Source: Marinobacterium aestuarii
GTDB lineage: Bacteria > Pseudomonadota > Gammaproteobacteria > Pseudomonadales > Balneatricaceae
Direction: 5' to 3'
NCBI RefSeq assembly: GCF_001651805.1
Contig: NZ_CP015839.1
Coordinates: 2,604,001 to 2,668,000 of the forward strand
DNA: 64,000 bases
The notes beneath the pieces are model-generated. The model saw only the letters and a program-made list of their open reading frames with translations. It made no database searches and was not told where the DNA came from. How positions within the stretch are numbered: the first letter of the stretch is position 1; each line of letters starts with the position of its first letter. Shown here piece after piece: positions 1 to 64,000 of the stretch. The position numbers and the translations under genes are program-made.

Positions 1-1013
1 GTCCAGGCGAAATCCACCTTGACGCCGGCGAGCTCTGGGAACGTCTTGACCATATTGGGGCGAATCAGCTGCTCTATCTTGCCGGGTTCGCGCGCACCAT
101 AAGTCACGCCACCACCATAAATAAGCCGGCCATCACCGCTCAGACGGTAGTAATCCAGCAGATAATTACAGTCTTCAACGCACTGATCCTGCGGCAGCAG
201 CGCCTGCTGTACCGCCTGGCTCAGGGGTTCGGTGGCCAGTACCTGGCTGCCACAGGGCATGGATTTTTGCGCCAGTTGCGGAATCAGGCCACCGAGGTAG
301 GCATTGCCGGCAACCACAACATGGGCTGCGCTAACACAGCCGTGTTCGGTGTGCAGCCGCACCTGCGCGCCCTGTTCGACACGCACAACCTTCGAGTCTT
401 CATAGATCACACCGCCAAGAGACTCCAGCGCAGCGGCTTCGCCGAGCACCAGATTCAGCGGATGAAAATGCCCGCCGCTTTTATCCAGCAGGCCGCCGGT
501 GTAGCGGTCCGAGCCGATGTGCTGGCGAATACTGCTGGCATCGAGCATTTCGAGCTGCTCATGGCCATGTTTTTCCCACAGCCGCTTCTTGCTGGCCATT
601 TCATCCAGCTGGGCGCTGGTGCAGGCCGCGAAGATGCCGCCGTCCTTGAGATCGCACTGGATGCTGTAGCGCTTGACGAAATCGCGGATAATGCGGCCGC
701 CTTCGAACGCCATGGCACCCATGGCGTTGGCGGTGTCCTGGCCATAATGCTGTTCGATAAAGTCCATGTCACGGCTGTAGCTGTGCACGATCTGGCCGCC
801 ATTGCGGCCGGAGGCGCCAAATCCGATACGGCTGGCTTCCAGCACTATAACGCTGAATCCCTGCTCGGCCAGGTGCAGCGCACTGGACAGGCCGGTGAAG
901 CCGGCACCAATAACGCAGATATCCGCCGTGGCATCACCCGCAAGTGACGGCCGCTGCCGGGTATCATTGGCGGAGGCGGCATAGTAGGACGCAGTATGCT
1001 GTTGTGTTGTCAT
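1..1013 (-). CDS. puuB: Gamma-glutamylputrescine oxidase-like FAD oxidoreductase (3' end outside window)
   Basis: Translating the minus strand from the ATG at 1013 gives an open frame to the window edge (337 codons, C-terminus missing). About 30 residues in is a dinucleotide-binding motif ICVIGAGFTGLSSALHLAE, followed by GASGRNGGQ, the DAO-family flavin-binding pattern. In the Puu pathway this enzyme oxidises gamma-glutamylputrescine to the aldehyde, releasing ammonia and peroxide. It is the last visible gene of a leftward operon with a transporter, aldehyde dehydrogenase and PuuA-like synthetase, 101 bases after the transporter. The operon context makes PuuB more likely than another DAO-family amine or amino-acid oxidase. 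Family assignment is firm, exact substrate inferred. Confidence 0.85.
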   Translation of the reverse strand, partial: MTTQQHTASYYAASANDTRQRPSLAGDATADICVIGAGFTGLSSALHLAEQGFSVIVLEASRIGFGASGRNGGQIVHSYSRDMDFIEQHYGQDTANAMGAMAFEGGRIIRDFVKRYSIQCDLKDGGIFAACTSAQLDEMASKKRLWEKHGHEQLEMLDASSIRQHIGSDRYTGGLLDKSGGHFHPLNLVLGEAAALESLGGVIYEDSKVVRVEQGAQVRLHTEHGCVSAAHVVVAGNAYLGGLIPQLAQKSMPCGSQVLATEPLSQAVQQALLPQDQCVEDCNYLLDYYRLSGDGRLIYGGGVTYGAREPGKIEQLIRPNMVKTFPELAGVKVDFAW

Positions 1014-1114
1014 CTTGGTTCTCGTTACCCGCAGAGGTCTGGCGGGCCTCAGTACAAATTTGAATATGGTTTGGGGCTGTGGCTATACCGGGGTTCTTGC
1101 CGGGCCTTAAACGC

Positions 1115-2587
1115 TCAGGCCATCATGTACCCCAGCAGCAGGAAGCCCAGCAGTGTCAGAGCGCCGCCCATCAGCGCATAGGGTAGCTGTGTAATGGCAT
1201 GGCCCATGGTTGTGCACCCCGAGCCCTGGGATGAAAGCACGGTGGAGTCACTGAAAAAGCACGCATGACTGCCAAAGGCGGACGCCGACAGCAGGGCGCC
1301 AACGGTCAGCGGCATTGAGACATCCAGGGATTGCGCCATGGGGATCACGATCGGCAGCGATACTACGAACACGCCCCAGCTGGAGCCGGTGGCGAACACC
1401 ACCGCAGCCATCAGTGCAAACACGATGGCCGGCAGCAAGGTCGGTGACAGCCAGGGGGTGACGGCATCGATGATGTAGGGCGTCATGCCCAGCTGATCAT
1501 TGACCTCCTTGACCATAAAGCCGGCGGCAACCACAGCGATGGGGTAGAGCATGACCTTGAAGCCATCGAGCATGGCCTCCACCAGCTGCTCGCAACGCAT
1601 CAGTCCCTGCACAAAGTACAGCACCAGCGTGAACACCGAGGCCACCAGCGCTCCCTTGAGCAGATCAATTTCGTAGTAGAGGCTGGCGCCAACCAGCACC
1701 GCCATGGGCAGCAGAAAGTTAAGCAGGCCTGTCAGTGGCGTCGTGCGGGGCAGGCTGGATGTATCAAGCACGGTGACAGGGGCATCCTCGGGAATTGGCT
1801 GGCCGGCACGGGCGCGTTTTTCCGCGGCCTTCATGGGGCCTATATCACCGATCCAGCCGAGTACGACCAGCCCTACGATCAGCAGCGCCGCCCAGCCATA
1901 GGCCATATAGGGGATGGCCTGGATGTAGAGAGACATGCCGCCGCCTGCCGCCACCGCCTGGTTTTCCTCCAGCAGGGCTGCAAAGTAGACCGCCCAGGTG
2001 GATACGGGCACCAGTATGCAGACCGGCGCGGCGGTGGAGTCCACCACGTAGGCCAGCTTTTCGCGAGAAATGCGATAGCGGTCGGTCAGATTCTTCATGG
2101 TCGCGGATACCGCGAGCGAATTCAGGTAGTCGTCAATAAACACCAGCACGCCCAGCCCTGCGGTACACAGCAGTGTCTGACGCGAATTTTTAAGACGCCC
2201 GGTCAGAAGATTGCTGAAGCTGAGCACACTGCCGCCACGCTCCAGCAGATTGATCAGGCCGCCCATCATGCCGCACACCAGAATGATCCAGGCGATGGTT
2301 TCGTTCATCATCACGTTGAGTGACAGATCTGCCAGACCTGTAACAAGGTCGGCAGGCTCCAGCAACAGCAGGCCGGCGATAACGCCGGTCAGGATAGCTT
2401 CCAGTGGCCGGCGTGTAATGATGGCGGTGAGCAGAATAAGCACCGAGGGCAATAGACTCAGGGCGCCAAAATTATCATCGGCGGGCATCTGGTTCGACAC
2501 ATAGGCCACGCCCATGGCCAGCAGGGCAAAACCTGCGACGGGTTTCCAGCGGATTCTACGGGGTACGCTCAGGACAGAAGTGGTCAT
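1115..2587 (-). CDS. NhaC-family Na+/H+ antiporter-like transporter
   Basis: This 490-residue polytopic membrane protein has about eleven hydrophobic segments spread over its length, beginning near residue 15. Polar conserved stretches such as CGMMGGLINLLERGG, DDYLNSLAVS and GSWGVF are typical of the NhaC/YqkI branch. Family members exchange Na+ or organic solutes across the inner membrane. It sits between the aldehyde dehydrogenase (76 bases) and the PuuB-like oxidase (101 bases) in the same direction. That placement suggests it moves a polyamine or related amine, in the position where enterobacteria carry the unrelated PuuP permease. The substrate is inferred from context. A purine-rich ribosome site (AAGAGAG) precedes the ATG. 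Confidence 0.85.
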   Translation of the reverse strand: MTTSVLSVPRRIRWKPVAGFALLAMGVAYVSNQMPADDNFGALSLLPSVLILLTAIITRRPLEAILTGVIAGLLLLEPADLVTGLADLSLNVMMNETIAWIILVCGMMGGLINLLERGGSVLSFSNLLTGRLKNSRQTLLCTAGLGVLVFIDDYLNSLAVSATMKNLTDRYRISREKLAYVVDSTAAPVCILVPVSTWAVYFAALLEENQAVAAGGGMSLYIQAIPYMAYGWAALLIVGLVVLGWIGDIGPMKAAEKRARAGQPIPEDAPVTVLDTSSLPRTTPLTGLLNFLLPMAVLVGASLYYEIDLLKGALVASVFTLVLYFVQGLMRCEQLVEAMLDGFKVMLYPIAVVAAGFMVKEVNDQLGMTPYIIDAVTPWLSPTLLPAIVFALMAAVVFATGSSWGVFVVSLPIVIPMAQSLDVSMPLTVGALLSASAFGSHACFFSDSTVLSSQGSGCTTMGHAITQLPYALMGGALTLLGFLLLGYMMA

Positions 2588-2663
2588 GAGTTATGCTCTC
2601 TTTATTCTTGGAATTTTCGGGTATCCCTGGCCATCGGCAAACTTCTGGCGACCAGGGATCCGG

Positions 2664-4085
2664 TTATTCGGGCAGCTGAATCGACTTGATCTCGATGAAC
2701 TCGTGCAGGCCCTCATTGCTCCATTCGCGGCCATTGCCCGACTGCTTGTAGCCACCAAAGGGCGCGCTGTAGTTCCAGCCGGCACCGTTGACACTGACCT
2801 GGCCTGCCCGCAGGTGACGGGCGATCTGCTGCGCCTGTACCGCATCTCCGGCCCAGACTGCAGCGGCAAGTCCGTAGGGCGTGTCATTGGCCAGACGAAT
2901 GGCGTCCGCTTCATCCTCAAAGGCCAGCATGCACAGCACCGGGCCAAAGATTTCCTCCCGCGCCACGCTCATGTCGGCGGTGACATCGGCCAGTAGCGTA
3001 GGGCGCACATAGCAACCCTGCTCCAGTCCCTCGGGCGGCTCGGTACCACCACTCACCAGGCGGGCACCTTCATTCACGCCCTTGCGGATGGCATCCAGCA
3101 CCCGGGCCTGGTGCGCGGCTGAACTCATGGGGCCCATAAAACTGTCGCTGGATTGTGGGTCACCCACCTGGATGGCCTCAACTTCAGCCTGGGCGATCGC
3201 CACGGCTTCGGCGTAATGACTGCGCGGCACCAGCATGCGGCTGAGGGCACAGCAAATCTGGCCAGAGTTGACCATGACATCGCGCACGCCAAAGCGTATC
3301 GCGGCCGCCAGATCCGCATCTTCAGTGATAATCAGCGCTGACTTGCCACCCAGTTCCTGACACACACGCTTCACATCCGGTGCCGCCATCTGGGCGATAC
3401 GAACACCCGCCCGGGTGGAGCCGGTGAAGGACACCATATCCACCTGCGCATGGGTGCACAGCGGCTCGCCCACGCCTGGGCCGTCACCAGTCACCAGATT
3501 GAAGACACCGGCGGGCAGGCCTGCCGCCTGGGCAACCTGGGCAAATATCAGCGCGTGCAGCGGTGTCGTCTCGGCAGGTTTCAGCACCATGGTGCAACCG
3601 GCGGCCAGCGCCGGCGCCACCTTGCCCACCAGCTGGTGCAGCGGCACGTTCCAGGGTGTGATAAAGGCACAGACACCGATGGCTTCGCGCACGATCATGG
3701 AGTGCCCTTCGCGGCGCACTTCATCCATCAGCGCCGCGCGGGGCGCAAAGGAACGCATGCCAGCGATGGGGCCTGCGACCTGCCAGTCCCGCGACAGATG
3801 CAGCGGCATGCCCATCTCCCGGCTAATGGTGCAGGCCAGTTCTTCACTGCGCGCTTCAAGACCTGCACAGATACGCTCGATGCAGGCGGCGCGTTCGGCA
3901 GAAGGCGTCGCCGCCCAGGCAGGGAAGGCGCGCCTTGCTGCCAGTACGGCCCGATCGACATCCGCGGCGCTGGCGTCGGTGACCCTGGCATGCACAGCGC
4001 CACTGGCGGGATTAATCAGCTCCCGCACGGCACCGCCGGCAGCAACCCAGCAGCCATCGATATAGATTTCAGTTAACGTATCCAT
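2664..4085 (-). CDS. Aldehyde dehydrogenase (PuuC-like step)
   Basis: This is a 473-residue NAD(P)-dependent aldehyde dehydrogenase of normal family length. Visible landmarks are the cofactor/active-site stretch FITPWNVP near residue 140, the general-base motif ELGGKSA near 245 and the catalytic cysteine region NSGQICCA near 275. In a Puu pathway it would oxidise gamma-glutamyl-aminobutyraldehyde to gamma-glutamyl-GABA. The gene lies 119 bases after the PuuA-like synthetase and 76 before the transporter, so it is probably cotranscribed. AAGG lies seven bases before the ATG. Family is certain; the substrate is inferred from neighbours, and other aldehydes are possible. Confidence 0.9.
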   Translation of the reverse strand: MDTLTEIYIDGCWVAAGGAVRELINPASGAVHARVTDASAADVDRAVLAARRAFPAWAATPSAERAACIERICAGLEARSEELACTISREMGMPLHLSRDWQVAGPIAGMRSFAPRAALMDEVRREGHSMIVREAIGVCAFITPWNVPLHQLVGKVAPALAAGCTMVLKPAETTPLHALIFAQVAQAAGLPAGVFNLVTGDGPGVGEPLCTHAQVDMVSFTGSTRAGVRIAQMAAPDVKRVCQELGGKSALIITEDADLAAAIRFGVRDVMVNSGQICCALSRMLVPRSHYAEAVAIAQAEVEAIQVGDPQSSDSFMGPMSSAAHQARVLDAIRKGVNEGARLVSGGTEPPEGLEQGCYVRPTLLADVTADMSVAREEIFGPVLCMLAFEDEADAIRLANDTPYGLAAAVWAGDAVQAQQIARHLRAGQVSVNGAGWNYSAPFGGYKQSGNGREWSNEGLHEFIEIKSIQLPE

Positions 4086-4204
4086 CCTAAGACCTTGATT
4101 ATAAAGTTAACTAGAGAGTTGATGTGCGAGCTTCACGCCAGGCTGCGGGCCTGCCCCATGCATCACGCATGCGGCAACAGGCCCCCGGACTGACCATCAC
4201 AAGA

Positions 4205-5563
4205 TCACAGGGTCGACAGATACCACTGGGTTTCGAGTTCGCTGACATGGCGCTCAAACTGGCTCAGTTCATCGGACTTGCAGCTGTCATACAGATCGAC
4301 AAAGTCGCTGCCCAGATAGTTGCGCAGCACCTCGCTTTGGCGAAACAGTTCCAGCGCATCGGGCATGCGGATCGGCAGGCCAATGGTTTCATCGGCGAAG
4401 GCGTTGCCCTCGGTATCAGGGCCGGGTTTGCATTCCTGTTGCAGGCCGTGGTGTACACCGGCAAGCAGGGCGCTCATCACCAGATAGGGGTTGGCATCGG
4501 CACCCGAGACACGGTGCTCGATGCGGGTAGCAGCCTCCGTACCCGCCGGAATGCGTACCGCCACGGTACGGTTATCGTAACCCCAGTTGGGTGCGATGGG
4601 CACGTAGTAGCCCGGCTGCAGGCGGCGGTAGGAATTGACGTTGGGGCAGAACAGCGCCATGGACGCCGGCATCATCTGCAAAAGACCGCCAACGCCATGT
4701 TCCAGCATCTGCTGATGCTTGGCAAAGACGTTGTTGCCCTGGGCATCCAGCAGGCTGATATGGATGTGCATGCCATTGCCGGCTTCTTCGCTGTAGGGCT
4801 TGGCCATAAATGAGGCTTCCATGCCATGCTGTTCGGCCACAGACTTGATCACCCGCTTGAGCAGCAGAGCGTTATCACAGGCCACCAGGGCATCGTCCTG
4901 ATGCTTGAGGTTGATTTCGAACTGGCCCGGGGCGTTTTCCGCCACTGCGGTATCGGCAGGAATATCCTGGGCTGCGGTGTACTCGGCGATGTCTTCCAGC
5001 AGATTGGCGTAGTCATCCAGGTTGGTCATCGAATACACCTGCGTGTGCTCGTCACGCTTGCCACTGCGCGGAGATAGCGGCGGCTGCGGGCGACCGGCTT
5101 CGTCTCTTTCCTGATCGATAAGGTAAAACTCAAGTTCGACCGCCACCACTGGAGTCAGGCCCAGGGCGTCAAATTTTTTCAACACCCGGGCCAGAACATG
5201 ACGCGGGTCGCCGAAGAAGGGCGAACCATCTTCTTCGAACATATGCATCATCAACTGGGCCATCGGGCGGCGCTGCCAGGGCGCCAGTTTCAGGGTGCCA
5301 GGTTCAGGCCTGCAAACCCGGTCGGGCTCGCCAATTTCCAGCCCCAGGCCGCAGCTTTCAACGGTATTGCCGGTGATATCGAGGGAAAACAGGGATGCCG
5401 GCATGTTCACGCCATCCTCGTACACTTTTTCCAGACCTTCGCGTTCAATCCGCTTGCCCCGGATGACGCCATTAAGATCGGGGATCAGGAGGTCAATGGC
5501 CTCCATGTCCGGATTCTGTTGCAGAAAAATAGCGGCTTCGGTGTGCTGACTGTGGGAAGACAT
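4205..5563 (-). CDS. puuA: Gamma-glutamylputrescine synthetase-like glutamine synthetase homolog
   Basis: This 452-residue protein belongs to the glutamine synthetase fold. Motifs include the N-terminal DLNGVIRGKRI, the metal-binding VELEFYL, NAPGQFEINLKH, the ATP-site MAKPYSEEAGNGMHIH and the arginine-rich EAATRIEHRVSGADANPYL. PuuA-type members ligate glutamate to putrescine instead of ammonia. I chose the ATG at 5563 rather than the upstream one at 5629 because AAGGAC precedes it at correct spacing and the extra 22 residues look non-coding. It is the first gene of the leftward puu operon, divergent from puuD. The operator-like palindrome at 5696-5712 lies in its promoter region. Pathway role is supported by five neighbouring pathway genes. 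Confidence 0.92.
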   Translation of the reverse strand: MSSHSQHTEAAIFLQQNPDMEAIDLLIPDLNGVIRGKRIEREGLEKVYEDGVNMPASLFSLDITGNTVESCGLGLEIGEPDRVCRPEPGTLKLAPWQRRPMAQLMMHMFEEDGSPFFGDPRHVLARVLKKFDALGLTPVVAVELEFYLIDQERDEAGRPQPPLSPRSGKRDEHTQVYSMTNLDDYANLLEDIAEYTAAQDIPADTAVAENAPGQFEINLKHQDDALVACDNALLLKRVIKSVAEQHGMEASFMAKPYSEEAGNGMHIHISLLDAQGNNVFAKHQQMLEHGVGGLLQMMPASMALFCPNVNSYRRLQPGYYVPIAPNWGYDNRTVAVRIPAGTEAATRIEHRVSGADANPYLVMSALLAGVHHGLQQECKPGPDTEGNAFADETIGLPIRMPDALELFRQSEVLRNYLGSDFVDLYDSCKSDELSQFERHVSELETQWYLSTL

Positions 5564-5695
5564 GGTCTTGTCCTTGGTTTTCTTGGAATCACGCCTGGGG
5601 CGTGGGATGGCCGGAGGCGGCCACAACAAACGCTTTTATGTGTTTGTTATATCGATCAGTTTAGCGATTTAGAAATCTGTCGGTCAAGGGTGATT

Positions 5696-5712
5696 GATCA
5701 ATTTATTGATCA
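5696..5712. promoter_or_regulatory. Probable PuuR-type operator in the puuA-puuD divergent promoter region
   Basis: The 17-base palindrome GATCAATTTATTGATCA lies in the AT-rich gap between the divergent synthetase and hydrolase genes. A nearly identical 17-mer (15/17) sits directly upstream of the PuuR-like repressor gene. A single shared palindrome at the two control regions of one pathway is what a local repressor site would look like. Binding itself is inferred. Confidence 0.6.
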
Positions 5713-5852
5713 ATAAAGCCGCCAAAATACCCACATATAGGTATTTATGTTCCCTTATTTTCTTCAATGTAGCAAAATCGCTTCATTCAGCGTAAAGCAC
5801 AGGCTATAACTCATGCCTGAATGATGAATATAAAGATCAATCGAGAAATACC

Positions 5853-6632
5853 ATGACGCCTCAATCCGCCTCGCCAACACCACGCCCCCTCGTCGGAATT
5901 GCCTGTTGCACCCGCTTGCAGGGTGCACATCGCTTTCACATGGTGGGTGACAAGTATATTCAGGCCGCCCGCAGCGGCGCCGATGTCTCGGTACTGCTCC
6001 TGCCTGCCCTGGGGGAAGACAGCGTTGACCTGCTGTCGCAGCTGGACGGCATCCTGCTGACCGGCAGCCATTCCAATGTCGAGCCCAGGCACTATGGTGC
6101 TGCACAGCAGCAGGAAGACATGCTCACCGATCCACTGCGTGACGCCACCACCCTGACGCTGATCCGCGCCGCAATAGAGCAGCAGGTGCCGGTGCTCGGC
6201 ATCTGCCGCGGCTTTCAGGAAATCAATGTGGCACTGGGTGGCAGCCTGCATCAGGCCGTGCAGGAGGTTGCGGGGCTGCAGGATCACCGCGAAGACAAGA
6301 AGCAGCCGCTGCAACAGCAGTATGGGATTTCTCACCCAGTTGAGCTCCAGCCCGGCGGCCAGTTGGCCCGCTTGATGAGCGATGCGCGCACTCAACAGGT
6401 GAATTCGTTGCATGGGCAGGGCGTGCAACGCCTGGCACCGGGGCTGCGTGTCGAAGCTCTGGCACCGGATGGACTGGTAGAAGCCTTTAGCCTGGATGAC
6501 AGTAACGCGGGCTTTTTGCTGGCGGTGCAGTGGCACCCGGAGTGGCAAATGGCACAGCATCCGTTCTACCGGGCCATTTTCGAGACTTTTGGCAACGCCT
6601 GCCGGGCCCGGGCGGCGACACGAAACACCTGA
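5853..6632 (+). CDS. puuD: Gamma-glutamyl-GABA hydrolase (class I glutamine amidotransferase-like)
   Basis: This 259-residue protein has the class I amidotransferase triad elements. The nucleophile cysteine is in LGICRGFQE near residue 116, and the histidine/glutamate pair is in VQWHPEW near 226. NSLHGQG, conserved in PuuD-like peptidase C26 proteins, precedes them. It would hydrolyse gamma-glutamyl-GABA to glutamate and GABA, the last step of the pathway. It is transcribed divergently from the puuA operon, and the putative operator at 5696 lies between them. The repressor gene follows 122 bases downstream. Length and motifs match full-length family members. Confidence 0.93.
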   Translation: MTPQSASPTPRPLVGIACCTRLQGAHRFHMVGDKYIQAARSGADVSVLLLPALGEDSVDLLSQLDGILLTGSHSNVEPRHYGAAQQQEDMLTDPLRDATTLTLIRAAIEQQVPVLGICRGFQEINVALGGSLHQAVQEVAGLQDHREDKKQPLQQQYGISHPVELQPGGQLARLMSDARTQQVNSLHGQGVQRLAPGLRVEALAPDGLVEAFSLDDSNAGFLLAVQWHPEWQMAQHPFYRAIFETFGNACRARAATRNT

Positions 6633-6735
6633 AAGCAAGCAGGTGTCAGGGCTCTTTGGCCGCCACCTGCAGCCACTTTTTATCCGTCGGCGACATGGTA
6701 TGATGCGGCCGACCTGATGCGGTAAATCAAGCTGC

Positions 6736-6752
6736 GATCAATATATTTATCA
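6736..6752. promoter_or_regulatory. Probable operator immediately upstream of the PuuR-like repressor gene
   Basis: GATCAATATATTTATCA ends two bases before the repressor start codon. It differs from the palindrome in the puuA-puuD gap at only two of 17 positions. Its location overlapping the translation start region suggests autorepression. Confidence 0.55.
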
Positions 6753-6754
6753 GG

Positions 6755-7312
6755 ATGGGAGTCTCAAGTGTGGATGTAGGTGACCGACTCAAGAAAATTC
6801 GTCAGATCTACGGCTTTTCTCAGCGCGAACTGGCCAAGCGGGTGGGCCTGACCAACAGCACGATTTCGATGATCGAGCAGAACCGCGTCAGCCCATCGGT
6901 CAGTTCACTGAAAAAGATTCTCGACGGCATTCCAATGTCCGTCAGCGAATTCTTTACCGTGGATCTGAATGCCCACGACAAGGTGGTGTACCGCCCGGAC
7001 GAACTCATAGATATCGGCAGCGATGGCATAGAACTGCGCCTGGTGGGCAGTGTCGAGAACAAGTCGGGCCTGGCGCTGCTCATCGAAAGCTATGAGCCCG
7101 GCGCCGATACGGGTACCGAGATGATGTCCCATGAGGGTGAAGAGGCCGGCACCGTGATAGAAGGCTCTATCGAGGTCACCATCGGCGGCGAAGTGCATCG
7201 GCTGGATGCCGGCGACAGCTACTCGTTCTCCACCCAGATCCCCCATCGTTTTCGCAATCGCAGCAAGAAAACCTGCCGTATCGTCAGCGCCCATACACCG
7301 CCGACCTTCTAA
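6755..7312 (+). CDS. puuR: XRE-cupin transcriptional regulator, PuuR-like
   Basis: This 185-residue regulator has an N-terminal Xre-type helix-turn-helix (residues about 8-62, with SQRELAKRVGLTNSTISMIE as the recognition core). A C-terminal cupin fold follows (about 105-180, with HEGEEAGTVIEGSIEV and the sheet-ending histidine in QIPHRFRN). This architecture and length match PuuR, which represses polyamine catabolism genes until putrescine or a metabolite binds the cupin. It lies downstream of puuD in the same direction. The operator-like palindromes at 5696 and 6736 are plausible targets. The assignment relies on domain order plus context. Confidence 0.9.
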   Translation: MGVSSVDVGDRLKKIRQIYGFSQRELAKRVGLTNSTISMIEQNRVSPSVSSLKKILDGIPMSVSEFFTVDLNAHDKVVYRPDELIDIGSDGIELRLVGSVENKSGLALLIESYEPGADTGTEMMSHEGEEAGTVIEGSIEVTIGGEVHRLDAGDSYSFSTQIPHRFRNRSKKTCRIVSAHTPPTF

Positions 7313-7424
7313 CGCTTTTCCTGATGCCTTGCGCCGAAAAGCAGCCCTGCCGTCCGCCCACGGCAGGGACTTCTTGCAGTGCCCCTGTGCCATTCACCAG
7401 CATGCGCCTGTCACACACCGGCCT

Positions 7425-7978
7425 CCTACAGTAGATGCGCTGGAGCAAGTCATTAACCTGCCCGGCCTGAACGAGCCCTCCAGCCAAATGGCCATCCCTT
7501 TGCCCGGCATACGCGGGCTGATCGGTGTGCTCTATACCGAAAGCCAGCAGGAATGCCGCTTCAGTTATGACCTCGAAGCGAGGCATCACCCGACCTCCTG
7601 CGGGTGGAATACCATGACCGGGATCACAGCGTGTTTATCGATGGCGACTACCTGATCAAGGGTGTGGCCGGTGCCGTGCTCTGGCGCATTCTGAATGATT
7701 ACAGCGAAAGAGGGCGTGTCGATTTCAGTAACCGTGAGCTGCGCCTTGATACCCGCCTGGGTCTGCCGGAAATCAGCGACAATCTGGAAGCACGGCTGAT
7801 TTTGCTTAACCGACGCCTGCAAGAGCGCAGCCCTTTCCTGCGCATCGAGAAAACGGGGCGAGGGCGCTTTCGCCTGCTGCTGCAGCGCCCCCTGGTACTT
7901 GTGCCGATGAATCCATGCGCGGCGCCAATGATGCAAGGCGGTATCAACCCGCCTGCTGCCAGCGCGGATCAGGCGTAG
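7425..7978 (+). pseudogene. Frameshifted remnant of a GAF/winged-helix-type regulatory protein
   Basis: Two reading frames carry what looks like one protein. The first (about 7425-7590) reads like the end of a GAF-type sensory domain, with LPGIRGLIGVLYTES and FSYDLEA. The second continues from about 7570 to the stop at 7978, reading SPDLLRVEYHDRDHSVFIDGDY, DNLEARLILLNRRLQ and EKTGRGRFRL, a compact basic domain of winged-helix character. The frame must shift near 7570-7590, and no N-terminal part is visible upstream of 7425. I judge it a decayed or disrupted gene. The shift could instead be a sequencing error, but the missing N-terminus argues for real decay. The family name is a tentative recollection, not a search result. 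Confidence 0.45.
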
Positions 7979-8301
7979 CGCCATGGGCCCTTGCAACGCG
8001 AGTCTCGCCAAGCGTCTGCGCGCCGCCCAGGCTCACTGCGCTCAAGAGGCTGCCGTTACAGCACGTTTGATCCTCCACTGATTGGCGACGTAGCAACCTC
8101 CAGGGCAACAAGAACCGCGACCACCATTTCTGACGACGCAGGCCTGGTTTTTTGCGCGCAGTGGCTCTGGCTGCTGGCGTCAAGGTCGCAGAGCCGGCGT
8201 TTCGCCCCGGCCAGAGCTTTTTCCAGAAGGCGGGCGCTTTCCAGACTCTGCGCCGCGGCTTATTGTCGCTAGCCGCTGCAAATATGCCGCGCCTCCGGTG
8301 G
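7979..8301. other. Gene-free stretch, probably eroded coding sequence
   Basis: No open frame here has convincing protein character. Short stretches on the minus strand (LESARLLEKALAGAKRRLCDLDA in one frame) look like coiled-coil coding sequence broken by stops, consistent with an eroded gene between two other pseudogenes. Confidence 0.35.
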
Positions 8302-8519
8302 CTAGTTTTCGTCATTTTCATCAGAGTCTCCGCGATCCAGCTGAACCTCGCCCCAGGCCATGACCGCATCGTCGGTCGGCGGCAGTGGTTCGAGGGAAAT
8401 ATAGGCTGTCGGAATAGGCCGCCCCGGTGCTACGGGGTCGGGGGCATCGATGCCGGCGGCGCCGCCGCCGAAATGACGCTATGCAGCGTCAGTGCAGACA
8501 TCAGTAACAGGTGTTTCAT
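8302..8519 (-). pseudogene. Small secreted protein gene split by a frameshift
   Basis: From the ATG at 8519 the minus strand encodes a clean signal peptide, MKHLLLMSALTLHSVISA, but that frame stops after about 29 codons. A second frame then continues with mature-protein character (IDAPDPVAPGRPIPTAY, LEPLPPTDDAVMAWGEVQ) and an acidic tail DRGDSDENDEN before a TAG at 8302. The switch falls in a GCG/GCC-repeat tract, a common site of slippage. Joined, it would be a secreted protein of about 70 residues of unknown function. It lies downstream of the solute-binding protein gene on the same strand and may once have been cotranscribed with it. Confidence 0.4.
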
Positions 8520-8613
8520 GCCAAGTGCTCAACTTCAGGTTCGACCGTTTCAGCCTACGCCTGACACTCAAACGGTGTTGTTAAGACTTCACTCAAGGAA
8601 TCTTAAAAGAATG

Positions 8614-9930
8614 CTAACTGCGTGCCGGCATCATAAAACGCTGATCGGCGTAGCGCGGTGGCCAGACGATATGCGCCTCGCCGTTGTGCAACTGCGCCAG
8701 CGGAAAGAAAAAACCTTCCATAAAGCTGCCGGTAATGACTTCGTTCGGCGACAGGGCGCGCGGATGCGGCCTGTTGGAAAACTGGTAGCGATTCCAGACA
8801 CCGCGGTAGGGGTTGCGATAGAGGGTGCGCGTCAGATCATCCAGCGCCAGGCTGGAGGTGGCATTGAGCATGCGGATAGCCATGCGGGTGTAGTCGTAAT
8901 GCAGCCCTGCGGCGGCGATGCTGGGCATGTCGCCAAACAGGCTGTGGTAACGGCGTACCCACCACTGTTGCCAGAGCGCAATCGGCATGGCTGAATCCAT
9001 CGAAACCACGTAGTCCGAGCTGCTGCCGGTGTAGGCGTACCAGTCCCGCGTCCAGCGCAATCCGTGGCCCAGCAGCAGCGCATTCAACTGCTGCTCGCGG
9101 AACTGGCGAACAAAGCGCGCCCCGGCCTGAATACCGGTGGTGGTCATCGCCACCAGGGAAATGTCCTCTTCGCGATAACGGGCCAGCAGCGGCGCAAAGT
9201 CATCCTGATCAAGGGCGCTGAGATCCGGCGCCCCGACGCTAAAGCCCACCGACTGCAAGCTGGTGCGCAGGGCGTCCGCCCAGCCACGACCATAGGCACT
9301 GTTCTCGGCCATGATGGCCGCCCGATTGTTCGCCGGCCGCCAGAGCCCCTGATCGCGCAGATACTGCAGTGGTTCGCCGTAACGGGCCGCCAGCAGCCCA
9401 GGCGCGGGCCAGCCCTTGAACCAGCCTCGGTATTTGGCGTAACCCTGGTTCAGCCGATCAGAAATTGCCTGGGCTTCCCCCAGATGCCCAAGATGCAGGA
9501 TTCCGAGGGGGGCTTCGGCTTCCATCAGCGCCAAGGCCACATCGGAATGCCAGCCACCCACCAGCAGGCTCAGCTGATCCTCGTCCAGCGCGCGCTTTAG
9601 AGCCTGCACGGCCGTTGCCGGATCCGAGGCCGTATCCACCCAGACCGGATGAATGTCATAGCGCTGCCCGGCCAGCTGCAGCGGAATCTCGCCATCGGCT
9701 CTGGCATCCATCAATGCCATCAGCACGCCACGGCTAATCTCCAGCCCGGTATCCTGCGCCGGCCCATTGAACGGGCCGCAAAAACCTATCGACAAGGTGT
9801 CGATTCCAGCCATGTCCTGGGCCTGGGCCTGCCAGCCCAGCAGAGCGCCAACGCCCAGCACTGAACCTTGCAGCAAGCGCCGCCGCGTAACGCCACCGAT
9901 TCGGCGATAGTTGTGACCTGGCTGTGGCAT
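8614..9930 (-). CDS. Tat-exported periplasmic solute-binding protein, amide/urea/branched-chain type
   Basis: This 438-residue protein begins with a twin-arginine signal (TRRRLLQGS at about residues 15-23, then a hydrophobic stretch ending AQAQD), so the folded protein is exported. The body resembles type I periplasmic binding proteins of the urea/amide/branched-chain group: LSIGFCGPFNGPA at the start of lobe one, GGWHSDVALALMEAE in the ligand cleft and MAENSAYGRGWADAL at the lobe crossover. No ABC permease or ATPase gene is adjacent. It is divergent from a Cache-HAMP adenylate cyclase, 188 bases away, so it may present a ligand to that receptor rather than feed a transporter. That pairing is inference. 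Confidence 0.8.
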   Translation of the reverse strand: MPQPGHNYRRIGGVTRRRLLQGSVLGVGALLGWQAQAQDMAGIDTLSIGFCGPFNGPAQDTGLEISRGVLMALMDARADGEIPLQLAGQRYDIHPVWVDTASDPATAVQALKRALDEDQLSLLVGGWHSDVALALMEAEAPLGILHLGHLGEAQAISDRLNQGYAKYRGWFKGWPAPGLLAARYGEPLQYLRDQGLWRPANNRAAIMAENSAYGRGWADALRTSLQSVGFSVGAPDLSALDQDDFAPLLARYREEDISLVAMTTTGIQAGARFVRQFREQQLNALLLGHGLRWTRDWYAYTGSSSDYVVSMDSAMPIALWQQWWVRRYHSLFGDMPSIAAAGLHYDYTRMAIRMLNATSSLALDDLTRTLYRNPYRGVWNRYQFSNRPHPRALSPNEVITGSFMEGFFFPLAQLHNGEAHIVWPPRYADQRFMMPARS

Positions 9931-10118
9931 GGGCGTCCCCCGACGAAGTATCTAATCCCTGTTATCAGACTAGTTCAGCCAACTCGCTCAGACACCCTTG
10001 AAGGAAAAGGCCAGAAGATGGACGTCCAGGGCATAGATTGTCACCGCAGAGCACCAAAAGCCGCTAACCTTGAGGCAGGGCACTCCGGCCTTAGCGTTGA
10101 GCGCCACCCCATGGACCG

Positions 10119-11954
10119 ATGATAACCGGACACTCGTGCATGCGACTCACTGGCACAGCCATACTGCGGCACAGCCTCAAGGCGCGAATGACTGCCGGCA
10201 TACTGCTGGTATCGCTGCCCGTGGTCATCGCCCTGGCGGTGCTGTCCTATATGTTATCGGCCGGACTTTTACAGCGCATGGCTATTGACCGGTTTGAGCT
10301 CATTGCCGAGCAGCAGGAGCGGGAAATCTATGCCTTTATGACCGATCAGGCCGATATAGTGCGCAAGATCGCCGCTGTAGACGCGCTGCGCGATGCCATC
10401 AGTGAGCTGCGCGGGTTGCCAGTGCGTAGCCCGCAATATCAGCCGACCTATATGGCCATGGCCGATACGCTGTTTCGATCCACCTTCCTCGATTACGGTT
10501 CCGCCGCTGCGACTGACCTGATCGGGCTCATGCTGCTGAGCCAGGACGAGGGCAGGATTTTCTTCTCGACCAACTCCGAGCAGGAAGGTGAAGCTCACAG
10601 CAGCGCCCCGTTCTTTGTCGAGGGCCGCGACCACACCTTTATCCAGCCGGTGTATCAGGCGCCGGATACCTTGCTGCCGACACTCACCGTCGCCACACCG
10701 CTGACCGGGCGCAATGGCGAGCCGCTGGGCGTTCTTGCCGCCCAGGTTCGGGTGCCGGTGCTGGTCGATATCGTCAGTCAGCGCAGTGGCTTGGGGCAAA
10801 CAGGCGAGTCCTACCTGGTGGATACCGGCCATCGCTTTCTGTCGATGGCACGCTTCGGTGCACAAGCCTATCCCGATGGTGCCCACAGCCTGGGTATCGA
10901 CAGGGCGATACAGGGCCAAAGCGGCGCCGGGCTCTATCTGAACTACGCCGGCCAGGCGGTCATTGGCAGCTATCGCTGGCTGCCGGATCTGGGCCTGGCC
11001 CTGCTGACGGAAATCCGCGTCAGCGAAGCGCTGCAACCGGCCACACGCCTGGGCTGGCTGATGCTGCTGCTCGGACTGCTGGCCGTGGCCCTGCTGTTGC
11101 TGGGCACCTATTTCATCGCCCGGCAGATTGCGCGCCCCATTCTGGCGGTGAATGCCACCACCCGGCAGATCGCCGCAGGGGATCTGCATGTACGTGCGCC
11201 GGTGCTGACGGAAGACGAAACCGGCGTTCTGGCGCAGAACTTCAATACCATGATCGACCGGCTGGAGGGCACTTTGGCAGACCTTGCCGCCGAGCAGGAA
11301 AAATCAGAACACCTGCTGCTGAATATTCTGCCGGCCCCTATTGCTGCACGGCTGAAACAGGGCGAGGGCACCATTGCTGACAGCTTCGCCGAGGTTACTA
11401 TCCTGTTCGCCGATATCGTCAATTTCACACCTATGTCGGCCAACCTGCCGGCGGTGGAGCTGGTTAGCCTGTTGAACGAGATATTTTCCGAATTCGACCG
11501 TTTGAGCGAGCTGCGCGGACTGGAGAAAATAAAGACCATCGGCGATGCCTATATGGTGGGTGCGGGCCTGCCAATAGAGCGCAAGGACCACGCCCGGGTC
11601 ATCGCCGAAATGGCGCTGGACATGCTGGATGCCATCGAGGGATTTAACCGTCGACACCAGAGCGACCTGCATATGCGCATCGGTATTAACACCGGGCCCG
11701 TGGTGGCCGGGGTTATAGGGACCCGAAAATTCATCTACGACATCTGGGGCGATGCGGTCAATATCGCCTCGCGCATGGAATCCCAGGGCGTTGAAGGTTG
11801 CATTCAGGTCACCGAAAATACCTGGCAACACCTGCGGCATGACTATCTGTTCGAAGACCGCGGCCTGATCAGCATCAAGGGCAAGGGCCGGATGCATACC
11901 TATATGCTGCGCGGTCGCAAGCACCGCGAACCTAGCACCGCCGGCATCGACTGA
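10119..11954 (+). CDS. Membrane-bound adenylate cyclase with extracytoplasmic sensor and HAMP
   Basis: This 611-residue class III nucleotide cyclase has a membrane segment at about 24-50, an extracytoplasmic Cache-like sensor (about 50-305), a second membrane segment (about 312-335), a HAMP linker (about 335-390) and a cyclase domain (about 405-595). Metal-binding aspartates lie in ILFADIVNF and TIGDAYM. The substrate-determining pair reads Lys in EKIKTIGD and Asp in YDIWGD, the adenylate rather than guanylate pattern. It should make cAMP in response to a periplasmic signal. Alternative starts exist seven codons in (10140) and at 10188; no strong ribosome site distinguishes them. It is divergent from the solute-binding protein gene. 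Confidence 0.88.
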   Translation: MITGHSCMRLTGTAILRHSLKARMTAGILLVSLPVVIALAVLSYMLSAGLLQRMAIDRFELIAEQQEREIYAFMTDQADIVRKIAAVDALRDAISELRGLPVRSPQYQPTYMAMADTLFRSTFLDYGSAAATDLIGLMLLSQDEGRIFFSTNSEQEGEAHSSAPFFVEGRDHTFIQPVYQAPDTLLPTLTVATPLTGRNGEPLGVLAAQVRVPVLVDIVSQRSGLGQTGESYLVDTGHRFLSMARFGAQAYPDGAHSLGIDRAIQGQSGAGLYLNYAGQAVIGSYRWLPDLGLALLTEIRVSEALQPATRLGWLMLLLGLLAVALLLLGTYFIARQIARPILAVNATTRQIAAGDLHVRAPVLTEDETGVLAQNFNTMIDRLEGTLADLAAEQEKSEHLLLNILPAPIAARLKQGEGTIADSFAEVTILFADIVNFTPMSANLPAVELVSLLNEIFSEFDRLSELRGLEKIKTIGDAYMVGAGLPIERKDHARVIAEMALDMLDAIEGFNRRHQSDLHMRIGINTGPVVAGVIGTRKFIYDIWGDAVNIASRMESQGVEGCIQVTENTWQHLRHDYLFEDRGLISIKGKGRMHTYMLRGRKHREPSTAGID

Positions 11955-12018
11955 GACCTTTTAAACCTGAATTTTTTCTAGAAATATGATTTAACTTTAT
12001 ATAATAAAAGGAATTTAT

Positions 12019-12945
12019 ATGACGACCGCTTACATCAGCCACATCGATTGCGAGCTGCACGAGATGGGCGCAGGCCATCCCGAGAGCCCGCAGCGATTGC
12101 AGGCCATTAGCGCAGAGCTGGGCGTCAGCGGACTGCTCGATCGGCTCGAATGCCTCAGGCCCGACGCCGCCAGCCATGATCAGCTGGCGCTTGCGCACCC
12201 GCGCAACTACATTCGCGAACTCGAGGCGCTGCACCCACAGCAGGGGCACAACTACGCCGATCCGGATACGGCGCTGAATCCCCACAGTCTGCGTGCGGCA
12301 CGCCTGGCAGCTGGTGCAGTACTGCTGGGTACCCAGCAGATTCTCAGCGGTGCCTGCCAGAATGCTTTTTGCGCCGTGCGCCCGCCAGGACATCACGCCG
12401 AGCAGGCCAGCGCCATGGGTTTCTGCCTGTTTAACAATGTCGCGCTGGGGGTGGAATGGGCGCTGAATCAAAGCGATATAGAACGGGTCGCGGTGCTGGA
12501 TTTCGATGTTCACCATGGCAATGGCACCGTGGATATCTTCAAGGACAGGCCGGAAGTACTGGTGTGCTCAAGTTTTCAGTACCCATTTTATCCGTTTCGC
12601 TATCAGGACATTCGCCGCCCCAATATCGTCCATACGCCGCTGGCGGCGGGCACCGCAAGCAGCGCCTTTCGCCACGCCATCGAACAGGCCTGGCTGCCGG
12701 CGCTGGCAGAGCACCGTCCGGATATGATCTTTATTTCCGCGGGCTTTGATGCCCACCGTGACGACCCGCTGGGGCAGCTGCAATTGACCGACGCGGACTT
12801 TCACTGGATCACCGGGCTGATCGGGGAGGCGGCCAGTCGCTATGCGGGCGGGCGCATACTGTCGGTGCTGGAAGGTGGCTATAACCTCAAGGCGCTGGGC
12901 CGAAGCGCCGCCGCCCATGTGCAGGCGTTGCTTGAAGCACGCTAG
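12019..12945 (+). CDS. Histone deacetylase family hydrolase, possibly acetylpolyamine amidohydrolase
   Basis: This 308-residue protein carries the arginase/deacetylase zinc-hydrolase signature: the tandem-histidine RPPGHHAE near residue 126, FNNVALG, the zinc ligands in DFDVHHGNGT near 162, SAGFDAHRDDPLG near 242 and LEGGYN near 290. Family members remove acetyl groups from acetylated amines, either acetylpolyamines or proteins. With a polyamine catabolism locus 5 kb away, an acetylpolyamine role is attractive but not shown. AAGGA precedes the ATG at good spacing. Length fits bacterial class II-like HDAC homologs. Confidence 0.9.
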   Translation: MTTAYISHIDCELHEMGAGHPESPQRLQAISAELGVSGLLDRLECLRPDAASHDQLALAHPRNYIRELEALHPQQGHNYADPDTALNPHSLRAARLAAGAVLLGTQQILSGACQNAFCAVRPPGHHAEQASAMGFCLFNNVALGVEWALNQSDIERVAVLDFDVHHGNGTVDIFKDRPEVLVCSSFQYPFYPFRYQDIRRPNIVHTPLAAGTASSAFRHAIEQAWLPALAEHRPDMIFISAGFDAHRDDPLGQLQLTDADFHWITGLIGEAASRYAGGRILSVLEGGYNLKALGRSAAAHVQALLEAR

Positions 12946-12964
12946 CCTGCTTAGAGCTGTCTCG

Positions 12965-15205
12965 TTAGCAGGGCGATGATCGCCTGCTATTTTCATCTCC
13001 TAAAAGCTCCAGCGCGGCCTGGCAAATACTGCTTCGGCTCGGCAAGGTGGCGGTAGCTGCAGGCCCTAGCGCGATAAAACTGTCTTGGGCGCAAAGACGC
13101 TTGAGGCGCGGCGCGACATCCAGATTTTCGACCAGCAATGTCATCAGGGCTTCACTGATGGATCCGCTACGCCGACATTCATCCACAATCAGTATCGCTT
13201 CACAGTCACGCACCGCATCCGCAATGGCATCGCCGGGCAGGGGCTGCAGCCAGCGCAGGTCTATAAGGCGCAGCTCAATGCCATGTTCGGCAGCAAGATC
13301 CCTCGCGGCCTGGCGGCTGAGGTAATAGCCATTGCCGTAGCTGATAATGGCCAGTTGCCGGCCGTCACCCTCCAGCCCAACTTTACCCAGCGGAATTGGC
13401 GTGCTGCGGGCAGCGGGCACATAGTTGAAACTCCAGTGGCCGTCGCCCGGCGCATGCAGATCCCGCGCCATATAGAGTGCAATGGGTTCGATAAACACCA
13501 CCACTCGCTGTTCTTCCCGCGCCAGGCGCACGCATTCGCGCAGCATTTCCACGGCATCGCGGCCATTGCCGGGGCACGCCAGTATCAGACCCGGTATATC
13601 GCGAAACACATTAAGGCTGTTGTCATTGTGAAAGTGACCGCCAAAGCCTTTCTGATAGCCGAGCCCGGCAATGCGAATCACCATCGGATTCGTGTACTGG
13701 CCATTGGAGAAAAAACTGAGACTCGCAGCCTCGCCCCGGATCTGATCCTCGGCATTGTGCACATAGGCCAGGAACTGGATTTCGGGTATAGGAATAAAGC
13801 CATTATGGGCAACGCCCAGTGCCAGCCCGAGAATGCTTTGCTCATCCAATAGTGTATTGATCACCCGATGCTTGCCGAATTTCTCCCACAACTTGCCGGT
13901 CACATTGTAAACGCCGCCCTTGGGACCAATGTCTTCACCCATCAGCAATATTTCGCTGTGCGTGGCCATCAGCTCTGCCAGCGCCCAGTTCAGCAGGCGC
14001 GCCATGGGCTGAGGCTGGGTCATTAGTGTTTTGTCCTTCGCAAAGAGCACATCAAGCGCGGCTGAATCCAGCGCAGCCCGCGCAGGCAGGGCACGGCGCG
14101 GCGGCACGATCGACACCATCACCTCAGCAGCGCTAGCCAGTTTTGGCCGCCCAATGGCACGCTCGGCCTTGTCTTCAACCTCTGTTGCGGTTCTCTGGTA
14201 AAGCGAAACAATTTGATCGGCGCGCAGCACACCAAGCTCAATCAGCCGTCTGGCCGAGTGCAGTAACGGATCCTGGGCTTCGCTTTGTTCGATCTGCGCT
14301 GTACTGAGGTAGGCGCTCTGGGCATCAGAGCCGGCATGGCCGAGCAGGCGCACGCAGCGCATATGCAGAAATACGGGCTGCTGCCGACGCGCCAGCTGTT
14401 CCGCCTGGCGGGCGCAGCGGTAGGTATCAAGCAAATCAAGGCCGTCGCAGCTCAGGTAATGCAGCCCCGGGCGCTGGCCGAAACTGGCGGCGATCCAGCC
14501 CTGGGGCGTGGGGGTCGAGATGCCTATGCCGTTGTCCTCACAGACGAACACCAACGGCAGTGGGTGCTTCTGGTAACGCGTCCAGCAGGCGCTGTTAATC
14601 GCGCCCAGCGCCGTACTGTGGTTGGCAGACGCATCCCCAAAGGAGCAGAGCACCACGCTATCGGCGGGCAGGGCGCCTGGATGCTTCAGCTGTCGTGCCA
14701 ATGCAATGCTGGCTGCTGTGCCCAGCGCCTTGGGCAGATGGGACGCGATGGTACTGGTCTGTGGCGGTACAAACAGCGTTTTGCTGCCCAGTACCTTGTG
14801 CCGTCCGCCGGAAATTGGATCCTCACTGGACGCTGCAAAGGACAGCAGCATGTCCCAGGCCGGATCTGTGGCGCCGACCTGGCGGGCACGCTGCAGTAAA
14901 AAAGCCGCATCACGGTAATGCAAAAATGCCATGTCATCGTGCCTAAAGGCCGCGGCTATGGCCGCGTTGCCCTCGTGACCGGCGCTGCCAATGGTATAGA
15001 AAGACTCACCACGGGCCTGCAGTTTGCGCGAACACAGATCCAGCTGCCGACTCAGTACCTGACTCTCGAACAGCTGCAACAACAGCGACTCTGTAAGGCC
15101 TGCTTCCTCCAGGCCGATCCGATTCAATGAGGGGGGCAGATCACCACTGCTGACCCTTTGTACAAAAGCTTGATCGACGATCTCGGCTCGGTTCTGCATC
15201 ACCAC
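12965..15205 (-). CDS. Fused alpha/beta E1 subunit of a 2-oxoacid dehydrogenase (thiamine diphosphate enzyme)
   Basis: This 746-residue protein fuses two normally separate E1 subunits. The alpha-like half (about 1-370) has GSAGHEGNAAIAAAF and the thiamine-diphosphate motif beginning GDASANHSTALG and ending CEDNGIGIST. The beta-like half (about 395-735) has LLMGEDIGPKGGVYNVT, LDEQSILGLALG and VDECRRSGSISEAL. The enzyme decarboxylates a branched-chain 2-oxoacid or related substrate and transfers the acyl group to a lipoyl domain. No E2 or E3 gene is in the window, so its partners must be elsewhere. It converges with the deacetylase-family gene and is divergent from chaC. Confidence 0.88.
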   Translation of the reverse strand: MVMQNRAEIVDQAFVQRVSSGDLPPSLNRIGLEEAGLTESLLLQLFESQVLSRQLDLCSRKLQARGESFYTIGSAGHEGNAAIAAAFRHDDMAFLHYRDAAFLLQRARQVGATDPAWDMLLSFAASSEDPISGGRHKVLGSKTLFVPPQTSTIASHLPKALGTAASIALARQLKHPGALPADSVVLCSFGDASANHSTALGAINSACWTRYQKHPLPLVFVCEDNGIGISTPTPQGWIAASFGQRPGLHYLSCDGLDLLDTYRCARQAEQLARRQQPVFLHMRCVRLLGHAGSDAQSAYLSTAQIEQSEAQDPLLHSARRLIELGVLRADQIVSLYQRTATEVEDKAERAIGRPKLASAAEVMVSIVPPRRALPARAALDSAALDVLFAKDKTLMTQPQPMARLLNWALAELMATHSEILLMGEDIGPKGGVYNVTGKLWEKFGKHRVINTLLDEQSILGLALGVAHNGFIPIPEIQFLAYVHNAEDQIRGEAASLSFFSNGQYTNPMVIRIAGLGYQKGFGGHFHNDNSLNVFRDIPGLILACPGNGRDAVEMLRECVRLAREEQRVVVFIEPIALYMARDLHAPGDGHWSFNYVPAARSTPIPLGKVGLEGDGRQLAIISYGNGYYLSRQAARDLAAEHGIELRLIDLRWLQPLPGDAIADAVRDCEAILIVDECRRSGSISEALMTLLVENLDVAPRLKRLCAQDSFIALGPAATATLPSRSSICQAALELLGDENSRRSSPC
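12966..12989 (+). terminator. Possible intrinsic terminator after the deacetylase-family gene
   Basis: A hairpin with a seven-base-pair outer stem (TAGCAGG paired with CCTGCTA) is followed by ATTTTC on the plus strand. It lies 20 bases after the deacetylase stop and overlaps the last codons of the convergent dehydrogenase gene. The T-run is short, so strength is uncertain. Confidence 0.35.
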
Positions 15206-15315
15206 GGCTCCCTGAAGATTCTCCAGAGTATGGTCGAGGTCCGCGGGATTAGCCGACTGGCAACAGGCTGCGTTGCTGGGGTATGCTTTTTTGTTTCAGT
15301 CGGTACCCTGCAACG

Positions 15316-15882
15316 ATGTCGGCCAATACCCTTGAAGTAAACCGCACCCGCTTTCGCTTTGACGACCAGGATGCCGTATGGCTGTTTGGTTACGGTTCGC
15401 TGATTTTCAAGGCGGACTTTCCCTTCCTTGAACGGCGCAGCGCCTCGATCACCGGCTGGTCTCGCCGTTTCTGGCAGGGATCCCACGATCATCGCGGCAC
15501 CCTAGAGGCGCCCGGGCGTGTCGTGACTCTGATCGAAACCCCGCAAGCCCGCTGCCAAGGCGTGGCTTATCTGGTATCGCCCCAGGTGTTTGAGCAGCTG
15601 GATTTTCGTGAAAAAAATGGTTATCTGCGTTTTAGCACCGATATGACCTTCCACGACGGCAATCAGACGCAGGGCCTGGTATACATAGCCACACCGGACA
15701 ACAGCGCCTTTCTTGGTCCGGCTAATGAACGCGAGATCGCCCTGCAGATTGCCACCGCCGCCGGCCCCAGTGGGCCCAATGCGGATTACCTGCTGCACTT
15801 GGCGGAATCGCTTCGCAGCCTGGGAGACCATGACGCTCACGTATTCGAAATTGAAATCCACTTGCGTCAGGCGCTGAAATAG
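15316..15882 (+). CDS. chaC: ChaC-like gamma-glutamylcyclotransferase
   Basis: This 188-residue protein shows the gamma-glutamylcyclotransferase signature FGYGSLIF near residue 25 and the catalytic glutamate region FREKNGY near 103. ChaC-type enzymes release 5-oxoproline from glutathione. I chose the ATG at 15316 over an in-frame ATG at 15283 because the family begins close to the YGSL motif and the extra eleven residues look like non-coding sequence. It is transcribed away from the dehydrogenase gene and ends 85 bases before the antitoxin gene. It is the last clearly backbone-like gene before the accessory block. Confidence 0.88.
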   Translation: MSANTLEVNRTRFRFDDQDAVWLFGYGSLIFKADFPFLERRSASITGWSRRFWQGSHDHRGTLEAPGRVVTLIETPQARCQGVAYLVSPQVFEQLDFREKNGYLRFSTDMTFHDGNQTQGLVYIATPDNSAFLGPANEREIALQIATAAGPSGPNADYLLHLAESLRSLGDHDAHVFEIEIHLRQALK

Positions 15883-15967
15883 GAAGTTTCTACAGAGATC
15901 ATAATAGAAATTAATCCGCACAGGGACTAAACTAAGGCACTAGGTCGTGGTTGGGAGAGCCATAAAC

Positions 15968-16354
15968 ATGAAGCAGATCGTAGAACTGAGGCAGCAGGAT
16001 CCCAAGCGGGTATCACAGGTATCCCTCAAGGTATTCTTCAATATCGCCTCGGCATGGCACCTCAGCCGCGAACAGGAGCAGGTTCTGCTAGGGGAGCCTG
16101 CGCGCTCTACGTTCTACAAATGGCGCAAAGGCGAGGGGCCCGTATTGCCGCGCGATACGCTGGAACGGATTTCCTATGTCATGGGGATCTACAAGGCGCT
16201 GCGCATCCTGTTTCCCACCGAAGATCAGGCCAACGCCTGGCCAGGCAAAGCTAACGCCTACTTTGGTGGCGACTCGGCGCTCGGGGTGATGCTCAAGGGC
16301 AGCCTGATCAATCTTGCTGATGTGCGCCGCTATCTGGATCACGCCCGGGGCTAA
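15968..16354 (+). CDS. Xre/MbcA/ParS-type antitoxin
   Basis: This 128-residue protein has an N-terminal helix-turn-helix-like region (about 15-65, with STFYKWRKGEG) and a C-terminal toxin-binding half (about 85-128, with GDSALGVMLKGSLINLADVRRYL) characteristic of the MbcA/ParS/Xre antitoxins (DUF2384). It neutralises the RES-domain toxin encoded 32 bases downstream and probably represses the pair. GGGAG lies upstream of the ATG at 15968; a GTG at 15947 is less likely. The two-gene order antitoxin-then-toxin is typical of this class. Confidence 0.88.
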   Translation: MKQIVELRQQDPKRVSQVSLKVFFNIASAWHLSREQEQVLLGEPARSTFYKWRKGEGPVLPRDTLERISYVMGIYKALRILFPTEDQANAWPGKANAYFGGDSALGVMLKGSLINLADVRRYLDHARG

Positions 16355-16386
16355 ATCGTCTATTCAATCCTTACAGGCCCTGATCC

Positions 16387-17070
16387 ATGCATACCATGCC
16401 GGCACTGATCGACCTTGACTGGGACAAGGCGCACCGTTTGGTGCCGAGCCATTTCCCGCCCATCAGTCTGTTTGAAACCGTGGCCGATCCCGAGGATCTT
16501 GAGATCCTCTATGCCGTGGAAGCCCTGACTAATGACCGTCTGCGCGATGAAGCCGGCGACCTGCGCCTGGTTGCAACATCAGACCGGATATCGGGCCCGG
16601 GCTCCACACCCGTTATGGCGGCCTTTACCCATATTGGCGTTGAGAGCCGATTCACGGACGGGCATTATGGCGTTTACTACGCAGCCAGAACCCTGCAAAC
16701 CGCCATCGCTGAAACCCGCTATCATCGCGAAGCCTTTCTGCGGGCCACACAGGAGCCCGATACCGAGCTCACATTGCGGGAATATGTTGGCAAGGTGGTA
16801 CAGCCGCTACACGACATACGTGGCCAGGGGTATTGGGAGCTGCACCAGCCGGACGATTACCGGCCTTCGCAGCGTTTTGCTGGCCAGCTGCGCGAGCAGG
16901 AAAGCCCCGGCCTGTATTATTCCAGCGTGCGGGACACTGGCGGAGAATGCCTTGCGGCCTTCAAGCCCAGCGCCCTGAGCATCCCTGTACAGGGCAGTCA
17001 TTACCGCTACGTCTGGAGCGGTCATGCCCAGGCCATTACCGCCGTATTGAAGGTCGAAGCTGTGGCCTGA
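16387..17070 (+). CDS. RES-domain toxin (type II, NAD+-targeting family)
   Basis: This 227-residue protein contains a RES domain over about residues 70-205. Landmarks are HYGVYYAARTLQTAIAETRYH, with the conserved arginine, tyrosine and glutamate, and YYSSVRDTGGECLAAF, with the conserved serine. Characterised RES toxins degrade or consume NAD+, or modify metabolic enzymes, causing growth arrest until the antitoxin re-binds. Length is that of complete toxins, and the cognate antitoxin gene lies 32 bases upstream. A second ATG at 16396 is an alternative start. The pair marks the start of the accessory region. Confidence 0.9.
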   Translation: MHTMPALIDLDWDKAHRLVPSHFPPISLFETVADPEDLEILYAVEALTNDRLRDEAGDLRLVATSDRISGPGSTPVMAAFTHIGVESRFTDGHYGVYYAARTLQTAIAETRYHREAFLRATQEPDTELTLREYVGKVVQPLHDIRGQGYWELHQPDDYRPSQRFAGQLREQESPGLYYSSVRDTGGECLAAFKPSALSIPVQGSHYRYVWSGHAQAITAVLKVEAVA

Positions 17071-17400
17071 GGCGCCAGATAAAATTCCATCCAGTTGTTA
17101 AAAAACATCTAGATGGAAGAACTATCTGACAATACATATCAAGCTAAACACACTGAAAGCAGGGCGCCTGATCGCCTAGAAACAGCCTCAGTCTCAGCCA
17201 GACACCTGTCAGGCTTTTACAAGGCGCTGGAAAAGACCTTCTTCAGCAGATCGGTACTTGTCCGCTAATTTGATTTGACACTGCGGGTATTCGTTGTGCC
17301 TATAGGCAAAGATTATGGACAGGAAGTAGGGTTGTCAATTTAATAGCTGGGGTGCTGGCGCCGATAGCGTGTCGGCTGATGCTGGAGACAATCAAACAGG
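17071..17400. other. Intergenic stretch without recognisable gene
   Basis: I see no plausible coding frame. A small hairpin (GCC.GAC/GTC.GGC, 17197-17214) followed by TTTT may be a weak terminator for the RES pair. The right part should hold the missing start of higB but contains stops in its frame. Confidence 0.4.
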
Positions 17401-17610
17401 CACACACTGAAAGCTGACTGGAGCTCGCCCGCCGAGGTCAAGCAGGACTTCCGAAATGCCAGCATACTCAAGGATGGCAGGGTGGTGTTCAACATAGCCG
17501 GGAATAAGTACCGGTTGGTGGTCTGGATCAACTATGCCTATCGCGTGGTCTACATCCGCTTTGTCGGCACCCATGCTCAGTATGACCAGATCGACGTCGA
17601 GACGATATAA
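17401..17610 (+). pseudogene. higB: Truncated higB toxin gene
   Basis: The frame ending at the TAA at 17608 encodes the C-terminal two-thirds of a HigB-type mRNA interferase: ADWSSPAEVKQDF, VVFNIAGNKYRLVVWI and YIRFVGTHAQYDQID. Intact HigB proteins are about 95-100 residues. Here the frame is closed by stops upstream of 17401, and I find no start codon or N-terminal sequence in any frame. The toxin is probably inactive. It ends 18 bases before an intact higA, the usual higBA order. Confidence 0.75.
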
Positions 17611-17628
17611 CGCCAGAGGTAACGGAAG

Positions 17629-18000
17629 ATGGACATCAAACCGATCCGCACTGATGCCGACTACCGTGCGGCACTGAAAGAAATCGAAATGCTGATGATG
17701 GCGGAGCCAGGCACGCCTGAAGGCGAAAAGCTCGACGTCCTGGTCACGCTGGTCGAGGCTTACGAAAGCAAGCATTACCCCCTAAATCTTCCCGACCCTG
17801 TGGAAGCCATCAAGTTCGAGATGGAACAGAAAGGCCTCACAGCGAAAGATCTGGAACCGATGATCGGCAAGCGCAACCGTGTGTATGAGGTCCTCAATCA
17901 CAAGCGTTCACTGACACTGAAAATGATCTGGAAACTCCATCAGGAGCTCGGCATTCCAGCCGAGTCATTGATCAAGCCGCCTCGCCAGACCCATGCATAA
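17629..18000 (+). CDS. higA: HigA-like antitoxin
   Basis: This 123-residue protein has the HigA layout: an N-terminal helical toxin-binding region (MDIKPIRTDADYRAALKEIE) and a C-terminal helix-turn-helix (about 62-115, with GLTAKDLEPMIGKRNRVYEVL and SLTLKMIWKLHQELGIP). It normally neutralises HigB and represses the operon. Its partner immediately upstream is truncated, leaving an orphan antitoxin. GAGGTAACGGAAG precedes the start as a ribosome site. It may persist as a DNA-binding regulator or simply not yet have decayed. Confidence 0.88.
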   Translation: MDIKPIRTDADYRAALKEIEMLMMAEPGTPEGEKLDVLVTLVEAYESKHYPLNLPDPVEAIKFEMEQKGLTAKDLEPMIGKRNRVYEVLNHKRSLTLKMIWKLHQELGIPAESLIKPPRQTHA

Positions 18001-18021
18001 TGTAAAGAGCCAGCTTTCTCC

Positions 18022-18874
18022 ATGCCTGCATTCGATAGTCCTACGGCCACACAGGAAGAACTGACAGCCATAGACAAGCGGCTGGCCGAGCTCGAAGCCG
18101 AGAAGCAACGGCTATTTCCCAACCGTCGCGTAAACACCCTGATTCTGACCCATAGCCGTCAGCTACTGGACCAATGGAAAGAACGCATCCAGTCATTCAC
18201 TACCGGTGTAAATGTTGGAATCATCGGTGGCGGTAAGAAGCAGCCGACCCAAGAAATCGACATTGCGACCTACCAGAGCCTGATCGACAGGAAGGACAAC
18301 ACCATCTCCGAATACGTTCAGCGGTATGGTCAGGTCATAATCGACGAGTGCCACCATATCTCCGCACCACGATATGAAATGCTGCTCAACGAAGTCCGGG
18401 CAGTACATAGCAGGTCTCACCGCGACACCGGACAGGCAGGATGGCCATCAGAAGATCATGTTCATGGTCGCCGGTCCCATACGCCACAAAGTCAAAGTGG
18501 AGCAGGGGTCAAAATTCCAGCAAACAGTGTTTGTTAACCAACACTATGATCAGCCTCCGGTCGAGCTGAGGCAATCTGATGAGCGCCCGCATATCGCATC
18601 GGTCTATCGGTGGTTGGCGACAAACGAAGAACGTAATGCAGCCATAGCCGAAGATGTCGTCACCGCAGTAGAACGCGGGCGCCATCCGCTGTTGCTGACC
18701 GAGCGGCGTGAACATGCCGAAGCGTTGGCGCAGCTCCTGGCGTCTCGAGAGCTCAGGGTTCTGGTGTTGAGGGGCGCAATGCGCGCCACAGAACGCAAGA
18801 GTGCAAACGAGCAGCTGGCCTCGGCCCAAGTGGTCGTCGCCACGGGCAAGTACGTCGGTGAAGGTTTTGGCTGA
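18022..18874 (+). pseudogene. Internally deleted and frameshifted TOTE-like DEAD/DEAH helicase
   Basis: The start encodes an N-terminal coiled-coil (EELTAIDKRLAELEAEKQRLFPN) that runs directly into helicase sequence with no Walker A motif (VNTLILTHSRQLLDQWKERIQ, then VIIDECHHISAPRYE). The frame then shifts near 18400, continuing as AGLTATPDRQDGHQKI and finally VVVATGKYVGEGFG before a premature stop at 18874. Motif V normally continues with an aspartate and the Q/R motif VI, both lost here. This is a broken gene lacking Walker A, the C-terminal helicase motifs and any nuclease part. TOTE-type helicases belong to conflict systems. The truncation coincides with transposon-end-like sequence at 18871-18903. 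Confidence 0.65.
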
Positions 18875-18903
18875 ACGAGTTCCGTTTGAAACTGGAATCG
18901 ACA
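18871..18903 (-). repeat. Degenerate transposon-end-like sequence facing the Tn7-like left end
   Basis: Read on the minus strand from 18903, the sequence starts TGTCGATTCCAGTTTCAAAC. This resembles the two ends of the Tn7-like element (TGT, two bases, then TTTCCAGT). It points the opposite way to the element's left end and is separated from it by only CAAG. It may be the leftover end of an older related insertion. Confidence 0.35.
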
Positions 18904-18907
18904 CAAG

Positions 18908-18934
18908 TGTCATTTCCAGTTCAGAACTGAATTA
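18908..18934 (+). repeat. Left terminal inverted repeat of the Tn7-like element
   Basis: The sequence begins TGTCATTTCCAGTTCAGAAC and ends CTGAATTA. It matches the reverse complement of 61230-61256 at 23 of 27 positions. CAAG precedes it, as it follows the right end. Confidence 0.8.
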
Positions 18935-18990
18935 CCACACATTAGGAAACATTGACTTAGAGAAGAGTGACTAAACTCGGACAAGAGCTC

Positions 18991-19043
18991 TTTCCAGTTC
19001 AAGCCTGAATTTCACCGCAGGTTTCCAGTTCAAGCTGAATTTT
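18991..19043 (+). repeat. Two internal TnsB-type binding repeats, left end
   Basis: TTTCCAGTTCAAGCCTGAAT starts at 18991 and TTTCCAGTTCAAGCTGAATT at 19022, 31 bases apart. Both share the TTTCCAGT core of the terminal repeat, and an inverted copy lies near the right end. Arrays of such repeats at transposon ends are characteristic TnsB sites in Tn7 relatives. Confidence 0.7.
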
Positions 19044-19270
19044 ACCGATAGCGGAACCACGAGGGCTGGCGAATGTATGGATAGTGCTCATCAGCAATTA
19101 GCATAAAAATAAGCCTTTATATAGGTCGTGTCAATAAATTCAGTTCATGTGTGATGCCGTAGCTAAGTCCCGCCTGGTAAGGAAAGTAGGGTAGTGATGG
19201 TCTATCTCAGGTAAAAGTTTCCAACCCCTGCCCAGCATCGCCCACTTCTTTGAGCGCGATAGACCATATC
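19044..19270. other. Left-end flank with a spaced inverted repeat
   Basis: No gene is apparent. A perfect ten-base inverted repeat, ATGGTCTATC at 19197-19206 and GATAGACCAT at 19258-19267, brackets the sequence just beyond the LuxR-like stop codon. Confidence 0.4.
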
Positions 19271-19978
19271 TTATTCAACCCTCACACTAACAGTATTTAA
19301 CACCCTGGAGATCATCTCGGTCTGGTTCCTGCTTTTAGTCTTTCGGAGGAGGTTCCGGATATGAAATCGGACCGTGGCTTCGGTGACGAATAAGCAGCCA
19401 GCGGTCTCTTTCACTTGCATCCTACCCATCAATCTCTGAAGCACTTTCACCTCTGCGTTGCTTAGACAAAAAATCTGTTTCAGCACTTCTACCCGAGGCG
19501 CATCTTCGGTCGGAGAGAGGATGAAGACGATGGAGCAGGCGGTACAACCTAGCCAATCGTACTGCTCATTATTACTTTTCCATGGAAAGCACAGGGCTGT
19601 CTTCTGCACGCCTTTCTCGATGAAGGGCACGATCCCACTTTGCTTTCGTGATTTGTCCTGGCTGATAGCTTCAATGAGCGTATGCATTTGGCTGTTGGCA
19701 TGTCGGTCTGGCAGACGCAGTACCGCTTGGCGAGTCGAACCTCCTAGAGAGTGGAGGTATTGCTCCGCCCGGGAATTATGTTGCACCACCCGACCGCTCA
19801 TCGTTAGCAGCACTGTTGCGGCGGCAATATGCTCAAGTGAGTCGAGCGCGACCTTCGATGTAAGCTGAGCCTCCAGTAGCTGCACATTAATCATGAAGGC
19901 TCGTTGCAGGTGTGGCGTGAGGGTTCGCATCAGCAAGCACTCATCCTGCGTATAGAGCGGATCCCGCTCACTACGGAC
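19271..19978 (-). pseudogene. LuxR-family regulator truncated by an IS200-like insertion
   Basis: The minus strand encodes about 235 residues of a LuxR-family regulator. A PAS-like middle region (SLEHIAAATVLLTMSGRVVQHN) is followed by a C-terminal LuxR helix-turn-helix (FCLSNAEVKVLQRLMGRMQ, EATVRFHIRNLLRKT). Family resemblance starts at RSERDPLYTQDE and disappears at about 19978, where a rightward IS200-type transposase gene begins. The open frame continues antisense through that gene to 20485, which is an artefact. I find no N-terminal half beyond the insertion, so the regulator is truncated. Confidence 0.7.
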
Positions 19979-19981
19979 AAC

Positions 19982-20416
19982 ATGCGAGACTATGAAAGTT
20001 TGGCGCATACGCGCTGGGATTGTAAGCACCACGTGGTGTTCATCCCGAAGAAGAGGCGAAAGGTGATCTATGGGAAGTTGCGCCGATACATGGGAGAGAT
20101 TTTCCATGAGCATGCAGGACGCAAGGGCGTGAAGATCGTTGAGGGGCACCTGATGCCGGATCACATCCACATGTGTATCACCATTCTGCCCAAGTATTCG
20201 GTATCCAACGTGGTTGGCTACCTCAAAGGCAAAAGTGCGATCGCTATTGCCAGGCAGTTCAAAGGCCGTCAGCGAAACTTCAATGGCGAAAACTTTTCGG
20301 CGAGGGGCTACTTCGTCTCGACGGTGGGCCTGGATGAAGAAATGGTTCGCGAGTACATCCGTAATCAGGAGAAAGCGGATGAACATCGAGAACAACTGAA
20401 GCTGGGGATGATGTAG
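19982..20416 (+). CDS. tnpA: IS200/IS605-family transposase TnpA
   Basis: This 144-residue Y1 HUH single-strand transposase has the metal-binding motif PDHIHMCI near residue 61 and the catalytic tyrosine in EEMVREYIRNQEK near 125. It begins in the characteristic manner YESLAHTRWDCKHHVVF. Length matches complete IS200 TnpA. No TnpB or accessory gene is present, so this is an IS200-group rather than IS605-group element. The strong hairpin at 20463-20481 downstream fits the family's right-end recognition structure. The insertion interrupts the LuxR-family gene on the opposite strand. I chose the ATG at 19982, as upstream codons belong to the LuxR sequence. Confidence 0.92.
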   Translation: MRDYESLAHTRWDCKHHVVFIPKKRRKVIYGKLRRYMGEIFHEHAGRKGVKIVEGHLMPDHIHMCITILPKYSVSNVVGYLKGKSAIAIARQFKGRQRNFNGENFSARGYFVSTVGLDEEMVREYIRNQEKADEHREQLKLGMM

Positions 20417-20462
20417 CGCCTTGGGCGCAATTGAAAGCCCTTTGAGGGTGTCCCCTGATAAG

Positions 20463-20481
20463 CCTCCGGATTTGCCGGAGG
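20463..20481 (+). repeat. Right-end hairpin of the IS200-like element
   Basis: CCTCCGG and CCGGAGG form a perfect seven-base-pair stem with an ATTTG loop, 47 bases after the TnpA stop. IS200/IS605 elements end with such subterminal hairpins that TnpA recognises. It is followed by AT-rich sequence with no further hairpin, so the element probably ends shortly after. Confidence 0.6.
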
Positions 20482-20784
20482 TCATTTAACTTAATTTTTA
20501 TAGGCATTATGAATAATGTGATCAAATCATATTGATAATTAATTGATTCCATAATTTACTTAGCTAATAAGATTAATTTAGTTAAATTAATTGACGGTAA
20601 CTTATACTTTTCTGGTCATGAATGGCCGTCTTGTTATTGCAAATCCTGAAGAAAAATTATTGCACCAAATCGTTGCTTTCAAACGCAAGAGCATTTAAGG
20701 TGAGCGCTGAAGTTGTCTACGGAGATTGTTTTTAAAGCTTGACGGTATAGCACTTTTCACCTACCAGCCCTCGTGAGGTATTTT
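20482..20784. other. AT-rich intergenic stretch
   Basis: About 300 bases of strongly AT-rich sequence contain many TTAAT/ATTAA steps and no credible gene. It must hold the promoter for the small protein gene that follows; I could not single out one promoter. Confidence 0.4.
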
Positions 20785-21162
20785 ATGGAAAGTTCAGCAG
20801 ATTGCATTGTCACTAACTGGAGTATAATCCACATTCACGAAGCAACCCTTGTAGGGCATATCTTATGGGGAATAGTAGAAACCGACTTCAAAGGTAGATT
20901 TGATACAGGTGACTGGGTCTGTACATCACCAATTACAGAGTTTAATTTGCCGACTGTCAGAACATTGAACTCAACCTACGAGTTACGTGGGCTGGGGCAG
21001 AATTTTGTACTACACGGCGGTGCGTTATTGTATCTTAGGTCTGGTTATTCACCGACTGAAATATTGCTAGAGAATCCGCATTTACGGCACCCACGATCGC
21101 AGGAGGAAGAAGGTATTCGTGGAGCGGAAGATGAAAGGGGACTTCCGTCACGCTTGGGATAG
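20785..21162 (+). CDS. Small hypothetical protein, DUF6957-like
   Basis: This is a 125-residue soluble protein. The central part (CIVTNWSIIHIHE, KGRFDTGDWVCTSPITEF, STYELRGLGQNFVL) resembles what I recall of the DUF6957 family. Those are short proteins of unknown function common in accessory regions of pseudomonads and relatives. The last 25 residues are charged and low in order. I placed the start at the ATG at 20785, preceded by TGAGGT, rather than a GTG at 20773. Function unknown. It stands alone between the IS200-like insertion and umuC. Confidence 0.55.
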   Translation: MESSADCIVTNWSIIHIHEATLVGHILWGIVETDFKGRFDTGDWVCTSPITEFNLPTVRTLNSTYELRGLGQNFVLHGGALLYLRSGYSPTEILLENPHLRHPRSQEEEGIRGAEDERGLPSRLG

Positions 21163-21170
21163 TCATAGTA

Positions 21171-21198
21171 AGTGTCCACTTAGATATAAGTGGACACT
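21171..21198. repeat. Perfect inverted repeat downstream of the DUF6957-like gene
   Basis: AGTGTCCACTT and AAGTGGACACT form an eleven-base-pair stem with a six-base loop, nine bases after the small gene's stop. It could act as a terminator stem, though no T-run follows, or be a relic of an insertion-sequence end. Confidence 0.4.
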
Positions 21199-21289
21199 AT
21201 TGAGCGGTCACCGTACTGGCTCATGATGGTTTGCCGGAGACATACTGTACTCAGAGAGATAACGACGAGTTATCGCAGTAGGTTAATCA

Positions 21290-22573
21290 CTATGTTAAAG
21301 AAGCAACAGGAAGCTCGCTCCAGCGCGTGGTATAGCAGGGTGACAGATTCTGTCGCTTCATCGTCCAATTACTTGCTTTTCCTTTGCCTGCAAATCTTAT
21401 GCGTCCAGGGCTGCTCTGATTAATCCGATCCAGCGTCGCCATCAATGCGTCGGAAGTAACCCGAGGGGAGACAGCCTCCAGCAACGATGGCTGGAAAATG
21501 CCTGGCTCATAGAAGTCGCTCAACATCACACCTGCCTTCATATATCTAAAGCCAGGCTTCCAGACCGACATGAGAGCGCGGACAGCTGCCATGATGAAGT
21601 CACGTGTGTCGCTCGAGGGCTCTGGCAAGCCGACGTTAGCGTTGTTTGAGTAATAGGGCTCGTGTTGATTGAACGGACTCGTTCTTATGAAGACGTTGAG
21701 CATTCTCGCAGTAGAACCTTGAGATCGCAGTTTTTCGCATGCCCGCTCTACGTGTCCGCAGACAGCAGCATGCATGTCAGCATACTCGGTGACACGCTGG
21801 CCAAATGAGCGGCTACAGATAATTTGCTTCTTGGGCGATGATGCGGCGTCGAGCTCAAGGCACGAAATACCGTTGAGTTCTCTTACTGTGCGCTCCAGCA
21901 CAACACTGAACTGTCTTCGAAGTACCTTTGGGCAAGCTTTGGCCAAGTCCAGCGCTGTCTGGATGTTCATGTCATTCAGCCGTTCAGACAAGCGTCGACC
22001 GACGCCCCAGACTTCGTCGACGGGTATGATGGCCAACAGTTTGCGCTGGCGCGCTGGGTCCATCAAGTCAACGACACCCCCAGTCTTGGGGTAGCGTTTG
22101 GCTGCGTGATTCGCGAGTTTGGCGAGGGTCTTGGTGGGCGCTATGCCGACACAGACTTGGATGCCTGTGCATTGCCGCACATCGTTTCGGACTTGCTGAC
22201 CGAATACCTCAAGTGAGGTGCAGGCGGATACGCCTGTGAGATCCAGAAACGCCTCATCAATTGAGTAGACCTCAATCTCGGGCGCCATCTCTTCAAGCAG
22301 ACTCATAATTCGCGCCGACATATCGCCGTAAAGTGCATAGTTGGACGAGAACGCCTTGATCCCATGCTGCTGTACAAGCTCTTGTAGCTGGAAAAACGGC
22401 ACGCCCATTTTGATACCCAGTGCTTTGGCCTCGGCAGAGCGCGCGACGACACAGCCATCATTGTTTGAGAGCACCACGATAGGGCGACCCTTGAGGTCAG
22501 GGCGAAACAGTCGTTCACATGAGGCGTAGAAGTTGTTGCAGTCTACGAGAGCGAACACGCTGGAATTGCTCAC
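21290..22573 (-). CDS. umuC: UmuC/RulB-type Y-family DNA polymerase subunit
   Basis: This 427-residue protein has the Y-family polymerase order. FALVDCNNFYASCERLFRPD with the first metal-binding aspartate is at residues 7-26. YSIDEAFLDLTG with the catalytic aspartate and glutamate is near 103. PKTGGVVDL, VWGVGRR and the UmuC-specific C-terminal end TRWSELPVA follow. With processed UmuD it forms an error-prone translesion polymerase. It overlaps umuD by four bases, so the pair is translationally coupled. The LexA-box promoter upstream of umuD controls both. It is carried inside the Tn7-like element, like rulAB on mobile elements. Confidence 0.95.
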   Translation of the reverse strand: MSNSSVFALVDCNNFYASCERLFRPDLKGRPIVVLSNNDGCVVARSAEAKALGIKMGVPFFQLQELVQQHGIKAFSSNYALYGDMSARIMSLLEEMAPEIEVYSIDEAFLDLTGVSACTSLEVFGQQVRNDVRQCTGIQVCVGIAPTKTLAKLANHAAKRYPKTGGVVDLMDPARQRKLLAIIPVDEVWGVGRRLSERLNDMNIQTALDLAKACPKVLRRQFSVVLERTVRELNGISCLELDAASSPKKQIICSRSFGQRVTEYADMHAAVCGHVERACEKLRSQGSTARMLNVFIRTSPFNQHEPYYSNNANVGLPEPSSDTRDFIMAAVRALMSVWKPGFRYMKAGVMLSDFYEPGIFQPSLLEAVSPRVTSDALMATLDRINQSSPGRIRFAGKGKASNWTMKRQNLSPCYTTRWSELPVASLT

Positions 22574-22995
22574 TTGAGTGAGTGAATGACATTGGTAACT
22601 ACACCGAAGATCTCGACCTCGGACTCCTCAGACAGCTGGATTGGTTTGTAGCGGGGGTTAGCCGCCTCCAATTGCAACGAAGGGCGGGTTACCAGGCGTT
22701 TGACCGTAAAGCCACCATCGATGCACGCTATGACGATGTCGCCATGTACAGCATTGAGTGATCGATCCACTACAAGCACGTCTCCGTTGAAGATACCTGC
22801 CTCGATCATAGACTCACCCTGGGCCCGCACGAAGAACGTGGCGGCTGGGCGCTTGATGCAGAGTTCGTTCAGATCCAGTGTCCGCTCGATGTAGTCTTGC
22901 GCAGGCGAGGGGAAGCCTGCCGCCACCCGCTCACTGAAAAACGGAATTCTCAGCGCCCTCGACTCACGGAATCGCCCTAAAACTACTGCTGTCAT
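22570..22995 (-). CDS. umuD: UmuD/RulA-type SOS mutagenesis protein, LexA-family autoprotease
   Basis: This 141-residue S24-family protein has the cleavage region followed by the catalytic serine in AQGESMIEAGIFNGDVLVVDRS (serine near residue 62) and the lysine in GGFTVKRLV near 99. RecA-stimulated self-cleavage would produce the active form for the UmuC polymerase. Length matches UmuD. The start is the ATG at 22995, eighteen bases from a perfect LexA box on the upstream side. It is the first gene of the umuDC pair. Confidence 0.94.
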   Translation of the reverse strand: MTAVVLGRFRESRALRIPFFSERVAAGFPSPAQDYIERTLDLNELCIKRPAATFFVRAQGESMIEAGIFNGDVLVVDRSLNAVHGDIVIACIDGGFTVKRLVTRPSLQLEAANPRYKPIQLSEESEVEIFGVVTNVIHSLK

Positions 22996-23012
22996 GATGA
23001 ATCATCCGGATA

Positions 23013-23028
23013 CTGTATATTTATACAG
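23013..23028. promoter_or_regulatory. LexA (SOS) box upstream of umuDC
   Basis: CTGTATATTTATACAG is a perfect match to the CTGT-N8-ACAG operator and is fully palindromic. It lies just upstream of umuD, so the polymerase pair should be induced by DNA damage. Confidence 0.9.
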
Positions 23029-23053
23029 TATAGCGATATTTCATGACCCTAAG

Positions 23054-24601
23054 CTACTCATTAGCCCGAAATTTCAGTCGGCAGTTGGCAGCTGTAGTTC
23101 TACTTTGAGGTCCTCGATCATTCGCTCCCTGCGAGTAAGGATAAATTCCAGGACACTTTGGCCGGAGTAATAAGTCTTCATGAATCCCGGCCCTGGGGCG
23201 AATTTCAGTGTAAATTGAGGCAAACGAGTCTGTTGCTTTAGAAATATGGTAAGGCATTCCTGTCATCCTGCTTAAATCCGCTTGCTCGACCGATGATTCA
23301 CACACTAGGTGAAGATGCTGGTTCAACCACTGCTTGAACTCAGCCCTGTGCACGCCGATAACCTTCAGTCCTTTGTGAACCTGGCGATACCCGCTTAGTT
23401 CACCGTTCTTTACTGCCAGGGCCAGATCAATTTGATCCGCTCCATGTACCGTCAATCGGCTGTCATCCGGGGTAATCCAATCGCCCCTAAAGTGCCTCGG
23501 CTGGGTCGGAATGTGTTCTACCCACCGGTTCAGGGAGCGTACGTCATACCGGTTTTTAAGGGCCTGTTGGGACGGACATGTAGCCTCAATATCCATCCGC
23601 GCAAGCAGTTCATTGGCTTGGTAGCGTAATGCGAATGTCCAATGCCAACGCGACTCGGTAGGGCTATATTTTGTCAGGTGTTCTAGCCCCAACAATCGCA
23701 CAGCGGACTCTACATCGACAAGCCAGCTACGCAGCTCGGCGGGATACCGCTTTCTGAACCATTGGGGTAACAACGAGTCATCCGAAAGGCTTGGGCGAGG
23801 ACTGACCCGGTCAGGAAGTTCAACAGATACGTTCGCTGTGTCTATAGACACACCGGACAATGTAGCGAGGCGCAGTGACCTCTCAGCTTGCCATTCTGCG
23901 CGCCCAGAAGGGGTGCTAATTATCCACGCATGCCGCAATAAGTCTGGCAAAAAACGTATGTCGCTATCGAAATATTCTACACCATTATGCGCGATGTCAA
24001 ACGGGCGGGCAGCTTGTAGTAGTGCCCAGCCGAACTCATGCTCCCAAGAATTTCGATCGTCAGCGGACATCCATATTTTTTGATACGGTGGAATTTCTTG
24101 TGATTCAATCATGAGCGGCCAAGCCTGATTGCAGGCATCACAATGAGTCGATACTCTCGAGTGCCACGTCAGCGGCTCGCGGCAATGAGGACACGCTTCG
24201 ATTAAAGCCTGCTGGTGAATAGGACATACCCGCATTAACAGGTATTCAAAGGCACTGTGCATATACCCGAACGCGAGTATGCATTGCACGCAAATACGCG
24301 GCGAGCTCGAGCGCCAATCTCGTAGACTAAACTGCCTCTCAGCTAACCCGATCCTATGGTCGGGTAAGTGCGGTGCAAAATGTTCCGAAAAAATCTCTTC
24401 CGATAGCCCTGTGATAGCTGCAAGCTGGCCTGACAGCAACTTCAGATTCCCTTGGTATAAACGCCCACTTTTATTTAAGCGCCACCCTGCGGCTTTGGCT
24501 GCTTGCTTGACTGAACTATAACCATTGACCGAAGCCAGACGCCAAAGGTAGCCTAGTGGGGCTTCCTGTGCCGCGGGTGCAAAGACAACGGGCCAGGTCA
24601 T
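23054..24601 (-). CDS. tniQ: TniQ/TnsD-family target-selection protein
   Basis: This 515-residue protein starts with the TniQ domain (PLGYLWRLASVNGYSS near residue 16). A zinc-binding cluster follows (ICVQC near 103, CPIHQQAL, CPHCREPL, CDACNQAW near 150), then a long C-terminal region of about 330 residues. TniQ/TnsD proteins recognise the target and recruit TnsC. The length is that of a DNA-binding TnsD-like protein rather than the short CRISPR-associated TniQ, suggesting site-specific targeting by sequence recognition. It overlaps tnsC by four bases and is the last gene of the tns operon. No TnsE homolog or second TniQ is visible. Confidence 0.85.
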   Translation of the reverse strand: MTWPVVFAPAAQEAPLGYLWRLASVNGYSSVKQAAKAAGWRLNKSGRLYQGNLKLLSGQLAAITGLSEEIFSEHFAPHLPDHRIGLAERQFSLRDWRSSSPRICVQCILAFGYMHSAFEYLLMRVCPIHQQALIEACPHCREPLTWHSRVSTHCDACNQAWPLMIESQEIPPYQKIWMSADDRNSWEHEFGWALLQAARPFDIAHNGVEYFDSDIRFLPDLLRHAWIISTPSGRAEWQAERSLRLATLSGVSIDTANVSVELPDRVSPRPSLSDDSLLPQWFRKRYPAELRSWLVDVESAVRLLGLEHLTKYSPTESRWHWTFALRYQANELLARMDIEATCPSQQALKNRYDVRSLNRWVEHIPTQPRHFRGDWITPDDSRLTVHGADQIDLALAVKNGELSGYRQVHKGLKVIGVHRAEFKQWLNQHLHLVCESSVEQADLSRMTGMPYHISKATDSFASIYTEIRPRAGIHEDLLLRPKCPGIYPYSQGANDRGPQSRTTAANCRLKFRANE

Positions 24602-25536
24602 GACCGTTTCCCGAGTTCGCGACGCACCTGGTCAAGAGAGGCACTGAAAGGGTTGCAGGCGGGTTCGCGAAGGTTAGGTCGACGCTGCTCAAAACCACAT
24701 GCAAGATCCGCAAGTGTTAAACCTTTCACTTCATCCGCCACGCCGATAGCGGCCTCGATAACGGACATTATATTTGCTATACGCCCTTTGGACGCCAGCA
24801 TGAAGCGATTAGCCATTTCAGGCGACGATAACGTGATCGTCGGGATGGATATGGCTTTTTCGCATTCCACTAGAACTCTGCGGCAATACCGCATGTCCTC
24901 GCCGGTAGCCAGGCTAAGGTTGCTAATTACAGTGGAGGCTGCAAAACGACGCTGAAGCTCCGGATGGCCGTTTAACACCGACAATGCCTGCATTGTTCCT
25001 GCAAGGATAAAAGGAATGCCCGTTTCTTCCATAAGATTTTTGATGAGGTTACCCAATGCTGGTGCATTTTTTTTGGCATAACGGTCGGCTAGGTGATGGA
25101 ATTCATCGATAATAACCAGCTCAACATTACGACTATTCAAAAGGGTTTCAGCCTTTGTTTCGTACTCGGATTCTGTGATTCGACCCTTTGAATAATGCCC
25201 CAGCCGCTCACACATTTTTCGTAAGAAATCTTTTTTTGTAGACTCTGCTGTAACACGCAACAGCAGGATTGGCAGGCGGTGCTCCCCTGGAGCATTGCCG
25301 ATTTCGTTCAGGCGGCAGTATTCGCTGATGTAAAACAGAATGGCTGAAGTCTTGCCAACACCGGTTTCACCGACCAACATCATGCCCCGTGGCTGAAAAC
25401 CACGTGTTGCATGGATGTTGTTGATCGCTTTTACTGCCTTAATAAAATTTGTGTGTAAAATACGGATTTCAAGAAACTCGATCGCAGCAGACTTACGACG
25501 AGGATTAGGATTGATCAAAAAGTCAGACATGGCCAA
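24598..25536 (-). CDS. tnsC: TnsC/TniB-type AAA+ transposition ATPase
   Basis: This 312-residue AAA+ protein has Walker A GETGVGKT near residue 56, Walker B ELVIIDEFHHL near 140 and a sensor region FILAGTMQAL near 175. The size and motif spacing match TniB/TnsC proteins that link TniQ-bound target DNA to the transposase. It overlaps tnsB by 14 bases at its start and tniQ by four at its end, forming a coupled operon tnsA-tnsB-tnsC-tniQ. An alternative start three codons in (MSDFLINP) is possible. Confidence 0.93.
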   Translation of the reverse strand: MAMSDFLINPNPRRKSAAIEFLEIRILHTNFIKAVKAINNIHATRGFQPRGMMLVGETGVGKTSAILFYISEYCRLNEIGNAPGEHRLPILLLRVTAESTKKDFLRKMCERLGHYSKGRITESEYETKAETLLNSRNVELVIIDEFHHLADRYAKKNAPALGNLIKNLMEETGIPFILAGTMQALSVLNGHPELQRRFAASTVISNLSLATGEDMRYCRRVLVECEKAISIPTITLSSPEMANRFMLASKGRIANIMSVIEAAIGVADEVKGLTLADLACGFEQRRPNLREPACNPFSASLDQVRRELGKRS

Positions 25537-27475
25537 ATCCGTCTATTAAATCATCGTCAAAATCTAAACCATCTGAAACGTCCGGCGTTAAGCTTGCAGG
25601 GGTATGTTCAACGGCGTCTACGAATGCTTGAATGTGGGCGGCTTGACTGTCGATGCTGTCAAGATTGAGCTTTGTATTGTTCCCAGATGGCTTGCGCTTT
25701 CGTTTCCGACCCTGCGATGCGGTATAGACTTCCGAGTCCTGAATAAATCGATGAGTACCGAACGATTGGTTATCTTGATCAACCCATTGAGCAACTTCAC
25801 GCGCTCTATACTCGCCTAGGCTTACGCCATTTAACTCGTCGTAATCCGACTTTGCAGGAACATTCAGTCTAGCCCCGAGCTTAGGCAACACCACTGTAAT
25901 GCTACCTAGATCTTCCGTGTCTCTTTGTACAAGGACCTCCTGGGGATAGCCCAATCCAGAATCCAGCACCAGCTTATCTAGCTCGTTACTTTGATACCAA
26001 ATATTATTAATTCGTACACCCTCACGTTGTAACTTACGCGTGGTAACTTCGCCACGAATAAGTCGAAACTGATCGGCAATCGCGGGTACTACCGGCGGGG
26101 CCATTTTGGCACCTTCTAACCAGGCTGAGTAGGGCGTCCGGGATGCTTTTGAACCAGGTTTATTGAGGCCGCTATGCGGACGCTGATGATAGTCATCAAC
26201 AATGTATTGGGTCAGCAATGTAGTGAACTCCTCCAATGTCATTACAGCACTTTGCTGCATAGTGAGATCCTGCTCTTTTTGGTCTGTGCGTTTTCCAACA
26301 TATCCGAGAAGACTAAATAGAAATTGAGTACGACAAGTACCAAAGAATCGCTCGATAAACGGCTTTTTCCAAGGCTGGCGCACCTCGGTTACAATATGTG
26401 CTACTTTCAAGTGTTTCATGAAAGCTTTTACTTGGTGGGCATTAAAGGCAGGCCCAGCGTCGGATACGAGCATGCTCGGAAGGCCATACATTGGCATGGT
26501 ATTTAAGCAGCTCATCCCGTCCAAGTTATTCGGAGCAAGGAATTGTTGCAGCAGTTTTAGTACACCTGAGGCATTCTCGCCTTTACCAACCTGAACATAA
26601 AAACCTAAAATTGCACGTGAGTAGCAGTCGATTGCTGCATAGACGATTGGCGCGCCCAAATAGTTTCCATCATTGTCCAGCAAACCGATATTGAACTGTG
26701 CCGCATCCACCTCTGTTCGTTCAAGTATGTGATCAAACTTGAAGTTTTTTATTGCTTTTCGACGTACGCGATTACGTTCGGATTGGCTCATTTTTTTGGC
26801 CAGCTGGTCTGGTGTCAGCAGCATAGTGTTCGCCCAAGTATAAAATTGGGCTTTGGACACACACTTTACAGATGATAGGGGGTCATCTGGGTCTAGTTGG
26901 CACTTCTTGTAACGTTTTAGCATTTCCCCATAGCAAGCATTAAGTGTCAAAGCTCCTTTAGGCTTTAGATAGAAATCATCCATGATCTCGTAAAACAGCG
27001 TCTCGACTGGCGCGGACGCACGAAGCAGTGATTTTCTATTTTTAGGTGTAATGGCCCCGAGAATACCAATGGATGACTCTTTATATCGCTTATACCGAAC
27101 ATAAAGGGTCGAAGGAGAAGGAGGGTTGAGGTCCCTTATTTTTGCAGAAACTTTATCGATAACACGACGACGAGTAGAGATGGAACCTCGTTTTTCCTCC
27201 ATTTCTAGTTCCGAGATATAGTTCCCCCAATAGTCGGCTTGAATCATTATCGATTCAGAGACTGAGGGTTGTACAAAAGCATCACGGTTACCGTCCGTAA
27301 ATACTAAATAGCCATTCTCGAATGCCTCATCAAAAATTTTCTGTGTAAATACCTTACCGGCTGAACTGTCATCCATCGTTAAAAAAAACTGATCCCCAGT
27401 ATAGAATAATTTTGCGGGCTCCCCGAGATATAGACATGGCTTACCACTTGACTGCTCGAATAAAAACTTATTCAT
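25523..27475 (-). CDS. tnsB: TnsB-type DDE transposase
   Basis: This 650-residue Mu/TniA-type transposase has an N-terminal helix-turn-helix region, an RNase H-fold catalytic core and a C-terminal beta-barrel part. The catalytic triad can be read as the first aspartate in TEVDAAQFNIG (near residue 257), the second in LVSDAGPAF (near 340) and the glutamate in KPFIERFFGT (near 375). It cuts and joins the 3' ends of the element and binds the repeated TTTCCAGTTCAAG-type sites at the termini. It overlaps tnsA by four bases. The coding sequence is more AT-rich than the surrounding cargo, consistent with horizontal origin. Confidence 0.93.
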   Translation of the reverse strand: MNKFLFEQSSGKPCLYLGEPAKLFYTGDQFFLTMDDSSAGKVFTQKIFDEAFENGYLVFTDGNRDAFVQPSVSESIMIQADYWGNYISELEMEEKRGSISTRRRVIDKVSAKIRDLNPPSPSTLYVRYKRYKESSIGILGAITPKNRKSLLRASAPVETLFYEIMDDFYLKPKGALTLNACYGEMLKRYKKCQLDPDDPLSSVKCVSKAQFYTWANTMLLTPDQLAKKMSQSERNRVRRKAIKNFKFDHILERTEVDAAQFNIGLLDNDGNYLGAPIVYAAIDCYSRAILGFYVQVGKGENASGVLKLLQQFLAPNNLDGMSCLNTMPMYGLPSMLVSDAGPAFNAHQVKAFMKHLKVAHIVTEVRQPWKKPFIERFFGTCRTQFLFSLLGYVGKRTDQKEQDLTMQQSAVMTLEEFTTLLTQYIVDDYHQRPHSGLNKPGSKASRTPYSAWLEGAKMAPPVVPAIADQFRLIRGEVTTRKLQREGVRINNIWYQSNELDKLVLDSGLGYPQEVLVQRDTEDLGSITVVLPKLGARLNVPAKSDYDELNGVSLGEYRAREVAQWVDQDNQSFGTHRFIQDSEVYTASQGRKRKRKPSGNNTKLNLDSIDSQAAHIQAFVDAVEHTPASLTPDVSDGLDFDDDLIDGFGHV

Positions 27476-28116
27476 AGCTCAATTACCGTAGTAAAATCAA
27501 TAGGCTTATTAATATCGAACTTAACCTCCCCACGTGCCATTTTATAATACAGATCAGCTAGATTATTATCATATTTAAATTCATTCAAATAACTTGCTAT
27601 GTCTCCTTTGAATCTAAAATTATTATTTAGATTTAATGGAGCGTTATCCAAATAACGGTATAGAAAAATTGCATTTTTTGTAGCTTGTGACTTATATGAA
27701 ATGAATTGAACTTTCAAATTAAACCCGGCTTTATTGAAAAGCTCTGCTAGTATATTGAACTTATTTTTTTCTTTCTCACTCAACTCTTTTAAATCACTCT
27801 TTACTTCAATGAAATACGCAACCACATTAATTTCTTTAACAAAAAAATCTGGCGTATAACGACGTGACTTGCCATTGATTTGATATTCTATACTCAGTGG
27901 CTGCGAGTTGAAATAAATAATATTATTATTCATTTCCAGTTCAATTGATTTAGCAAGCTCAGTGTAGCTCTCTAGGTACATGGAGCATCCCGCTTTGCGA
28001 GACGTATAGGTAATGGTCGGCTTTACAGGTGACGCTTTATACAGATTTCTCATCAGGTTGCAAGCTCCTATGCCTTTGTTTTTCGGCGATAACAAATCGC
28101 CACATATAGAATACAA
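27472..28116 (-). CDS. tnsA: TnsA-type endonuclease
   Basis: This 214-residue protein carries the restriction-like nuclease core in RYTPDFFVKEINVVAYFIEVK: the metal-binding aspartate follows the YTP sequence near residue 91 and the E-x-K follows near 106. TnsA cleaves the 5' strands so that, with TnsB, the element moves by cut-and-paste. The C-terminal region (FRFKGDIASYLNEF) is short compared with Tn7 TnsA (about 270 residues) but retains a plausible TnsC-binding segment. It is the first gene of the leftward operon. The coding region is very AT-rich. The start may instead be the ATG 21 codons in (MRNLYK). Confidence 0.88.
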   Translation of the reverse strand: MYSICGDLLSPKNKGIGACNLMRNLYKASPVKPTITYTSRKAGCSMYLESYTELAKSIELEMNNNIIYFNSQPLSIEYQINGKSRRYTPDFFVKEINVVAYFIEVKSDLKELSEKEKNKFNILAELFNKAGFNLKVQFISYKSQATKNAIFLYRYLDNAPLNLNNNFRFKGDIASYLNEFKYDNNLADLYYKMARGEVKFDINKPIDFTTVIEL

Positions 28117-28182
28117 AGGACGAAACTCGATTATCCGGACAAAATTGTTGCAAAAAAATTCAGAATAAAATAAAAAGTAAAA

Positions 28183-28200
28183 TTTCCAGAAGAACTGGTA
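28183..28200. promoter_or_regulatory. TnsB-site-like sequence in the tnsA promoter region
   Basis: TTTCCAGAAGAACTGGTA lies between tnsA and the divergent regulator-like gene, next to AT-rich promoter-like sequence. It resembles the TTTCCAGT(T)CAGAACTG core of the left terminal repeat with a small gap. It might let TnsB or the neighbouring protein regulate the operon. Similarity is partial. Confidence 0.3.
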
Positions 28201-28209
28201 ATCGCGTGT

Positions 28210-28860
28210 ATGCTAGGTGACTCGAAATTGACAGAACGTACCGGTAAGGTAGCTACGTCCAAAAGGTTCAGGGATTGGTCAGCGTATATATTTCGTCTCA
28301 AGGCATTCGAAATGTACAGTCCAGGGTACGTCACGGAAGAAGACATCTGTCAAATCGCAGCGCTAGCATTACTTGAGGCCGTAAGTAGGGGTAAATTTGT
28401 ATTACACCCGGTGATCGACACAGATGATCCGATTGAAATCGACCGAATACACAATGCGCGCATCTTACGGTGGCTGAAGACTCATGTTGGTTTTCAGTAT
28501 AAATCGTGGATTCGCAGCCGTTTACCTAAGAATTTTAGTGAGGCACGAGGGGGTAACAAAATGATGGGAGACTCTACTTTCTCTGAGACTAACTACTCCG
28601 ATTTAACAGCAGAGACCCGTGTGGCCGTTGAAATCTTGCACATAACAGAGCCTGATTTCGAGATTGCAAGAGAAATTTTTACACTAAAGGGTCGAATGAA
28701 AGCGTTAGGTATTGATGAGCACAAGTTGTTTTACATTTGCTACCACCTGAATGGGACGTCGTTTGAAGAAATGGCGCGACGCCATGGGGGCACAAGTGAT
28801 AAGTATCGCCGGTTGGTAAGGCGCGCACTCACCTCCGCGGGACTCGATACGCTACTCTAG
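28210..28860 (+). CDS. Uncharacterised helical protein with sigma-factor-like ends
   Basis: This is a 216-residue, charged, mostly helical protein I cannot assign to a family. Near residues 40-60 the segment TEEDICQIAALALLEAVSRG recalls the helical part of sigma region 2. The C-terminus (LNGTSFEEMARRHGGTSDKYRRLVRRAL, about 177-206) has the spacing of a region-4 helix-turn-helix. It is divergent from tnsA across a 93-base AT-rich gap, so it may regulate transposition gene expression. No strong ribosome site precedes the ATG. The sigma-like reading is pattern-based and could be wrong; any small DNA-binding helical protein would also fit. Confidence 0.5.
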   Translation: MLGDSKLTERTGKVATSKRFRDWSAYIFRLKAFEMYSPGYVTEEDICQIAALALLEAVSRGKFVLHPVIDTDDPIEIDRIHNARILRWLKTHVGFQYKSWIRSRLPKNFSEARGGNKMMGDSTFSETNYSDLTAETRVAVEILHITEPDFEIAREIFTLKGRMKALGIDEHKLFYICYHLNGTSFEEMARRHGGTSDKYRRLVRRALTSAGLDTLL

Positions 28861-29024
28861 CGACGCCCCCCGGTGTTCGTGTGCACGTTAGCATCGACGG
28901 TCACCCCGCCTAAATTTATGGCCAGGGGTGTGAAAGGTAACCGGGAGGAGGCCGATAAGCTACCGGGCCCCCTCCGTTTTGTCCATTCCAACGGCTTAAC
29001 CAAATACTTGCCTTGAACGCCGCG

Positions 29025-30812
29025 TTAGTTGGCATCAGGGCAGTCAAAATGAGGCATAAGCTCCGCTCCTTCATTGGTTATCTGGCGAGTACTACGGGTA
29101 TCCAGAACGATGCCTGGTACACATCGAAGCCGGTAGTTCAGCGTGGATAGGTAACTTTCAGTAAGATGCACTTCCCACAGCCGTGGATGGCCACAGACAG
29201 CGCAGTTTCCGTCCTGGTATGGGCGGTGATCGCCGCAATGCTCACAACGCATTAGGCTGTCATGCCCAGATTGCTTCAGGCTTGTAATGACCTGAATAAG
29301 CGACTGAATTCGCTCTTCTCTGATTTTACGGGCAATCGCGAGCCGCGACTGTTCCTGAGCGCGATGAGCTTCGAGCGCTGCTTGCTCCTTCCGGTCGGCT
29401 GCCTCCTGTGCCAAACGGTGCTCTTCGTCCTTTCTGGCGCGCGCAGCATGTAATGCTGCAATGTTGTTTTCACGGATGACAAACAGCCCTGTACCGGGCT
29501 GTGCTTGCTCAAGAAGCCCTTCTTTCACCAAAGACTCCATGAACTTGTGCACGATGCTGTAGGGGCTCGGAATCATGGCGTTTTCCTTGTCTTCCAAGAA
29601 CCAGATGCCCTTGCGCCCATACCACTGTCCACGGGCTTTGCCTTGTTGTTTGTATCGATACTTCAAGTTAACGAGCGCCGCTGCCCAGTCGAGTAGTCCA
29701 AACTGGCGAACGATGCGCTGCTTGATCAAGTTTGTGTGCAGCGTCGTGTTCTTAGCTTTAGAAACGATACAGTTTTCATAGATGTAGGCTTGCCAGATTG
29801 TTCGGTGAGCATTGAGTATCCAGTCCCCCTCAATAGGCACATCCAAACAGGGAGGCCACGGAGTTACGTTAAGTCGCTCCAGAATTGCGGGTGTGGACGA
29901 TTCTGCGCCCTCCAGAAGCGACTGATTACGGACGGCAGCACCATCGTCTTGCACCATCCGTCTCAGTGCCTGAAGAGGGGCATGATACTGCTGGCGCAAC
30001 TGTTCCCGCCGCTCAGCGATCTGGTGTTTGCGTGCTAGCTTTTGGGCTTCCTCGTGTTTTTGCTCCATCCGCTTACGACTTTCTTCGTCAAGTCGGGCCT
30101 GATGCTCGGCCCGGTAACGTTGAACGCGCGCGTCCAAGTATGCTCGTGCCGTTTCGATTTCGTCGTTATGGAGCTGGCAGGCGATCCAGTCCCGGGGGGC
30201 GGCTTCCAGCACCTCATGGCGAAATCGCTCCATATCCTGCACGTCCTCAAGGGTAAGATGCGCAAGATGGATTTCGAACATGTTCTTGTTGGCAAAACGA
30301 GACCGCTTGTCATCCGATACCGCATGAGTCACATGGACCTCGATGTAAATTTCGGTGCCATCCTTCAGGCATGCAACGATATCTGGCCGCAGGCCTTCGG
30401 CCGTTTGCTCGAGTTTCACGGAATCAAATGCCAGAAGGGACGATTCCCTGTTGACATCTTCTGAGAGCAAGTGCCCTGGATACGCTTCTTTTTCAATTCG
30501 CGTAGAAAAACTTGGACAGAACGCCTGCTTGGTGTCTTCGATAACCTGCTTGGCCATCAGATGAACGGCGCTCTCGTAACCACCAGAACACTCAGCACCT
30601 CGCCAATGTGAAAAATATTCACGCTTACGCTCGCCCTTATTGGCCACCAATGCCGTACCGCAGCCAGGACAAACACAGTCGCACGATTTGCCGCGGATGA
30701 CTTCAGAAGGGCCGTAAAGGCGATTCCCGCGGCGGCCAAAGGGAACCCGCAGCCCGTTGGAGCGCTGATCAATTGAGCTGATCATCTCAGATGATGCTTC
30801 GTTGTTGTCCAT
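29025..30812 (-). CDS. CoiA-like zinc-finger nuclease candidate
   Basis: The protein is about 595 residues. Near the N-terminus, CVCPGCGTALVANKGERKREYFSHWRGAEC is a zinc-finger plus HxW-type motif like those of CoiA competence proteins. It is followed by a nuclease-like segment, LRPDIVACLKDGTEIYIEVHVTHAV, with an aspartate and an E-V-H in PD-(D/E)xK spacing. The middle (about 215-290) is a long charged coiled coil; the C-terminus holds a second zinc ribbon, CEHCGDHRPY...CAVCGHPRLW. I chose the ATG at 30812, which has GAGG nine bases upstream, over the one at 30827. It is divergent from the membrane-protein gene. It may be a stand-alone DNA-targeting defence protein; function is inferred. Confidence 0.6.
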   Translation of the reverse strand: MDNNEASSEMISSIDQRSNGLRVPFGRRGNRLYGPSEVIRGKSCDCVCPGCGTALVANKGERKREYFSHWRGAECSGGYESAVHLMAKQVIEDTKQAFCPSFSTRIEKEAYPGHLLSEDVNRESSLLAFDSVKLEQTAEGLRPDIVACLKDGTEIYIEVHVTHAVSDDKRSRFANKNMFEIHLAHLTLEDVQDMERFRHEVLEAAPRDWIACQLHNDEIETARAYLDARVQRYRAEHQARLDEESRKRMEQKHEEAQKLARKHQIAERREQLRQQYHAPLQALRRMVQDDGAAVRNQSLLEGAESSTPAILERLNVTPWPPCLDVPIEGDWILNAHRTIWQAYIYENCIVSKAKNTTLHTNLIKQRIVRQFGLLDWAAALVNLKYRYKQQGKARGQWYGRKGIWFLEDKENAMIPSPYSIVHKFMESLVKEGLLEQAQPGTGLFVIRENNIAALHAARARKDEEHRLAQEAADRKEQAALEAHRAQEQSRLAIARKIREERIQSLIQVITSLKQSGHDSLMRCEHCGDHRPYQDGNCAVCGHPRLWEVHLTESYLSTLNYRLRCVPGIVLDTRSTRQITNEGAELMPHFDCPDAN

Positions 30813-30850
30813 GATCTTGTGCCTCATATCCTGTATTCAATTGATGAATG

Positions 30851-30872
30851 ACACCTCTTGTTGATGAGGTGT
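30851..30872. promoter_or_regulatory. Inverted repeat in the divergent promoter region
   Basis: ACACCTC and GAGGTGT are perfect seven-base inverted repeats separated by eight bases. They lie between the CoiA-like gene and the rightward membrane-protein gene, so they may form an operator or a small hairpin. No binding protein is identified. Confidence 0.35.
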
Positions 30873-30953
30873 ACACGGCGGATAATCAGCGAAATCAATT
30901 GGATGTTCGTGCCGTTCCGGAACTTCCGGAACGCAGAAAGGGACTTTGCAGCA

Positions 30954-32054
30954 ATGCAGGACGAAAACGAAGACGTAAAAAGCCGCCAGGTGCGCTACCT
31001 TTGCCGCTGTCTTGAAGCAATCGAAAAGGAATTTTGTAAGGGCAACGAGCCGCTCGCTGCCTTTTACCGTGAATGCCTGTCGTATCTGGGTTCACACGAC
31101 AAGCTACAGTCCGGCGACCTTGCTGCGTGCGATAAGCACACGCACGAAGATAAAAAGCTGACGACTAAGGCGTATAGAGCCCGTCTGGAAAAACTGAGCC
31201 AAGAGCTCCAGAGTAAAGGTTCACGCCTTAGACCACTTTTGCGTGACTTTAATCTCACCCGACAGCCCATTCTTAGCTGTGTCGTCGGTCAAGGGAACGG
31301 TAATCAGAGCTACTACCAGCTGACAGTTGAGAACGAGGGGGAGGGCACCCAATCCGGTGCGCAGCAAGATAACACACTGCCCTTGGCCACATACCCCGAC
31401 ACCGCTGCTGAGGTCCCTACGCAACATAACGAAAAGAGTAAACCCGAAGCGCCCACTATGGATCCGGGCCTGATCTACTACCGTACGAATGAGATCAGTC
31501 GAGCGCCTTGGTACCTGCGGGTGGCGGATCCGCTGTTTAGGACCCAACTAAATCGCATGCGCTTCGCGGCTAGCCTTATGGCGATGTACTTTCTGGTTTT
31601 GCCTGGGCTGATCGTTTACCTGTTTTTGCTGAAACAGCATACAAACATGACACTGTTTCTGTTCGCTGGTTTTTTAGCACTCTACCTTTTTACCTATGCA
31701 CCCTCGACAAACCTGTTGCGGTTGTTTACACGCAAAATTGTACTTTTGGATGCGATACGGCTACCTGTCAGCAGCATCTGCATTTCCGAAATTACCAAGA
31801 TACCGGCGGAAGACGACCGGCCGGCCAATGTCGAGCGATCGCTCAGCGTCGTTACGGTGGCCGCCGACTGCCCTGTATGCTTTCAGCTATACGGTGTGCG
31901 TGACTCCGTACTGCTCGAGCAGAAGGGACTACTAAATAGCTGGATTTATGGCGCCTGCACTAACAATCCGATGATGCACAGGTTTACCTTTGACAAGGAT
32001 CTGATGACAGGTCTACCCATCAGCCCAAAAGCACCGGGCCATCTCCATCTGTAA
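30954..32054 (+). CDS. Uncharacterised two-transmembrane protein with a long cytosolic N-terminal region
   Basis: I do not recognise this 366-residue protein. Residues about 1-150 are hydrophilic and partly coiled coil (LTTKAYRARLEKLSQELQSK). A disordered linker rich in Q, P and E follows. Two adjacent hydrophobic segments (SLMAMYFLVLPGLIVYLFLL and TLFLFAGFLALYLFTYA) lie around 205-255, then about 110 residues of soluble C-terminus. This soluble-TM-TM-soluble layout occurs in membrane effectors of defence systems but is not diagnostic. AAAGGGA lies ten bases before the ATG at 30954. In-frame ATGs at 30903 and 30858 are alternatives. It sits upstream of the nucleotidase gene in the same direction. 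Confidence 0.55.
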   Translation: MQDENEDVKSRQVRYLCRCLEAIEKEFCKGNEPLAAFYRECLSYLGSHDKLQSGDLAACDKHTHEDKKLTTKAYRARLEKLSQELQSKGSRLRPLLRDFNLTRQPILSCVVGQGNGNQSYYQLTVENEGEGTQSGAQQDNTLPLATYPDTAAEVPTQHNEKSKPEAPTMDPGLIYYRTNEISRAPWYLRVADPLFRTQLNRMRFAASLMAMYFLVLPGLIVYLFLLKQHTNMTLFLFAGFLALYLFTYAPSTNLLRLFTRKIVLLDAIRLPVSSICISEITKIPAEDDRPANVERSLSVVTVAADCPVCFQLYGVRDSVLLEQKGLLNSWIYGACTNNPMMHRFTFDKDLMTGLPISPKAPGHLHL

Positions 32055-32150
32055 ATACACAGCATTGAGGTCAGCCTTCATATTGATTGGTTTGTGGTGG
32101 GGGTTACTTCTCCAAATTTAATTCTCGCATATAACATCAAGGGGGGGGGT

Positions 32151-33170
32151 ATGTCGCTGGATCTTAGTGAAACCTTTGTCGTGGGAGTCTCATCCACCGC
32201 GCTGTTCGACCTGAGCGAGTCGGACCAGCTATTCAGACAGGCGCAAGTCAATGAACCCAACACTGCCATAGCGGTCTATCGGGAGCATATGCGCGAACGC
32301 GAAAGCGAGCCGCTCGCGCCAGGTACAGGACACCCGCTGATCAAGGCATTGCTGGGGCTAAATCGATACGGCGATCCGGATCGATCACCGCTGGTAGAAG
32401 TTGTGGTCATGTCACGCAATAGCCCCGATACAGGACTGCGGATACTGCATACGATTCGTCATCAGCAATTGAATATTAGCCGCTCCGCCTTCACCGCCGG
32501 TGAGTCAGTGACGGATTATCTGGAAGCCTTCGACGTAGACCTTTTCCTGACGACCAATGTTAGTGATGCGCAGAAGGTGATTGACTCGCGAGTTTGCGCA
32601 GCTGCTGTACTCAAACCGCCTCCCACCGGCGATAGCCAAGCGATACCGGAAGGGCAGGTGCGCATCGCTTTTGATGGCGATGCGGTACTGTTCTCCGACG
32701 CCAGTGAATTGGTCTACAAGACCGAGGGGCTCCAGGCATTTCTCGATCAGGAGGATGCCATGCAGGACGAACCGTTGGCCGATGGCCCTTATGCGCACTT
32801 GTTACGCAAACTTTCGCTGTTGCAAGAACGGCTGCCACAAACGGTGGATACGTCTCCAGTACGTATCGCTCTGGTAACCGCACGCAATAGCCCGGCCGAA
32901 ATGCGGGTAATCAAAACTCTTCGGAGCTGGGGGGTACATGTGCACGAAGCTTTCTTTTTAGGTGGTGTCGGCAAGGCCAAGGTACTTAAAGCCTTTCGCC
33001 CACACGTATTTTTCGACGATCAGGATGTGCACCTGGATGAGGCCGCACTGCTGGTACCTTCTGGAAAAGTACCCTACCACAGCAGTTCACTACTGTCGGA
33101 TCTAAAAATGATAAACACGGATGCGACTGGCGATAAAGATGAGACCGAGAGTACGTCTATAGGAGGTTGA
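32151..33170 (+). CDS. Cytosolic 5'-nucleotidase (NT5C1/PF06189-like)
   Basis: This 339-residue protein resembles cytosolic 5'-nucleotidase I. VVGVSSTALFDL is at the start, VEVVVMSRNSPDTG near residue 83, RIAFDGDAVLFSD near 180 with a HAD-like catalytic aspartate pair, LVTARNSPAEMRVIKTLRSWG near 255 and HVFFDDQDVH near 300. Such enzymes dephosphorylate nucleoside monophosphates. The start follows a run of nine G residues after AA (32139-32149), a strong if unusual ribosome site; the extra upstream frame to 32094 is unlikely coding. It lies between a membrane protein and a nucleotide-sensor-like activator in a defence island, so a nucleotide-depleting or signal-clearing role is possible. Confidence 0.8.
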   Translation: MSLDLSETFVVGVSSTALFDLSESDQLFRQAQVNEPNTAIAVYREHMRERESEPLAPGTGHPLIKALLGLNRYGDPDRSPLVEVVVMSRNSPDTGLRILHTIRHQQLNISRSAFTAGESVTDYLEAFDVDLFLTTNVSDAQKVIDSRVCAAAVLKPPPTGDSQAIPEGQVRIAFDGDAVLFSDASELVYKTEGLQAFLDQEDAMQDEPLADGPYAHLLRKLSLLQERLPQTVDTSPVRIALVTARNSPAEMRVIKTLRSWGVHVHEAFFLGGVGKAKVLKAFRPHVFFDDQDVHLDEAALLVPSGKVPYHSSSLLSDLKMINTDATGDKDETESTSIGG

Positions 33171-33398
33171 AGTAGCAAGTGTCCCCATTTTGGTCGGCCA
33201 TCTTGACCACTTTTTACCCATCTCGCCCATACTCTGATGTTTTTAGCATCGCGGTATTTATCACCTGCGAGTAGTGAATGTGAGGCATGCCCGATATTGT
33301 TACAAATGCGGCTAAGTATAATCGGGGCATGACAACATGCTTTATCCCTTCGCGAATGGTAAATTTTGTTACAGATTCATAAATGGATTTATGGTGAT
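33171..33398. other. Intergenic stretch before the sigma54 activator gene
   Basis: No gene is visible. The segment from 33176 (AAGTGTCCCCATTTTGGTCG) carries a GGTC/GACC inverted repeat and looks like a possible decayed insertion-sequence end, though I cannot assign the family. The rest is AT-rich upstream sequence of the activator gene. Confidence 0.3.
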
Positions 33399-34901
33399 AT
33401 GAAGAAGCAGATACTGCTGACCTGGCTTGGCAAGCACGATCTTGATGCGGAAGCCAAGAATCAGCTCGGCCCTGTCGCATCGATTCTTCTGGGTACTGGG
33501 TGGCCTTTTGACGAAGCACGTATCCTGGTCAACGACTGGTTCGATGAGGTTCCCAGATATGAAGCCTGGCTCAAGCGGGTGCTCAAGAAAGAGGGACGCT
33601 CGGCTTGCGTATTCATCCGCTGTGCTGAGCTTCGAAGTCCGATTGATTATCCAGGTATCTATGCGGTGGCAAGGGAGGAGCTGGGTCGGCTCGCCTCTCC
33701 AGAGCGGAAAATAACCTTGAATCTCACCTCTGGAACTCCAGCAATGATCGCAACCTGGCTCTTGCTGGGCAAAGGGGTCTTTGGCGCCAAACTGGTTCAA
33801 ACGTCCCTACAGCAGGGGCTGTCGGTCGTTGACTTGCCCTTCGATATTTCGCTGGAGTACCTACAGCAGCAGGATGGAATCCTCGGTTCAATCGCATCTG
33901 CTACACCCGGCTTAAATGCGCATTTCGAGCATATCCAGACGGCTTCGCCGGCCATGCAGGAGTGTGTCGAGCTTGCCAAGCGCCTGGCTGTGCGAGATGT
34001 TCCGGTGATCATTCAGGGTGAAACCGGAACAGGCAAGGAAGTGATGGCCGAAGCGCTCCATCAGGCGTCGCTTCGTAATGCTAAGCCGTTCATTGCAGTC
34101 AACTGCGGTGCCATTCCCGAAAGCCTGCTCGATTCACAGCTATTCGGCCATGTGAAGGGGGCTTTTACCGGTGCGACAGGAGACCGCAAGGGATACTTTG
34201 AGGAAGCTGATGGCGGGGTTTTGTTTCTGGATGAGATTGGTGAGCTGCCGCTGGAAGCTCAGGCCAAGCTTCTTCGTGCTTTGCAACAGAAAGAGATTAC
34301 GCGGGTAGGTGACAGCAAACCCCGCAAGGTGGATATCCGGGTCATCGCGGCCACTCACCGTGACCTGTTGTCGATGGTTGAAGACGGTTCGTTCCGTGAA
34401 GATCTCTTTTATCGCCTGGCTGTGGGTGTGCTGCATATTCCAGCTCTGCGCGAACGTATACAGGATATGGAACTACTGGTTGAGGCGTTGCTAGCGAATC
34501 TAAACCAGGAAGCGCAAACTCAACCAGGGTATGTAAGTAAAGAAATTTCCAAAAATGGAATTAAATTTATTAAAGCACAGCGCTGGCCGGGCAACATTCG
34601 GGAGCTTTGGAATACGCTGGTACGTGCGTCTATCTGGAGCGATGATCAGATGCTGGATGCGATCCATCTGGAAAAGGCACTGATCAGGCGTCCCGACGGC
34701 GATGACACAGGTGCGCTGCGGGTCGATGTGTCCGGTGGTATCGATATTAATAAAATCATAGAAAAAACAAAAAGATACTGCATTGAAGAGGCCTTTAGAG
34801 TGACTGCCGGTCAGAAGGGAAAAGCGGCTAAACTACTGGGGCTCAGTAATCATCAGACGCTGACAAACTGGATGAAGCAACTGGGGATGGAAGAACAATA
34901 A
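33399..34901 (+). CDS. Sigma54-dependent transcriptional activator with CARF/RtcR-like sensor domain
   Basis: This 500-residue regulator has three parts. The N-terminal 160 residues form a Rossmann-like sensor resembling the CARF/RtcR type ([14 protein letters not shown] at the start; [20 protein letters not shown] near 108). The AAA+ sigma54-contact domain (about 185-420) contains Walker A GETGTGKE, the GAFTGA sigma54 loop and [15 protein letters not shown]-terminal Fis-type helix-turn-helix ends [21 protein letters not shown]. Such proteins open sigma54 promoters when the sensor binds a signal; CARF domains bind nucleotides, while RtcR responds to RNA ends. The gene stands directly before the restriction-Zorya cluster, and candidate -24/-12 promoters occur there. 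The TTG at 33366 is a less likely start. Confidence 0.85.
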
Positions 34902-34920
34902 AGCGCGCCTGATACAAATC

Positions 34921-34936
34921 TGGCACGATATCTGTA
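34921..34936 (+). promoter_or_regulatory. Candidate sigma54 promoter upstream of hsdR
   Basis: TGGCACGATATCTGTA matches the -24 element perfectly and has GG-N10-GT spacing to a -12 element in which the usual GC is GT. It lies 30 bases before the hsdR start and 20 bases after the sigma54 activator gene. Confidence 0.5.
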
Positions 34937-34965
34937 ACACAGGACGTTATCACAGGCAGAGCGAC

Positions 34966-37900
34966 ATGAAGTCCATGAATTTTGAACACCTAAGACCTCA
35001 CTGGCCGGAGCTGGCAAATCTTGGCGGATTCGCCGAGACCTATGCCCATCTGGATCCGCAAAGCGCGCTAGTCAAGCTGCGCTGCTTTGTGGAGATGCTG
35101 GTCGGAGCCATCTATCGCGATCTCAAATTGCCTGTCGAGCCCAATGCCACTTTCATGGATCGGCTGAATAACGGCAGTTTTACCTCTGTCGTTCCCCGTG
35201 TGATTCTCGATAAGCTGCATGCTGTACGTATTAACGGCAACAAGGCCGCGCATGAAGGCAATGTTTCTGCTGATTCGGCCGTATGGTTGGTACAGGAGGC
35301 ATACCATCTTGGCTGCTGGCTATACGTGACGCAGGCCGATGGCAGCCCGGAATCCTGTCCGGACTTTCAGGTGCCACAAATGCCTGGTGTGTCCAGCAGC
35401 AAAGGGGAGTTCAAGAAAAAGGCCAAAGCGTTGCAGGAGCAGCTTGCAGCGCAGTCTGCACAGCTTAAACAGGCGCTTGCAGAGCTGGAGACCGCCAAAC
35501 AGGCTGAGCGTGAGGCCCAGCAGCAAGCAGCCCGCCTGAAAAACGAATTTGACAAGGTGAAAGCCCAAGCCTTTATCGCGGCAAGCAGCAAGGCTACCAG
35601 TACTTTGGTGCTTAACGAGGCCGAGACACGCCGTCGCCTGATTGACAGCGAGTTGCGCGACGCCGGTTGGGATCTGAGCCTCGACGGTGCCAGCACCGAG
35701 CAAGTCACGCTTGAGCACGAGGTGGATGGTCAGCCGACTCAAACGGGCATTGGTTACTGCGATTATGTACTGTGGGATGATAACGGCAAGCCACTGGCCG
35801 TAGTGGAAGCAAAGCGCGCCCGCGAGAATGCCGAGAAAGGCCGTCAGCAAGGCAAGCTCTACGCCGATGCCCTTGAAAAGAAGCACGGTCAGCGCCCGGT
35901 AATCTTCTATACCAATGGTTACGACGTCTGGATCTGGGACGATGTGCTCGACACCGTGCCCCGCAAGCTCTATGGCTATTACAGCAAAGACAGCCTCCAG
36001 TACCTGATCAGCCAGCGCAAACAGCGAAAGAACCTCAATAGCACGCCTATCGACACCACCATCGCCGGCCGTTTGTACCAGATGGAGTCGATCACCCGTG
36101 TCAGCGAACGCTTCAGCGAAGGCCATCGCAAGGCGCTGGTGGTGCAGGCCACCGGCACCGGCAAGACCCGTGTATCCATTGCGCTCACCAAGCGGTTGCT
36201 GGATGCCGGCTGGGCGAAGCGGGTGCTGTTCCTGTGCGACCGAAAGGAGCTGCGCAAGCAGGCCAAAAACGCTTACAGCGAATTCGTCAAAGAGCCACTC
36301 TATGTGGTGGGACGAAGCAAGAAGCAGGATCAGCATAATGCCCGCATCTACATTGCCACCTATCCAGGCATGCTGCGCATTTACGAGCAGTTCGATGTCG
36401 GCTTCTTCGATCTGATCATCGCAGACGAATCTCATCGCTCGGTCTATAACGTCTACGGTGACCTGTTTAAATACTTCGATGCCCGCCAGATGGGGCTCAC
36501 GGCCACGCCGGTGGAAATGGTAAGCCGCTCCACTTGTCGGCTGTTTGGCTGTGATTACAAGCTTCCTACCGCCAGTTATCCGCTGGAGCAGGCGGTGGCC
36601 GATGGCAACCTGGTGCCGTTTCGTGTCGTCACCCACACTACCCAATTCCTGCGTGAAGGGATCAAGGGTCATGCACTAAGTGACGAGCAGGTCGCTGAAC
36701 TGGAAGACCAAGGTCTAGACCCTAATGACCTTGATTTTAACGCCCCCGATATCGACAAGGCGGTGTTCAACAAGGACACCAACCGCGCCATCCTGCGCAA
36801 TCTGATGGAGCGCGGCCTGCGTGATGCAGACGGTCAGCTACCCGGCAAGACCATTGTCTTCGCTCGCAACATTCAGCACGCCGAACTGCTGGCCTCGCTT
36901 TTTGGCGAGATGTATCCCCAGCACGGTGGCAATTTCTGCCGTGTGATCCACTCCAAGTATGAGCGTGCTGAAGAGCTGATCGACGATTTCAAGGGCGCCG
37001 GAGAAAAGCCCGCCGACGAGATTACCATCGCCATTTCGGTGGATATGCTCGACACCGGCATCGATGTGCCCTCAGTGGTCAATTTGGTATTCGCCCGGCC
37101 GATCAAATCCAAGGTCAAGTTCTGGCAGATGGTGGGGCGGGGCACCCGTCTGTGTGAAAACCTGTACGGTCCTGGCCAGGACAAGACCCATTTTTTGATC
37201 TTCGATCACTGGGGCAACTTCGATTACTTCGAAATGGACCCGCCTGACGACGAAGCTCGCCCGAGTAAATCCCTGAGTGAAAAGCTGTTCGATAGCCGCC
37301 TTGATCTGGCCGAAACGGCGCTCAGGAAAGCGGAGATGGAGCTGTTCCAGCAGACCATTGCGCTGATTCAGGAAGACATCAACGCCCTGGACGACCGCTG
37401 CATCGCTGTGCGCGATAAATGGCAGCTCAAGGCACAGCTCGGTGATGTCAAAACGTTGCAGCAGTTCGCCCCCGATACCCGACAGCTCTTGCGTGCCGAG
37501 ATGTCGCCGCTGATGCAGTGGCGCGATATCAAGGGACAGTCCGAGGCCCTGCGCTGGGACCAGCAGCTCACCGAACTACAGCTGATCCGCCTGACCAATC
37601 CATCTCAGCTGGATGTGGTTAGACAGCCGGTGCTCGACAAGGTGAGTCAGCTTTCCATGCACCTCAATCCGGTGCGTGCCCAGGCAGAAACGATCAGGAC
37701 CATCCAGCAGGATGCCTTCTGGCAGGCCGTCACGTTCGAGCAGCTGGAGAAGAAGCGTCTCGCCCTGCGCGGTGTTATCCACCTGCGTGATAAAAAATTA
37801 GTAGATCCGCCAACAGCGCCGCTGCCGGTTATCGATATCAAGGAAGACGAGGGTCTGTACCAAACCGGTGATCGGCCAACCCGAATTATTAATGTCGATT

Positions 37901-38418
37901 ACCAGATTTTCCGCCAGCAGGTGGAAGCCACACTCACACCTCTGTTCGAAACCGACCCGGTGCTGGTCAAGATCCGCCAGGGCAAGCCGGTTAGCGAGGC
38001 CGAGGTGGCACAGCTGAATGCCCTGGTGCACATCCAGAATCCCGATCTGGATCTGGGTACCCTGAAGGAGTTTTTCCCAGAGTCCAGTGCCACCCTGGAT
38101 CAGATTCTGCGGACCATCGTCGGGCTGGATGCGATTGCTATAGAAGCGGCCTTTACCGATTTTGTGCAGGCACACCACATCAGTCTGTCGAGCCGCCAGC
38201 AGCGCTTTATCGGCCTGCTCAAGAACCATCTGTGCAAGTACGGCTCCATCAACGTGGCCGATCTGTACGAGCAGCCGTTCATTGCCGAGCATCACGAAGG
38301 CCTCGATGGTATCTTCCCCGAGCAGCGCCAGGCCAACGCACTGGTGGCGCTGGTCAAGCGCTTCGGAGTCCATCTGGGAGCCCGTAAGACCCGCACAGAA
38401 CACGGCATTAGCAACTGA
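34966..38418 (+). CDS. hsdR: Type I restriction enzyme, HsdR (R) subunit
   Basis: The N-terminal 110 residues resemble a DUF4145/HEPN-like helical domain (ALVKLRCFVEMLVGAIYRDL), followed by coiled coil (about 150-205). The nuclease core is GYCDYVLWDDNGKPLAVVEAKRA (about 263-285, with D and ExK). The SF2 translocase motor has Walker A QATGTGKT near 395 and Walker B IIADESHRS near 485. GLTATPV and MVGRGTRLCENLYGPG follow, and the C-terminal 300 residues match the EcoEI-type R subunit tail. At 1150 residues it is full length. It cleaves unmodified DNA after translocation with HsdM and HsdS. It starts the hsd-zor operon. Confidence 0.95.
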   Translation: MKSMNFEHLRPHWPELANLGGFAETYAHLDPQSALVKLRCFVEMLVGAIYRDLKLPVEPNATFMDRLNNGSFTSVVPRVILDKLHAVRINGNKAAHEGNVSADSAVWLVQEAYHLGCWLYVTQADGSPESCPDFQVPQMPGVSSSKGEFKKKAKALQEQLAAQSAQLKQALAELETAKQAEREAQQQAARLKNEFDKVKAQAFIAASSKATSTLVLNEAETRRRLIDSELRDAGWDLSLDGASTEQVTLEHEVDGQPTQTGIGYCDYVLWDDNGKPLAVVEAKRARENAEKGRQQGKLYADALEKKHGQRPVIFYTNGYDVWIWDDVLDTVPRKLYGYYSKDSLQYLISQRKQRKNLNSTPIDTTIAGRLYQMESITRVSERFSEGHRKALVVQATGTGKTRVSIALTKRLLDAGWAKRVLFLCDRKELRKQAKNAYSEFVKEPLYVVGRSKKQDQHNARIYIATYPGMLRIYEQFDVGFFDLIIADESHRSVYNVYGDLFKYFDARQMGLTATPVEMVSRSTCRLFGCDYKLPTASYPLEQAVADGNLVPFRVVTHTTQFLREGIKGHALSDEQVAELEDQGLDPNDLDFNAPDIDKAVFNKDTNRAILRNLMERGLRDADGQLPGKTIVFARNIQHAELLASLFGEMYPQHGGNFCRVIHSKYERAEELIDDFKGAGEKPADEITIAISVDMLDTGIDVPSVVNLVFARPIKSKVKFWQMVGRGTRLCENLYGPGQDKTHFLIFDHWGNFDYFEMDPPDDEARPSKSLSEKLFDSRLDLAETALRKAEMELFQQTIALIQEDINALDDRCIAVRDKWQLKAQLGDVKTLQQFAPDTRQLLRAEMSPLMQWRDIKGQSEALRWDQQLTELQLIRLTNPSQLDVVRQPVLDKVSQLSMHLNPVRAQAETIRTIQQDAFWQAVTFEQLEKKRLALRGVIHLRDKKLVDPPTAPLPVIDIKEDEGLYQTGDRPTRIINVDYQIFRQQVEATLTPLFETDPVLVKIRQGKPVSEAEVAQLNALVHIQNPDLDLGTLKEFFPESSATLDQILRTIVGLDAIAIEAAFTDFVQAHHISLSSRQQRFIGLLKNHLCKYGSINVADLYEQPFIAEHHEGLDGIFPEQRQANALVALVKRFGVHLGARKTRTEHGISN

Positions 38419-38449
38419 TTTTCAACACAATTCAGGGGAGTACCCGTTC

Positions 38450-38743
38450 ATGAGTGATACGCTTTGCCGCAGGCTGCAACTCAACCATATTGAGGGGGAT
38501 ATCCTGTATCCCTGTCGTATGAAAAACCAGGATACAGGCCTGGTAGCCTTTAGGCTTTCAAAGGGCGGCAACACCAAGCGAGACAGCATTGAAGTCACCG
38601 ACGAACAGGAGATGATCCGCAAGGTGACAACCCAGGGTTACAAGGTGCGGGCCCGCACCATCGAGCCTGTCAGCCAGGGCGGTCGTACAGGACTCTATAC
38701 CCTGGGCGAGCAAGCTATTCGAGACTGGACACTGAATGATTAA
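38450..38743 (+). CDS. Small protein between hsdR and hsdM
   Basis: This 97-residue basic protein is encoded between the R and M subunit genes, with AGGGGAG nine bases before the ATG. It reads MSDTLCRRLQLNHIEGDILY, then SKGGNTKRDSIEVTDEQEMIRKV and SQGGRTGLYTLGEQAIRDW. Similar small proteins accompany some type I restriction loci as far as I recall, but I know no established function. The conserved position and coupling suggest an accessory role in the complex or in controlling restriction. Fifteen bases separate its stop from hsdM. Confidence 0.7.
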   Translation: MSDTLCRRLQLNHIEGDILYPCRMKNQDTGLVAFRLSKGGNTKRDSIEVTDEQEMIRKVTTQGYKVRARTIEPVSQGGRTGLYTLGEQAIRDWTLND

Positions 38744-38758
38744 CGGATATACGAAGCA

Positions 38759-40300
38759 ATGATTACCGGCGCACTGAAAAGCAAGATCGACAAGCTGTGG
38801 GAAGAGTTCTGGACCGGCGGTATCGCCAACCCACTGACGGTGATCGAGCAGATTACCTTTCTGATGTACGCACGCCTGCTGGACATGAACGAGCGGCGTG
38901 ACGAAAAGCGCGCTGAGCGTACCGGCAAGTCATTCAGCAAGCGTTTTACCCAGTATGAGCAGGACATCCGCTGGGAGAGCTTTCGCCATCTGCCCGCCGA
39001 CCAGATGTACAAGGTCGTCAAGGATGAGGTGTTCCCGCACTTCAAGGATCTGGCCGGGGAGGGCTCGCTGTTCGCCGAATTCATGAAAGACGCCCAGCTG
39101 ATGATCCAGAAGCCCAATCTGCTGGTCAAGGCGGTGAACATGGTCAGCGACCTGCCGCTCGACAGCGCTGATGTCAAAGGCGACCTGTACGAGTATCTGC
39201 TGTCCAAGCTGACGACCGCCGGCATCAACGGTCAGTTCCGCACCCCGCGCCATATCATCCGCGCAATCGTGGAAATGCTTGAGCCCGAAGCCCACTACCG
39301 CATCGCCGATCCCGCCTGCGGTACCGCGGGTTTTCTGGCCGCCAGCTACGAGTACCTGCTGGAAAAATACAGCTCTCCCGAGGGGGTGATTACCGAAACG
39401 GTAATCAACGACAAGGGCGAGCAGGTCGAACAGAAAATATACACCGGCGATCTGCTGCATGAACACCGCCGCCATGTGGACACCGACATGTTCCACGGTT
39501 TCGATTTCGACGCCACCATGCTGCGCATAGCCGCCATGAACCTGGTGATGCACGGCGTTGCCGAGCCCGATGTGCATTACCAGGATACCCTCAGTCAGCG
39601 CTTTTCCGAGCGCTTCCCTCAGGCGGCGAAGGAGGGTTTCGATCTTATTCTCGCCAACCCGCCGTTCAAGGGCAGCCTGGATGAGGAAGATGTAGACCCG
39701 GCGCTGCTGCGGGTAGTGAAAACCAAGAAGACCGAGCTGCTGTTCGTGGCCCTGATCCTGCGCATGCTCAAGATCGGTGGCCGCAGCGCTACTATCGTGC
39801 CCGACGGCGTGCTGTTCGGTTCCTCCAAGGCGCACCAGCAACTGCGCAAACACCTGATTGAAGACAATCAGCTTGAAGCGGTGATCAGCCTGCCCAGCGG
39901 CGCATTCAAGCCCTACGCCGGCGTCTCCACCGCCATCCTGATCTTCACCAAAGGTGGCGAAACCGACCATGTCTGGTTCTACGATGTGCAGGCCGATGGC
40001 TTTTCGCTGGATGACAAACGCCAGAAAATAGACGCCAACGATCTGCCGGATCTGATCAGCCAGTTCAAGTCCAGGGGCATGACACCGGCCGACAGCGCGC
40101 AGAACGACCGCAGCGCCCAGCGCTTCTGGGTCAGCAAGGCCGAGATTGAAGCCAGCAAGTACGACCTGTCGCTGAACCGCTACCGCGAGCAGGTGCATGT
40201 GACTGAGGAGTACGATGCGCCCAAGGTTATCCTGGCACGGCTGAAGGCTCTGGAGGCCGAGATTCAGCAGGACCTGGAAGAGCTGGAGGGGATGCTGTAA
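38759..40300 (+). CDS. hsdM: Type I DNA methyltransferase, HsdM (M) subunit
   Basis: This 513-residue N6-adenine methyltransferase has an N-terminal HsdM helical domain ([20 protein letters not shown]). The SAM-binding motif I is [11 protein letters not shown] near residue 183, and the catalytic motif IV is LANPPFKG near 300. Methylation of the recognition site protects the host and is needed for restriction. It overlaps hsdS by one base (TAATG). Length and motifs fit an intact M subunit. Confidence 0.96.
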
Positions 40301-41484
40301 TGGTTGCTTTAAGCGAATTGGTTGATATTCGTGGTGGAGGTACGCCTAGCAAAGCTGTACCTGAATATTGGAATGGAAATATACCTTGGGCATCAGTTAA
40401 AGACTTTAAATCTTCAGAGTTGAGAGTCACAGCGGATTATATTTCTGAGCTAGGGGTTAAAAACTCAGCAACAAGTTTGATTCCGGCCAATAGTATTATT
40501 GTCCCTACGCGCATGGCTCTGGGCAAAGTTGCTATGACAGCCGTTGATATGGCAATTAACCAAGATTTAAAGGCTTTGCTAATTAAAGATGAAGTGGTAC
40601 TTGATAAGCGCTATCTTTTACGGTTTCTAGAATCTAAATCTCGGTTTATAGAAAAGCAAGGTAAAGGGGCTACGGTAAAGGGTATAACCTTGGATGTTCT
40701 GCGCAGTTTGAATGTCCCTCTCCCGCCCCTGGCCGAGCAACAGCGTATCGCCGCCATTCTGGACAAGGCTGACGCCCTGCGCCGCAAGCGCCAGCAAGCC
40801 ATCGACCTCGCCGACCAGCTCCTCCGCAGCGTATTTCTGGAGATGTTCGGCGATCCGGCCTCCAATCCGAAGGGGTGGTCAATAATGTCGGCTGGTGCGT
40901 GCCTTCGTGAAGGATTTATACTCGAGGTTCAAGACGGAAATCATGGCAATGATCATCCTAAAGTTGCGGACTTTTCTCAGTTAGGTATACCTTTTGTTAC
41001 CGCAAATGTCGTTCGCGATGGAAAGATTCTATTCGATAAATGTTATTACCTCAGCGATGCGTGGCGAAACAAGCTCCGGGTTGGCTTTGCACTGCCAGGA
41101 GACGTATTGTTAACCCACAAAGGCACGTTGGGTTTAACCGCAGTGCTGGATGAAACACACTCTGTGTACATATTTAGCCCCCAAACTACTTATTACCGGA
41201 TCAACGAGTCTCATATACTTCCAGATTATCTAAAGGGTTATTTCGATACGGAGTATTTCCAGCGTTTGTTAGCGAAGGAAGGAAAGCAGTCTACACGGGC
41301 GTACATCGGAATAACGAGACAGAAAGAGTTACCGATCATTGTTCCTCCAATGGAGGAGCAGAGGAGGTATGTAGATTTGGTGGAGATATACAAGAAAAAA
41401 CTCGATAACTACCGGAGTCATGAGATGGCTTGCGGGGCGCTGTTTGCTTCTTTGTCTCAGCAAGCCTTCCGAGGTGATTTGTGA
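40300..41484 (+). CDS. hsdS: Type I specificity subunit HsdS
   Basis: This 394-residue protein has two target recognition domains (about 1-145 and 200-370) separated by the conserved central helix LPPLAEQQRIAAILDKADAL. A second, weaker conserved region, VPPMEEQRRYVDLVEIYKK, lies near the end. It determines the two half-sites of the recognition sequence. Both variable domains are AT-rich compared with the central conserved part, a common sign of domain exchange. It starts within the hsdM stop codon. A single complete S gene is present, with no inverted second copy nearby. Confidence 0.95.
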   Translation: MVALSELVDIRGGGTPSKAVPEYWNGNIPWASVKDFKSSELRVTADYISELGVKNSATSLIPANSIIVPTRMALGKVAMTAVDMAINQDLKALLIKDEVVLDKRYLLRFLESKSRFIEKQGKGATVKGITLDVLRSLNVPLPPLAEQQRIAAILDKADALRRKRQQAIDLADQLLRSVFLEMFGDPASNPKGWSIMSAGACLREGFILEVQDGNHGNDHPKVADFSQLGIPFVTANVVRDGKILFDKCYYLSDAWRNKLRVGFALPGDVLLTHKGTLGLTAVLDETHSVYIFSPQTTYYRINESHILPDYLKGYFDTEYFQRLLAKEGKQSTRAYIGITRQKELPIIVPPMEEQRRYVDLVEIYKKKLDNYRSHEMACGALFASLSQQAFRGDL

Positions 41485-41557
41485 AGTGCCCACTGCCTGC
41501 GAACCTTCCTTACCGGAAACCGCGTCCACACCGCTTGGCTCTGGGAGACCAATTACG

Positions 41558-41890
41558 ATGAAGGATGACGTGGCACTGGTGTATCAGATCACCTCAATCA
41601 ATCGAGCTTGGAAGCGCGCCCGGGAGCAGTGGGGGGAAGACTCTGCAATCGCGCTGATGCTGCGCGAGCGCAAGTCATCGCTTCAGGCAAGGTTGGTTCG
41701 GGACAGCCCTGACGCCGTATATCTGCGGTCGGATACGGATAACACGGATGGTGAGCCGCTCTACAGTGTTCGGCTGAAATCGCAAGTCCAGTTGCCGAAC
41801 GGTGTTACTCGAAGCGATGCCGAGCATATGCCCGTGCGCCTGGCACAAGAACTGTTCTCACCGGCCGAGCTGGCCGGAATAGTAAAATAA
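41558..41890 (+). CDS. Small uncharacterised protein between hsdS and zorA
   Basis: I do not recognise this 110-residue hydrophilic protein. Visible sequence includes VALVYQITSINRAWKRAREQ, LMLRERKSSLQARLVRD and a C-terminal AEHMPVRLAQELFSPAELAG. GGGAG precedes the ATG at 41558; the frame is open upstream but unlikely coding. It ends eleven bases before zorA, suggesting coupling to the Zorya genes rather than to restriction. Its conservation next to zorA elsewhere would decide whether it is a system component. Confidence 0.6.
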   Translation: MKDDVALVYQITSINRAWKRAREQWGEDSAIALMLRERKSSLQARLVRDSPDAVYLRSDTDNTDGEPLYSVRLKSQVQLPNGVTRSDAEHMPVRLAQELFSPAELAGIVK

Positions 41891-41901
41891 GGATGTTATA
41901 G

Positions 41902-44196
41902 ATGAATGTACCTGGGCTTCCGGCAATCGATATCACACTTTTGTTCTACATCGCGATTGCTTCGGTTCTGCTGTTTTTTATGCATGCGGAGCTTAGGCTC
42001 TCATCGCGCTATCGGCGATCGTTGGTTGCATGGAAGGAACTTAAAACGTTGCTCGGCAGCGGGCAAAGTGACATCGATTTGAAGGCACTTTCCGGCATGC
42101 TGACGAACCTTATCCACCAGTTTTTCGTGCCTGTCGAGCGCTCAGGCGCCTCGGACGACACTCAGCCATCCGTCGAGCTGGCGAAGGTCAATACGCACTA
42201 CCTGGTGACGGTGCCCGCCGCAACGCTCGTTCCGTACCAGCCGACCTCACCTTACCGGTTTGTGCCGGCGTTGCTGACCACTATCGGGGTTCTGGGAACC
42301 TTCCTTGGCATATCGTTGGGTCTGGCGGATTTTCAATCCACAGGCGGTGGCTCTGAGGCGTTGATGAAATCGGCGACCAGCCTCCTAGATGGGATGAAAA
42401 CCGCCTTTTATACGTCGCTGGCCGGCCTGGCGGCATCCATTGTTTTTATGGCCTGGCATGCGAGCTTGAGCAAAGCGCGGGAGAAGCGGCATCGCGCGCT
42501 GTCCGGCGCGTTTCAGGAGCTCTGTCTTTCAGTGTCACCGGTTACCCTGTTGCACAAACTGGACCCGTCAAATCAGCAGGAACTGATCGCGAAGCAGCTG
42601 GCGGCGGCCGATGCCACTACTGCATCGAATGAACAGCTGGTCAAGGTTGTGAGTGAGATGGGAGATGTGTTTAAAAAGTTCGACTCAGATACAATTTCCG
42701 CGTCGGTATCCAAGGCCGTTAGTCAAAGTGTCGAACACTCTATTGCGCCGCATTTGGCATCGATCAGCGAGAGTATCAAGGACCTGCGCGAAATAAAGGA
42801 ACAGAGCGCCAGGGAGGTGGTGGAGCTGCTGGTGGGTACCCTGCGCAGCGAGGTGGTCGAACCCTTCGCCCAGCAGTCCGCTGAATTCGTGCAAACAACC
42901 GGCCGTATGGCCGCTGTCATCGAGCATTCAAACCAGCAGCTGGCTCAGGCTGTAGGAGATGTTGGTGCCGTGTTCGAGAAGTTCAATTCCGATACGATCT
43001 CAGAGTCGGTATCCAAGGCGGTTACTCAGAGTGTTGAACGTTCCATCGCGCCTCATCTGGCGTCGATTGGCGAGAGTATCAAGGACCTGCGTGAAATAAA
43101 GGAACAGAGCGCCAGGGAGGTGGTGGAGTTGCTGGTGGGTACCCTGCGCAGCGAGGTGGTCGAGCCCTTCGCCCAGCAGTCCGGTGAATTCGTGCAAACG
43201 GCAGGGCGTATGGCCGACGTCGTGGAGCGTTCCACAACCTCCGTGGAGCGCTTGTCGGGTGAAATGAGCAAGGTGATGGAGGGGCTGGACGCGACAACCC
43301 GGTCGCTGAACCAGTTCCAGCAAGATACGTTGACCAAGCTATCGCAGTTCGCCGAATCGTTGAGCACTATCCTCGCCCAGTTCAAGGACGACACAGAGGG
43401 GGCGCTAAGCCGCGTGGCCGAAGAGATACAGCGTGCATTGAATCAGTCAATCGAAGGAATGGACGCACAGCGCAGTGCATTTGAGCAAAGTGCCCAACGC
43501 GCCTCGCAGGCCTTCGCTGAGCAGAATGAAAGTCTGAAAAACATCGGCCTTGAGTCCAGTGCGCTGATGCGTGACGCCAAACAAAATCTGCTGGATGGCT
43601 TGAGCAATATCGATGACAAGGTCAAGGCCATGTCGTCCGTGGCGCAGCAGGAGCTGGAGCGCTTCCGGCTGGAATACCAAGCGAACCTGACGGAGTTTTT
43701 TGACTTGCAGGCAAACCTGCTGGAGAAAACCCTGGGTGAGCAGCGTGCAGGGCTGGCGAGTGTAGTGGAAGACTTCCGCGCCGCCTTTGTCGAGGAAAAC
43801 ACGCTACGCAAGCAGCAATATCTCGCAATCGATCAGCAGTACAGCCAACTCAAGGATGGCGTCACGCTGGTGCAGGAGCTGGTCGAGGCAATCGGAATGA
43901 ACAAGGCCGGTGCTTTCAGTCAGCTGGAAGATGCATCCAATGCTATTAGTGCACAGGTCGGCAAGCTGCGATATTCCTACGAGGAGGCCGCGGCCCGCTT
44001 CAATAAAATGACCGAGCAGATGCCGGAAGCCATGACCGGTTACTTCGAACGAGCCAATAGCAGCCATACACGCTTCTTCGATAATTTCGACGAAGCCGCG
44101 GCCCAGGTTCACGGAAAACTCGCAGACGCCGCCAACCTGCTCGTGACAGCCATGCAGCAGATTGAAATGCAGCTTATCGACGAGAAGGTGAGCTGA
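41902..44196 (+). CDS. zorA: ZorA-like MotA/TolQ/ExbB-type membrane motor protein with long tail
   Basis: This 764-residue protein has membrane segments at about 10-27, 125-148 and 170-192. The MotA/ExbB-like core contains ALLTTIGVLGTFLGISLGL and AFYTSLAGLAAS. A 560-residue cytoplasmic coiled-coil tail follows. In Zorya systems ZorA5-ZorB2 forms a proton-driven motor whose long intracellular tail senses invasion and recruits effectors. Here the tail contains an almost exact tandem duplication of 101 residues (about 259-460). AAGGA lies eight bases upstream of the start. It overlaps zorB by one base. It is longer than is usual for ZorA, partly because of the duplication. Confidence 0.88.
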   Translation: MNVPGLPAIDITLLFYIAIASVLLFFMHAELRLSSRYRRSLVAWKELKTLLGSGQSDIDLKALSGMLTNLIHQFFVPVERSGASDDTQPSVELAKVNTHYLVTVPAATLVPYQPTSPYRFVPALLTTIGVLGTFLGISLGLADFQSTGGGSEALMKSATSLLDGMKTAFYTSLAGLAASIVFMAWHASLSKAREKRHRALSGAFQELCLSVSPVTLLHKLDPSNQQELIAKQLAAADATTASNEQLVKVVSEMGDVFKKFDSDTISASVSKAVSQSVEHSIAPHLASISESIKDLREIKEQSAREVVELLVGTLRSEVVEPFAQQSAEFVQTTGRMAAVIEHSNQQLAQAVGDVGAVFEKFNSDTISESVSKAVTQSVERSIAPHLASIGESIKDLREIKEQSAREVVELLVGTLRSEVVEPFAQQSGEFVQTAGRMADVVERSTTSVERLSGEMSKVMEGLDATTRSLNQFQQDTLTKLSQFAESLSTILAQFKDDTEGALSRVAEEIQRALNQSIEGMDAQRSAFEQSAQRASQAFAEQNESLKNIGLESSALMRDAKQNLLDGLSNIDDKVKAMSSVAQQELERFRLEYQANLTEFFDLQANLLEKTLGEQRAGLASVVEDFRAAFVEENTLRKQQYLAIDQQYSQLKDGVTLVQELVEAIGMNKAGAFSQLEDASNAISAQVGKLRYSYEEAAARFNKMTEQMPEAMTGYFERANSSHTRFFDNFDEAAAQVHGKLADAANLLVTAMQQIEMQLIDEKVS
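42676..43281 (+). repeat. 303-base in-frame tandem duplication within zorA
   Basis: Two consecutive units of 303 bases (starting at 42676 and 42979) encode matching 101-residue segments of the coiled-coil tail. Within them, about 130 bases from GAGAGTATCAAGGACCTGCG onward (42770 and 43073) are nearly identical, while the rest has diverged more. Such a gradient suggests recent duplication or continuing conversion. The insertion lengthens the tail without breaking the heptads. Confidence 0.85.
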
Positions 44197-44849
44197 TGGA
44201 ACGGCACGAGTGGAGTTATCCAGAGACCGATATCGATGAAACGGGCGCCTGGTTGTCGATTGGCGACCTGATGTCAGGGCTGCTGATGATCTTTGCGCTG
44301 CTGCTGATTCTGGCGTTGTTGCAGCTGACAGAGGCGGCCGAAAAGGCCAAGAGCGGTCGAATCGTAATTATTCAATCGTTGCAGAAAACTTTGTCCGAGA
44401 AAGGCATCAATGCCGAGGTCGACCCGCAGACAGGCGATATCAGTATCCTCGACTCCGTCCTGTTCGATATCGACAGCGCCGCGCTCAAGCCGGCCGGTCA
44501 TGACTTCCTTGAACTGTTCGTGCCGGCGTATAGCAACGCAATTTTTTCAAGTGACGACGTTGCTAACGAAATCCAGCACGTGGTGATCGAAGGCCATACG
44601 AGTTCGACCGGTAGCTGGGATTACAACATGAACCTCAGCCTTAACCGCGCGAACAGTGTTTCCGAGGCCGTTTCCCGACTGTCCTTTATGGGCAAAGGCA
44701 GGTTTCGCGCCCGCATGCTAGTTGCGGGAAGAGGCGAGGCGGATGCTGATCAGTCGGTAGATCGGCCCGGCGATCGAAAGGTGATCTTCCGTTTCCAGTT
44801 CAAGAGCGATCGCTTTTTGCACTGGTTTATGGAACAGCGGGGGCTTTGA
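44196..44849 (+). CDS. zorB: ZorB-like MotB/OmpA-family stator protein
   Basis: This 217-residue protein has one N-terminal membrane helix (about 22-46) with an aspartate at its start (residue 24, in LSIGDLMSGLLMIF), equivalent to the proton-carrying aspartate of MotB and ZorB. A periplasmic OmpA-like peptidoglycan-binding domain (about 90-215) contains DSVLFDIDSAALKPAG, IEGHTSSTG and LNRANSVSEAV. It anchors the ZorA motor to the cell wall and conducts ions. The one-base overlap with zorA and immediate zorC-like neighbour show an operon. Confidence 0.92.
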   Translation: MERHEWSYPETDIDETGAWLSIGDLMSGLLMIFALLLILALLQLTEAAEKAKSGRIVIIQSLQKTLSEKGINAEVDPQTGDISILDSVLFDIDSAALKPAGHDFLELFVPAYSNAIFSSDDVANEIQHVVIEGHTSSTGSWDYNMNLSLNRANSVSEAVSRLSFMGKGRFRARMLVAGRGEADADQSVDRPGDRKVIFRFQFKSDRFLHWFMEQRGL

Positions 44850-44851
44850 GC

Positions 44852-46582
44852 ATGGACGTTCTGAGCCTGGGCATTGAGTTCAAGGCGCCTGCTGTAAAGC
44901 AGCCCAGGAAAATGTTGAGGCTGGCAAAGGATGTTGTGTTACAGCCTTGGACTGCCGTTGATAACATGACCGCCTTCCCGCCGAAGACGGTAGACGAAAT
45001 TATCCGGTTGCTGGAATCCGGGTTGAAGAGCGAGATATCGATTCTCGACTGGATTCACCTTTTCGACAGCAAGCAGGTCTGGGATGCCTGCCATAACGAG
45101 GCCGATGTCGCCCGCAGCAGTGCGCGGATATACGATGCGATTGCCGAGAACACCTCGCTCACGCATCTGGCGCTTTTCAGAGCCGCACTAACTGTCGATG
45201 GCTCCGGACAGTATTTCCCTGCACTCTTGTTGCAACATATTCATCTGTTAAGCGATTCCTTGACCGGCTGGCGCAAAGAGCTGCTTGATATCGTCTTGTT
45301 ATCAAGATCAGTCGATTTTATTAAGATCGCATTGCTTGTTGCCGAGGCGGATGTGTCCGTGCACGAATTCTTTACTCGGTACAGGTTACCTAAGTGCACG
45401 CGTCTGAAACAGATGACCGTCAACCAGATTCCGCACGTTTGCGAGACCATTGATTTGGCATCCCATGCTGGCTGGTGCCTGTACATGGTCAGGGAAAGTG
45501 AACGGCCTGTTGGCATTCAGATACTCGAGGTGCTGCTGAATAAGCGGGAGCAAGAAATTAAAGGGAATGCCTATTTCCTCAAGTGGCTGGATGAGAGCTG
45601 TCATCCTCGTAATGATGATGGCTACTGGTTCGACCTTTCCGGTGCCTCACATGCGGCGATCAGGAGGTTGATTCCGCTCTCGGACTTTCAGTACTTCAAG
45701 ATGCTTGTCAGTTTTCTGTGTCGTCATGATGTGGCTTCAGCGCTTGGTATTGATGAACACTCCCAGAAACAGATAAAAAGTCGTAGTCTGTTCTGGCAGC
45801 ACTATGAGGGCCAAATTGTTTCTCTTCGTGTTTTGGTGCCGGGTAATACTTATGCCAACATCATGAAGTTTAATAAATCGGCAAGCTGGCTTGAAAAACG
45901 ATCAGAAGAGCAGGGTAGCGAGGCTATTGTTATCGAGTTCGAATCGGTTATTGTGCTGGAAGTGTTACGAGGTGAAGCAAGTGAAATTAGAGTTTTTGAA
46001 AAGAACTCAAGGAATATTAATTTACTCTTAAAGGATAAGCTTCCTTCTCTTTTAACGATACGTAAATCGCATCAAGATGCTGTCCATGATCATGCTATAT
46101 GTTGGCAGTGGGCGTGTGAAGCCTGGTTGCGAAAGAGCTATAAAATTGAACCCGATGATAACATCAAACGGTTTAAGGGGTTGCCTCCACATGCATCGCC
46201 GTATGAGCGTAATAAGGGCTTGCCTACACCAGAAAAAATAATTCTTGAACGGAGGTCCCAGGAAGTCGAACAGTGGGCCAAGTCCTTTTTTGCTAGGGAA
46301 AGAGAGCTTGGAAAATACTCGGTGGATGGTGACGAGGCCAAGGCGCATGAGCTTCTGCTATTGGGGCGGCAGCTCGAACGGATGGGGGACTACAAAAAAA
46401 TGGCCGCATCGTTAGAGTCGGCAGCCAAACTCGGCAATCGGTCGGCGATGACGATGCTGGCCAAGTATTTCCTGACCAAAGCCAGATCCAGTCCAGAGTT
46501 ACGTATGCGCGGGGAGGTTTGGCTAAAGAAAGCTGCTAAATTAGGCGACCTCCAGGCGAGGCAATGGCTCGGTATGGATTGA
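44852..46582 (+). CDS. zorC: ZorC-like EH-signature protein
   Basis: This 576-residue soluble protein directly follows zorB, the position of zorC in type I Zorya. It is a helical protein with RSLFWQHYEGQIVSLRVLVP near residue 310, and it ends in a short Sel1-like repeat region (AKLGNRSAMTMLAKYFL, about 530-570). ZorC proteins of the EH-signature family bind DNA and work with the ZorD nuclease-helicase. Assignment rests on position, length and general resemblance, since I cannot verify the E and H signature residues. The ATG at 44852 is preferred; a TTG two codons earlier overlaps the zorB stop. A 202-base gap follows. Confidence 0.65.
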   Translation: MDVLSLGIEFKAPAVKQPRKMLRLAKDVVLQPWTAVDNMTAFPPKTVDEIIRLLESGLKSEISILDWIHLFDSKQVWDACHNEADVARSSARIYDAIAENTSLTHLALFRAALTVDGSGQYFPALLLQHIHLLSDSLTGWRKELLDIVLLSRSVDFIKIALLVAEADVSVHEFFTRYRLPKCTRLKQMTVNQIPHVCETIDLASHAGWCLYMVRESERPVGIQILEVLLNKREQEIKGNAYFLKWLDESCHPRNDDGYWFDLSGASHAAIRRLIPLSDFQYFKMLVSFLCRHDVASALGIDEHSQKQIKSRSLFWQHYEGQIVSLRVLVPGNTYANIMKFNKSASWLEKRSEEQGSEAIVIEFESVIVLEVLRGEASEIRVFEKNSRNINLLLKDKLPSLLTIRKSHQDAVHDHAICWQWACEAWLRKSYKIEPDDNIKRFKGLPPHASPYERNKGLPTPEKIILERRSQEVEQWAKSFFARERELGKYSVDGDEAKAHELLLLGRQLERMGDYKKMAASLESAAKLGNRSAMTMLAKYFLTKARSSPELRMRGEVWLKKAAKLGDLQARQWLGMD

Positions 46583-46725
46583 TAAGTGAATATTCAGGCT
46601 TTAATCGCTCCTGAGGTCACGTGACTCAAGTTTGCAAGCAGTGCTCTGAGGCGCAGGACATATCGTATGGACTCATGAACCTGAGTCTTGCAATGGACTA
46701 ACGGTCTGAATAAACGTGTAACCAA

Positions 46726-46741
46726 TGGATAGATTGTTGCC
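46726..46741 (+). promoter_or_regulatory. Candidate sigma54 promoter upstream of the STY4851-like gene
   Basis: TGGATAGATTGTTGCC has the GG-N10-GC spacing and a perfect TTGC -12 element, with a weaker -24 element. It lies 44 bases before the start codon in the only sizeable gap (202 bases) between the zor genes and the downstream genes. Confidence 0.4.
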
Positions 46742-46784
46742 GGTAGGCGCTGCTGTGCGCTGGCACAGGAGAAGAGGGATCTAA

Positions 46785-49700
46785 ATGCAAAGAATTGTAA
46801 GCCACTCTCGGGCATGGGCGAACGAGTTCCTAATCATTCGAGGATTAAGTAGTCCCAAAGACATACCGCTATTCAGATACTGCACAACCGACGATGAGCT
46901 TGGCACGTTGGGCACTCTTTTGACCGCGAGCCGGCAGGAACGCCATAGCCCCGCTTTTCGGGATTATTGGTGCGCCGGGTTTTGTCTTTATGTCGCTGAG
47001 CAGTTTCGTCGGAACTATGATGCGAACTGGTCTTGGCGGTCGTTTGAAACCTCATTGGGTATCGACCTTTCCCATAACGACCACAAAGAACTCGTCACTC
47101 GGGGATTGGCGTTCTGGAATCGGCCTGTCAGGTATCGTACGCACGGCGCCGACTACCTGGGTTCCCTGTTCGCTGAGGGCGGCCTGCCCTGGAAGCTGAT
47201 CCAGAACGACAGCCACGGTTTTGGTCGCGCGGTGAAAGCGGGACTCAGGCGATATCACCAGTGCAGAAGCGAAGGGCGTGATCTGGTCCAGGTGATTCGG
47301 GAGTACAGCGGTTATTTTCCGCAGTCCTTCCAGACCGATGAAAAGTGCCAGTTGCTTGCCAGTATCGTCGAAACGCTGATGATGCTGGCTGAACCCCATG
47401 ATCTCAGCGGCAAGGACGACCCCGCAGGCTACCTGAATCTGCATTACCCGCAGTGGCGCGCTGAGTTTCCACTCCCGCTGGAGGAGGACAACGGCTATAC
47501 GCTAGTGAACGAGTGGCTGCGCGATGCGGGCGTGCGCCTGGCCGAACGCAAACGATCTGAGGCGATGGCCCGGTATTTTACCTGCGAGCACCTGCTGGAT
47601 GGCCGCCCTGAACGGGGGCGGCTATTGGCTGAGGTGACCCTGGCGCCGAGCCTTCAGTTGAAACTGGATGGCCGGAAGCTGGGTTCGACCCGTATCGAGC
47701 TGGCATTGTACGAAGGCGAACAGCTTGTTCTGAAACTGGGTGCCGCTTACGGCCGCCTGGAGAGAGACGCCCTGGAGATCAAGCTGCCGGCGCAGGCGTT
47801 GCAGTGCCGCCGTCGATCGCCGGAAAACCCGCTGCTGTTGACCTGCTGGTGTGCCGGAGAAAAGCTGCACAGCGTTACCATTCAGTCCAGCGAGGTGGAT
47901 TGGCATCAATTGCCGACCACCTTTGTTGAAGATGATGACGACATCCGCTTGGTCGGTACGGCGTCGGTGCGTAGCGAGGCTTCAAGCGTCCTGGTGCGCA
48001 TACCGCCGCACCTTCAGATACAGAACCCGTCTGTCTCGCTGGATACCACAGATTCGGAAGGAGGACGTTGGTATCGCATTGAGGGGCATACGGTTATTAC
48101 CGACCAGGGCAGCAGCTATATCATCGAGCCGGGATGTTCGACAGGCGCCGAGCGCGTCGAATTGCTGGGGGTATTATCGCCTTACGATACCCTGCCGGTG
48201 GCGACTTGGCTGGGCTGGCCAGGGTTTGCATTGCGGAACTCGGCTAGCGACGAAAAACAACCGCAGGCGCTGAGAATTGACAACAGGCTCGTCAGCCAGC
48301 TGAACGGGCACGCTGGCATCGGCAGCTTTCGTGTCGATCTTCTCGGTGAGGAGCGCCAGGTGGTGGCTCGCCGCAAGGTAGGGGTGTTGCCGCGGGATCT
48401 TTCCATTTCGGCGATGTCCGCATCTTCAATGACGCCGGCTCGCGTCCTGATCAAGTCCTCGTACGTGCTCGATGTTGCCGTTCTGAATGACTCTCTGCGC
48501 GCTGACATTCGCAAGGAGCCTGGCGCTGTGACGGTTTTTTTAGTGCCAGATGAATGTCACCGTCGTCCCGAGCGCGTATTGCTTAGAATCAGCGATCCGG
48601 ACACACACGCGGACGGTGTCGTTATCCGCTTGCCTTATCCGGAGGAGGGCGCACTCCTGCTCGGCCCGGACGGGAAGCTGTTCGAGGAGCAGCACCTGAA
48701 CATCGGCCGTATTTTGGGTATGACGCTGGTCATGACGCCGGCGCCGAGCGCCCGGCAACCCTTTCACCTGTCTCTGGAACTGATGGGATCAGGTGGCGCT
48801 TTGCGCCGGCATTATACCTACGACGCGGCGAACGCTTCCGTCCAGATCAGCCTGTTCTCGTTTTACGACGATCTCCAGAGCCTGTTCAGCAGCAGCGCCG
48901 AGCAAGATGCTCTGGTGCGCGTCCGAGTCGAAACTTCGCGCCAGCTCAAGCAGTTTTATATCCGGCGTTATGACGCCTCCATCCGGTTCACCAACCCTCC
49001 TCTGCGTACCTTTTTCGAGCTGGCCGATCAAAATGGTCATTCGCTGGATCTGGGCGCAAAGCCCGCAACAGTCCTAGCCATGCAGGTTGATTCACCGGAA
49101 ACCAGTCCCGTCGAGCTTCAGCCGCAGGTCGTTATGGAGAGTATCTGCACTGGCATCTTCGAAATGCCGGAACGATTGCAGAAGGACGGCCCCTGGCTGC
49201 TGTATCCGGCGGCGGATTCGAAGCGTTTCTTTCGCCCGGTCATCTATGTGCCGGATCCCGCCTCTCTGGTGCTCGATGAAGATAAGGAGGTGACAACGCT
49301 ACAGTCGGCGGCACGCTATTTTCACCCCAGACTCAGCCCCGACCCGTTTGACGCCGTGCTGGAAAAGATGGCCGGGAATTTCATGCACAGCAGCTGGCTC
49401 TATCTCGCCGAGCTGAAAAAGTGTTATGAGCATATTCCACTCTCGGCGCTTGAGGCCTGGAAGCATCTGGCGCGGCATCCCCGGGCTATGGCGCTGGCGG
49501 TTTTCCGGCTTGAGATGGATAGCCACTTCGCCACTCGTCTGGTACAGGAGCTGGCGGTGATCTGGGAGAGGATTACCGTCTCACAATGGATGAAGGCCGT
49601 CGATATCTATGCAGAAAGCCTGTCGAGCCAGTTCGGTATTCCGGCGGAGCAGATCAGGCAGAGGGCTGAGCATCGCATGGAGCTACTCGCGAACCAGGTA

Positions 49701-50117
49701 CCGGCCTTCAGGTATCTCGCGGCGTCGATCGGTTCGGGGAAAGGTGCCGCGCAGACCTCTTCAATGCCTTTAAAAGCTGTTATTCCGGTATGGCTGCAAC
49801 AGATGCGATTGCAGCAGGAAGATGCTCAGTGGCCCGTCAATCTTAACGAGTCGCTGATCCGTTGGCTTAAGAGACAGGACGATTACGCCTGGATGCTGAG
49901 CCTGCCTATGCCCGGCTTCATGCTTCCGGTCTGTATTATCCCGGTGTTGTCCGCATTTATAACGGCGGGCTGTACCGACCTGAGTGAACTTACGGACGAC
50001 GATGCTGAGCTGCGTTTCGGTATCCGTGTTTTAACCGACTTCGACCGTAATGGCTGGTACGAGCCGGTCTACTCCGCTGTTTTGTCCGAATTGCTTAAAA
50101 CTTCAAGGAATCACTGA
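46785..50117 (+). CDS. STY4851/ECs_5259-family large protein
   Basis: This 1110-residue protein starts AWANEFLIIRGLSSPKDIPLFRY, which I recognise as the start of the STY4851/ECs_5259 family of enterobacterial genomic islands. No enzymatic motif is visible. The middle (about 290-720) is rich in beta-strand character, like repeated sandwich domains (VEVDWHQLP-type strands and YRIEGHTVITDQGSSYII); the last 250 residues are helical. It shares a one-base stop-start overlap with the giant helicase gene, so the two products probably act together, perhaps with this one as a scaffold or recogniser. Function is unknown to me. GAGG precedes the ATG. Confidence 0.75.
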   Translation: MQRIVSHSRAWANEFLIIRGLSSPKDIPLFRYCTTDDELGTLGTLLTASRQERHSPAFRDYWCAGFCLYVAEQFRRNYDANWSWRSFETSLGIDLSHNDHKELVTRGLAFWNRPVRYRTHGADYLGSLFAEGGLPWKLIQNDSHGFGRAVKAGLRRYHQCRSEGRDLVQVIREYSGYFPQSFQTDEKCQLLASIVETLMMLAEPHDLSGKDDPAGYLNLHYPQWRAEFPLPLEEDNGYTLVNEWLRDAGVRLAERKRSEAMARYFTCEHLLDGRPERGRLLAEVTLAPSLQLKLDGRKLGSTRIELALYEGEQLVLKLGAAYGRLERDALEIKLPAQALQCRRRSPENPLLLTCWCAGEKLHSVTIQSSEVDWHQLPTTFVEDDDDIRLVGTASVRSEASSVLVRIPPHLQIQNPSVSLDTTDSEGGRWYRIEGHTVITDQGSSYIIEPGCSTGAERVELLGVLSPYDTLPVATWLGWPGFALRNSASDEKQPQALRIDNRLVSQLNGHAGIGSFRVDLLGEERQVVARRKVGVLPRDLSISAMSASSMTPARVLIKSSYVLDVAVLNDSLRADIRKEPGAVTVFLVPDECHRRPERVLLRISDPDTHADGVVIRLPYPEEGALLLGPDGKLFEEQHLNIGRILGMTLVMTPAPSARQPFHLSLELMGSGGALRRHYTYDAANASVQISLFSFYDDLQSLFSSSAEQDALVRVRVETSRQLKQFYIRRYDASIRFTNPPLRTFFELADQNGHSLDLGAKPATVLAMQVDSPETSPVELQPQVVMESICTGIFEMPERLQKDGPWLLYPAADSKRFFRPVIYVPDPASLVLDEDKEVTTLQSAARYFHPRLSPDPFDAVLEKMAGNFMHSSWLYLAELKKCYEHIPLSALEAWKHLARHPRAMALAVFRLEMDSHFATRLVQELAVIWERITVSQWMKAVDIYAESLSSQFGIPAEQIRQRAEHRMELLANQVPAFRYLAASIGSGKGAAQTSSMPLKAVIPVWLQQMRLQQEDAQWPVNLNESLIRWLKRQDDYAWMLSLPMPGFMLPVCIIPVLSAFITAGCTDLSELTDDDAELRFGIRVLTDFDRNGWYEPVYSAVLSELLKTSRNH

Positions 50118-53100
50118 TGAGCGGTTATTTCAAGGATCTGATCAACCAGTCGCTGAATCGCACACGCGAGGCGACCCTGTCCATTCTGGGAATTCAGGAC
50201 CAGGGGCTGAGAACCCACCTGTCGGAGCAAATGCACAACAGGATGGGTGAGGCTGGCTGCTTCTTCGCCCCTCCGGTTTTCGAGCATACGTTCGGCTGGG
50301 AGGCGGGAGATGTGACCTTCGCTCAGCTTAAAGGGGGCCTGCTGTCGGAGTCGGTGGTCGCTGCGTTGACGGATGCGCCGAACGAAAATTACCGTTTCGA
50401 CGCGCAGATATATCCTTACAAGCATCAGCTGACAAGTTGGAAGGCTCTGCTCGCCGAGCGGCCCAAGTCCGCGGTGATTACCACCGGCACGGGCTCAGGC
50501 AAAACCGAGTGTTTCATGGTGCCGATTCTTCAAGACTTGGTTAGTGAATATGAGTGCTCCGGCAGGGCACTGGTCGGTGTGAGGGCTCTATTCCTCTACC
50601 CGTTGAACGCGCTGATCAATTCCCAGCGCGAACGTCTCGATGCCTGGACTTCCCCCTTCGGAGACAGTATCCGCTTCTGCCTTTACAACGGTAATACGGA
50701 AAATCTCAAGAGCAAGGTAAAAAAGGAGCAGGGCCTGCGCCCGAACGAAATTCTGTCCCGCGAGCGCCTGCGCGAGGAGCCTGCTCCAATCTTGATGACC
50801 AACGCCACGATGCTGGAATACATGCTGGTGCGGCAGGTTGACGAGCCCATCATCCGTATTTCCCGGGAACAGCGTTCTCTGCGCTGGATCGTGCTTGATG
50901 AGGCGCATACCTACATCGGTTCGCAAGCGGCTGAATTGTCATTGTTGTTGCGTCGGGTTGTCGAGGCTTTCGGAAAAGAGGCGCACGAGATTCGTTTTGT
51001 CGCGACGTCGGCGACCATTGCTGGAGAGGACGCCGCGCAGAAGCTACAGTCCTACCTGGCGTCCCTGGCGGGTGTGAAGGACGACCAGGTCATCGTGATC
51101 GGTGGTTCACGCACAGTGCCGACTGTCGATCACTCGCCGACCAATAGGCTCTCGTTCGACGAAATCCGGCAGATAGACAGCGGTCGCACCGTGTCCGGCG
51201 CACGTTATGACGCGCTCAGCAATCACCGTCTTGCGTACTTCATTCGCAACAGGATTGTCGGCAGTCAGAAACCGCTGGATCTGAATGAACTGGTGGCCGA
51301 TGTCGAGTCTTTTCTCGACAGTCAGGATCCGGAGTCCCGGCAGCAGGAATTGCTTGGCTGGATCGACCTGATGACCGACACCCAGCCCACGGAGAAAGAG
51401 CCGCCGTTTCTTAAACTTAGAGGCCATTTCCATCAGCGGATGCTGCACGGCCTCTGGAGCTGTATCGATGCCAAATGCTCAGCCAAGTCGGCACACTTGA
51501 AGCAATGGCCGTTCGGCAACGTTTATGTTTCTCAGCGCGCCCGTTGCGAATGTAATGCACCGGTGTACGAATTGGCATTTTGCGGGGACTGTAAAACACC
51601 GCACCTCGTGGCTGAGGATGTCGGTGGCTGCCTGAAGCAAGCCAGTCCCTATGCGGGCGACGAGTTTTCGTTGCAGGATGAGGGCGCTGACGATGAAGTC
51701 CCCGAGGTCTCTACGGGCGTTCATCGCAGCAAGCAGCCGGTGGTGATTGCGCCGTCGCTGGGGGAGGGATACCTGGATTTGCCGTTCGACACGGAGAAAG
51801 CGGAGCTGGGTGCTCTGAGTTCACCTACGGTGATCACCGTGCGCCAGGCGGTCGACTACGAGTCCGCATGCGTGCAATGCGGTGAGCGTGGCAAGCGCCC
51901 GGCTGGATTTCTCAGGAAGGCTTATCTTGGGGCACCCTTTTATGTCAGCAATGCGGTGCCGACCGTGCTGGAGTTCTGTCCCGATCCATCTGGCGAAGCC
52001 AGCCCGGAAAGCTTGCCGGGGCGTGGTCGCAAGCTGATTACCTTTACCGACAGCCGCCAGGGTACCGCGCGCATGGCGGTGCGGATGCAACAGGAAGCGG
52101 AGCGTTCGCGTCTGCGCGGGATGGTGTTCCAGATACTGCGCAACCGGCAGGCCGCTGAAAACCAGAATGCTCCAACATTACCGGAAAAGTCTGTCGAAGC
52201 GTTGTTAAAAGATGCAGAACAGCTTGAGCAGATGGGAATGACTGATCTTGCTCGGCAACGTCGCGAGGAAGCCCGCCAAAAACAACAGGGATCGGCCGGC
52301 AAAACACAGGCCTGGCTGTCGTGGCATGAGCTGGTGTCTCAGTTGGCCGCAGGCAACGACATCAAGCACTCGATTCTGGATTACAACAAATACGCCAATC
52401 CCGAGTTCTTCGGCGGTCACGACAACAGCCTGGCCCTCGCGGGTCTGCTGCTGCTGCGCGAATATGCCCGCCGCCCGAAAAATCAGAACAGCACCGAAAC
52501 CCTGGCGCTGGTGCAGGTGGGTTACCAGGGGCTGGAGAAGGTTGAAACCTTGCCCCGTTTTTGGAGCGAAACCCTCGCGCCGAAACGCGGGGGGAGTAAC
52601 GAGCGAGAAGCCCTGACGTTGCACGACTGGCGGGATTTTCTCAAAGTCACGCTCGATTTTTACGTCCGGGAAAACACCTTCTTCGTCATGAATGACAATG
52701 AGCGGGCCTGGCTGGGCGCCAAGTTCGCACCTAAGGAGCTGTTTGCGCCTGGGACCGATCTGAGCCCAAGTAGCAGGGTGAAGCTCTGGCCGCAGGTGGC
52801 GGCGAAAGGTGTCCAGCCTCGTCTCGTGAAGCTGCTGGCACAGGGCTGTGGACTCGATCCGGCCGATGCCACAAGCCGCGATAAAATGAACGAGTGGCTC
52901 AAGGCCGCCTGGCAAGAGTTGATCCGCCTGCATATTTTGCAAAGTCAGAGTGGTGGCTATACGCTCGAGCGGCGCGCACTGAAATTCACGCTGCCCCAGG
53001 CTGCCTGGGTATGCCCGATGACGTACCGCCTGCTGGATACCACCTTCAGGGGACTTACACCTTATATTCCCAACAAGATCGATCGTACCCGGCTCGAATG

Positions 53101-56100
53101 CCAGCCGGTGCGGCTTCCGGACTTCACCAGTCTCGCGCCACAGGGGGAGCCAGAGGGCGTTTTGGCGGCGATTCGAAGCCGGGTGGCGCAAAGCCAAGAT
53201 ATTCAGGAGCTTCGCCAGGTTAGTCTGTGGAGCGATATCTCGGATCGCACCGTTGAGGGTGGGTTCTACTACCGCACGGCCGAGCATTCGGCACAGCAGT
53301 CGGCGAAGCGGCTCGAGAATTACGAACAGTGGTTCAAACAGGGGAAGGTGAATGTCCTCAACTGTTCTACGACTATGGAGATGGGCGTCGATATCGGCGG
53401 TATATCGGCTGTTGTGATGAACAACGTTCCGCCCCATCCGGCCAACTATTTGCAGCGGGCCGGACGCGCCGGGCGGCGCAGCGAAGCGAGGTCGGTCGCG
53501 TATACACTCTGCAAATCCGATCCCCACAATACGCGGGTATTCGCCAATCCCAAGTGGGCCTTTGAAACCGCGATTCCGGCACCGGTGATTACTCTGTCGG
53601 CAACGCCTTTGGTCCAGCGGCATGTGAATTCGTACCTGCTGTCGGCTTTCCTCAAAAACCAGACCTCGGCAGACGGCGATCAGACCCGTTTGACGGTGCA
53701 GTGGTTCTTCAACGCCGCCGATCCCGTCGTTGATCAATTCGCGGACTGGCTCGGCAGCGAGAGCCGGCAGTTCGCCGACGGGGTCAAGAGAATCGTGAAG
53801 CGCACGGCGCTCGAAATGGCCGGCATCGAGGTACTCGCCGCTACTTGTGCCCAGGCCATCCGGCAACTGGCCGAAATCTGGCAGGAGGAATACCGCCAGA
53901 TCAATCAACGGTTGAGTGCCGCGACCGACCCCAGCTATAAGAAGGCGCTCGAACTCGAAAAGAGCCGCCACGAGGCCGAGTACCTGCTCAAAGACCTCGC
54001 AGCCCGGGCTTTCCTCCCAGGTTACGGCTTCCCCACAAATGTCGTCACGCTGAACACTTACAACGTTGAGGACTTCAAGAACAAGAAAGGTAGCACCGAC
54101 CCGGCCAGCAAGGACCGTGAGGACAATATCTTTACCTACAAGGAGCAACCTTCGCGAGGGTTGGATATTGCTGTGCGCGAATACGCGCCTGGCGCCCAGA
54201 TCGTCATCGACGGTCGCGTGTACCGGGCGGCGGGTATCAAGATGCAATCCTACCAAGAGGGGGATTCTGGAGGTGTCCAGAAGTTCGACCTGTCGTGGCA
54301 GTGCACCAACTGTGGTGCTTCGGGGTACCGGGAATATGCTTACGCCCATGGCGATGACCTTTGCTGCACGCACTGCGAATCCGAAATCCCTGCATCGAAA
54401 GTCAAGCGGGTTCTGCGGCCGCTGGGGTTTGTGACCGACTTCTACGAAGCGACCAGCAATGACGTGTCATCCCAGAAATATATCCCCGTCGAGAGGCCAC
54501 GGGTGCAGGTTGATGGCTCGCTGGTGGCGCTTCCGGACCGCAGATGCGGATTTGTACGGTTTGGTGAGGACGGGCAAACCGTTGTCCATTCCGGAGGAGA
54601 GCATGGGACGGGGTTTGCCGTCTGCATGAGCTGTGGCCGAGCCGATTCGATGTTGGTCAATGGCGACCTGCCGATGGGAATGCGGCCGGACCAGGGACAT
54701 CGCCCCGTGGGCGGGGCCAGCGGCAGTCGCAAGCAAAAGGACTGCTCGGGCGAGCGGGTTATGTCCAATCTTTACCTGGGCTACCAGGCGCGTACCCATG
54801 TCGTCGAATGGACTTTCAGAAACCCCTTGACCGGGGGCTGGATCGACGACGACGAAACCGGACGCGTCATCGCAACCACTTTGGCAGTAGCGCTCCGGGA
54901 TGCGGTGTCGGACTACCTGGGTATCGCCAGCAGCGAGATGGGATTCGGTGTTCGTCCGGACAGGGATCTCGACACAGGGGAAACGCGCTCCGTGGTGCAG
55001 GTTTATGACAATGTGGCCGGCGGGGCCGGCTTCGTTATGACTGCGTTGCATGAAATGACCACCGTGGTGGCGTCTGCGATCGAAAAGCTGAAGTGTGCCG
55101 CGGATTGTGAGTCGGTCTGTTCGTCCTGCCTGGCCAGCAAGGACAGCCGAGTGGAGTTCGAACAGCTGAACCGGAAAGCGGCCTTGCAGTGGCTCGAAGA
55201 GGCCCGCTTCGCCGAGCACTTCCAGCTACCTGAGCCGTTCAGCGCTGTTGAAGGGGCCAAGTACTGGCCATACGAGCCCCAGCGATTCATTCGCCACTGG
55301 ATCAATAAATCAGCAACCGGTCTCCTCGTGCGCGTGGGGGGCGATTTGGAAAGCTGGGACCTTGGGAATCCTGATTTCCGCAAACAGCTGATAGCCTGCA
55401 AACTGATCGATGGTCTGGATGTGAGCATCGTTATCGATAGCCAGCAGCTGCCGACAGCGCTCAAGGAAGAGCTGGCCCTGCTGTCCCGGTTCGGCATCCG
55501 TGTTGCCCAAAGCACAACGGAGTCTGTAAGTCACGGGCTGGTGTCGCCGATCCAGATGACTCTGCGCGATGGCGGTTATGTGACCTTGCTCACCGACAAC
55601 CGCGATGCATTAACCCCTGGAGGGGACTGGCTGATGACTGAAGACGCCAGCGTCTGGATATCGACGGAACAGCTGCCATCCTGGCCTCTCGAAATGGTAG
55701 ACACCGCTGGTTGGCTTGCCGCCTACGACAGCGCTACCGTGATTGAGGTGATCAAGGAGCTCAATGGCGATGTTAGAACTCTGGCTAATCGCTTCAAGCA
55801 GCTGCTTAGTGAAAAAGCCCCTGGGTTCCTGGCCCGTCTCGAAGGTGAGCCCATTGTGTCGATTCGCTATGAAGATCGCTATCTCAGATCTCCTTGGACG
55901 GTGATGCTGCTCGCGGGATTCATGCAGGTGTTGAAGAGTGATCAGCTGAAAACGGTGCGGGTTGATACGGTTGCCGGTTCCGGTACTTCCGGTACAGCTG
56001 ACCTCTGGAATGACTGGCCTCAACCGGACGACATGGAAGATGCTTTGAAACATTGGTTGTCAGCCGTACTGGGTACGGTTCCTGATGTCTACATTCATAA

Positions 56101-56350
56101 CTCGGTCCGCGAGGTCAGCCATCGGCGCGTGCTGACGCTGGAGCTTCAGTCCGGCTCTCTCCTCAAGCTGGCTTTTGACCAGGGCATGGGGTACTGGATC
56201 TGTACGTCGCTTGCATATGGGTTGAAGCGGTTTAATTTCGCTGACGATAGCCTGGGGCAGGCGAACCAAATGCTTGAGCGTTGGAAAGGCGTAAAAATGC
56301 TCAACGGGGGCGACTGGCCGACGGATATTGCACTTTATGAAGTGTCTTAG
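50117..56350 (+). CDS. Giant DEAD/DEAH-box helicase with DUF1998 region (DrmA/DrmB-like fusion)
   Basis: The 2077-residue protein begins with SF2 motor domains: Walker A TTGTGSGKTE near residue 120, ATMLEYMLVR near 232, DEAH box VLDEAHTY near 260 and VATSATIAGED near 292. Multiple zinc-binding cysteine pairs follow (CECNAP/CGDCKTPH near 475-490, CVQCGERG near 588). The second motor half ends with CSTTMEMGVDIGG near 1085 and RAGRAGRRSEARS near 1112. The DUF1998-type region has CTNCGASG near 1395, DNVAGGAGF near 1635 and CESVCSSC near 1662. The parts correspond to separate DrmA and DrmB proteins of DISARM-like systems. It likely remodels foreign DNA; no nuclease motif is evident. Confidence 0.85.
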   Translation: MSGYFKDLINQSLNRTREATLSILGIQDQGLRTHLSEQMHNRMGEAGCFFAPPVFEHTFGWEAGDVTFAQLKGGLLSESVVAALTDAPNENYRFDAQIYPYKHQLTSWKALLAERPKSAVITTGTGSGKTECFMVPILQDLVSEYECSGRALVGVRALFLYPLNALINSQRERLDAWTSPFGDSIRFCLYNGNTENLKSKVKKEQGLRPNEILSRERLREEPAPILMTNATMLEYMLVRQVDEPIIRISREQRSLRWIVLDEAHTYIGSQAAELSLLLRRVVEAFGKEAHEIRFVATSATIAGEDAAQKLQSYLASLAGVKDDQVIVIGGSRTVPTVDHSPTNRLSFDEIRQIDSGRTVSGARYDALSNHRLAYFIRNRIVGSQKPLDLNELVADVESFLDSQDPESRQQELLGWIDLMTDTQPTEKEPPFLKLRGHFHQRMLHGLWSCIDAKCSAKSAHLKQWPFGNVYVSQRARCECNAPVYELAFCGDCKTPHLVAEDVGGCLKQASPYAGDEFSLQDEGADDEVPEVSTGVHRSKQPVVIAPSLGEGYLDLPFDTEKAELGALSSPTVITVRQAVDYESACVQCGERGKRPAGFLRKAYLGAPFYVSNAVPTVLEFCPDPSGEASPESLPGRGRKLITFTDSRQGTARMAVRMQQEAERSRLRGMVFQILRNRQAAENQNAPTLPEKSVEALLKDAEQLEQMGMTDLARQRREEARQKQQGSAGKTQAWLSWHELVSQLAAGNDIKHSILDYNKYANPEFFGGHDNSLALAGLLLLREYARRPKNQNSTETLALVQVGYQGLEKVETLPRFWSETLAPKRGGSNEREALTLHDWRDFLKVTLDFYVRENTFFVMNDNERAWLGAKFAPKELFAPGTDLSPSSRVKLWPQVAAKGVQPRLVKLLAQGCGLDPADATSRDKMNEWLKAAWQELIRLHILQSQSGGYTLERRALKFTLPQAAWVCPMTYRLLDTTFRGLTPYIPNKIDRTRLECQPVRLPDFTSLAPQGEPEGVLAAIRSRVAQSQDIQELRQVSLWSDISDRTVEGGFYYRTAEHSAQQSAKRLENYEQWFKQGKVNVLNCSTTMEMGVDIGGISAVVMNNVPPHPANYLQRAGRAGRRSEARSVAYTLCKSDPHNTRVFANPKWAFETAIPAPVITLSATPLVQRHVNSYLLSAFLKNQTSADGDQTRLTVQWFFNAADPVVDQFADWLGSESRQFADGVKRIVKRTALEMAGIEVLAATCAQAIRQLAEIWQEEYRQINQRLSAATDPSYKKALELEKSRHEAEYLLKDLAARAFLPGYGFPTNVVTLNTYNVEDFKNKKGSTDPASKDREDNIFTYKEQPSRGLDIAVREYAPGAQIVIDGRVYRAAGIKMQSYQEGDSGGVQKFDLSWQCTNCGASGYREYAYAHGDDLCCTHCESEIPASKVKRVLRPLGFVTDFYEATSNDVSSQKYIPVERPRVQVDGSLVALPDRRCGFVRFGEDGQTVVHSGGEHGTGFAVCMSCGRADSMLVNGDLPMGMRPDQGHRPVGGASGSRKQKDCSGERVMSNLYLGYQARTHVVEWTFRNPLTGGWIDDDETGRVIATTLAVALRDAVSDYLGIASSEMGFGVRPDRDLDTGETRSVVQVYDNVAGGAGFVMTALHEMTTVVASAIEKLKCAADCESVCSSCLASKDSRVEFEQLNRKAALQWLEEARFAEHFQLPEPFSAVEGAKYWPYEPQRFIRHWINKSATGLLVRVGGDLESWDLGNPDFRKQLIACKLIDGLDVSIVIDSQQLPTALKEELALLSRFGIRVAQSTTESVSHGLVSPIQMTLRDGGYVTLLTDNRDALTPGGDWLMTEDASVWISTEQLPSWPLEMVDTAGWLAAYDSATVIEVIKELNGDVRTLANRFKQLLSEKAPGFLARLEGEPIVSIRYEDRYLRSPWTVMLLAGFMQVLKSDQLKTVRVDTVAGSGTSGTADLWNDWPQPDDMEDALKHWLSAVLGTVPDVYIHNSVREVSHRRVLTLELQSGSLLKLAFDQGMGYWICTSLAYGLKRFNFADDSLGQANQMLERWKGVKMLNGGDWPTDIALYEVS

Positions 56351-56391
56351 AGGATCGTTTCTCAGAAGTTACTAAATAATAATATTTTTTA

Positions 56392-56426
56392 CATCATTAG
56401 CCGTAGCTAGACTGCGGCTTATGATG
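56392..56426. repeat. Hairpin after the helicase gene
   Basis: CATCAT-T-AGCCG pairs with CGGCT-T-ATGATG around an eleven-base loop. It may stop or process the helicase transcript, but no T-run follows, so it is not a classic intrinsic terminator. Confidence 0.4.
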
Positions 56427-56467
56427 ATTCTGCTTATGAAACAGTTGGTTATGGTTGCTCTAGGGTT

Positions 56468-56483
56468 TGGCATGAAGGTTGTA
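56468..56483 (+). promoter_or_regulatory. Candidate sigma54 promoter upstream of the MoxR-vWA pair
   Basis: TGGCATGAAGGTTGTA has the -24 core and GG-N10-GT spacing, sharing the TGTA -12 variant with the site before hsdR. It lies 229 bases before the ATPase start, so the leader would be long. Confidence 0.4.
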
Positions 56484-56711
56484 CCGGTATGGGTGTTAAT
56501 CTTGTTTTCGTGAGGATGCAATCCATGACCGCCAAATTCATGCCCCTGTAGTAAATTTTCTGTTCGAATTATGAGCAGCTGTTTGCAAGGTGTTGCGCGA
56601 TCAACTCTAGTTGATTGATTGCTACCAGGGAGAGTATGAGGTCATGTTAAATTCACCTTCTCTCGGAAAGATCCTAACCATCCAGAACTTAACGAAAGGA
56701 TATCGACCGAT

Positions 56712-58229
56712 ATGGATATGGCACCCGTTAAATCGCTTGATCGCAAGGACAAGATCGCCCAGCTTTTAAAAGAGATGCAGAACGGCCTTCTGGAGCGTGA
56801 ATCCCACGCAAAACTGATACTCTTGGCGGCATTGGCCGGCGAGCACGTGTTACTGTTGGGCCCCCCCGGCACGGCCAAAAGCGAGCTTGCCAAGCGCTTG
56901 AAAAATGTATTCGTAGAGGCGGGTTACTTCGAGCGCCTGCTAACGCGGTTCAGCGTCCCTGAGGAGTTGTTCGGGCCGCTCTCGATCCAGGCGCTTGAGC
57001 AGGACAGGTACCAGCGATTGACCAGTGGTTACTTGCCGGAAGCGTCAATCGCCTTTATCGATGAGATCTTCAAGGCTAACAGCGCCATTCTGAACAGCCT
57101 GCTGACGCTGCTGAACGAGCGCCAGTTCGATAACGGCAACCGCCGTAGCGACGTCCCGCTGATTTCGGTCATTGCCGCCAGTAATGAGCTGCCGGAAGGG
57201 GAGGAGCTGGACGCGCTTTACGACCGATTTATGCTGAGAAGCTTTGTGCAGCCAGTGTCGGACGAGGCGTTTAGACAGCTGCTCCGACTGGAGGGTGACG
57301 TGTGTGATCCGGCGTTGGAGCTGAGGCTGCGGATCGAGGACCTCGAAGAGGTTCGAGCACTGGCAGAGAAAGTCAGGCTCAGTCCTGAAGTGCTTAAACT
57401 TTGTGAAGCCTTTCGTGGTTATCTGGCCGAACAGCAGATCTATGTTTCGGATCGCCGCTGGCGCAAGATTATCAATTTGCTTAAGGTTTCCGCTTTCACG
57501 AACAAAGAAAATGAAGTCAGTATTTTCGATGCCTGGCTTATGCCCCACTGCCTGTGGCAGAAACCGGAGCAGCTCGATGGCTTGCTTGGTTTTTACAAAG
57601 AGAACATAGCGATCGATGGCGATTACCAGCCAAGGCGACAAACTGAAGTAATATTGGCGTGGGAAAACAAATTAGCCAGCGACTGGGAGAATAAGTTTCA
57701 GAGCTCGGATGAGCATGGAAAACCTCTTTTTTACAATCAAAAAGGTGGAACTACTACATCTAACTCTCGTAAAGATCAGAAGAAAGATGCTAAGGGGCGG
57801 CCGCTGTATCTGGACTCTAGCGGGAATGAAACAACGACCAAACAGAACTCGTATGGCAGAGACAATGAGGCGCTGTACGAGGCGGTTGCCAACGCCCCCG
57901 TTATGCAAACAGTCGCATATTCTTTTGCCCATATTAATAGTCGTGTCAAACAAATCGAAGGCTTTAAGAAGGCACTGCATGCTTCACTATTAAAGCTGCA
58001 ACAGCAAAACCGTTCAGCGGAGCAAACGCTGATTGAGCACCTCTGGGTTGATGAGTCCATCTGGCCGGAGCTTAGCCAGAGTTTGAGCAACGCGATCGAA
58101 CAGACCGAGAAGCTGCTGGCACGCGCGGAGAAAGTGACTAAAGGCTTCAGGTCTTTACCGCTTGAAGACAGCGATGAGGGGGCGCTGGGCGTAGAGGCTT
58201 CAGCCCTTGAGGGTGAGCTCAGTGACTGA
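56712..58229 (+). CDS. RavA-like MoxR-family AAA+ ATPase
   Basis: This 505-residue MoxR-family protein has Walker A GPPGTAKS near residue 49, FSVPEELFGPLS near 78, Walker B IAFIDEIFKANSAILNSLL near 113, sensor IAASNELPEGEELDALYDRF near 155 and the RavA-typical IYVSDRRWRKIINLLKVSAF near 243. The C-terminal third is a charged, low-complexity insertion plus coiled coil. MoxR ATPases partner with vWA proteins to remodel other complexes, and the vWA gene follows with an eight-base overlap. In this island the partner would be the helicase-STY4851 pair. AAGGA precedes the ATG. Confidence 0.88.
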   Translation: MDMAPVKSLDRKDKIAQLLKEMQNGLLERESHAKLILLAALAGEHVLLLGPPGTAKSELAKRLKNVFVEAGYFERLLTRFSVPEELFGPLSIQALEQDRYQRLTSGYLPEASIAFIDEIFKANSAILNSLLTLLNERQFDNGNRRSDVPLISVIAASNELPEGEELDALYDRFMLRSFVQPVSDEAFRQLLRLEGDVCDPALELRLRIEDLEEVRALAEKVRLSPEVLKLCEAFRGYLAEQQIYVSDRRWRKIINLLKVSAFTNKENEVSIFDAWLMPHCLWQKPEQLDGLLGFYKENIAIDGDYQPRRQTEVILAWENKLASDWENKFQSSDEHGKPLFYNQKGGTTTSNSRKDQKKDAKGRPLYLDSSGNETTTKQNSYGRDNEALYEAVANAPVMQTVAYSFAHINSRVKQIEGFKKALHASLLKLQQQNRSAEQTLIEHLWVDESIWPELSQSLSNAIEQTEKLLARAEKVTKGFRSLPLEDSDEGALGVEASALEGELSD

Positions 58230-59778
58230 ATATCCGGTTGTCACTTCTGCGCCACCGGATCTACTGCGTCTATCTGATCTGGATGATGCCTACGTGTTGC
58301 TCGATAAACTGCCGGAGTCTCTGCTGCCGACGGTGGTGACCCATCCCGTTGGCGAATTGCAGCCGAGAGTGAGTGGTGTCGTGCAGTTGCGCCGGACCCT
58401 GCTCAAGGGCGAAACGCCGGCAGCGTTGCTGCCCTGGCCTGCCCCTGCGGCGCAATCCGCACTGTTTCAGTCGCTGGAGTCCCAAGGAGTGCTGCGGTAT
58501 TGCCGCGATAACACGGAGGTTGTCGATGCGCTGTTGGGGGACTTGCTGGAGGCGCTGGAACATAAATCGGTTGAACAGCGCCGACTGCACAGTGTGTTGT
58601 TGCAACAGTACCAGCAGGAGGCACTTGAGCAACTCGGGCAGGAGCGAAAGGCACAAAAACGGCGAGCGGCGGCCCAGCGACAACCCGTGTTGACGCAAAA
58701 TCAGTTGGCGGGTCTGTCACGAAGAGCATTTGACGATAGCTGGATTGAAGCTTCAAGTCTGGGAGTATGGTTGCCTGGAGTCTGGCAGGAGCGACTGGTG
58801 ATCTGGTCTGAACTGGAGGCGATCTTTGTCGATCTGGGGATGGTTGTCCGGCTTGGTTTCGATCTCTCCAGAGGTTTTTTTCAGAGCCATGGCTGGCTGG
58901 ATATGGTCAGGCTCAAGAAGGTTCTCAGTCAACTGCCGCAATTGCAGGACGTCATCAGAACACTGGGCAGAATGAAGAGCAGCGAAGCGCCACCCATCAT
59001 TGAGATAATCATGGAGTCTATGCTGCGTACCCGGCAAGAGCAGCGGGAAGTCAGAACGCCATTCGTCCCGATGGAAACGCGAGGTATCACGCGCTCGGAC
59101 TCGGTCAGCCGTATGTTGCCCCAAGAAGCTGCGCTGTTCGGACATCCTGTATTGAAAAAGCTCTGGCACGCCAAGCGAGCCGAGCATGCGCTGCTGAGCT
59201 ATGCCGTTGAGGGGACGGAGCTGGAAACTGTCGAAGCTCAAGTCGATGAGCAGGTCGAGGTGAAGCGGGCCGGTAAATCCAGCAGCGAAGAACGCGGTCC
59301 TATGATCGTCTGCCTCGATACATCGGGCTCCATGCGGGGCACGCCTGAAACCATTGCCAAGGCACTGGTACTCGAAACTCTGAGCGTGGCAGCCAGCGAA
59401 CGCCGTGGCTGTTATGTCTACCTGTTTGGCAGCAGCGGTGAAGTTAAAGAGCTTGAACTCAAGCCTGACGAGAACGGGTTGAATCGCCTGATCAGCTTTC
59501 TCTGCATGTCTTTTGGCGGTGGCACGGATGTAAATGGCCCGCTTCAACTGGCATTGGATCGGTGCAAGCAATCGGAATGGCGAAATGCCGATATCCTAGT
59601 GGTGAGTGATGGCGAATTCTGCTACCCGAATAGTCTATTGAACCGTATAAAAAGACGCAAGAAAAGCCATGGTTTGGCGGTACAAGGTATTCTGATCGGA
59701 GAGGGAGGAGGCGCCATGGAGCGCATGTGTGACCCTCTGCACCACTTCTGTGAGTGGTTAAACCTGGCCTGTCAGTGA
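58222..59778 (+). CDS. ViaA-like von Willebrand A domain protein
   Basis: This 518-residue protein has a long helical N-terminal part (EEALEQLGQERKAQKRRAA) and a C-terminal vWA domain (about 360-515). The metal-ion-dependent adhesion site residues lie in CLDTSGSMRG (DxSxS), the threonine in GGGTDVNGP and the aspartate in LVVSDGEF. The order helical domain then C-terminal vWA is that of ViaA, partner of RavA. I placed the start at the GTG at 58222, which has GGTGAG upstream and overlaps the ATPase stop. Upstream TTG and GTG codons in frame are alternatives. The coupling supports a physical complex. Confidence 0.85.
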   Translation: MTEYPVVTSAPPDLLRLSDLDDAYVLLDKLPESLLPTVVTHPVGELQPRVSGVVQLRRTLLKGETPAALLPWPAPAAQSALFQSLESQGVLRYCRDNTEVVDALLGDLLEALEHKSVEQRRLHSVLLQQYQQEALEQLGQERKAQKRRAAAQRQPVLTQNQLAGLSRRAFDDSWIEASSLGVWLPGVWQERLVIWSELEAIFVDLGMVVRLGFDLSRGFFQSHGWLDMVRLKKVLSQLPQLQDVIRTLGRMKSSEAPPIIEIIMESMLRTRQEQREVRTPFVPMETRGITRSDSVSRMLPQEAALFGHPVLKKLWHAKRAEHALLSYAVEGTELETVEAQVDEQVEVKRAGKSSSEERGPMIVCLDTSGSMRGTPETIAKALVLETLSVAASERRGCYVYLFGSSGEVKELELKPDENGLNRLISFLCMSFGGGTDVNGPLQLALDRCKQSEWRNADILVVSDGEFCYPNSLLNRIKRRKKSHGLAVQGILIGEGGGAMERMCDPLHHFCEWLNLACQ

Positions 59779-59798
59779 TTTTTTAAGTAAACCCACGT

Positions 59799-60356
59799 AT
59801 GGATAGGGACAGCATGTCTAAGGCAAAGGAAACATTTTCAGTATCGATTTCAGACGCGGAGGATATCCTGCGTCACTATGATTTTTTGAACAATGATCGT
59901 GTGCAAAGCAGACCCTCAGAACGAGACCCGGAAGTACTCAAGCGGGCAGCCCTAATAATGACACTGACGGCGTGGGAAACTTACGTTGAGGATCGTGTAA
60001 CAGAGGAAATGAGTATTCGCTTAAAGTTTCTGAAGGGCAGCCATATTGGGAACTATATCCAGAAAAAACTTGACGAAGATTTACGCTTTTTTCACAACCC
60101 GAACTCTCAAAAAACAAAACATCTATTTGAGAATTTTGTTGATATCGATGTGACTGAACATTGGTCATGGTTGAATTATGATCAAGAAAAGGTGCGTGCG
60201 ACCTTGAATAGCTGGATCAGTAAGCGCGGTGATGCCGTCCATCGCTCCGTAACCGACAAGCAAAGCAATCATCTCGTCAAACGGGATGATATGGAAAAAT
60301 GCATCCGGTTTTTCAAAGATCTTGTCGAGGCTACGGACCAAGCATTGGCGGATTAA
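59799..60356 (+). CDS. HEPN-domain protein with RX4H motif, candidate RNase effector
   Basis: This 185-residue helical protein resembles the RiboL-PSP/MAE_28990-type HEPN group. AALIMTLTAWETYVEDRVTEE near residue 50 is the first helix pair, and SKRGDAVHRSV near 147 contains R-G-D-A-V-H, the RX4H pattern of catalytically competent HEPN ribonucleases. HEPN RNases commonly act as toxins or abortive-infection effectors. It follows the vWA gene by 20 bases and closes the cluster, so it may be the system's effector. A second ATG five codons in (59814) is possible. It could instead be an independent toxin without partner; I see no linked antitoxin gene. Confidence 0.72.
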   Translation: MDRDSMSKAKETFSVSISDAEDILRHYDFLNNDRVQSRPSERDPEVLKRAALIMTLTAWETYVEDRVTEEMSIRLKFLKGSHIGNYIQKKLDEDLRFFHNPNSQKTKHLFENFVDIDVTEHWSWLNYDQEKVRATLNSWISKRGDAVHRSVTDKQSNHLVKRDDMEKCIRFFKDLVEATDQALAD

Positions 60357-60421
60357 GTACCATAAGACCCAGCTCAAACACCGTATGAGCAATTTCACGC
60401 CTCTTCAGATAGCCTGTAGAG

Positions 60422-60755
60422 TATTTCGTCATAAAAGAGCAGGGCGGTGGTGCCCTGATTCCTGAAGGGCCTGGCAAGCCCGGCTTTATCCATACCATTG
60501 GTTTGAGCAACAAAGGCATGCCTGGGCTGTACCGCCTGGAGCTACAGGTGACCAAAGGATCCGGAAAACTGGCCAAAAGTGATGGACCACGACTTCCATC
60601 TGCATGTGGTCGAACTGCAAAACTCAGGCCCCCTGAATCATATGGCGCTGGCCAGTCTGGTCGCATTCGCCTCGGGCCAGATGGTTGTTCTGGGTGACAT
60701 GAGCCTGGGCGGCAGTGTCGCGCCGGTACTAGTGGTTCTATTTAACAAAAAATAG
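60422..60755 (+). pseudogene. brxL: Remnant of a BREX BrxL Lon-like protease gene
   Basis: Two frames hold pieces of the BrxL C-terminal protease domain. The first (60422 to about 60575) reads IKEQGGGALIPEGPGKPGF and IHTIGLSNKGMPGLYRLELQ. The second (about 60579 to a stop at 60755) reads DHDFHLHVVELQNSGPLNH and VVLGDMSLGGSVAPVLVV. About 30 residues are missing at the junction, and everything N-terminal (the AAA+ part) and after VVLFNKK is gone. The catalytic-serine segment is altered. It is a dead fragment at the cargo's right edge. Confidence 0.65.
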
Positions 60756-61120
60756 GACGAAAAATGACCAAAGTCGGCTTTTCCGCAGTAGATCAGTGGT
60801 AAGTCCGACAGGCTGCTAGCTTGAGTGAGGATCTTGGCGAAAGCCTACTTGCTGCGAAGGTAAGGCCTGGTGGCTAGCAACATCAACTCAGTGCAAGGTT
60901 CGCCAGCTACGTTGCCCGATATGGCACTGAGCCTTCAATACTTCAATCTTCGCGACTCTCCGCACGGCTTGGGAGGTTGCGTGTGACTGGAGCTGTAAGC
61001 AAAAAATCGAAAACACAGATGTTACACAAGGCAGGCGAAAACGACGCCGACATCCATTGATTTACGACAGTTGTTGCCTGGTGGATTGCACCACAGGGTC
61101 GCACCAAATCTTCCGCGAAG
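60756..61120. other. Right-end flank without recognisable gene
   Basis: I see no convincing coding frame between the BrxL remnant and the first right-end repeat. The sequence may be further eroded cargo. Confidence 0.4.
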
Positions 61121-61139
61121 TTCAGCCTTGAACTGGAAA
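61121..61139 (-). repeat. Internal TnsB-type repeat, right end
   Basis: On the minus strand this reads TTTCCAGTTCAAGGCTGAA, identical to the left-end repeat at 18991 at 18 of 19 positions and inverted relative to it, as expected for the opposite transposon end. Confidence 0.75.
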
Positions 61140-61211
61140 CTGCAAGATAATCGGTAACGCTAGAATCAGCTGAAACCTATATGTGGTGGGGCCTGCGGCC
61201 TATGCGGAAAG

Positions 61212-61256
61212 TTTCCAGTAGGGCTGAATTAATTCAGATCTGTACTGGAAACTACA
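61212..61256 (-). repeat. Right terminal inverted repeat of the Tn7-like element with an opposed inner copy
   Basis: The terminal 27 bases (61230-61256), read on the minus strand, begin TGTAGTTTCCAGTACAGATC and match the left terminus at 23 of 27 positions. An inner TTTCCAGTAGGGCTGAATTA (61212-61231) faces the other way, making an imperfect palindrome around CTGAATTAATTCAG. CAAG follows directly. Confidence 0.78.
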
Positions 61257-62355
61257 CAAGGCAATGGCCGAGCAGGATACCGGTATGTTAGTCTATTTAA
61301 CATAATATACATTATGCGTAGTTAATATTGGTTATATATAAGGCTCAATTTGTAAGGTCAGTGCTTACTTCAGTTTCCGGATATGGCGCTACATCATTTC
61401 TCAGTCAGCGCTGCATCCTGACTGCCCAGCTGAATTTGCGAGCAGTCAGGATGAAGCTCGACAGCTTCGCTCGGCACCGTGCGGAGAGTCGCCAAGAATA
61501 CTTCTTTGCGGACCAAGTCCCGTTCAGCGCGGCTCAGCGCACGAAGGCATTCCGCTGATTAGCGTTACGATGTCGCCACTGGCAGCGCTGCTAGCTGGCA
61601 CGCTGATGTTCTATATAGCTCCCAGGATTCGACTTGCCGTTTTCGCAGCGATTACCTGAGCCCAGGCACCCGCATTGGAGATCCTCAGGCCTTTCTGCTG
61701 CGTCGGAGTCATTTGCTCGAAGCTGCACTGCCAGCCAGTGGAGCCCCATGATGTCTCAAGCAGAAATGATGCGACTTCAGGTATGGAGCCTGTTGCAGGC
61801 AAATGAGCCCATCATAAGTAGTGGCTACCTGGTGCTGGGTCCATGAAATAGAAATCTTCACGACCCTGCGCACGGGAGTACTCCCTGGTTACTTTCTCTA
61901 ATAAAAACAAATAGATGCATGGCTATGCCGATAACGTAGTTTATCGGCATAGCTACATGTATAAGGCGAGGTATAGTCAAAAAATACAGAATACGTATCG
62001 TGGGTAATTTGCCCTGCCGCCCTTGGTCACCGCACTAGGATTTTGCTGACTGTATCAGCATGTCGATGACGCTGCTGAGATCAACGTCATCCGTAACAAC
62101 GGCCGCAAATGACGCCCGTAGAGACTCAGCCTTTCCAGATTTTCATATTCACAATCAATGAGTTGTCACATGAACTCGTAGTATCGTGTAAAGATTCCAA
62201 TATCCTGTTTGAAGATTTTGGCCCGCCCTCGCCTGCTTGCAGGCATCGAAAATGCCCTGAGCCCCAAGCTTGCCGTGATTGTTGCTCATCAGCCACGATT
62301 TTATCGATGTTTGCTATGCTTAAAGGCCCTATCAGGTGAATGATTAGGCCATGTT
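61257..62355. other. Long gene-poor stretch between the transposon and rimK
   Basis: About 1.1 kb contains no credible complete gene; short open frames have no protein-like composition. On the minus strand, 62034-62140 encodes a short stretch of gene-end character (ESLRASFAAVV, then DDVDLSSVIDMLIQSAKS and a stop), closed upstream by stops. It may be the leftover 3' end of a lost chromosomal gene. The last 60 bases should contain the rimK promoter, which I could not define. Confidence 0.4.
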
Positions 62356-63540
62356 ATGAAGCTCGCTATCCTCTCCTGTGGACCAAACTCCTATAGCACC
62401 CGCAGATTAAAAGAAGCTGCCGAGTCCCGTGGGCATCAGGTAAAAGTACTTAACACCTTAAAATTTGCGATCGATCTTGATCGTGGCTCTCCTGATCTCT
62501 ATTACCGACAGCAGCAGCTTAGCCATTATGATGCGGTATTGCCCCGCATTGGTGCCTCTATCACCTACTATGGAACGGCTGTCGTTCGCCAGTTTCAGGA
62601 AATGGATGTTTATTGCGCCAACACGGCGCACGGCATTCTGAACTCCCGGGACAAGCTGAGAAGCTTGCAGATTTTGAGTCGCCATCACCTTGGCATTCCG
62701 AAAACCAACTTCGTACGCGATAAAAAGGATGTCCTCCCCGCCATAGAGCGTGTGGGTAATGCGCCGGTTATTATCAAGCTCATTGAAGGCACCCAGGGTA
62801 TTGGCGTCCTGCTGGCCGAATCGACCAAGTCTGCTGAGGCGATTATTGAATTACTGCAAAGCCAGAAACAAAACGTGCTGGTACAAAAATTTGTCGCCGA
62901 AAGTAAAGGCAAAGACATTCGCGCACTGGTTGTCGGTGACCGGGTGGTCGCTGCTATGCGTCGTGTGGCGCAAGGACAGGAGTTTCGAAGCAACGTACAC
63001 AGAGGCGGCGTGGCTGAAGCTGTTGAGCTAAGCGAAGAGTATAAAAATACGGCCGTTAAAGCAGCGCAGATCCTGGGGCTGCAGGTGGCCGGCGTTGACA
63101 TGCTCGAAGGCAAAGATGGCCCCCAGATTATGGAGGTAAACTCCTCGCCGGGCCTGGAAGGCATCGAAAGCTGCACTCAGCTGGATATTGCCGGAGCTAT
63201 CATTGATTACATCGCCGCTCAGGTAGACTTCCCCGAAATCGATGTCCGCCAGCGCCTGACCGTAAGCCGTGGCTACGGTGTCGCCGAAATATATGTGCCG
63301 CCGGAGTCTCAATTCATAGGAAAAACCATTACGGATTCGGGGTTATTAGAGCAGGATATTAACGTACTGACGCTGTACCGGGATGCCAAGGCCATCCCGA
63401 ATCCAAAATATTCCCGCGTACTGGAGCCAGGCGACAAACTGCTTTGTTTCGGTAAACTGGATTCCATGCGAACGCTTGTGCCGGCAAACACCAGACGCAA
63501 AAGAAAACCGAAGGTCAAGCCGCTGGATACTGACATCTAA
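62356..63540 (+). CDS. rimK: RimK-like ATP-grasp ligase with C-terminal RCK_C-like extension
   Basis: This 394-residue protein has the RimK order: N-terminal MKLAILSCGPNSYSTRRLKEA, then VLPRIGASITYYGTAVVRQF near residue 63, the ATP-grasp lid IKLIEGTQGIGVLLAES near 139 and metal-binding EVNSSPGLEGIE near 260. RimK adds glutamate residues to the C-terminus of ribosomal protein S6. E. coli RimK ends at about 300 residues; here a further 95 residues (IYVPPESQFIGKTITDSGLL, VLEPGDKLLCFGKLDSM) resemble an RCK_C/TrkA-C regulatory domain, followed by a basic tail. It is the first clear backbone gene right of the transposon. Confidence 0.92.
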   Translation: MKLAILSCGPNSYSTRRLKEAAESRGHQVKVLNTLKFAIDLDRGSPDLYYRQQQLSHYDAVLPRIGASITYYGTAVVRQFQEMDVYCANTAHGILNSRDKLRSLQILSRHHLGIPKTNFVRDKKDVLPAIERVGNAPVIIKLIEGTQGIGVLLAESTKSAEAIIELLQSQKQNVLVQKFVAESKGKDIRALVVGDRVVAAMRRVAQGQEFRSNVHRGGVAEAVELSEEYKNTAVKAAQILGLQVAGVDMLEGKDGPQIMEVNSSPGLEGIESCTQLDIAGAIIDYIAAQVDFPEIDVRQRLTVSRGYGVAEIYVPPESQFIGKTITDSGLLEQDINVLTLYRDAKAIPNPKYSRVLEPGDKLLCFGKLDSMRTLVPANTRRKRKPKVKPLDTDI

Positions 63541-63575
63541 TCATCTTTGGCCTATGAAAAAGGCAGGATGCTCAG

Positions 63576-64000
63576 ATGCCCAGCCCGTTTCGGCGCCGTC
63601 ACGAACAGCACATTGCATCACGTCGCCGTAGAGCGAACTCGACGCCCCCGCGAAACGACACAGGGGCGGCCGCTATTGCTCGCATCAATGAGCTCTCCCA
63701 CGCAGCACGCCCTGCGTGGTTCATGCTGCTCGGTTACTTTGCCTTTGCCATAATCACGCTTCTCGGGGTCGAGGACGCGGACTTCTTTATCGATAGCCGA
63801 CATACGCAGCTGCCAATCGTCAACGCCTCCATTCCCACGTCCAGCTTCTTCCTGTTCGCACCTGCTCTGGGTACCGCTCTCTTTGTCTATTTCCACTTCC
63901 AGCTTTTAAAGCTTTGGGAAGCGCTCTCAGTGCCTGCCGCCAGGATTGATGGCAAGCCGCTGGCGGAGCACGTGGCGCCCTGGCTCATCAACGACTTCGG
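63576..64000 (+). CDS. Membrane protein N-terminal part, likely pentapeptide-repeat family (3' end outside window)
   Basis: From the ATG at 63576 an open frame runs to the window edge (141 codons). After a basic N-terminus come AARPAWFMLLGYFAFAIITLLGVEDADFF, with a membrane helix at about 50-68, the segment TQLPIVNASIPTSSFFLFAPAL and a second helix (about 95-112) leading into FHFQLLKLWEAL. I recall this N-terminal membrane module preceding pentapeptide repeats in proteobacterial proteins, but the repeat region is beyond the window. It lies 35 bases after rimK in the same direction and may be cotranscribed. Confidence 0.6.
   Translation, partial: MPSPFRRRHEQHIASRRRRANSTPPRNDTGAAAIARINELSHAARPAWFMLLGYFAFAIITLLGVEDADFFIDSRHTQLPIVNASIPTSSFFLFAPALGTALFVYFHFQLLKLWEALSVPAARIDGKPLAEHVAPWLINDF

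Follow-up and report, generated by a model that had tools for sequence, protein, structure and literature searches.

The window analysed here, a stretch of 64,000 nucleotides from the genome of Marinobacterium aestuarii, holds a complete open reading frame (start ATG at 32151, stop ending at 33170) for a 5'-nucleotidase. It lies between a membrane protein gene and the gene of a CARF-containing sigma54 activator, which in turn stands directly upstream of hsdR, as it does in other loci. The features are as follows.

30954..32054 (longer ORF from 30858), + strand: membrane protein, with hydrophobic stretches recognized by eye; judged to lie outside the unit
32151..33170, + strand: cN-I-like (PF06189) 5'-nucleotidase, 339 aa, with two HAD-like halves and the DxD...K...DD set in the C-terminal half
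33191..33209, + strand: terminator-like hairpin just 3' of the nucleotidase gene; weak, as three were found against a shuffle mean of 3.6
33402..34901, + strand: RtcR-like CARF-AAA-HTH sigma54 activator; the longest ORF starts at TTG 33366
34921..34936, + strand: sigma54 (-24/-12)-like site TGGCACGATATCTGTA in the rtcR-hsdR gap; the -12 GC lacks its C
34966..38418, + strand: HsdR-like restriction subunit of a type I RM system, 52-56% identical to E. coli genes that are annotated as DEAD/DEAH helicase and adjoin hsdM and hsdS
38759..40300, + strand: HsdM, type I RM methylase subunit, about 63% identical to an annotated E. coli type I subunit M
40300..41484, + strand: HsdS specificity subunit (Pfam Methylase_S, E 4.9e-32)

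The original prediction had placed an NT5C1-like enzyme here, next to a membrane protein and a CARF-like activator and embedded in a defence island. The enzyme is indeed a complete cN-I-like member of PF06189 (Pfam '5-nucleotidase', 377.3 bits against a curated cut-off of 28.2, E 4.9e-113); it also matches the PADLOC model PDC-S08 over residues 1-313 (415 bits, E 3.1e-125), and an NCBIfam search returned no match. The activator next door matches Pfam Sigma54_activat at 241 bits and the PADLOC model RtcR_PspF2 CARF_AAA_HTH at 617 bits, and the defence island is confirmed by what lies downstream of the regulator: the type I RM genes hsdRMS, then ZorABC and Druantia III.

The membrane protein is adjacent as described, but its position is probably incidental. 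It matched nothing in Pfam, NCBIfam or PADLOC, and no relatives were found by sequence patterns in genome contigs or by tblastn in plasmids. The one relative found when 115 other genomes of the family were searched is weak (E 4e-4; 9e-7 pairwise) and, like the window gene with its CoiA-like neighbour at 29025-30827, lies divergent beside a CoiA-like gene; we therefore assign the membrane protein to another pair and set it aside as a partner of the nucleotidase. On this one example, it more likely belongs with the CoiA-like gene. The divergent pair, whose membrane protein carries a C-terminal CxxC...C...H, occurs at 29025-32054 of the window and in another genus (L203, 9087-11093), and is possibly a two-gene module.

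Several other features of the window were recorded in passing. ZorA, ZorB and ZorC at 41902-56350 resemble type I Zorya and are followed by the Druantia III genes DruH3 and DruE3, not by ZorD. Consecutive genes for a MoxR-type ATPase, a vWA protein and a RiboL-PSP-HEPN protein occupy 56712-60356, and relatives of the first two also lie near rtcR-hsdRMS in L163 and L168. Tn7-like genes (TnsA-like, Mu/rve transposase, TniB and TniQ) adjoin the island at 23054-28116, and a UmuDC-like pair, a Peptidase_S24 protein and a Y-family polymerase with DUF4113, lies at 21290-22995.

The nucleotidase protein

The catalytic aspartates, whose loss would have refuted the original prediction, are retained throughout. 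In an alignment of 59 rows (the window protein and a chosen 58 of 77 usable rows), D175, D177, T243, R245, K275, D289 and D290 are invariant in all 59; we take these residues to have the HAD catalytic roles. The protein set behind this alignment is without L104 (a duplicate), L127, L131, L144 and L153 (match cut or not beginning at residue 1), and without L123 and L135 (short or broken frames); L155 was dropped before tree building as a duplicate. From family and residues, the gene product is predicted to be an active 5'-nucleotidase on nucleoside 5'-monophosphates.

Structure prediction gave a confident model (mean pLDDT 88). No solved structure related by sequence was found, and a Foldseek search of the model against the PDB gave no match at E 0.001 or better. 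VIA-align returned HAD phosphatases (Z about 9-11) mixed with a few other folds, a result that we do not read as function; the top fold matches, at Z about 11, are the acid phosphatase AphA and the phosphatase domain of T4 polynucleotide kinase (Pnkp), which the C-terminal half resembles. The two halves of the protein are themselves similar in profile comparison (E 8e-9 to 4e-10, probability 95-97%; reversed control 0.2%), and in an alignment read by eye the N-terminal half lacks aspartates at the positions matching the C-terminal DxD. Together these observations give cN-I-like nucleotidases the look of a tandem HAD domain duplication with an inactive N-terminal half and one active half.

The likeness to the T4 phosphatase domain bears on a role raised by the original prediction, in which the nucleotidase would reset the system by degrading the CARF activator's ligand. 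It fits that role, but a shared HAD fold is no proof of function, and cyclic or 3' phosphates are not the substrates that one would expect of a 5'-nucleotidase.

Purifying selection on the gene is strong, as it is on hsdM: dN/dS is 0.02-0.05 in eight of eleven pairs (dS is saturated in the other three), close to the 0.013-0.029 found for hsdM in four pairs. Broken copies exist (L073, G111). No second copy was found in the window's own genome by protein or family search, and members of the clade are 57-77% identical to the window protein, against 37-56% for ordinary PF06189 genes of the window's family.

The regulator and its putative promoter

The regulator was also traced among the window's relatives. 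The model PDLC01995 matches all 96 related genomes because of its AAA domain, and regulators were counted only at 577 bits or more with coverage of the CARF part; by this measure a full-length regulator is present in 12 of the 96, the window's own genome included. An hsdR- or hsdM-like gene lies directly behind it in 10 of these 12 loci, and 11 of the 12 have no nucleotidase of the window's clade alongside. A search of viral contigs for RtcR by sequence patterns found nothing, and ahead of L100 and L101 the rtcR copies contain an internal stop.

For promoter sites we examined 26 regulator loci and counted the 22 in which an hsdR of the window's family comes next. The rtcR-hsdR gaps of these 22, the window among them, are 52-78 nt long and comprise 18 distinct sequences. 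Every one contains a sigma54-like site, TGG[CT]A[CT] with a G at the -12 position, and every one has GG at -24; GC at -12 is found in 15 of the 22, from which the window's site is missing. In random stretches the relaxed motif occurs at 6.6% and the motif with GC at 0.7%. The four loci outside the count follow their neighbours: L032, with a more distant hsdM behind rtcR, has the site; L034, with a more distant HsdR-like neighbour, has a site with GC right behind rtcR; and L035 and L043, with no hsd gene near, have no sigma54-like site. On the evidence of the 22 of 22 gaps, the regulator goes with the type I RM operon and is placed to control it.

Neither inspection by eye nor a simple repeat script found a conserved element 5' of rtcR, and a sigma70 scan of 30800-35000 found none, where 3.8 would be expected by chance. 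The window's nucleotidase gene is upstream of rtcR and so outside the predicted sigma54 operon; it would need another promoter, and this copy is not covered by the operon model.

Recurrence beside restriction genes

A scan of one genome per species gave 135 relatives of the nucleotidase, and the best 80 of these (61-77% identity) were kept. An hsd link was scored where HsdR or HsdM, with 40% or more identity to the window's protein, lay within 10 kb. Such a link is present in 17 of the best 80 loci of 135, with the hsd genes upstream each time, and a homologous regulator stands ahead of hsdR in 14 of the 17 (seven inside the loci and seven beyond the locus edge, on contigs matched by their identical length; L075, L080 and L087 are hsd-linked without it). 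In these 14 of the best 80, the order is rtcR, hsdR, hsdM, hsdS, nucleotidase, at times with other genes between. The recurrence beside CARF-sigma54 regulators that the original prediction proposed to look for is therefore found. It exceeds the background: a regulator lies near the nucleotidase in 14 of 80 loci, against 9 of 368 class genomes with the window's own removed (Fisher p 2.5e-6, a value that ignores relatedness). That background comes from a sample of 369 genomes of the class, 10 of which carry the CARF domain of the window's regulator anywhere in the genome; four carry the nucleotidase, and the two occur together only in the window's genome, so that the sample is uninformative on co-location.

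The link to hsd genes by itself is less sharply set off. Ordinary PF06189 loci of the window's family lie near such hsd genes in 1 of 20 cases, and 17 of the best 80 of 135 against this control falls short of significance (p 0.11). Among the 31 gammaproteobacterial loci (L074-L101, L106-L108) the comparison is 17 of 31 against 1 of 20 (p 0.0002), with the group picked post hoc; its main branch has support 90 and is unstarred. On a quick tree of 93 rows, which includes near-copies and truncated loci, the RM label requires 10 changes against a mean of 20.8 for shuffled labels, and none of 500 shuffles came as low. In all 16 listed RM loci the preceding ORF is on the same strand, and the gap is 61 nt or less in 11 of them.

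Conversely, 43 of 82 clade rows are without a link to the window's hsd family; in many of the 80 loci the sequence falls short of the 10 kb flank that was sought, so absent hsd links are partly unseen. The neighbour scan covered 74 of the 77 upstream and 74 of the 75 downstream neighbours. Ordinary genes appear among them, including seven response regulators in the 74 downstream neighbours, aconitase and mfd, and the nearest relative, from Neptunomonas (L074, identical to L201), lies beside purT and an APH-like kinase gene and not beside RM genes. These unlinked rows and ordinary neighbours, together with the broken gene copies, fit a reading in which the nucleotidase is metabolic cargo: a nucleotide-salvage phosphatase on integrative elements that comes to lie near RM genes through a shared island and has no defence role. 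The same reading draws on a Pseudomonas aeruginosa panel in which PDC-S08 is without association with resistance, being evenly split between phage-resistant and phage-susceptible strains in the part of PMC10855318 that concerns it.

Escherichia coli offers a second view of the same gene. E. coli W carries a 72% identical copy, WFL_RS23685, beside hsdRMS, and with this copy as query the nucleotidase is found in 68 of 5426 E. coli genomes (61 with the window gene as query). The hsdM of the window's family is far commoner (414 of 5426). Among the matches listed, 26 of 60 nucleotidase records, many of them near-clonal, are also in the 60 hsdM records, at a nucleotidase-hsdM distance of 3.5 or 5.9 kb. 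All 11 nucleotidase loci that we opened have type I RM genes or their remnants upstream, of a different type I family in two of them, so that recurrent linkage to defence genes, whose absence would likewise have refuted the original prediction, holds here as well as in the relatives' loci. Neither these 11 loci nor 8 stretches upstream of them gave a match to the window's regulator or contain an annotated CARF regulator; in three loci a WYL-domain regulator is ahead of hsdR instead.

The genes between hsdS and the nucleotidase vary among the E. coli loci (Dsr1, SIR2, AAA+HNH, carbon-nitrogen hydrolase and others), and in two opened hsd islands without the nucleotidase, other genes occupy the place behind hsdS. 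An integrase or its remnant lies downstream in most loci, often past a gene for a phosphorothioate-DNA-binding endonuclease. The position of the nucleotidase within islands at tRNA genes, close to their integrase end, is again what cargo would show. Against cargo stand three observations: the linkage to RM is repeated, with at least two type I families and with type III-like genes, with and without the regulator; the gene is packed tightly on the same strand behind hsdS or the slot genes; and it is held by purifying selection while the adjacent slot genes change. We regard the cargo reading as possible, if doubtful.

RM genes of other kinds are found outside E. coli. Type III-like restriction genes are directly ahead of the nucleotidase in a proteobacterium (L111) and in Alicyclobacillus (L133), and other type I hsdR genes adjoin it in L118 and L148. 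In L076 it lies behind EH-signature/SNF2 genes, and the same clusters occur in L078. As a separate observation, the Vibrio tubiashii plasmid pFP31 (L065, 6612-20954) has the nucleotidase, near Hhe and AbiH, in a run of many closely spaced genes on one strand that resembles a cassette array.

The association with several RM types, and the phosphorothioate-DNA-binding restriction endonuclease gene on the nucleotidase's other side in several E. coli islands (broken in some), would suit a sanitation role, in which the enzyme dephosphorylates modified deoxynucleoside monophosphates made by the phage and keeps phage DNA cuttable by the companion restriction enzymes. The modified-base substrate is conjecture on our part, however, and we think this role unlikely.

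The same loci weigh on the clearing of the activator's signal. A predicted operon shared with the CARF regulator in 14 of the best 80 loci of 135 would agree with it; signal clearing needs a CARF partner, however, and so is not general, given the regulator-free E. coli loci and the 11 of 12 regulator loci without the nucleotidase. This part of the original prediction is disfavoured, and as a general role we consider it very unlikely. That E. coli pairs the nucleotidase with RM without the regulator, and that most regulator loci of the window's relatives lack the nucleotidase, is also why comparison of the loci shows the gene as what appears to be an optional accessory of the RM neighbourhood, moving between bacteria. 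Overall, the original observation is confirmed and its interpretation is partly supported.

Proposed role and known systems

Our preferred explanation is that the nucleotidase is an accessory of RM loci, co-induced with the restriction enzyme, that denies nucleotides to the phage. As the comparison shows, the clade accompanies RM loci, most often behind the rtcR-hsdR-hsdM-hsdS operon with further defence genes between. The CARF-sigma54 activator is predicted to induce hsdR and the downstream genes from a sigma54 promoter in the rtcR-hsdR gap once its ligand appears. By analogy with RtcR, that ligand may be RNA whose end is a cyclic phosphate. The nucleotidase would then convert 5'-mononucleotides, freed as RNA turns over and as phage or host DNA is degraded, to nucleosides, and the phage would re-use nucleotides more slowly during cutting by the restriction enzyme. 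Of the roles that we can infer, nucleotide depletion is the best supported and is plausible; for the explanation as a whole we put the probability at about 0.4. A more elaborate version is two-tier inducible restriction, in which a CARF-sigma54 sensor of RNA damage switches type I RM and nucleotidase on together, and the nucleotidase removes 5'-mononucleotides, perhaps the phage's modified ones in particular, so that phage DNA could be neither rebuilt nor disguised from restriction. We consider this version unlikely.

If the preferred explanation is true, restriction enzymes would be assisted by metabolic partners, and type I restriction, which is usually thought to be always on, would be switched by CARF-sigma54 proteins. 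The vague candidate PDC-S08 also becomes a testable genetic unit, with a regulator, a promoter, a partner and a strain (E. coli W).

The window protein has in common with the cytosolic 5'-nucleotidase I family (PF06189) a full-length match and the HAD residue set; the animal members of this family are NT5C1A/B. A 5'-nucleotidase induced by phage T5 reportedly combines 5'-nucleotidase activity with excretion of free bases. That enzyme is a phage weapon against host DNA salvage, whereas here such an activity is possibly used by the host. Nucleotide-depleting defences include dCTP deaminase and dGTPase, which, like the Clover dNTPase, act on triphosphates. The window enzyme, in contrast, is predicted to use 5'-monophosphates and is tied to RM; it likewise would lower the nucleotides that a phage can use, as in the account of Clover in PMC12265719.

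The regulator has closer precedents. Makarova et al. 2014 (PMC4012209), in passages on the subject, note that RtcR-like CARF-NtrC regulators often accompany R-M systems; passages of the CoCoNuT paper (PMC11090510) describe superoperons that combine RtcR, type I RM and Druantia III. The window shares with these systems the regulator architecture and the adjacency of type I RM and Druantia III, as set out in those passages, in which no sigma54 sites are shown; the word 'nucleotidase' is absent from the main text of both papers, supplements aside. Full-text literature searches, supplements aside, found no paper whose retrieved passages join a nucleotidase to RtcR- or CARF-regulated RM. Two papers proved unrelated on checking, in the portions concerned (PMC4676750, PMC3224125), and the RptR paper (PMC12255303) is without the words 'nucleotidase', 'RtcR' and 'CARF'.

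PDC-S08 is the same family as the window protein, a candidate model of a single gene for which no tested function turned up. What was already known is thus that the family is a listed candidate and that the regulator-RM link is in print. Relative to PDC-S08, the present comparison adds the link to the rtcR-hsdRMS operon and the sigma54-like site, that is, a recurrent rtcR-hsdRMS-nucleotidase unit with a putative promoter site, together with a regulator-free form in E. coli.
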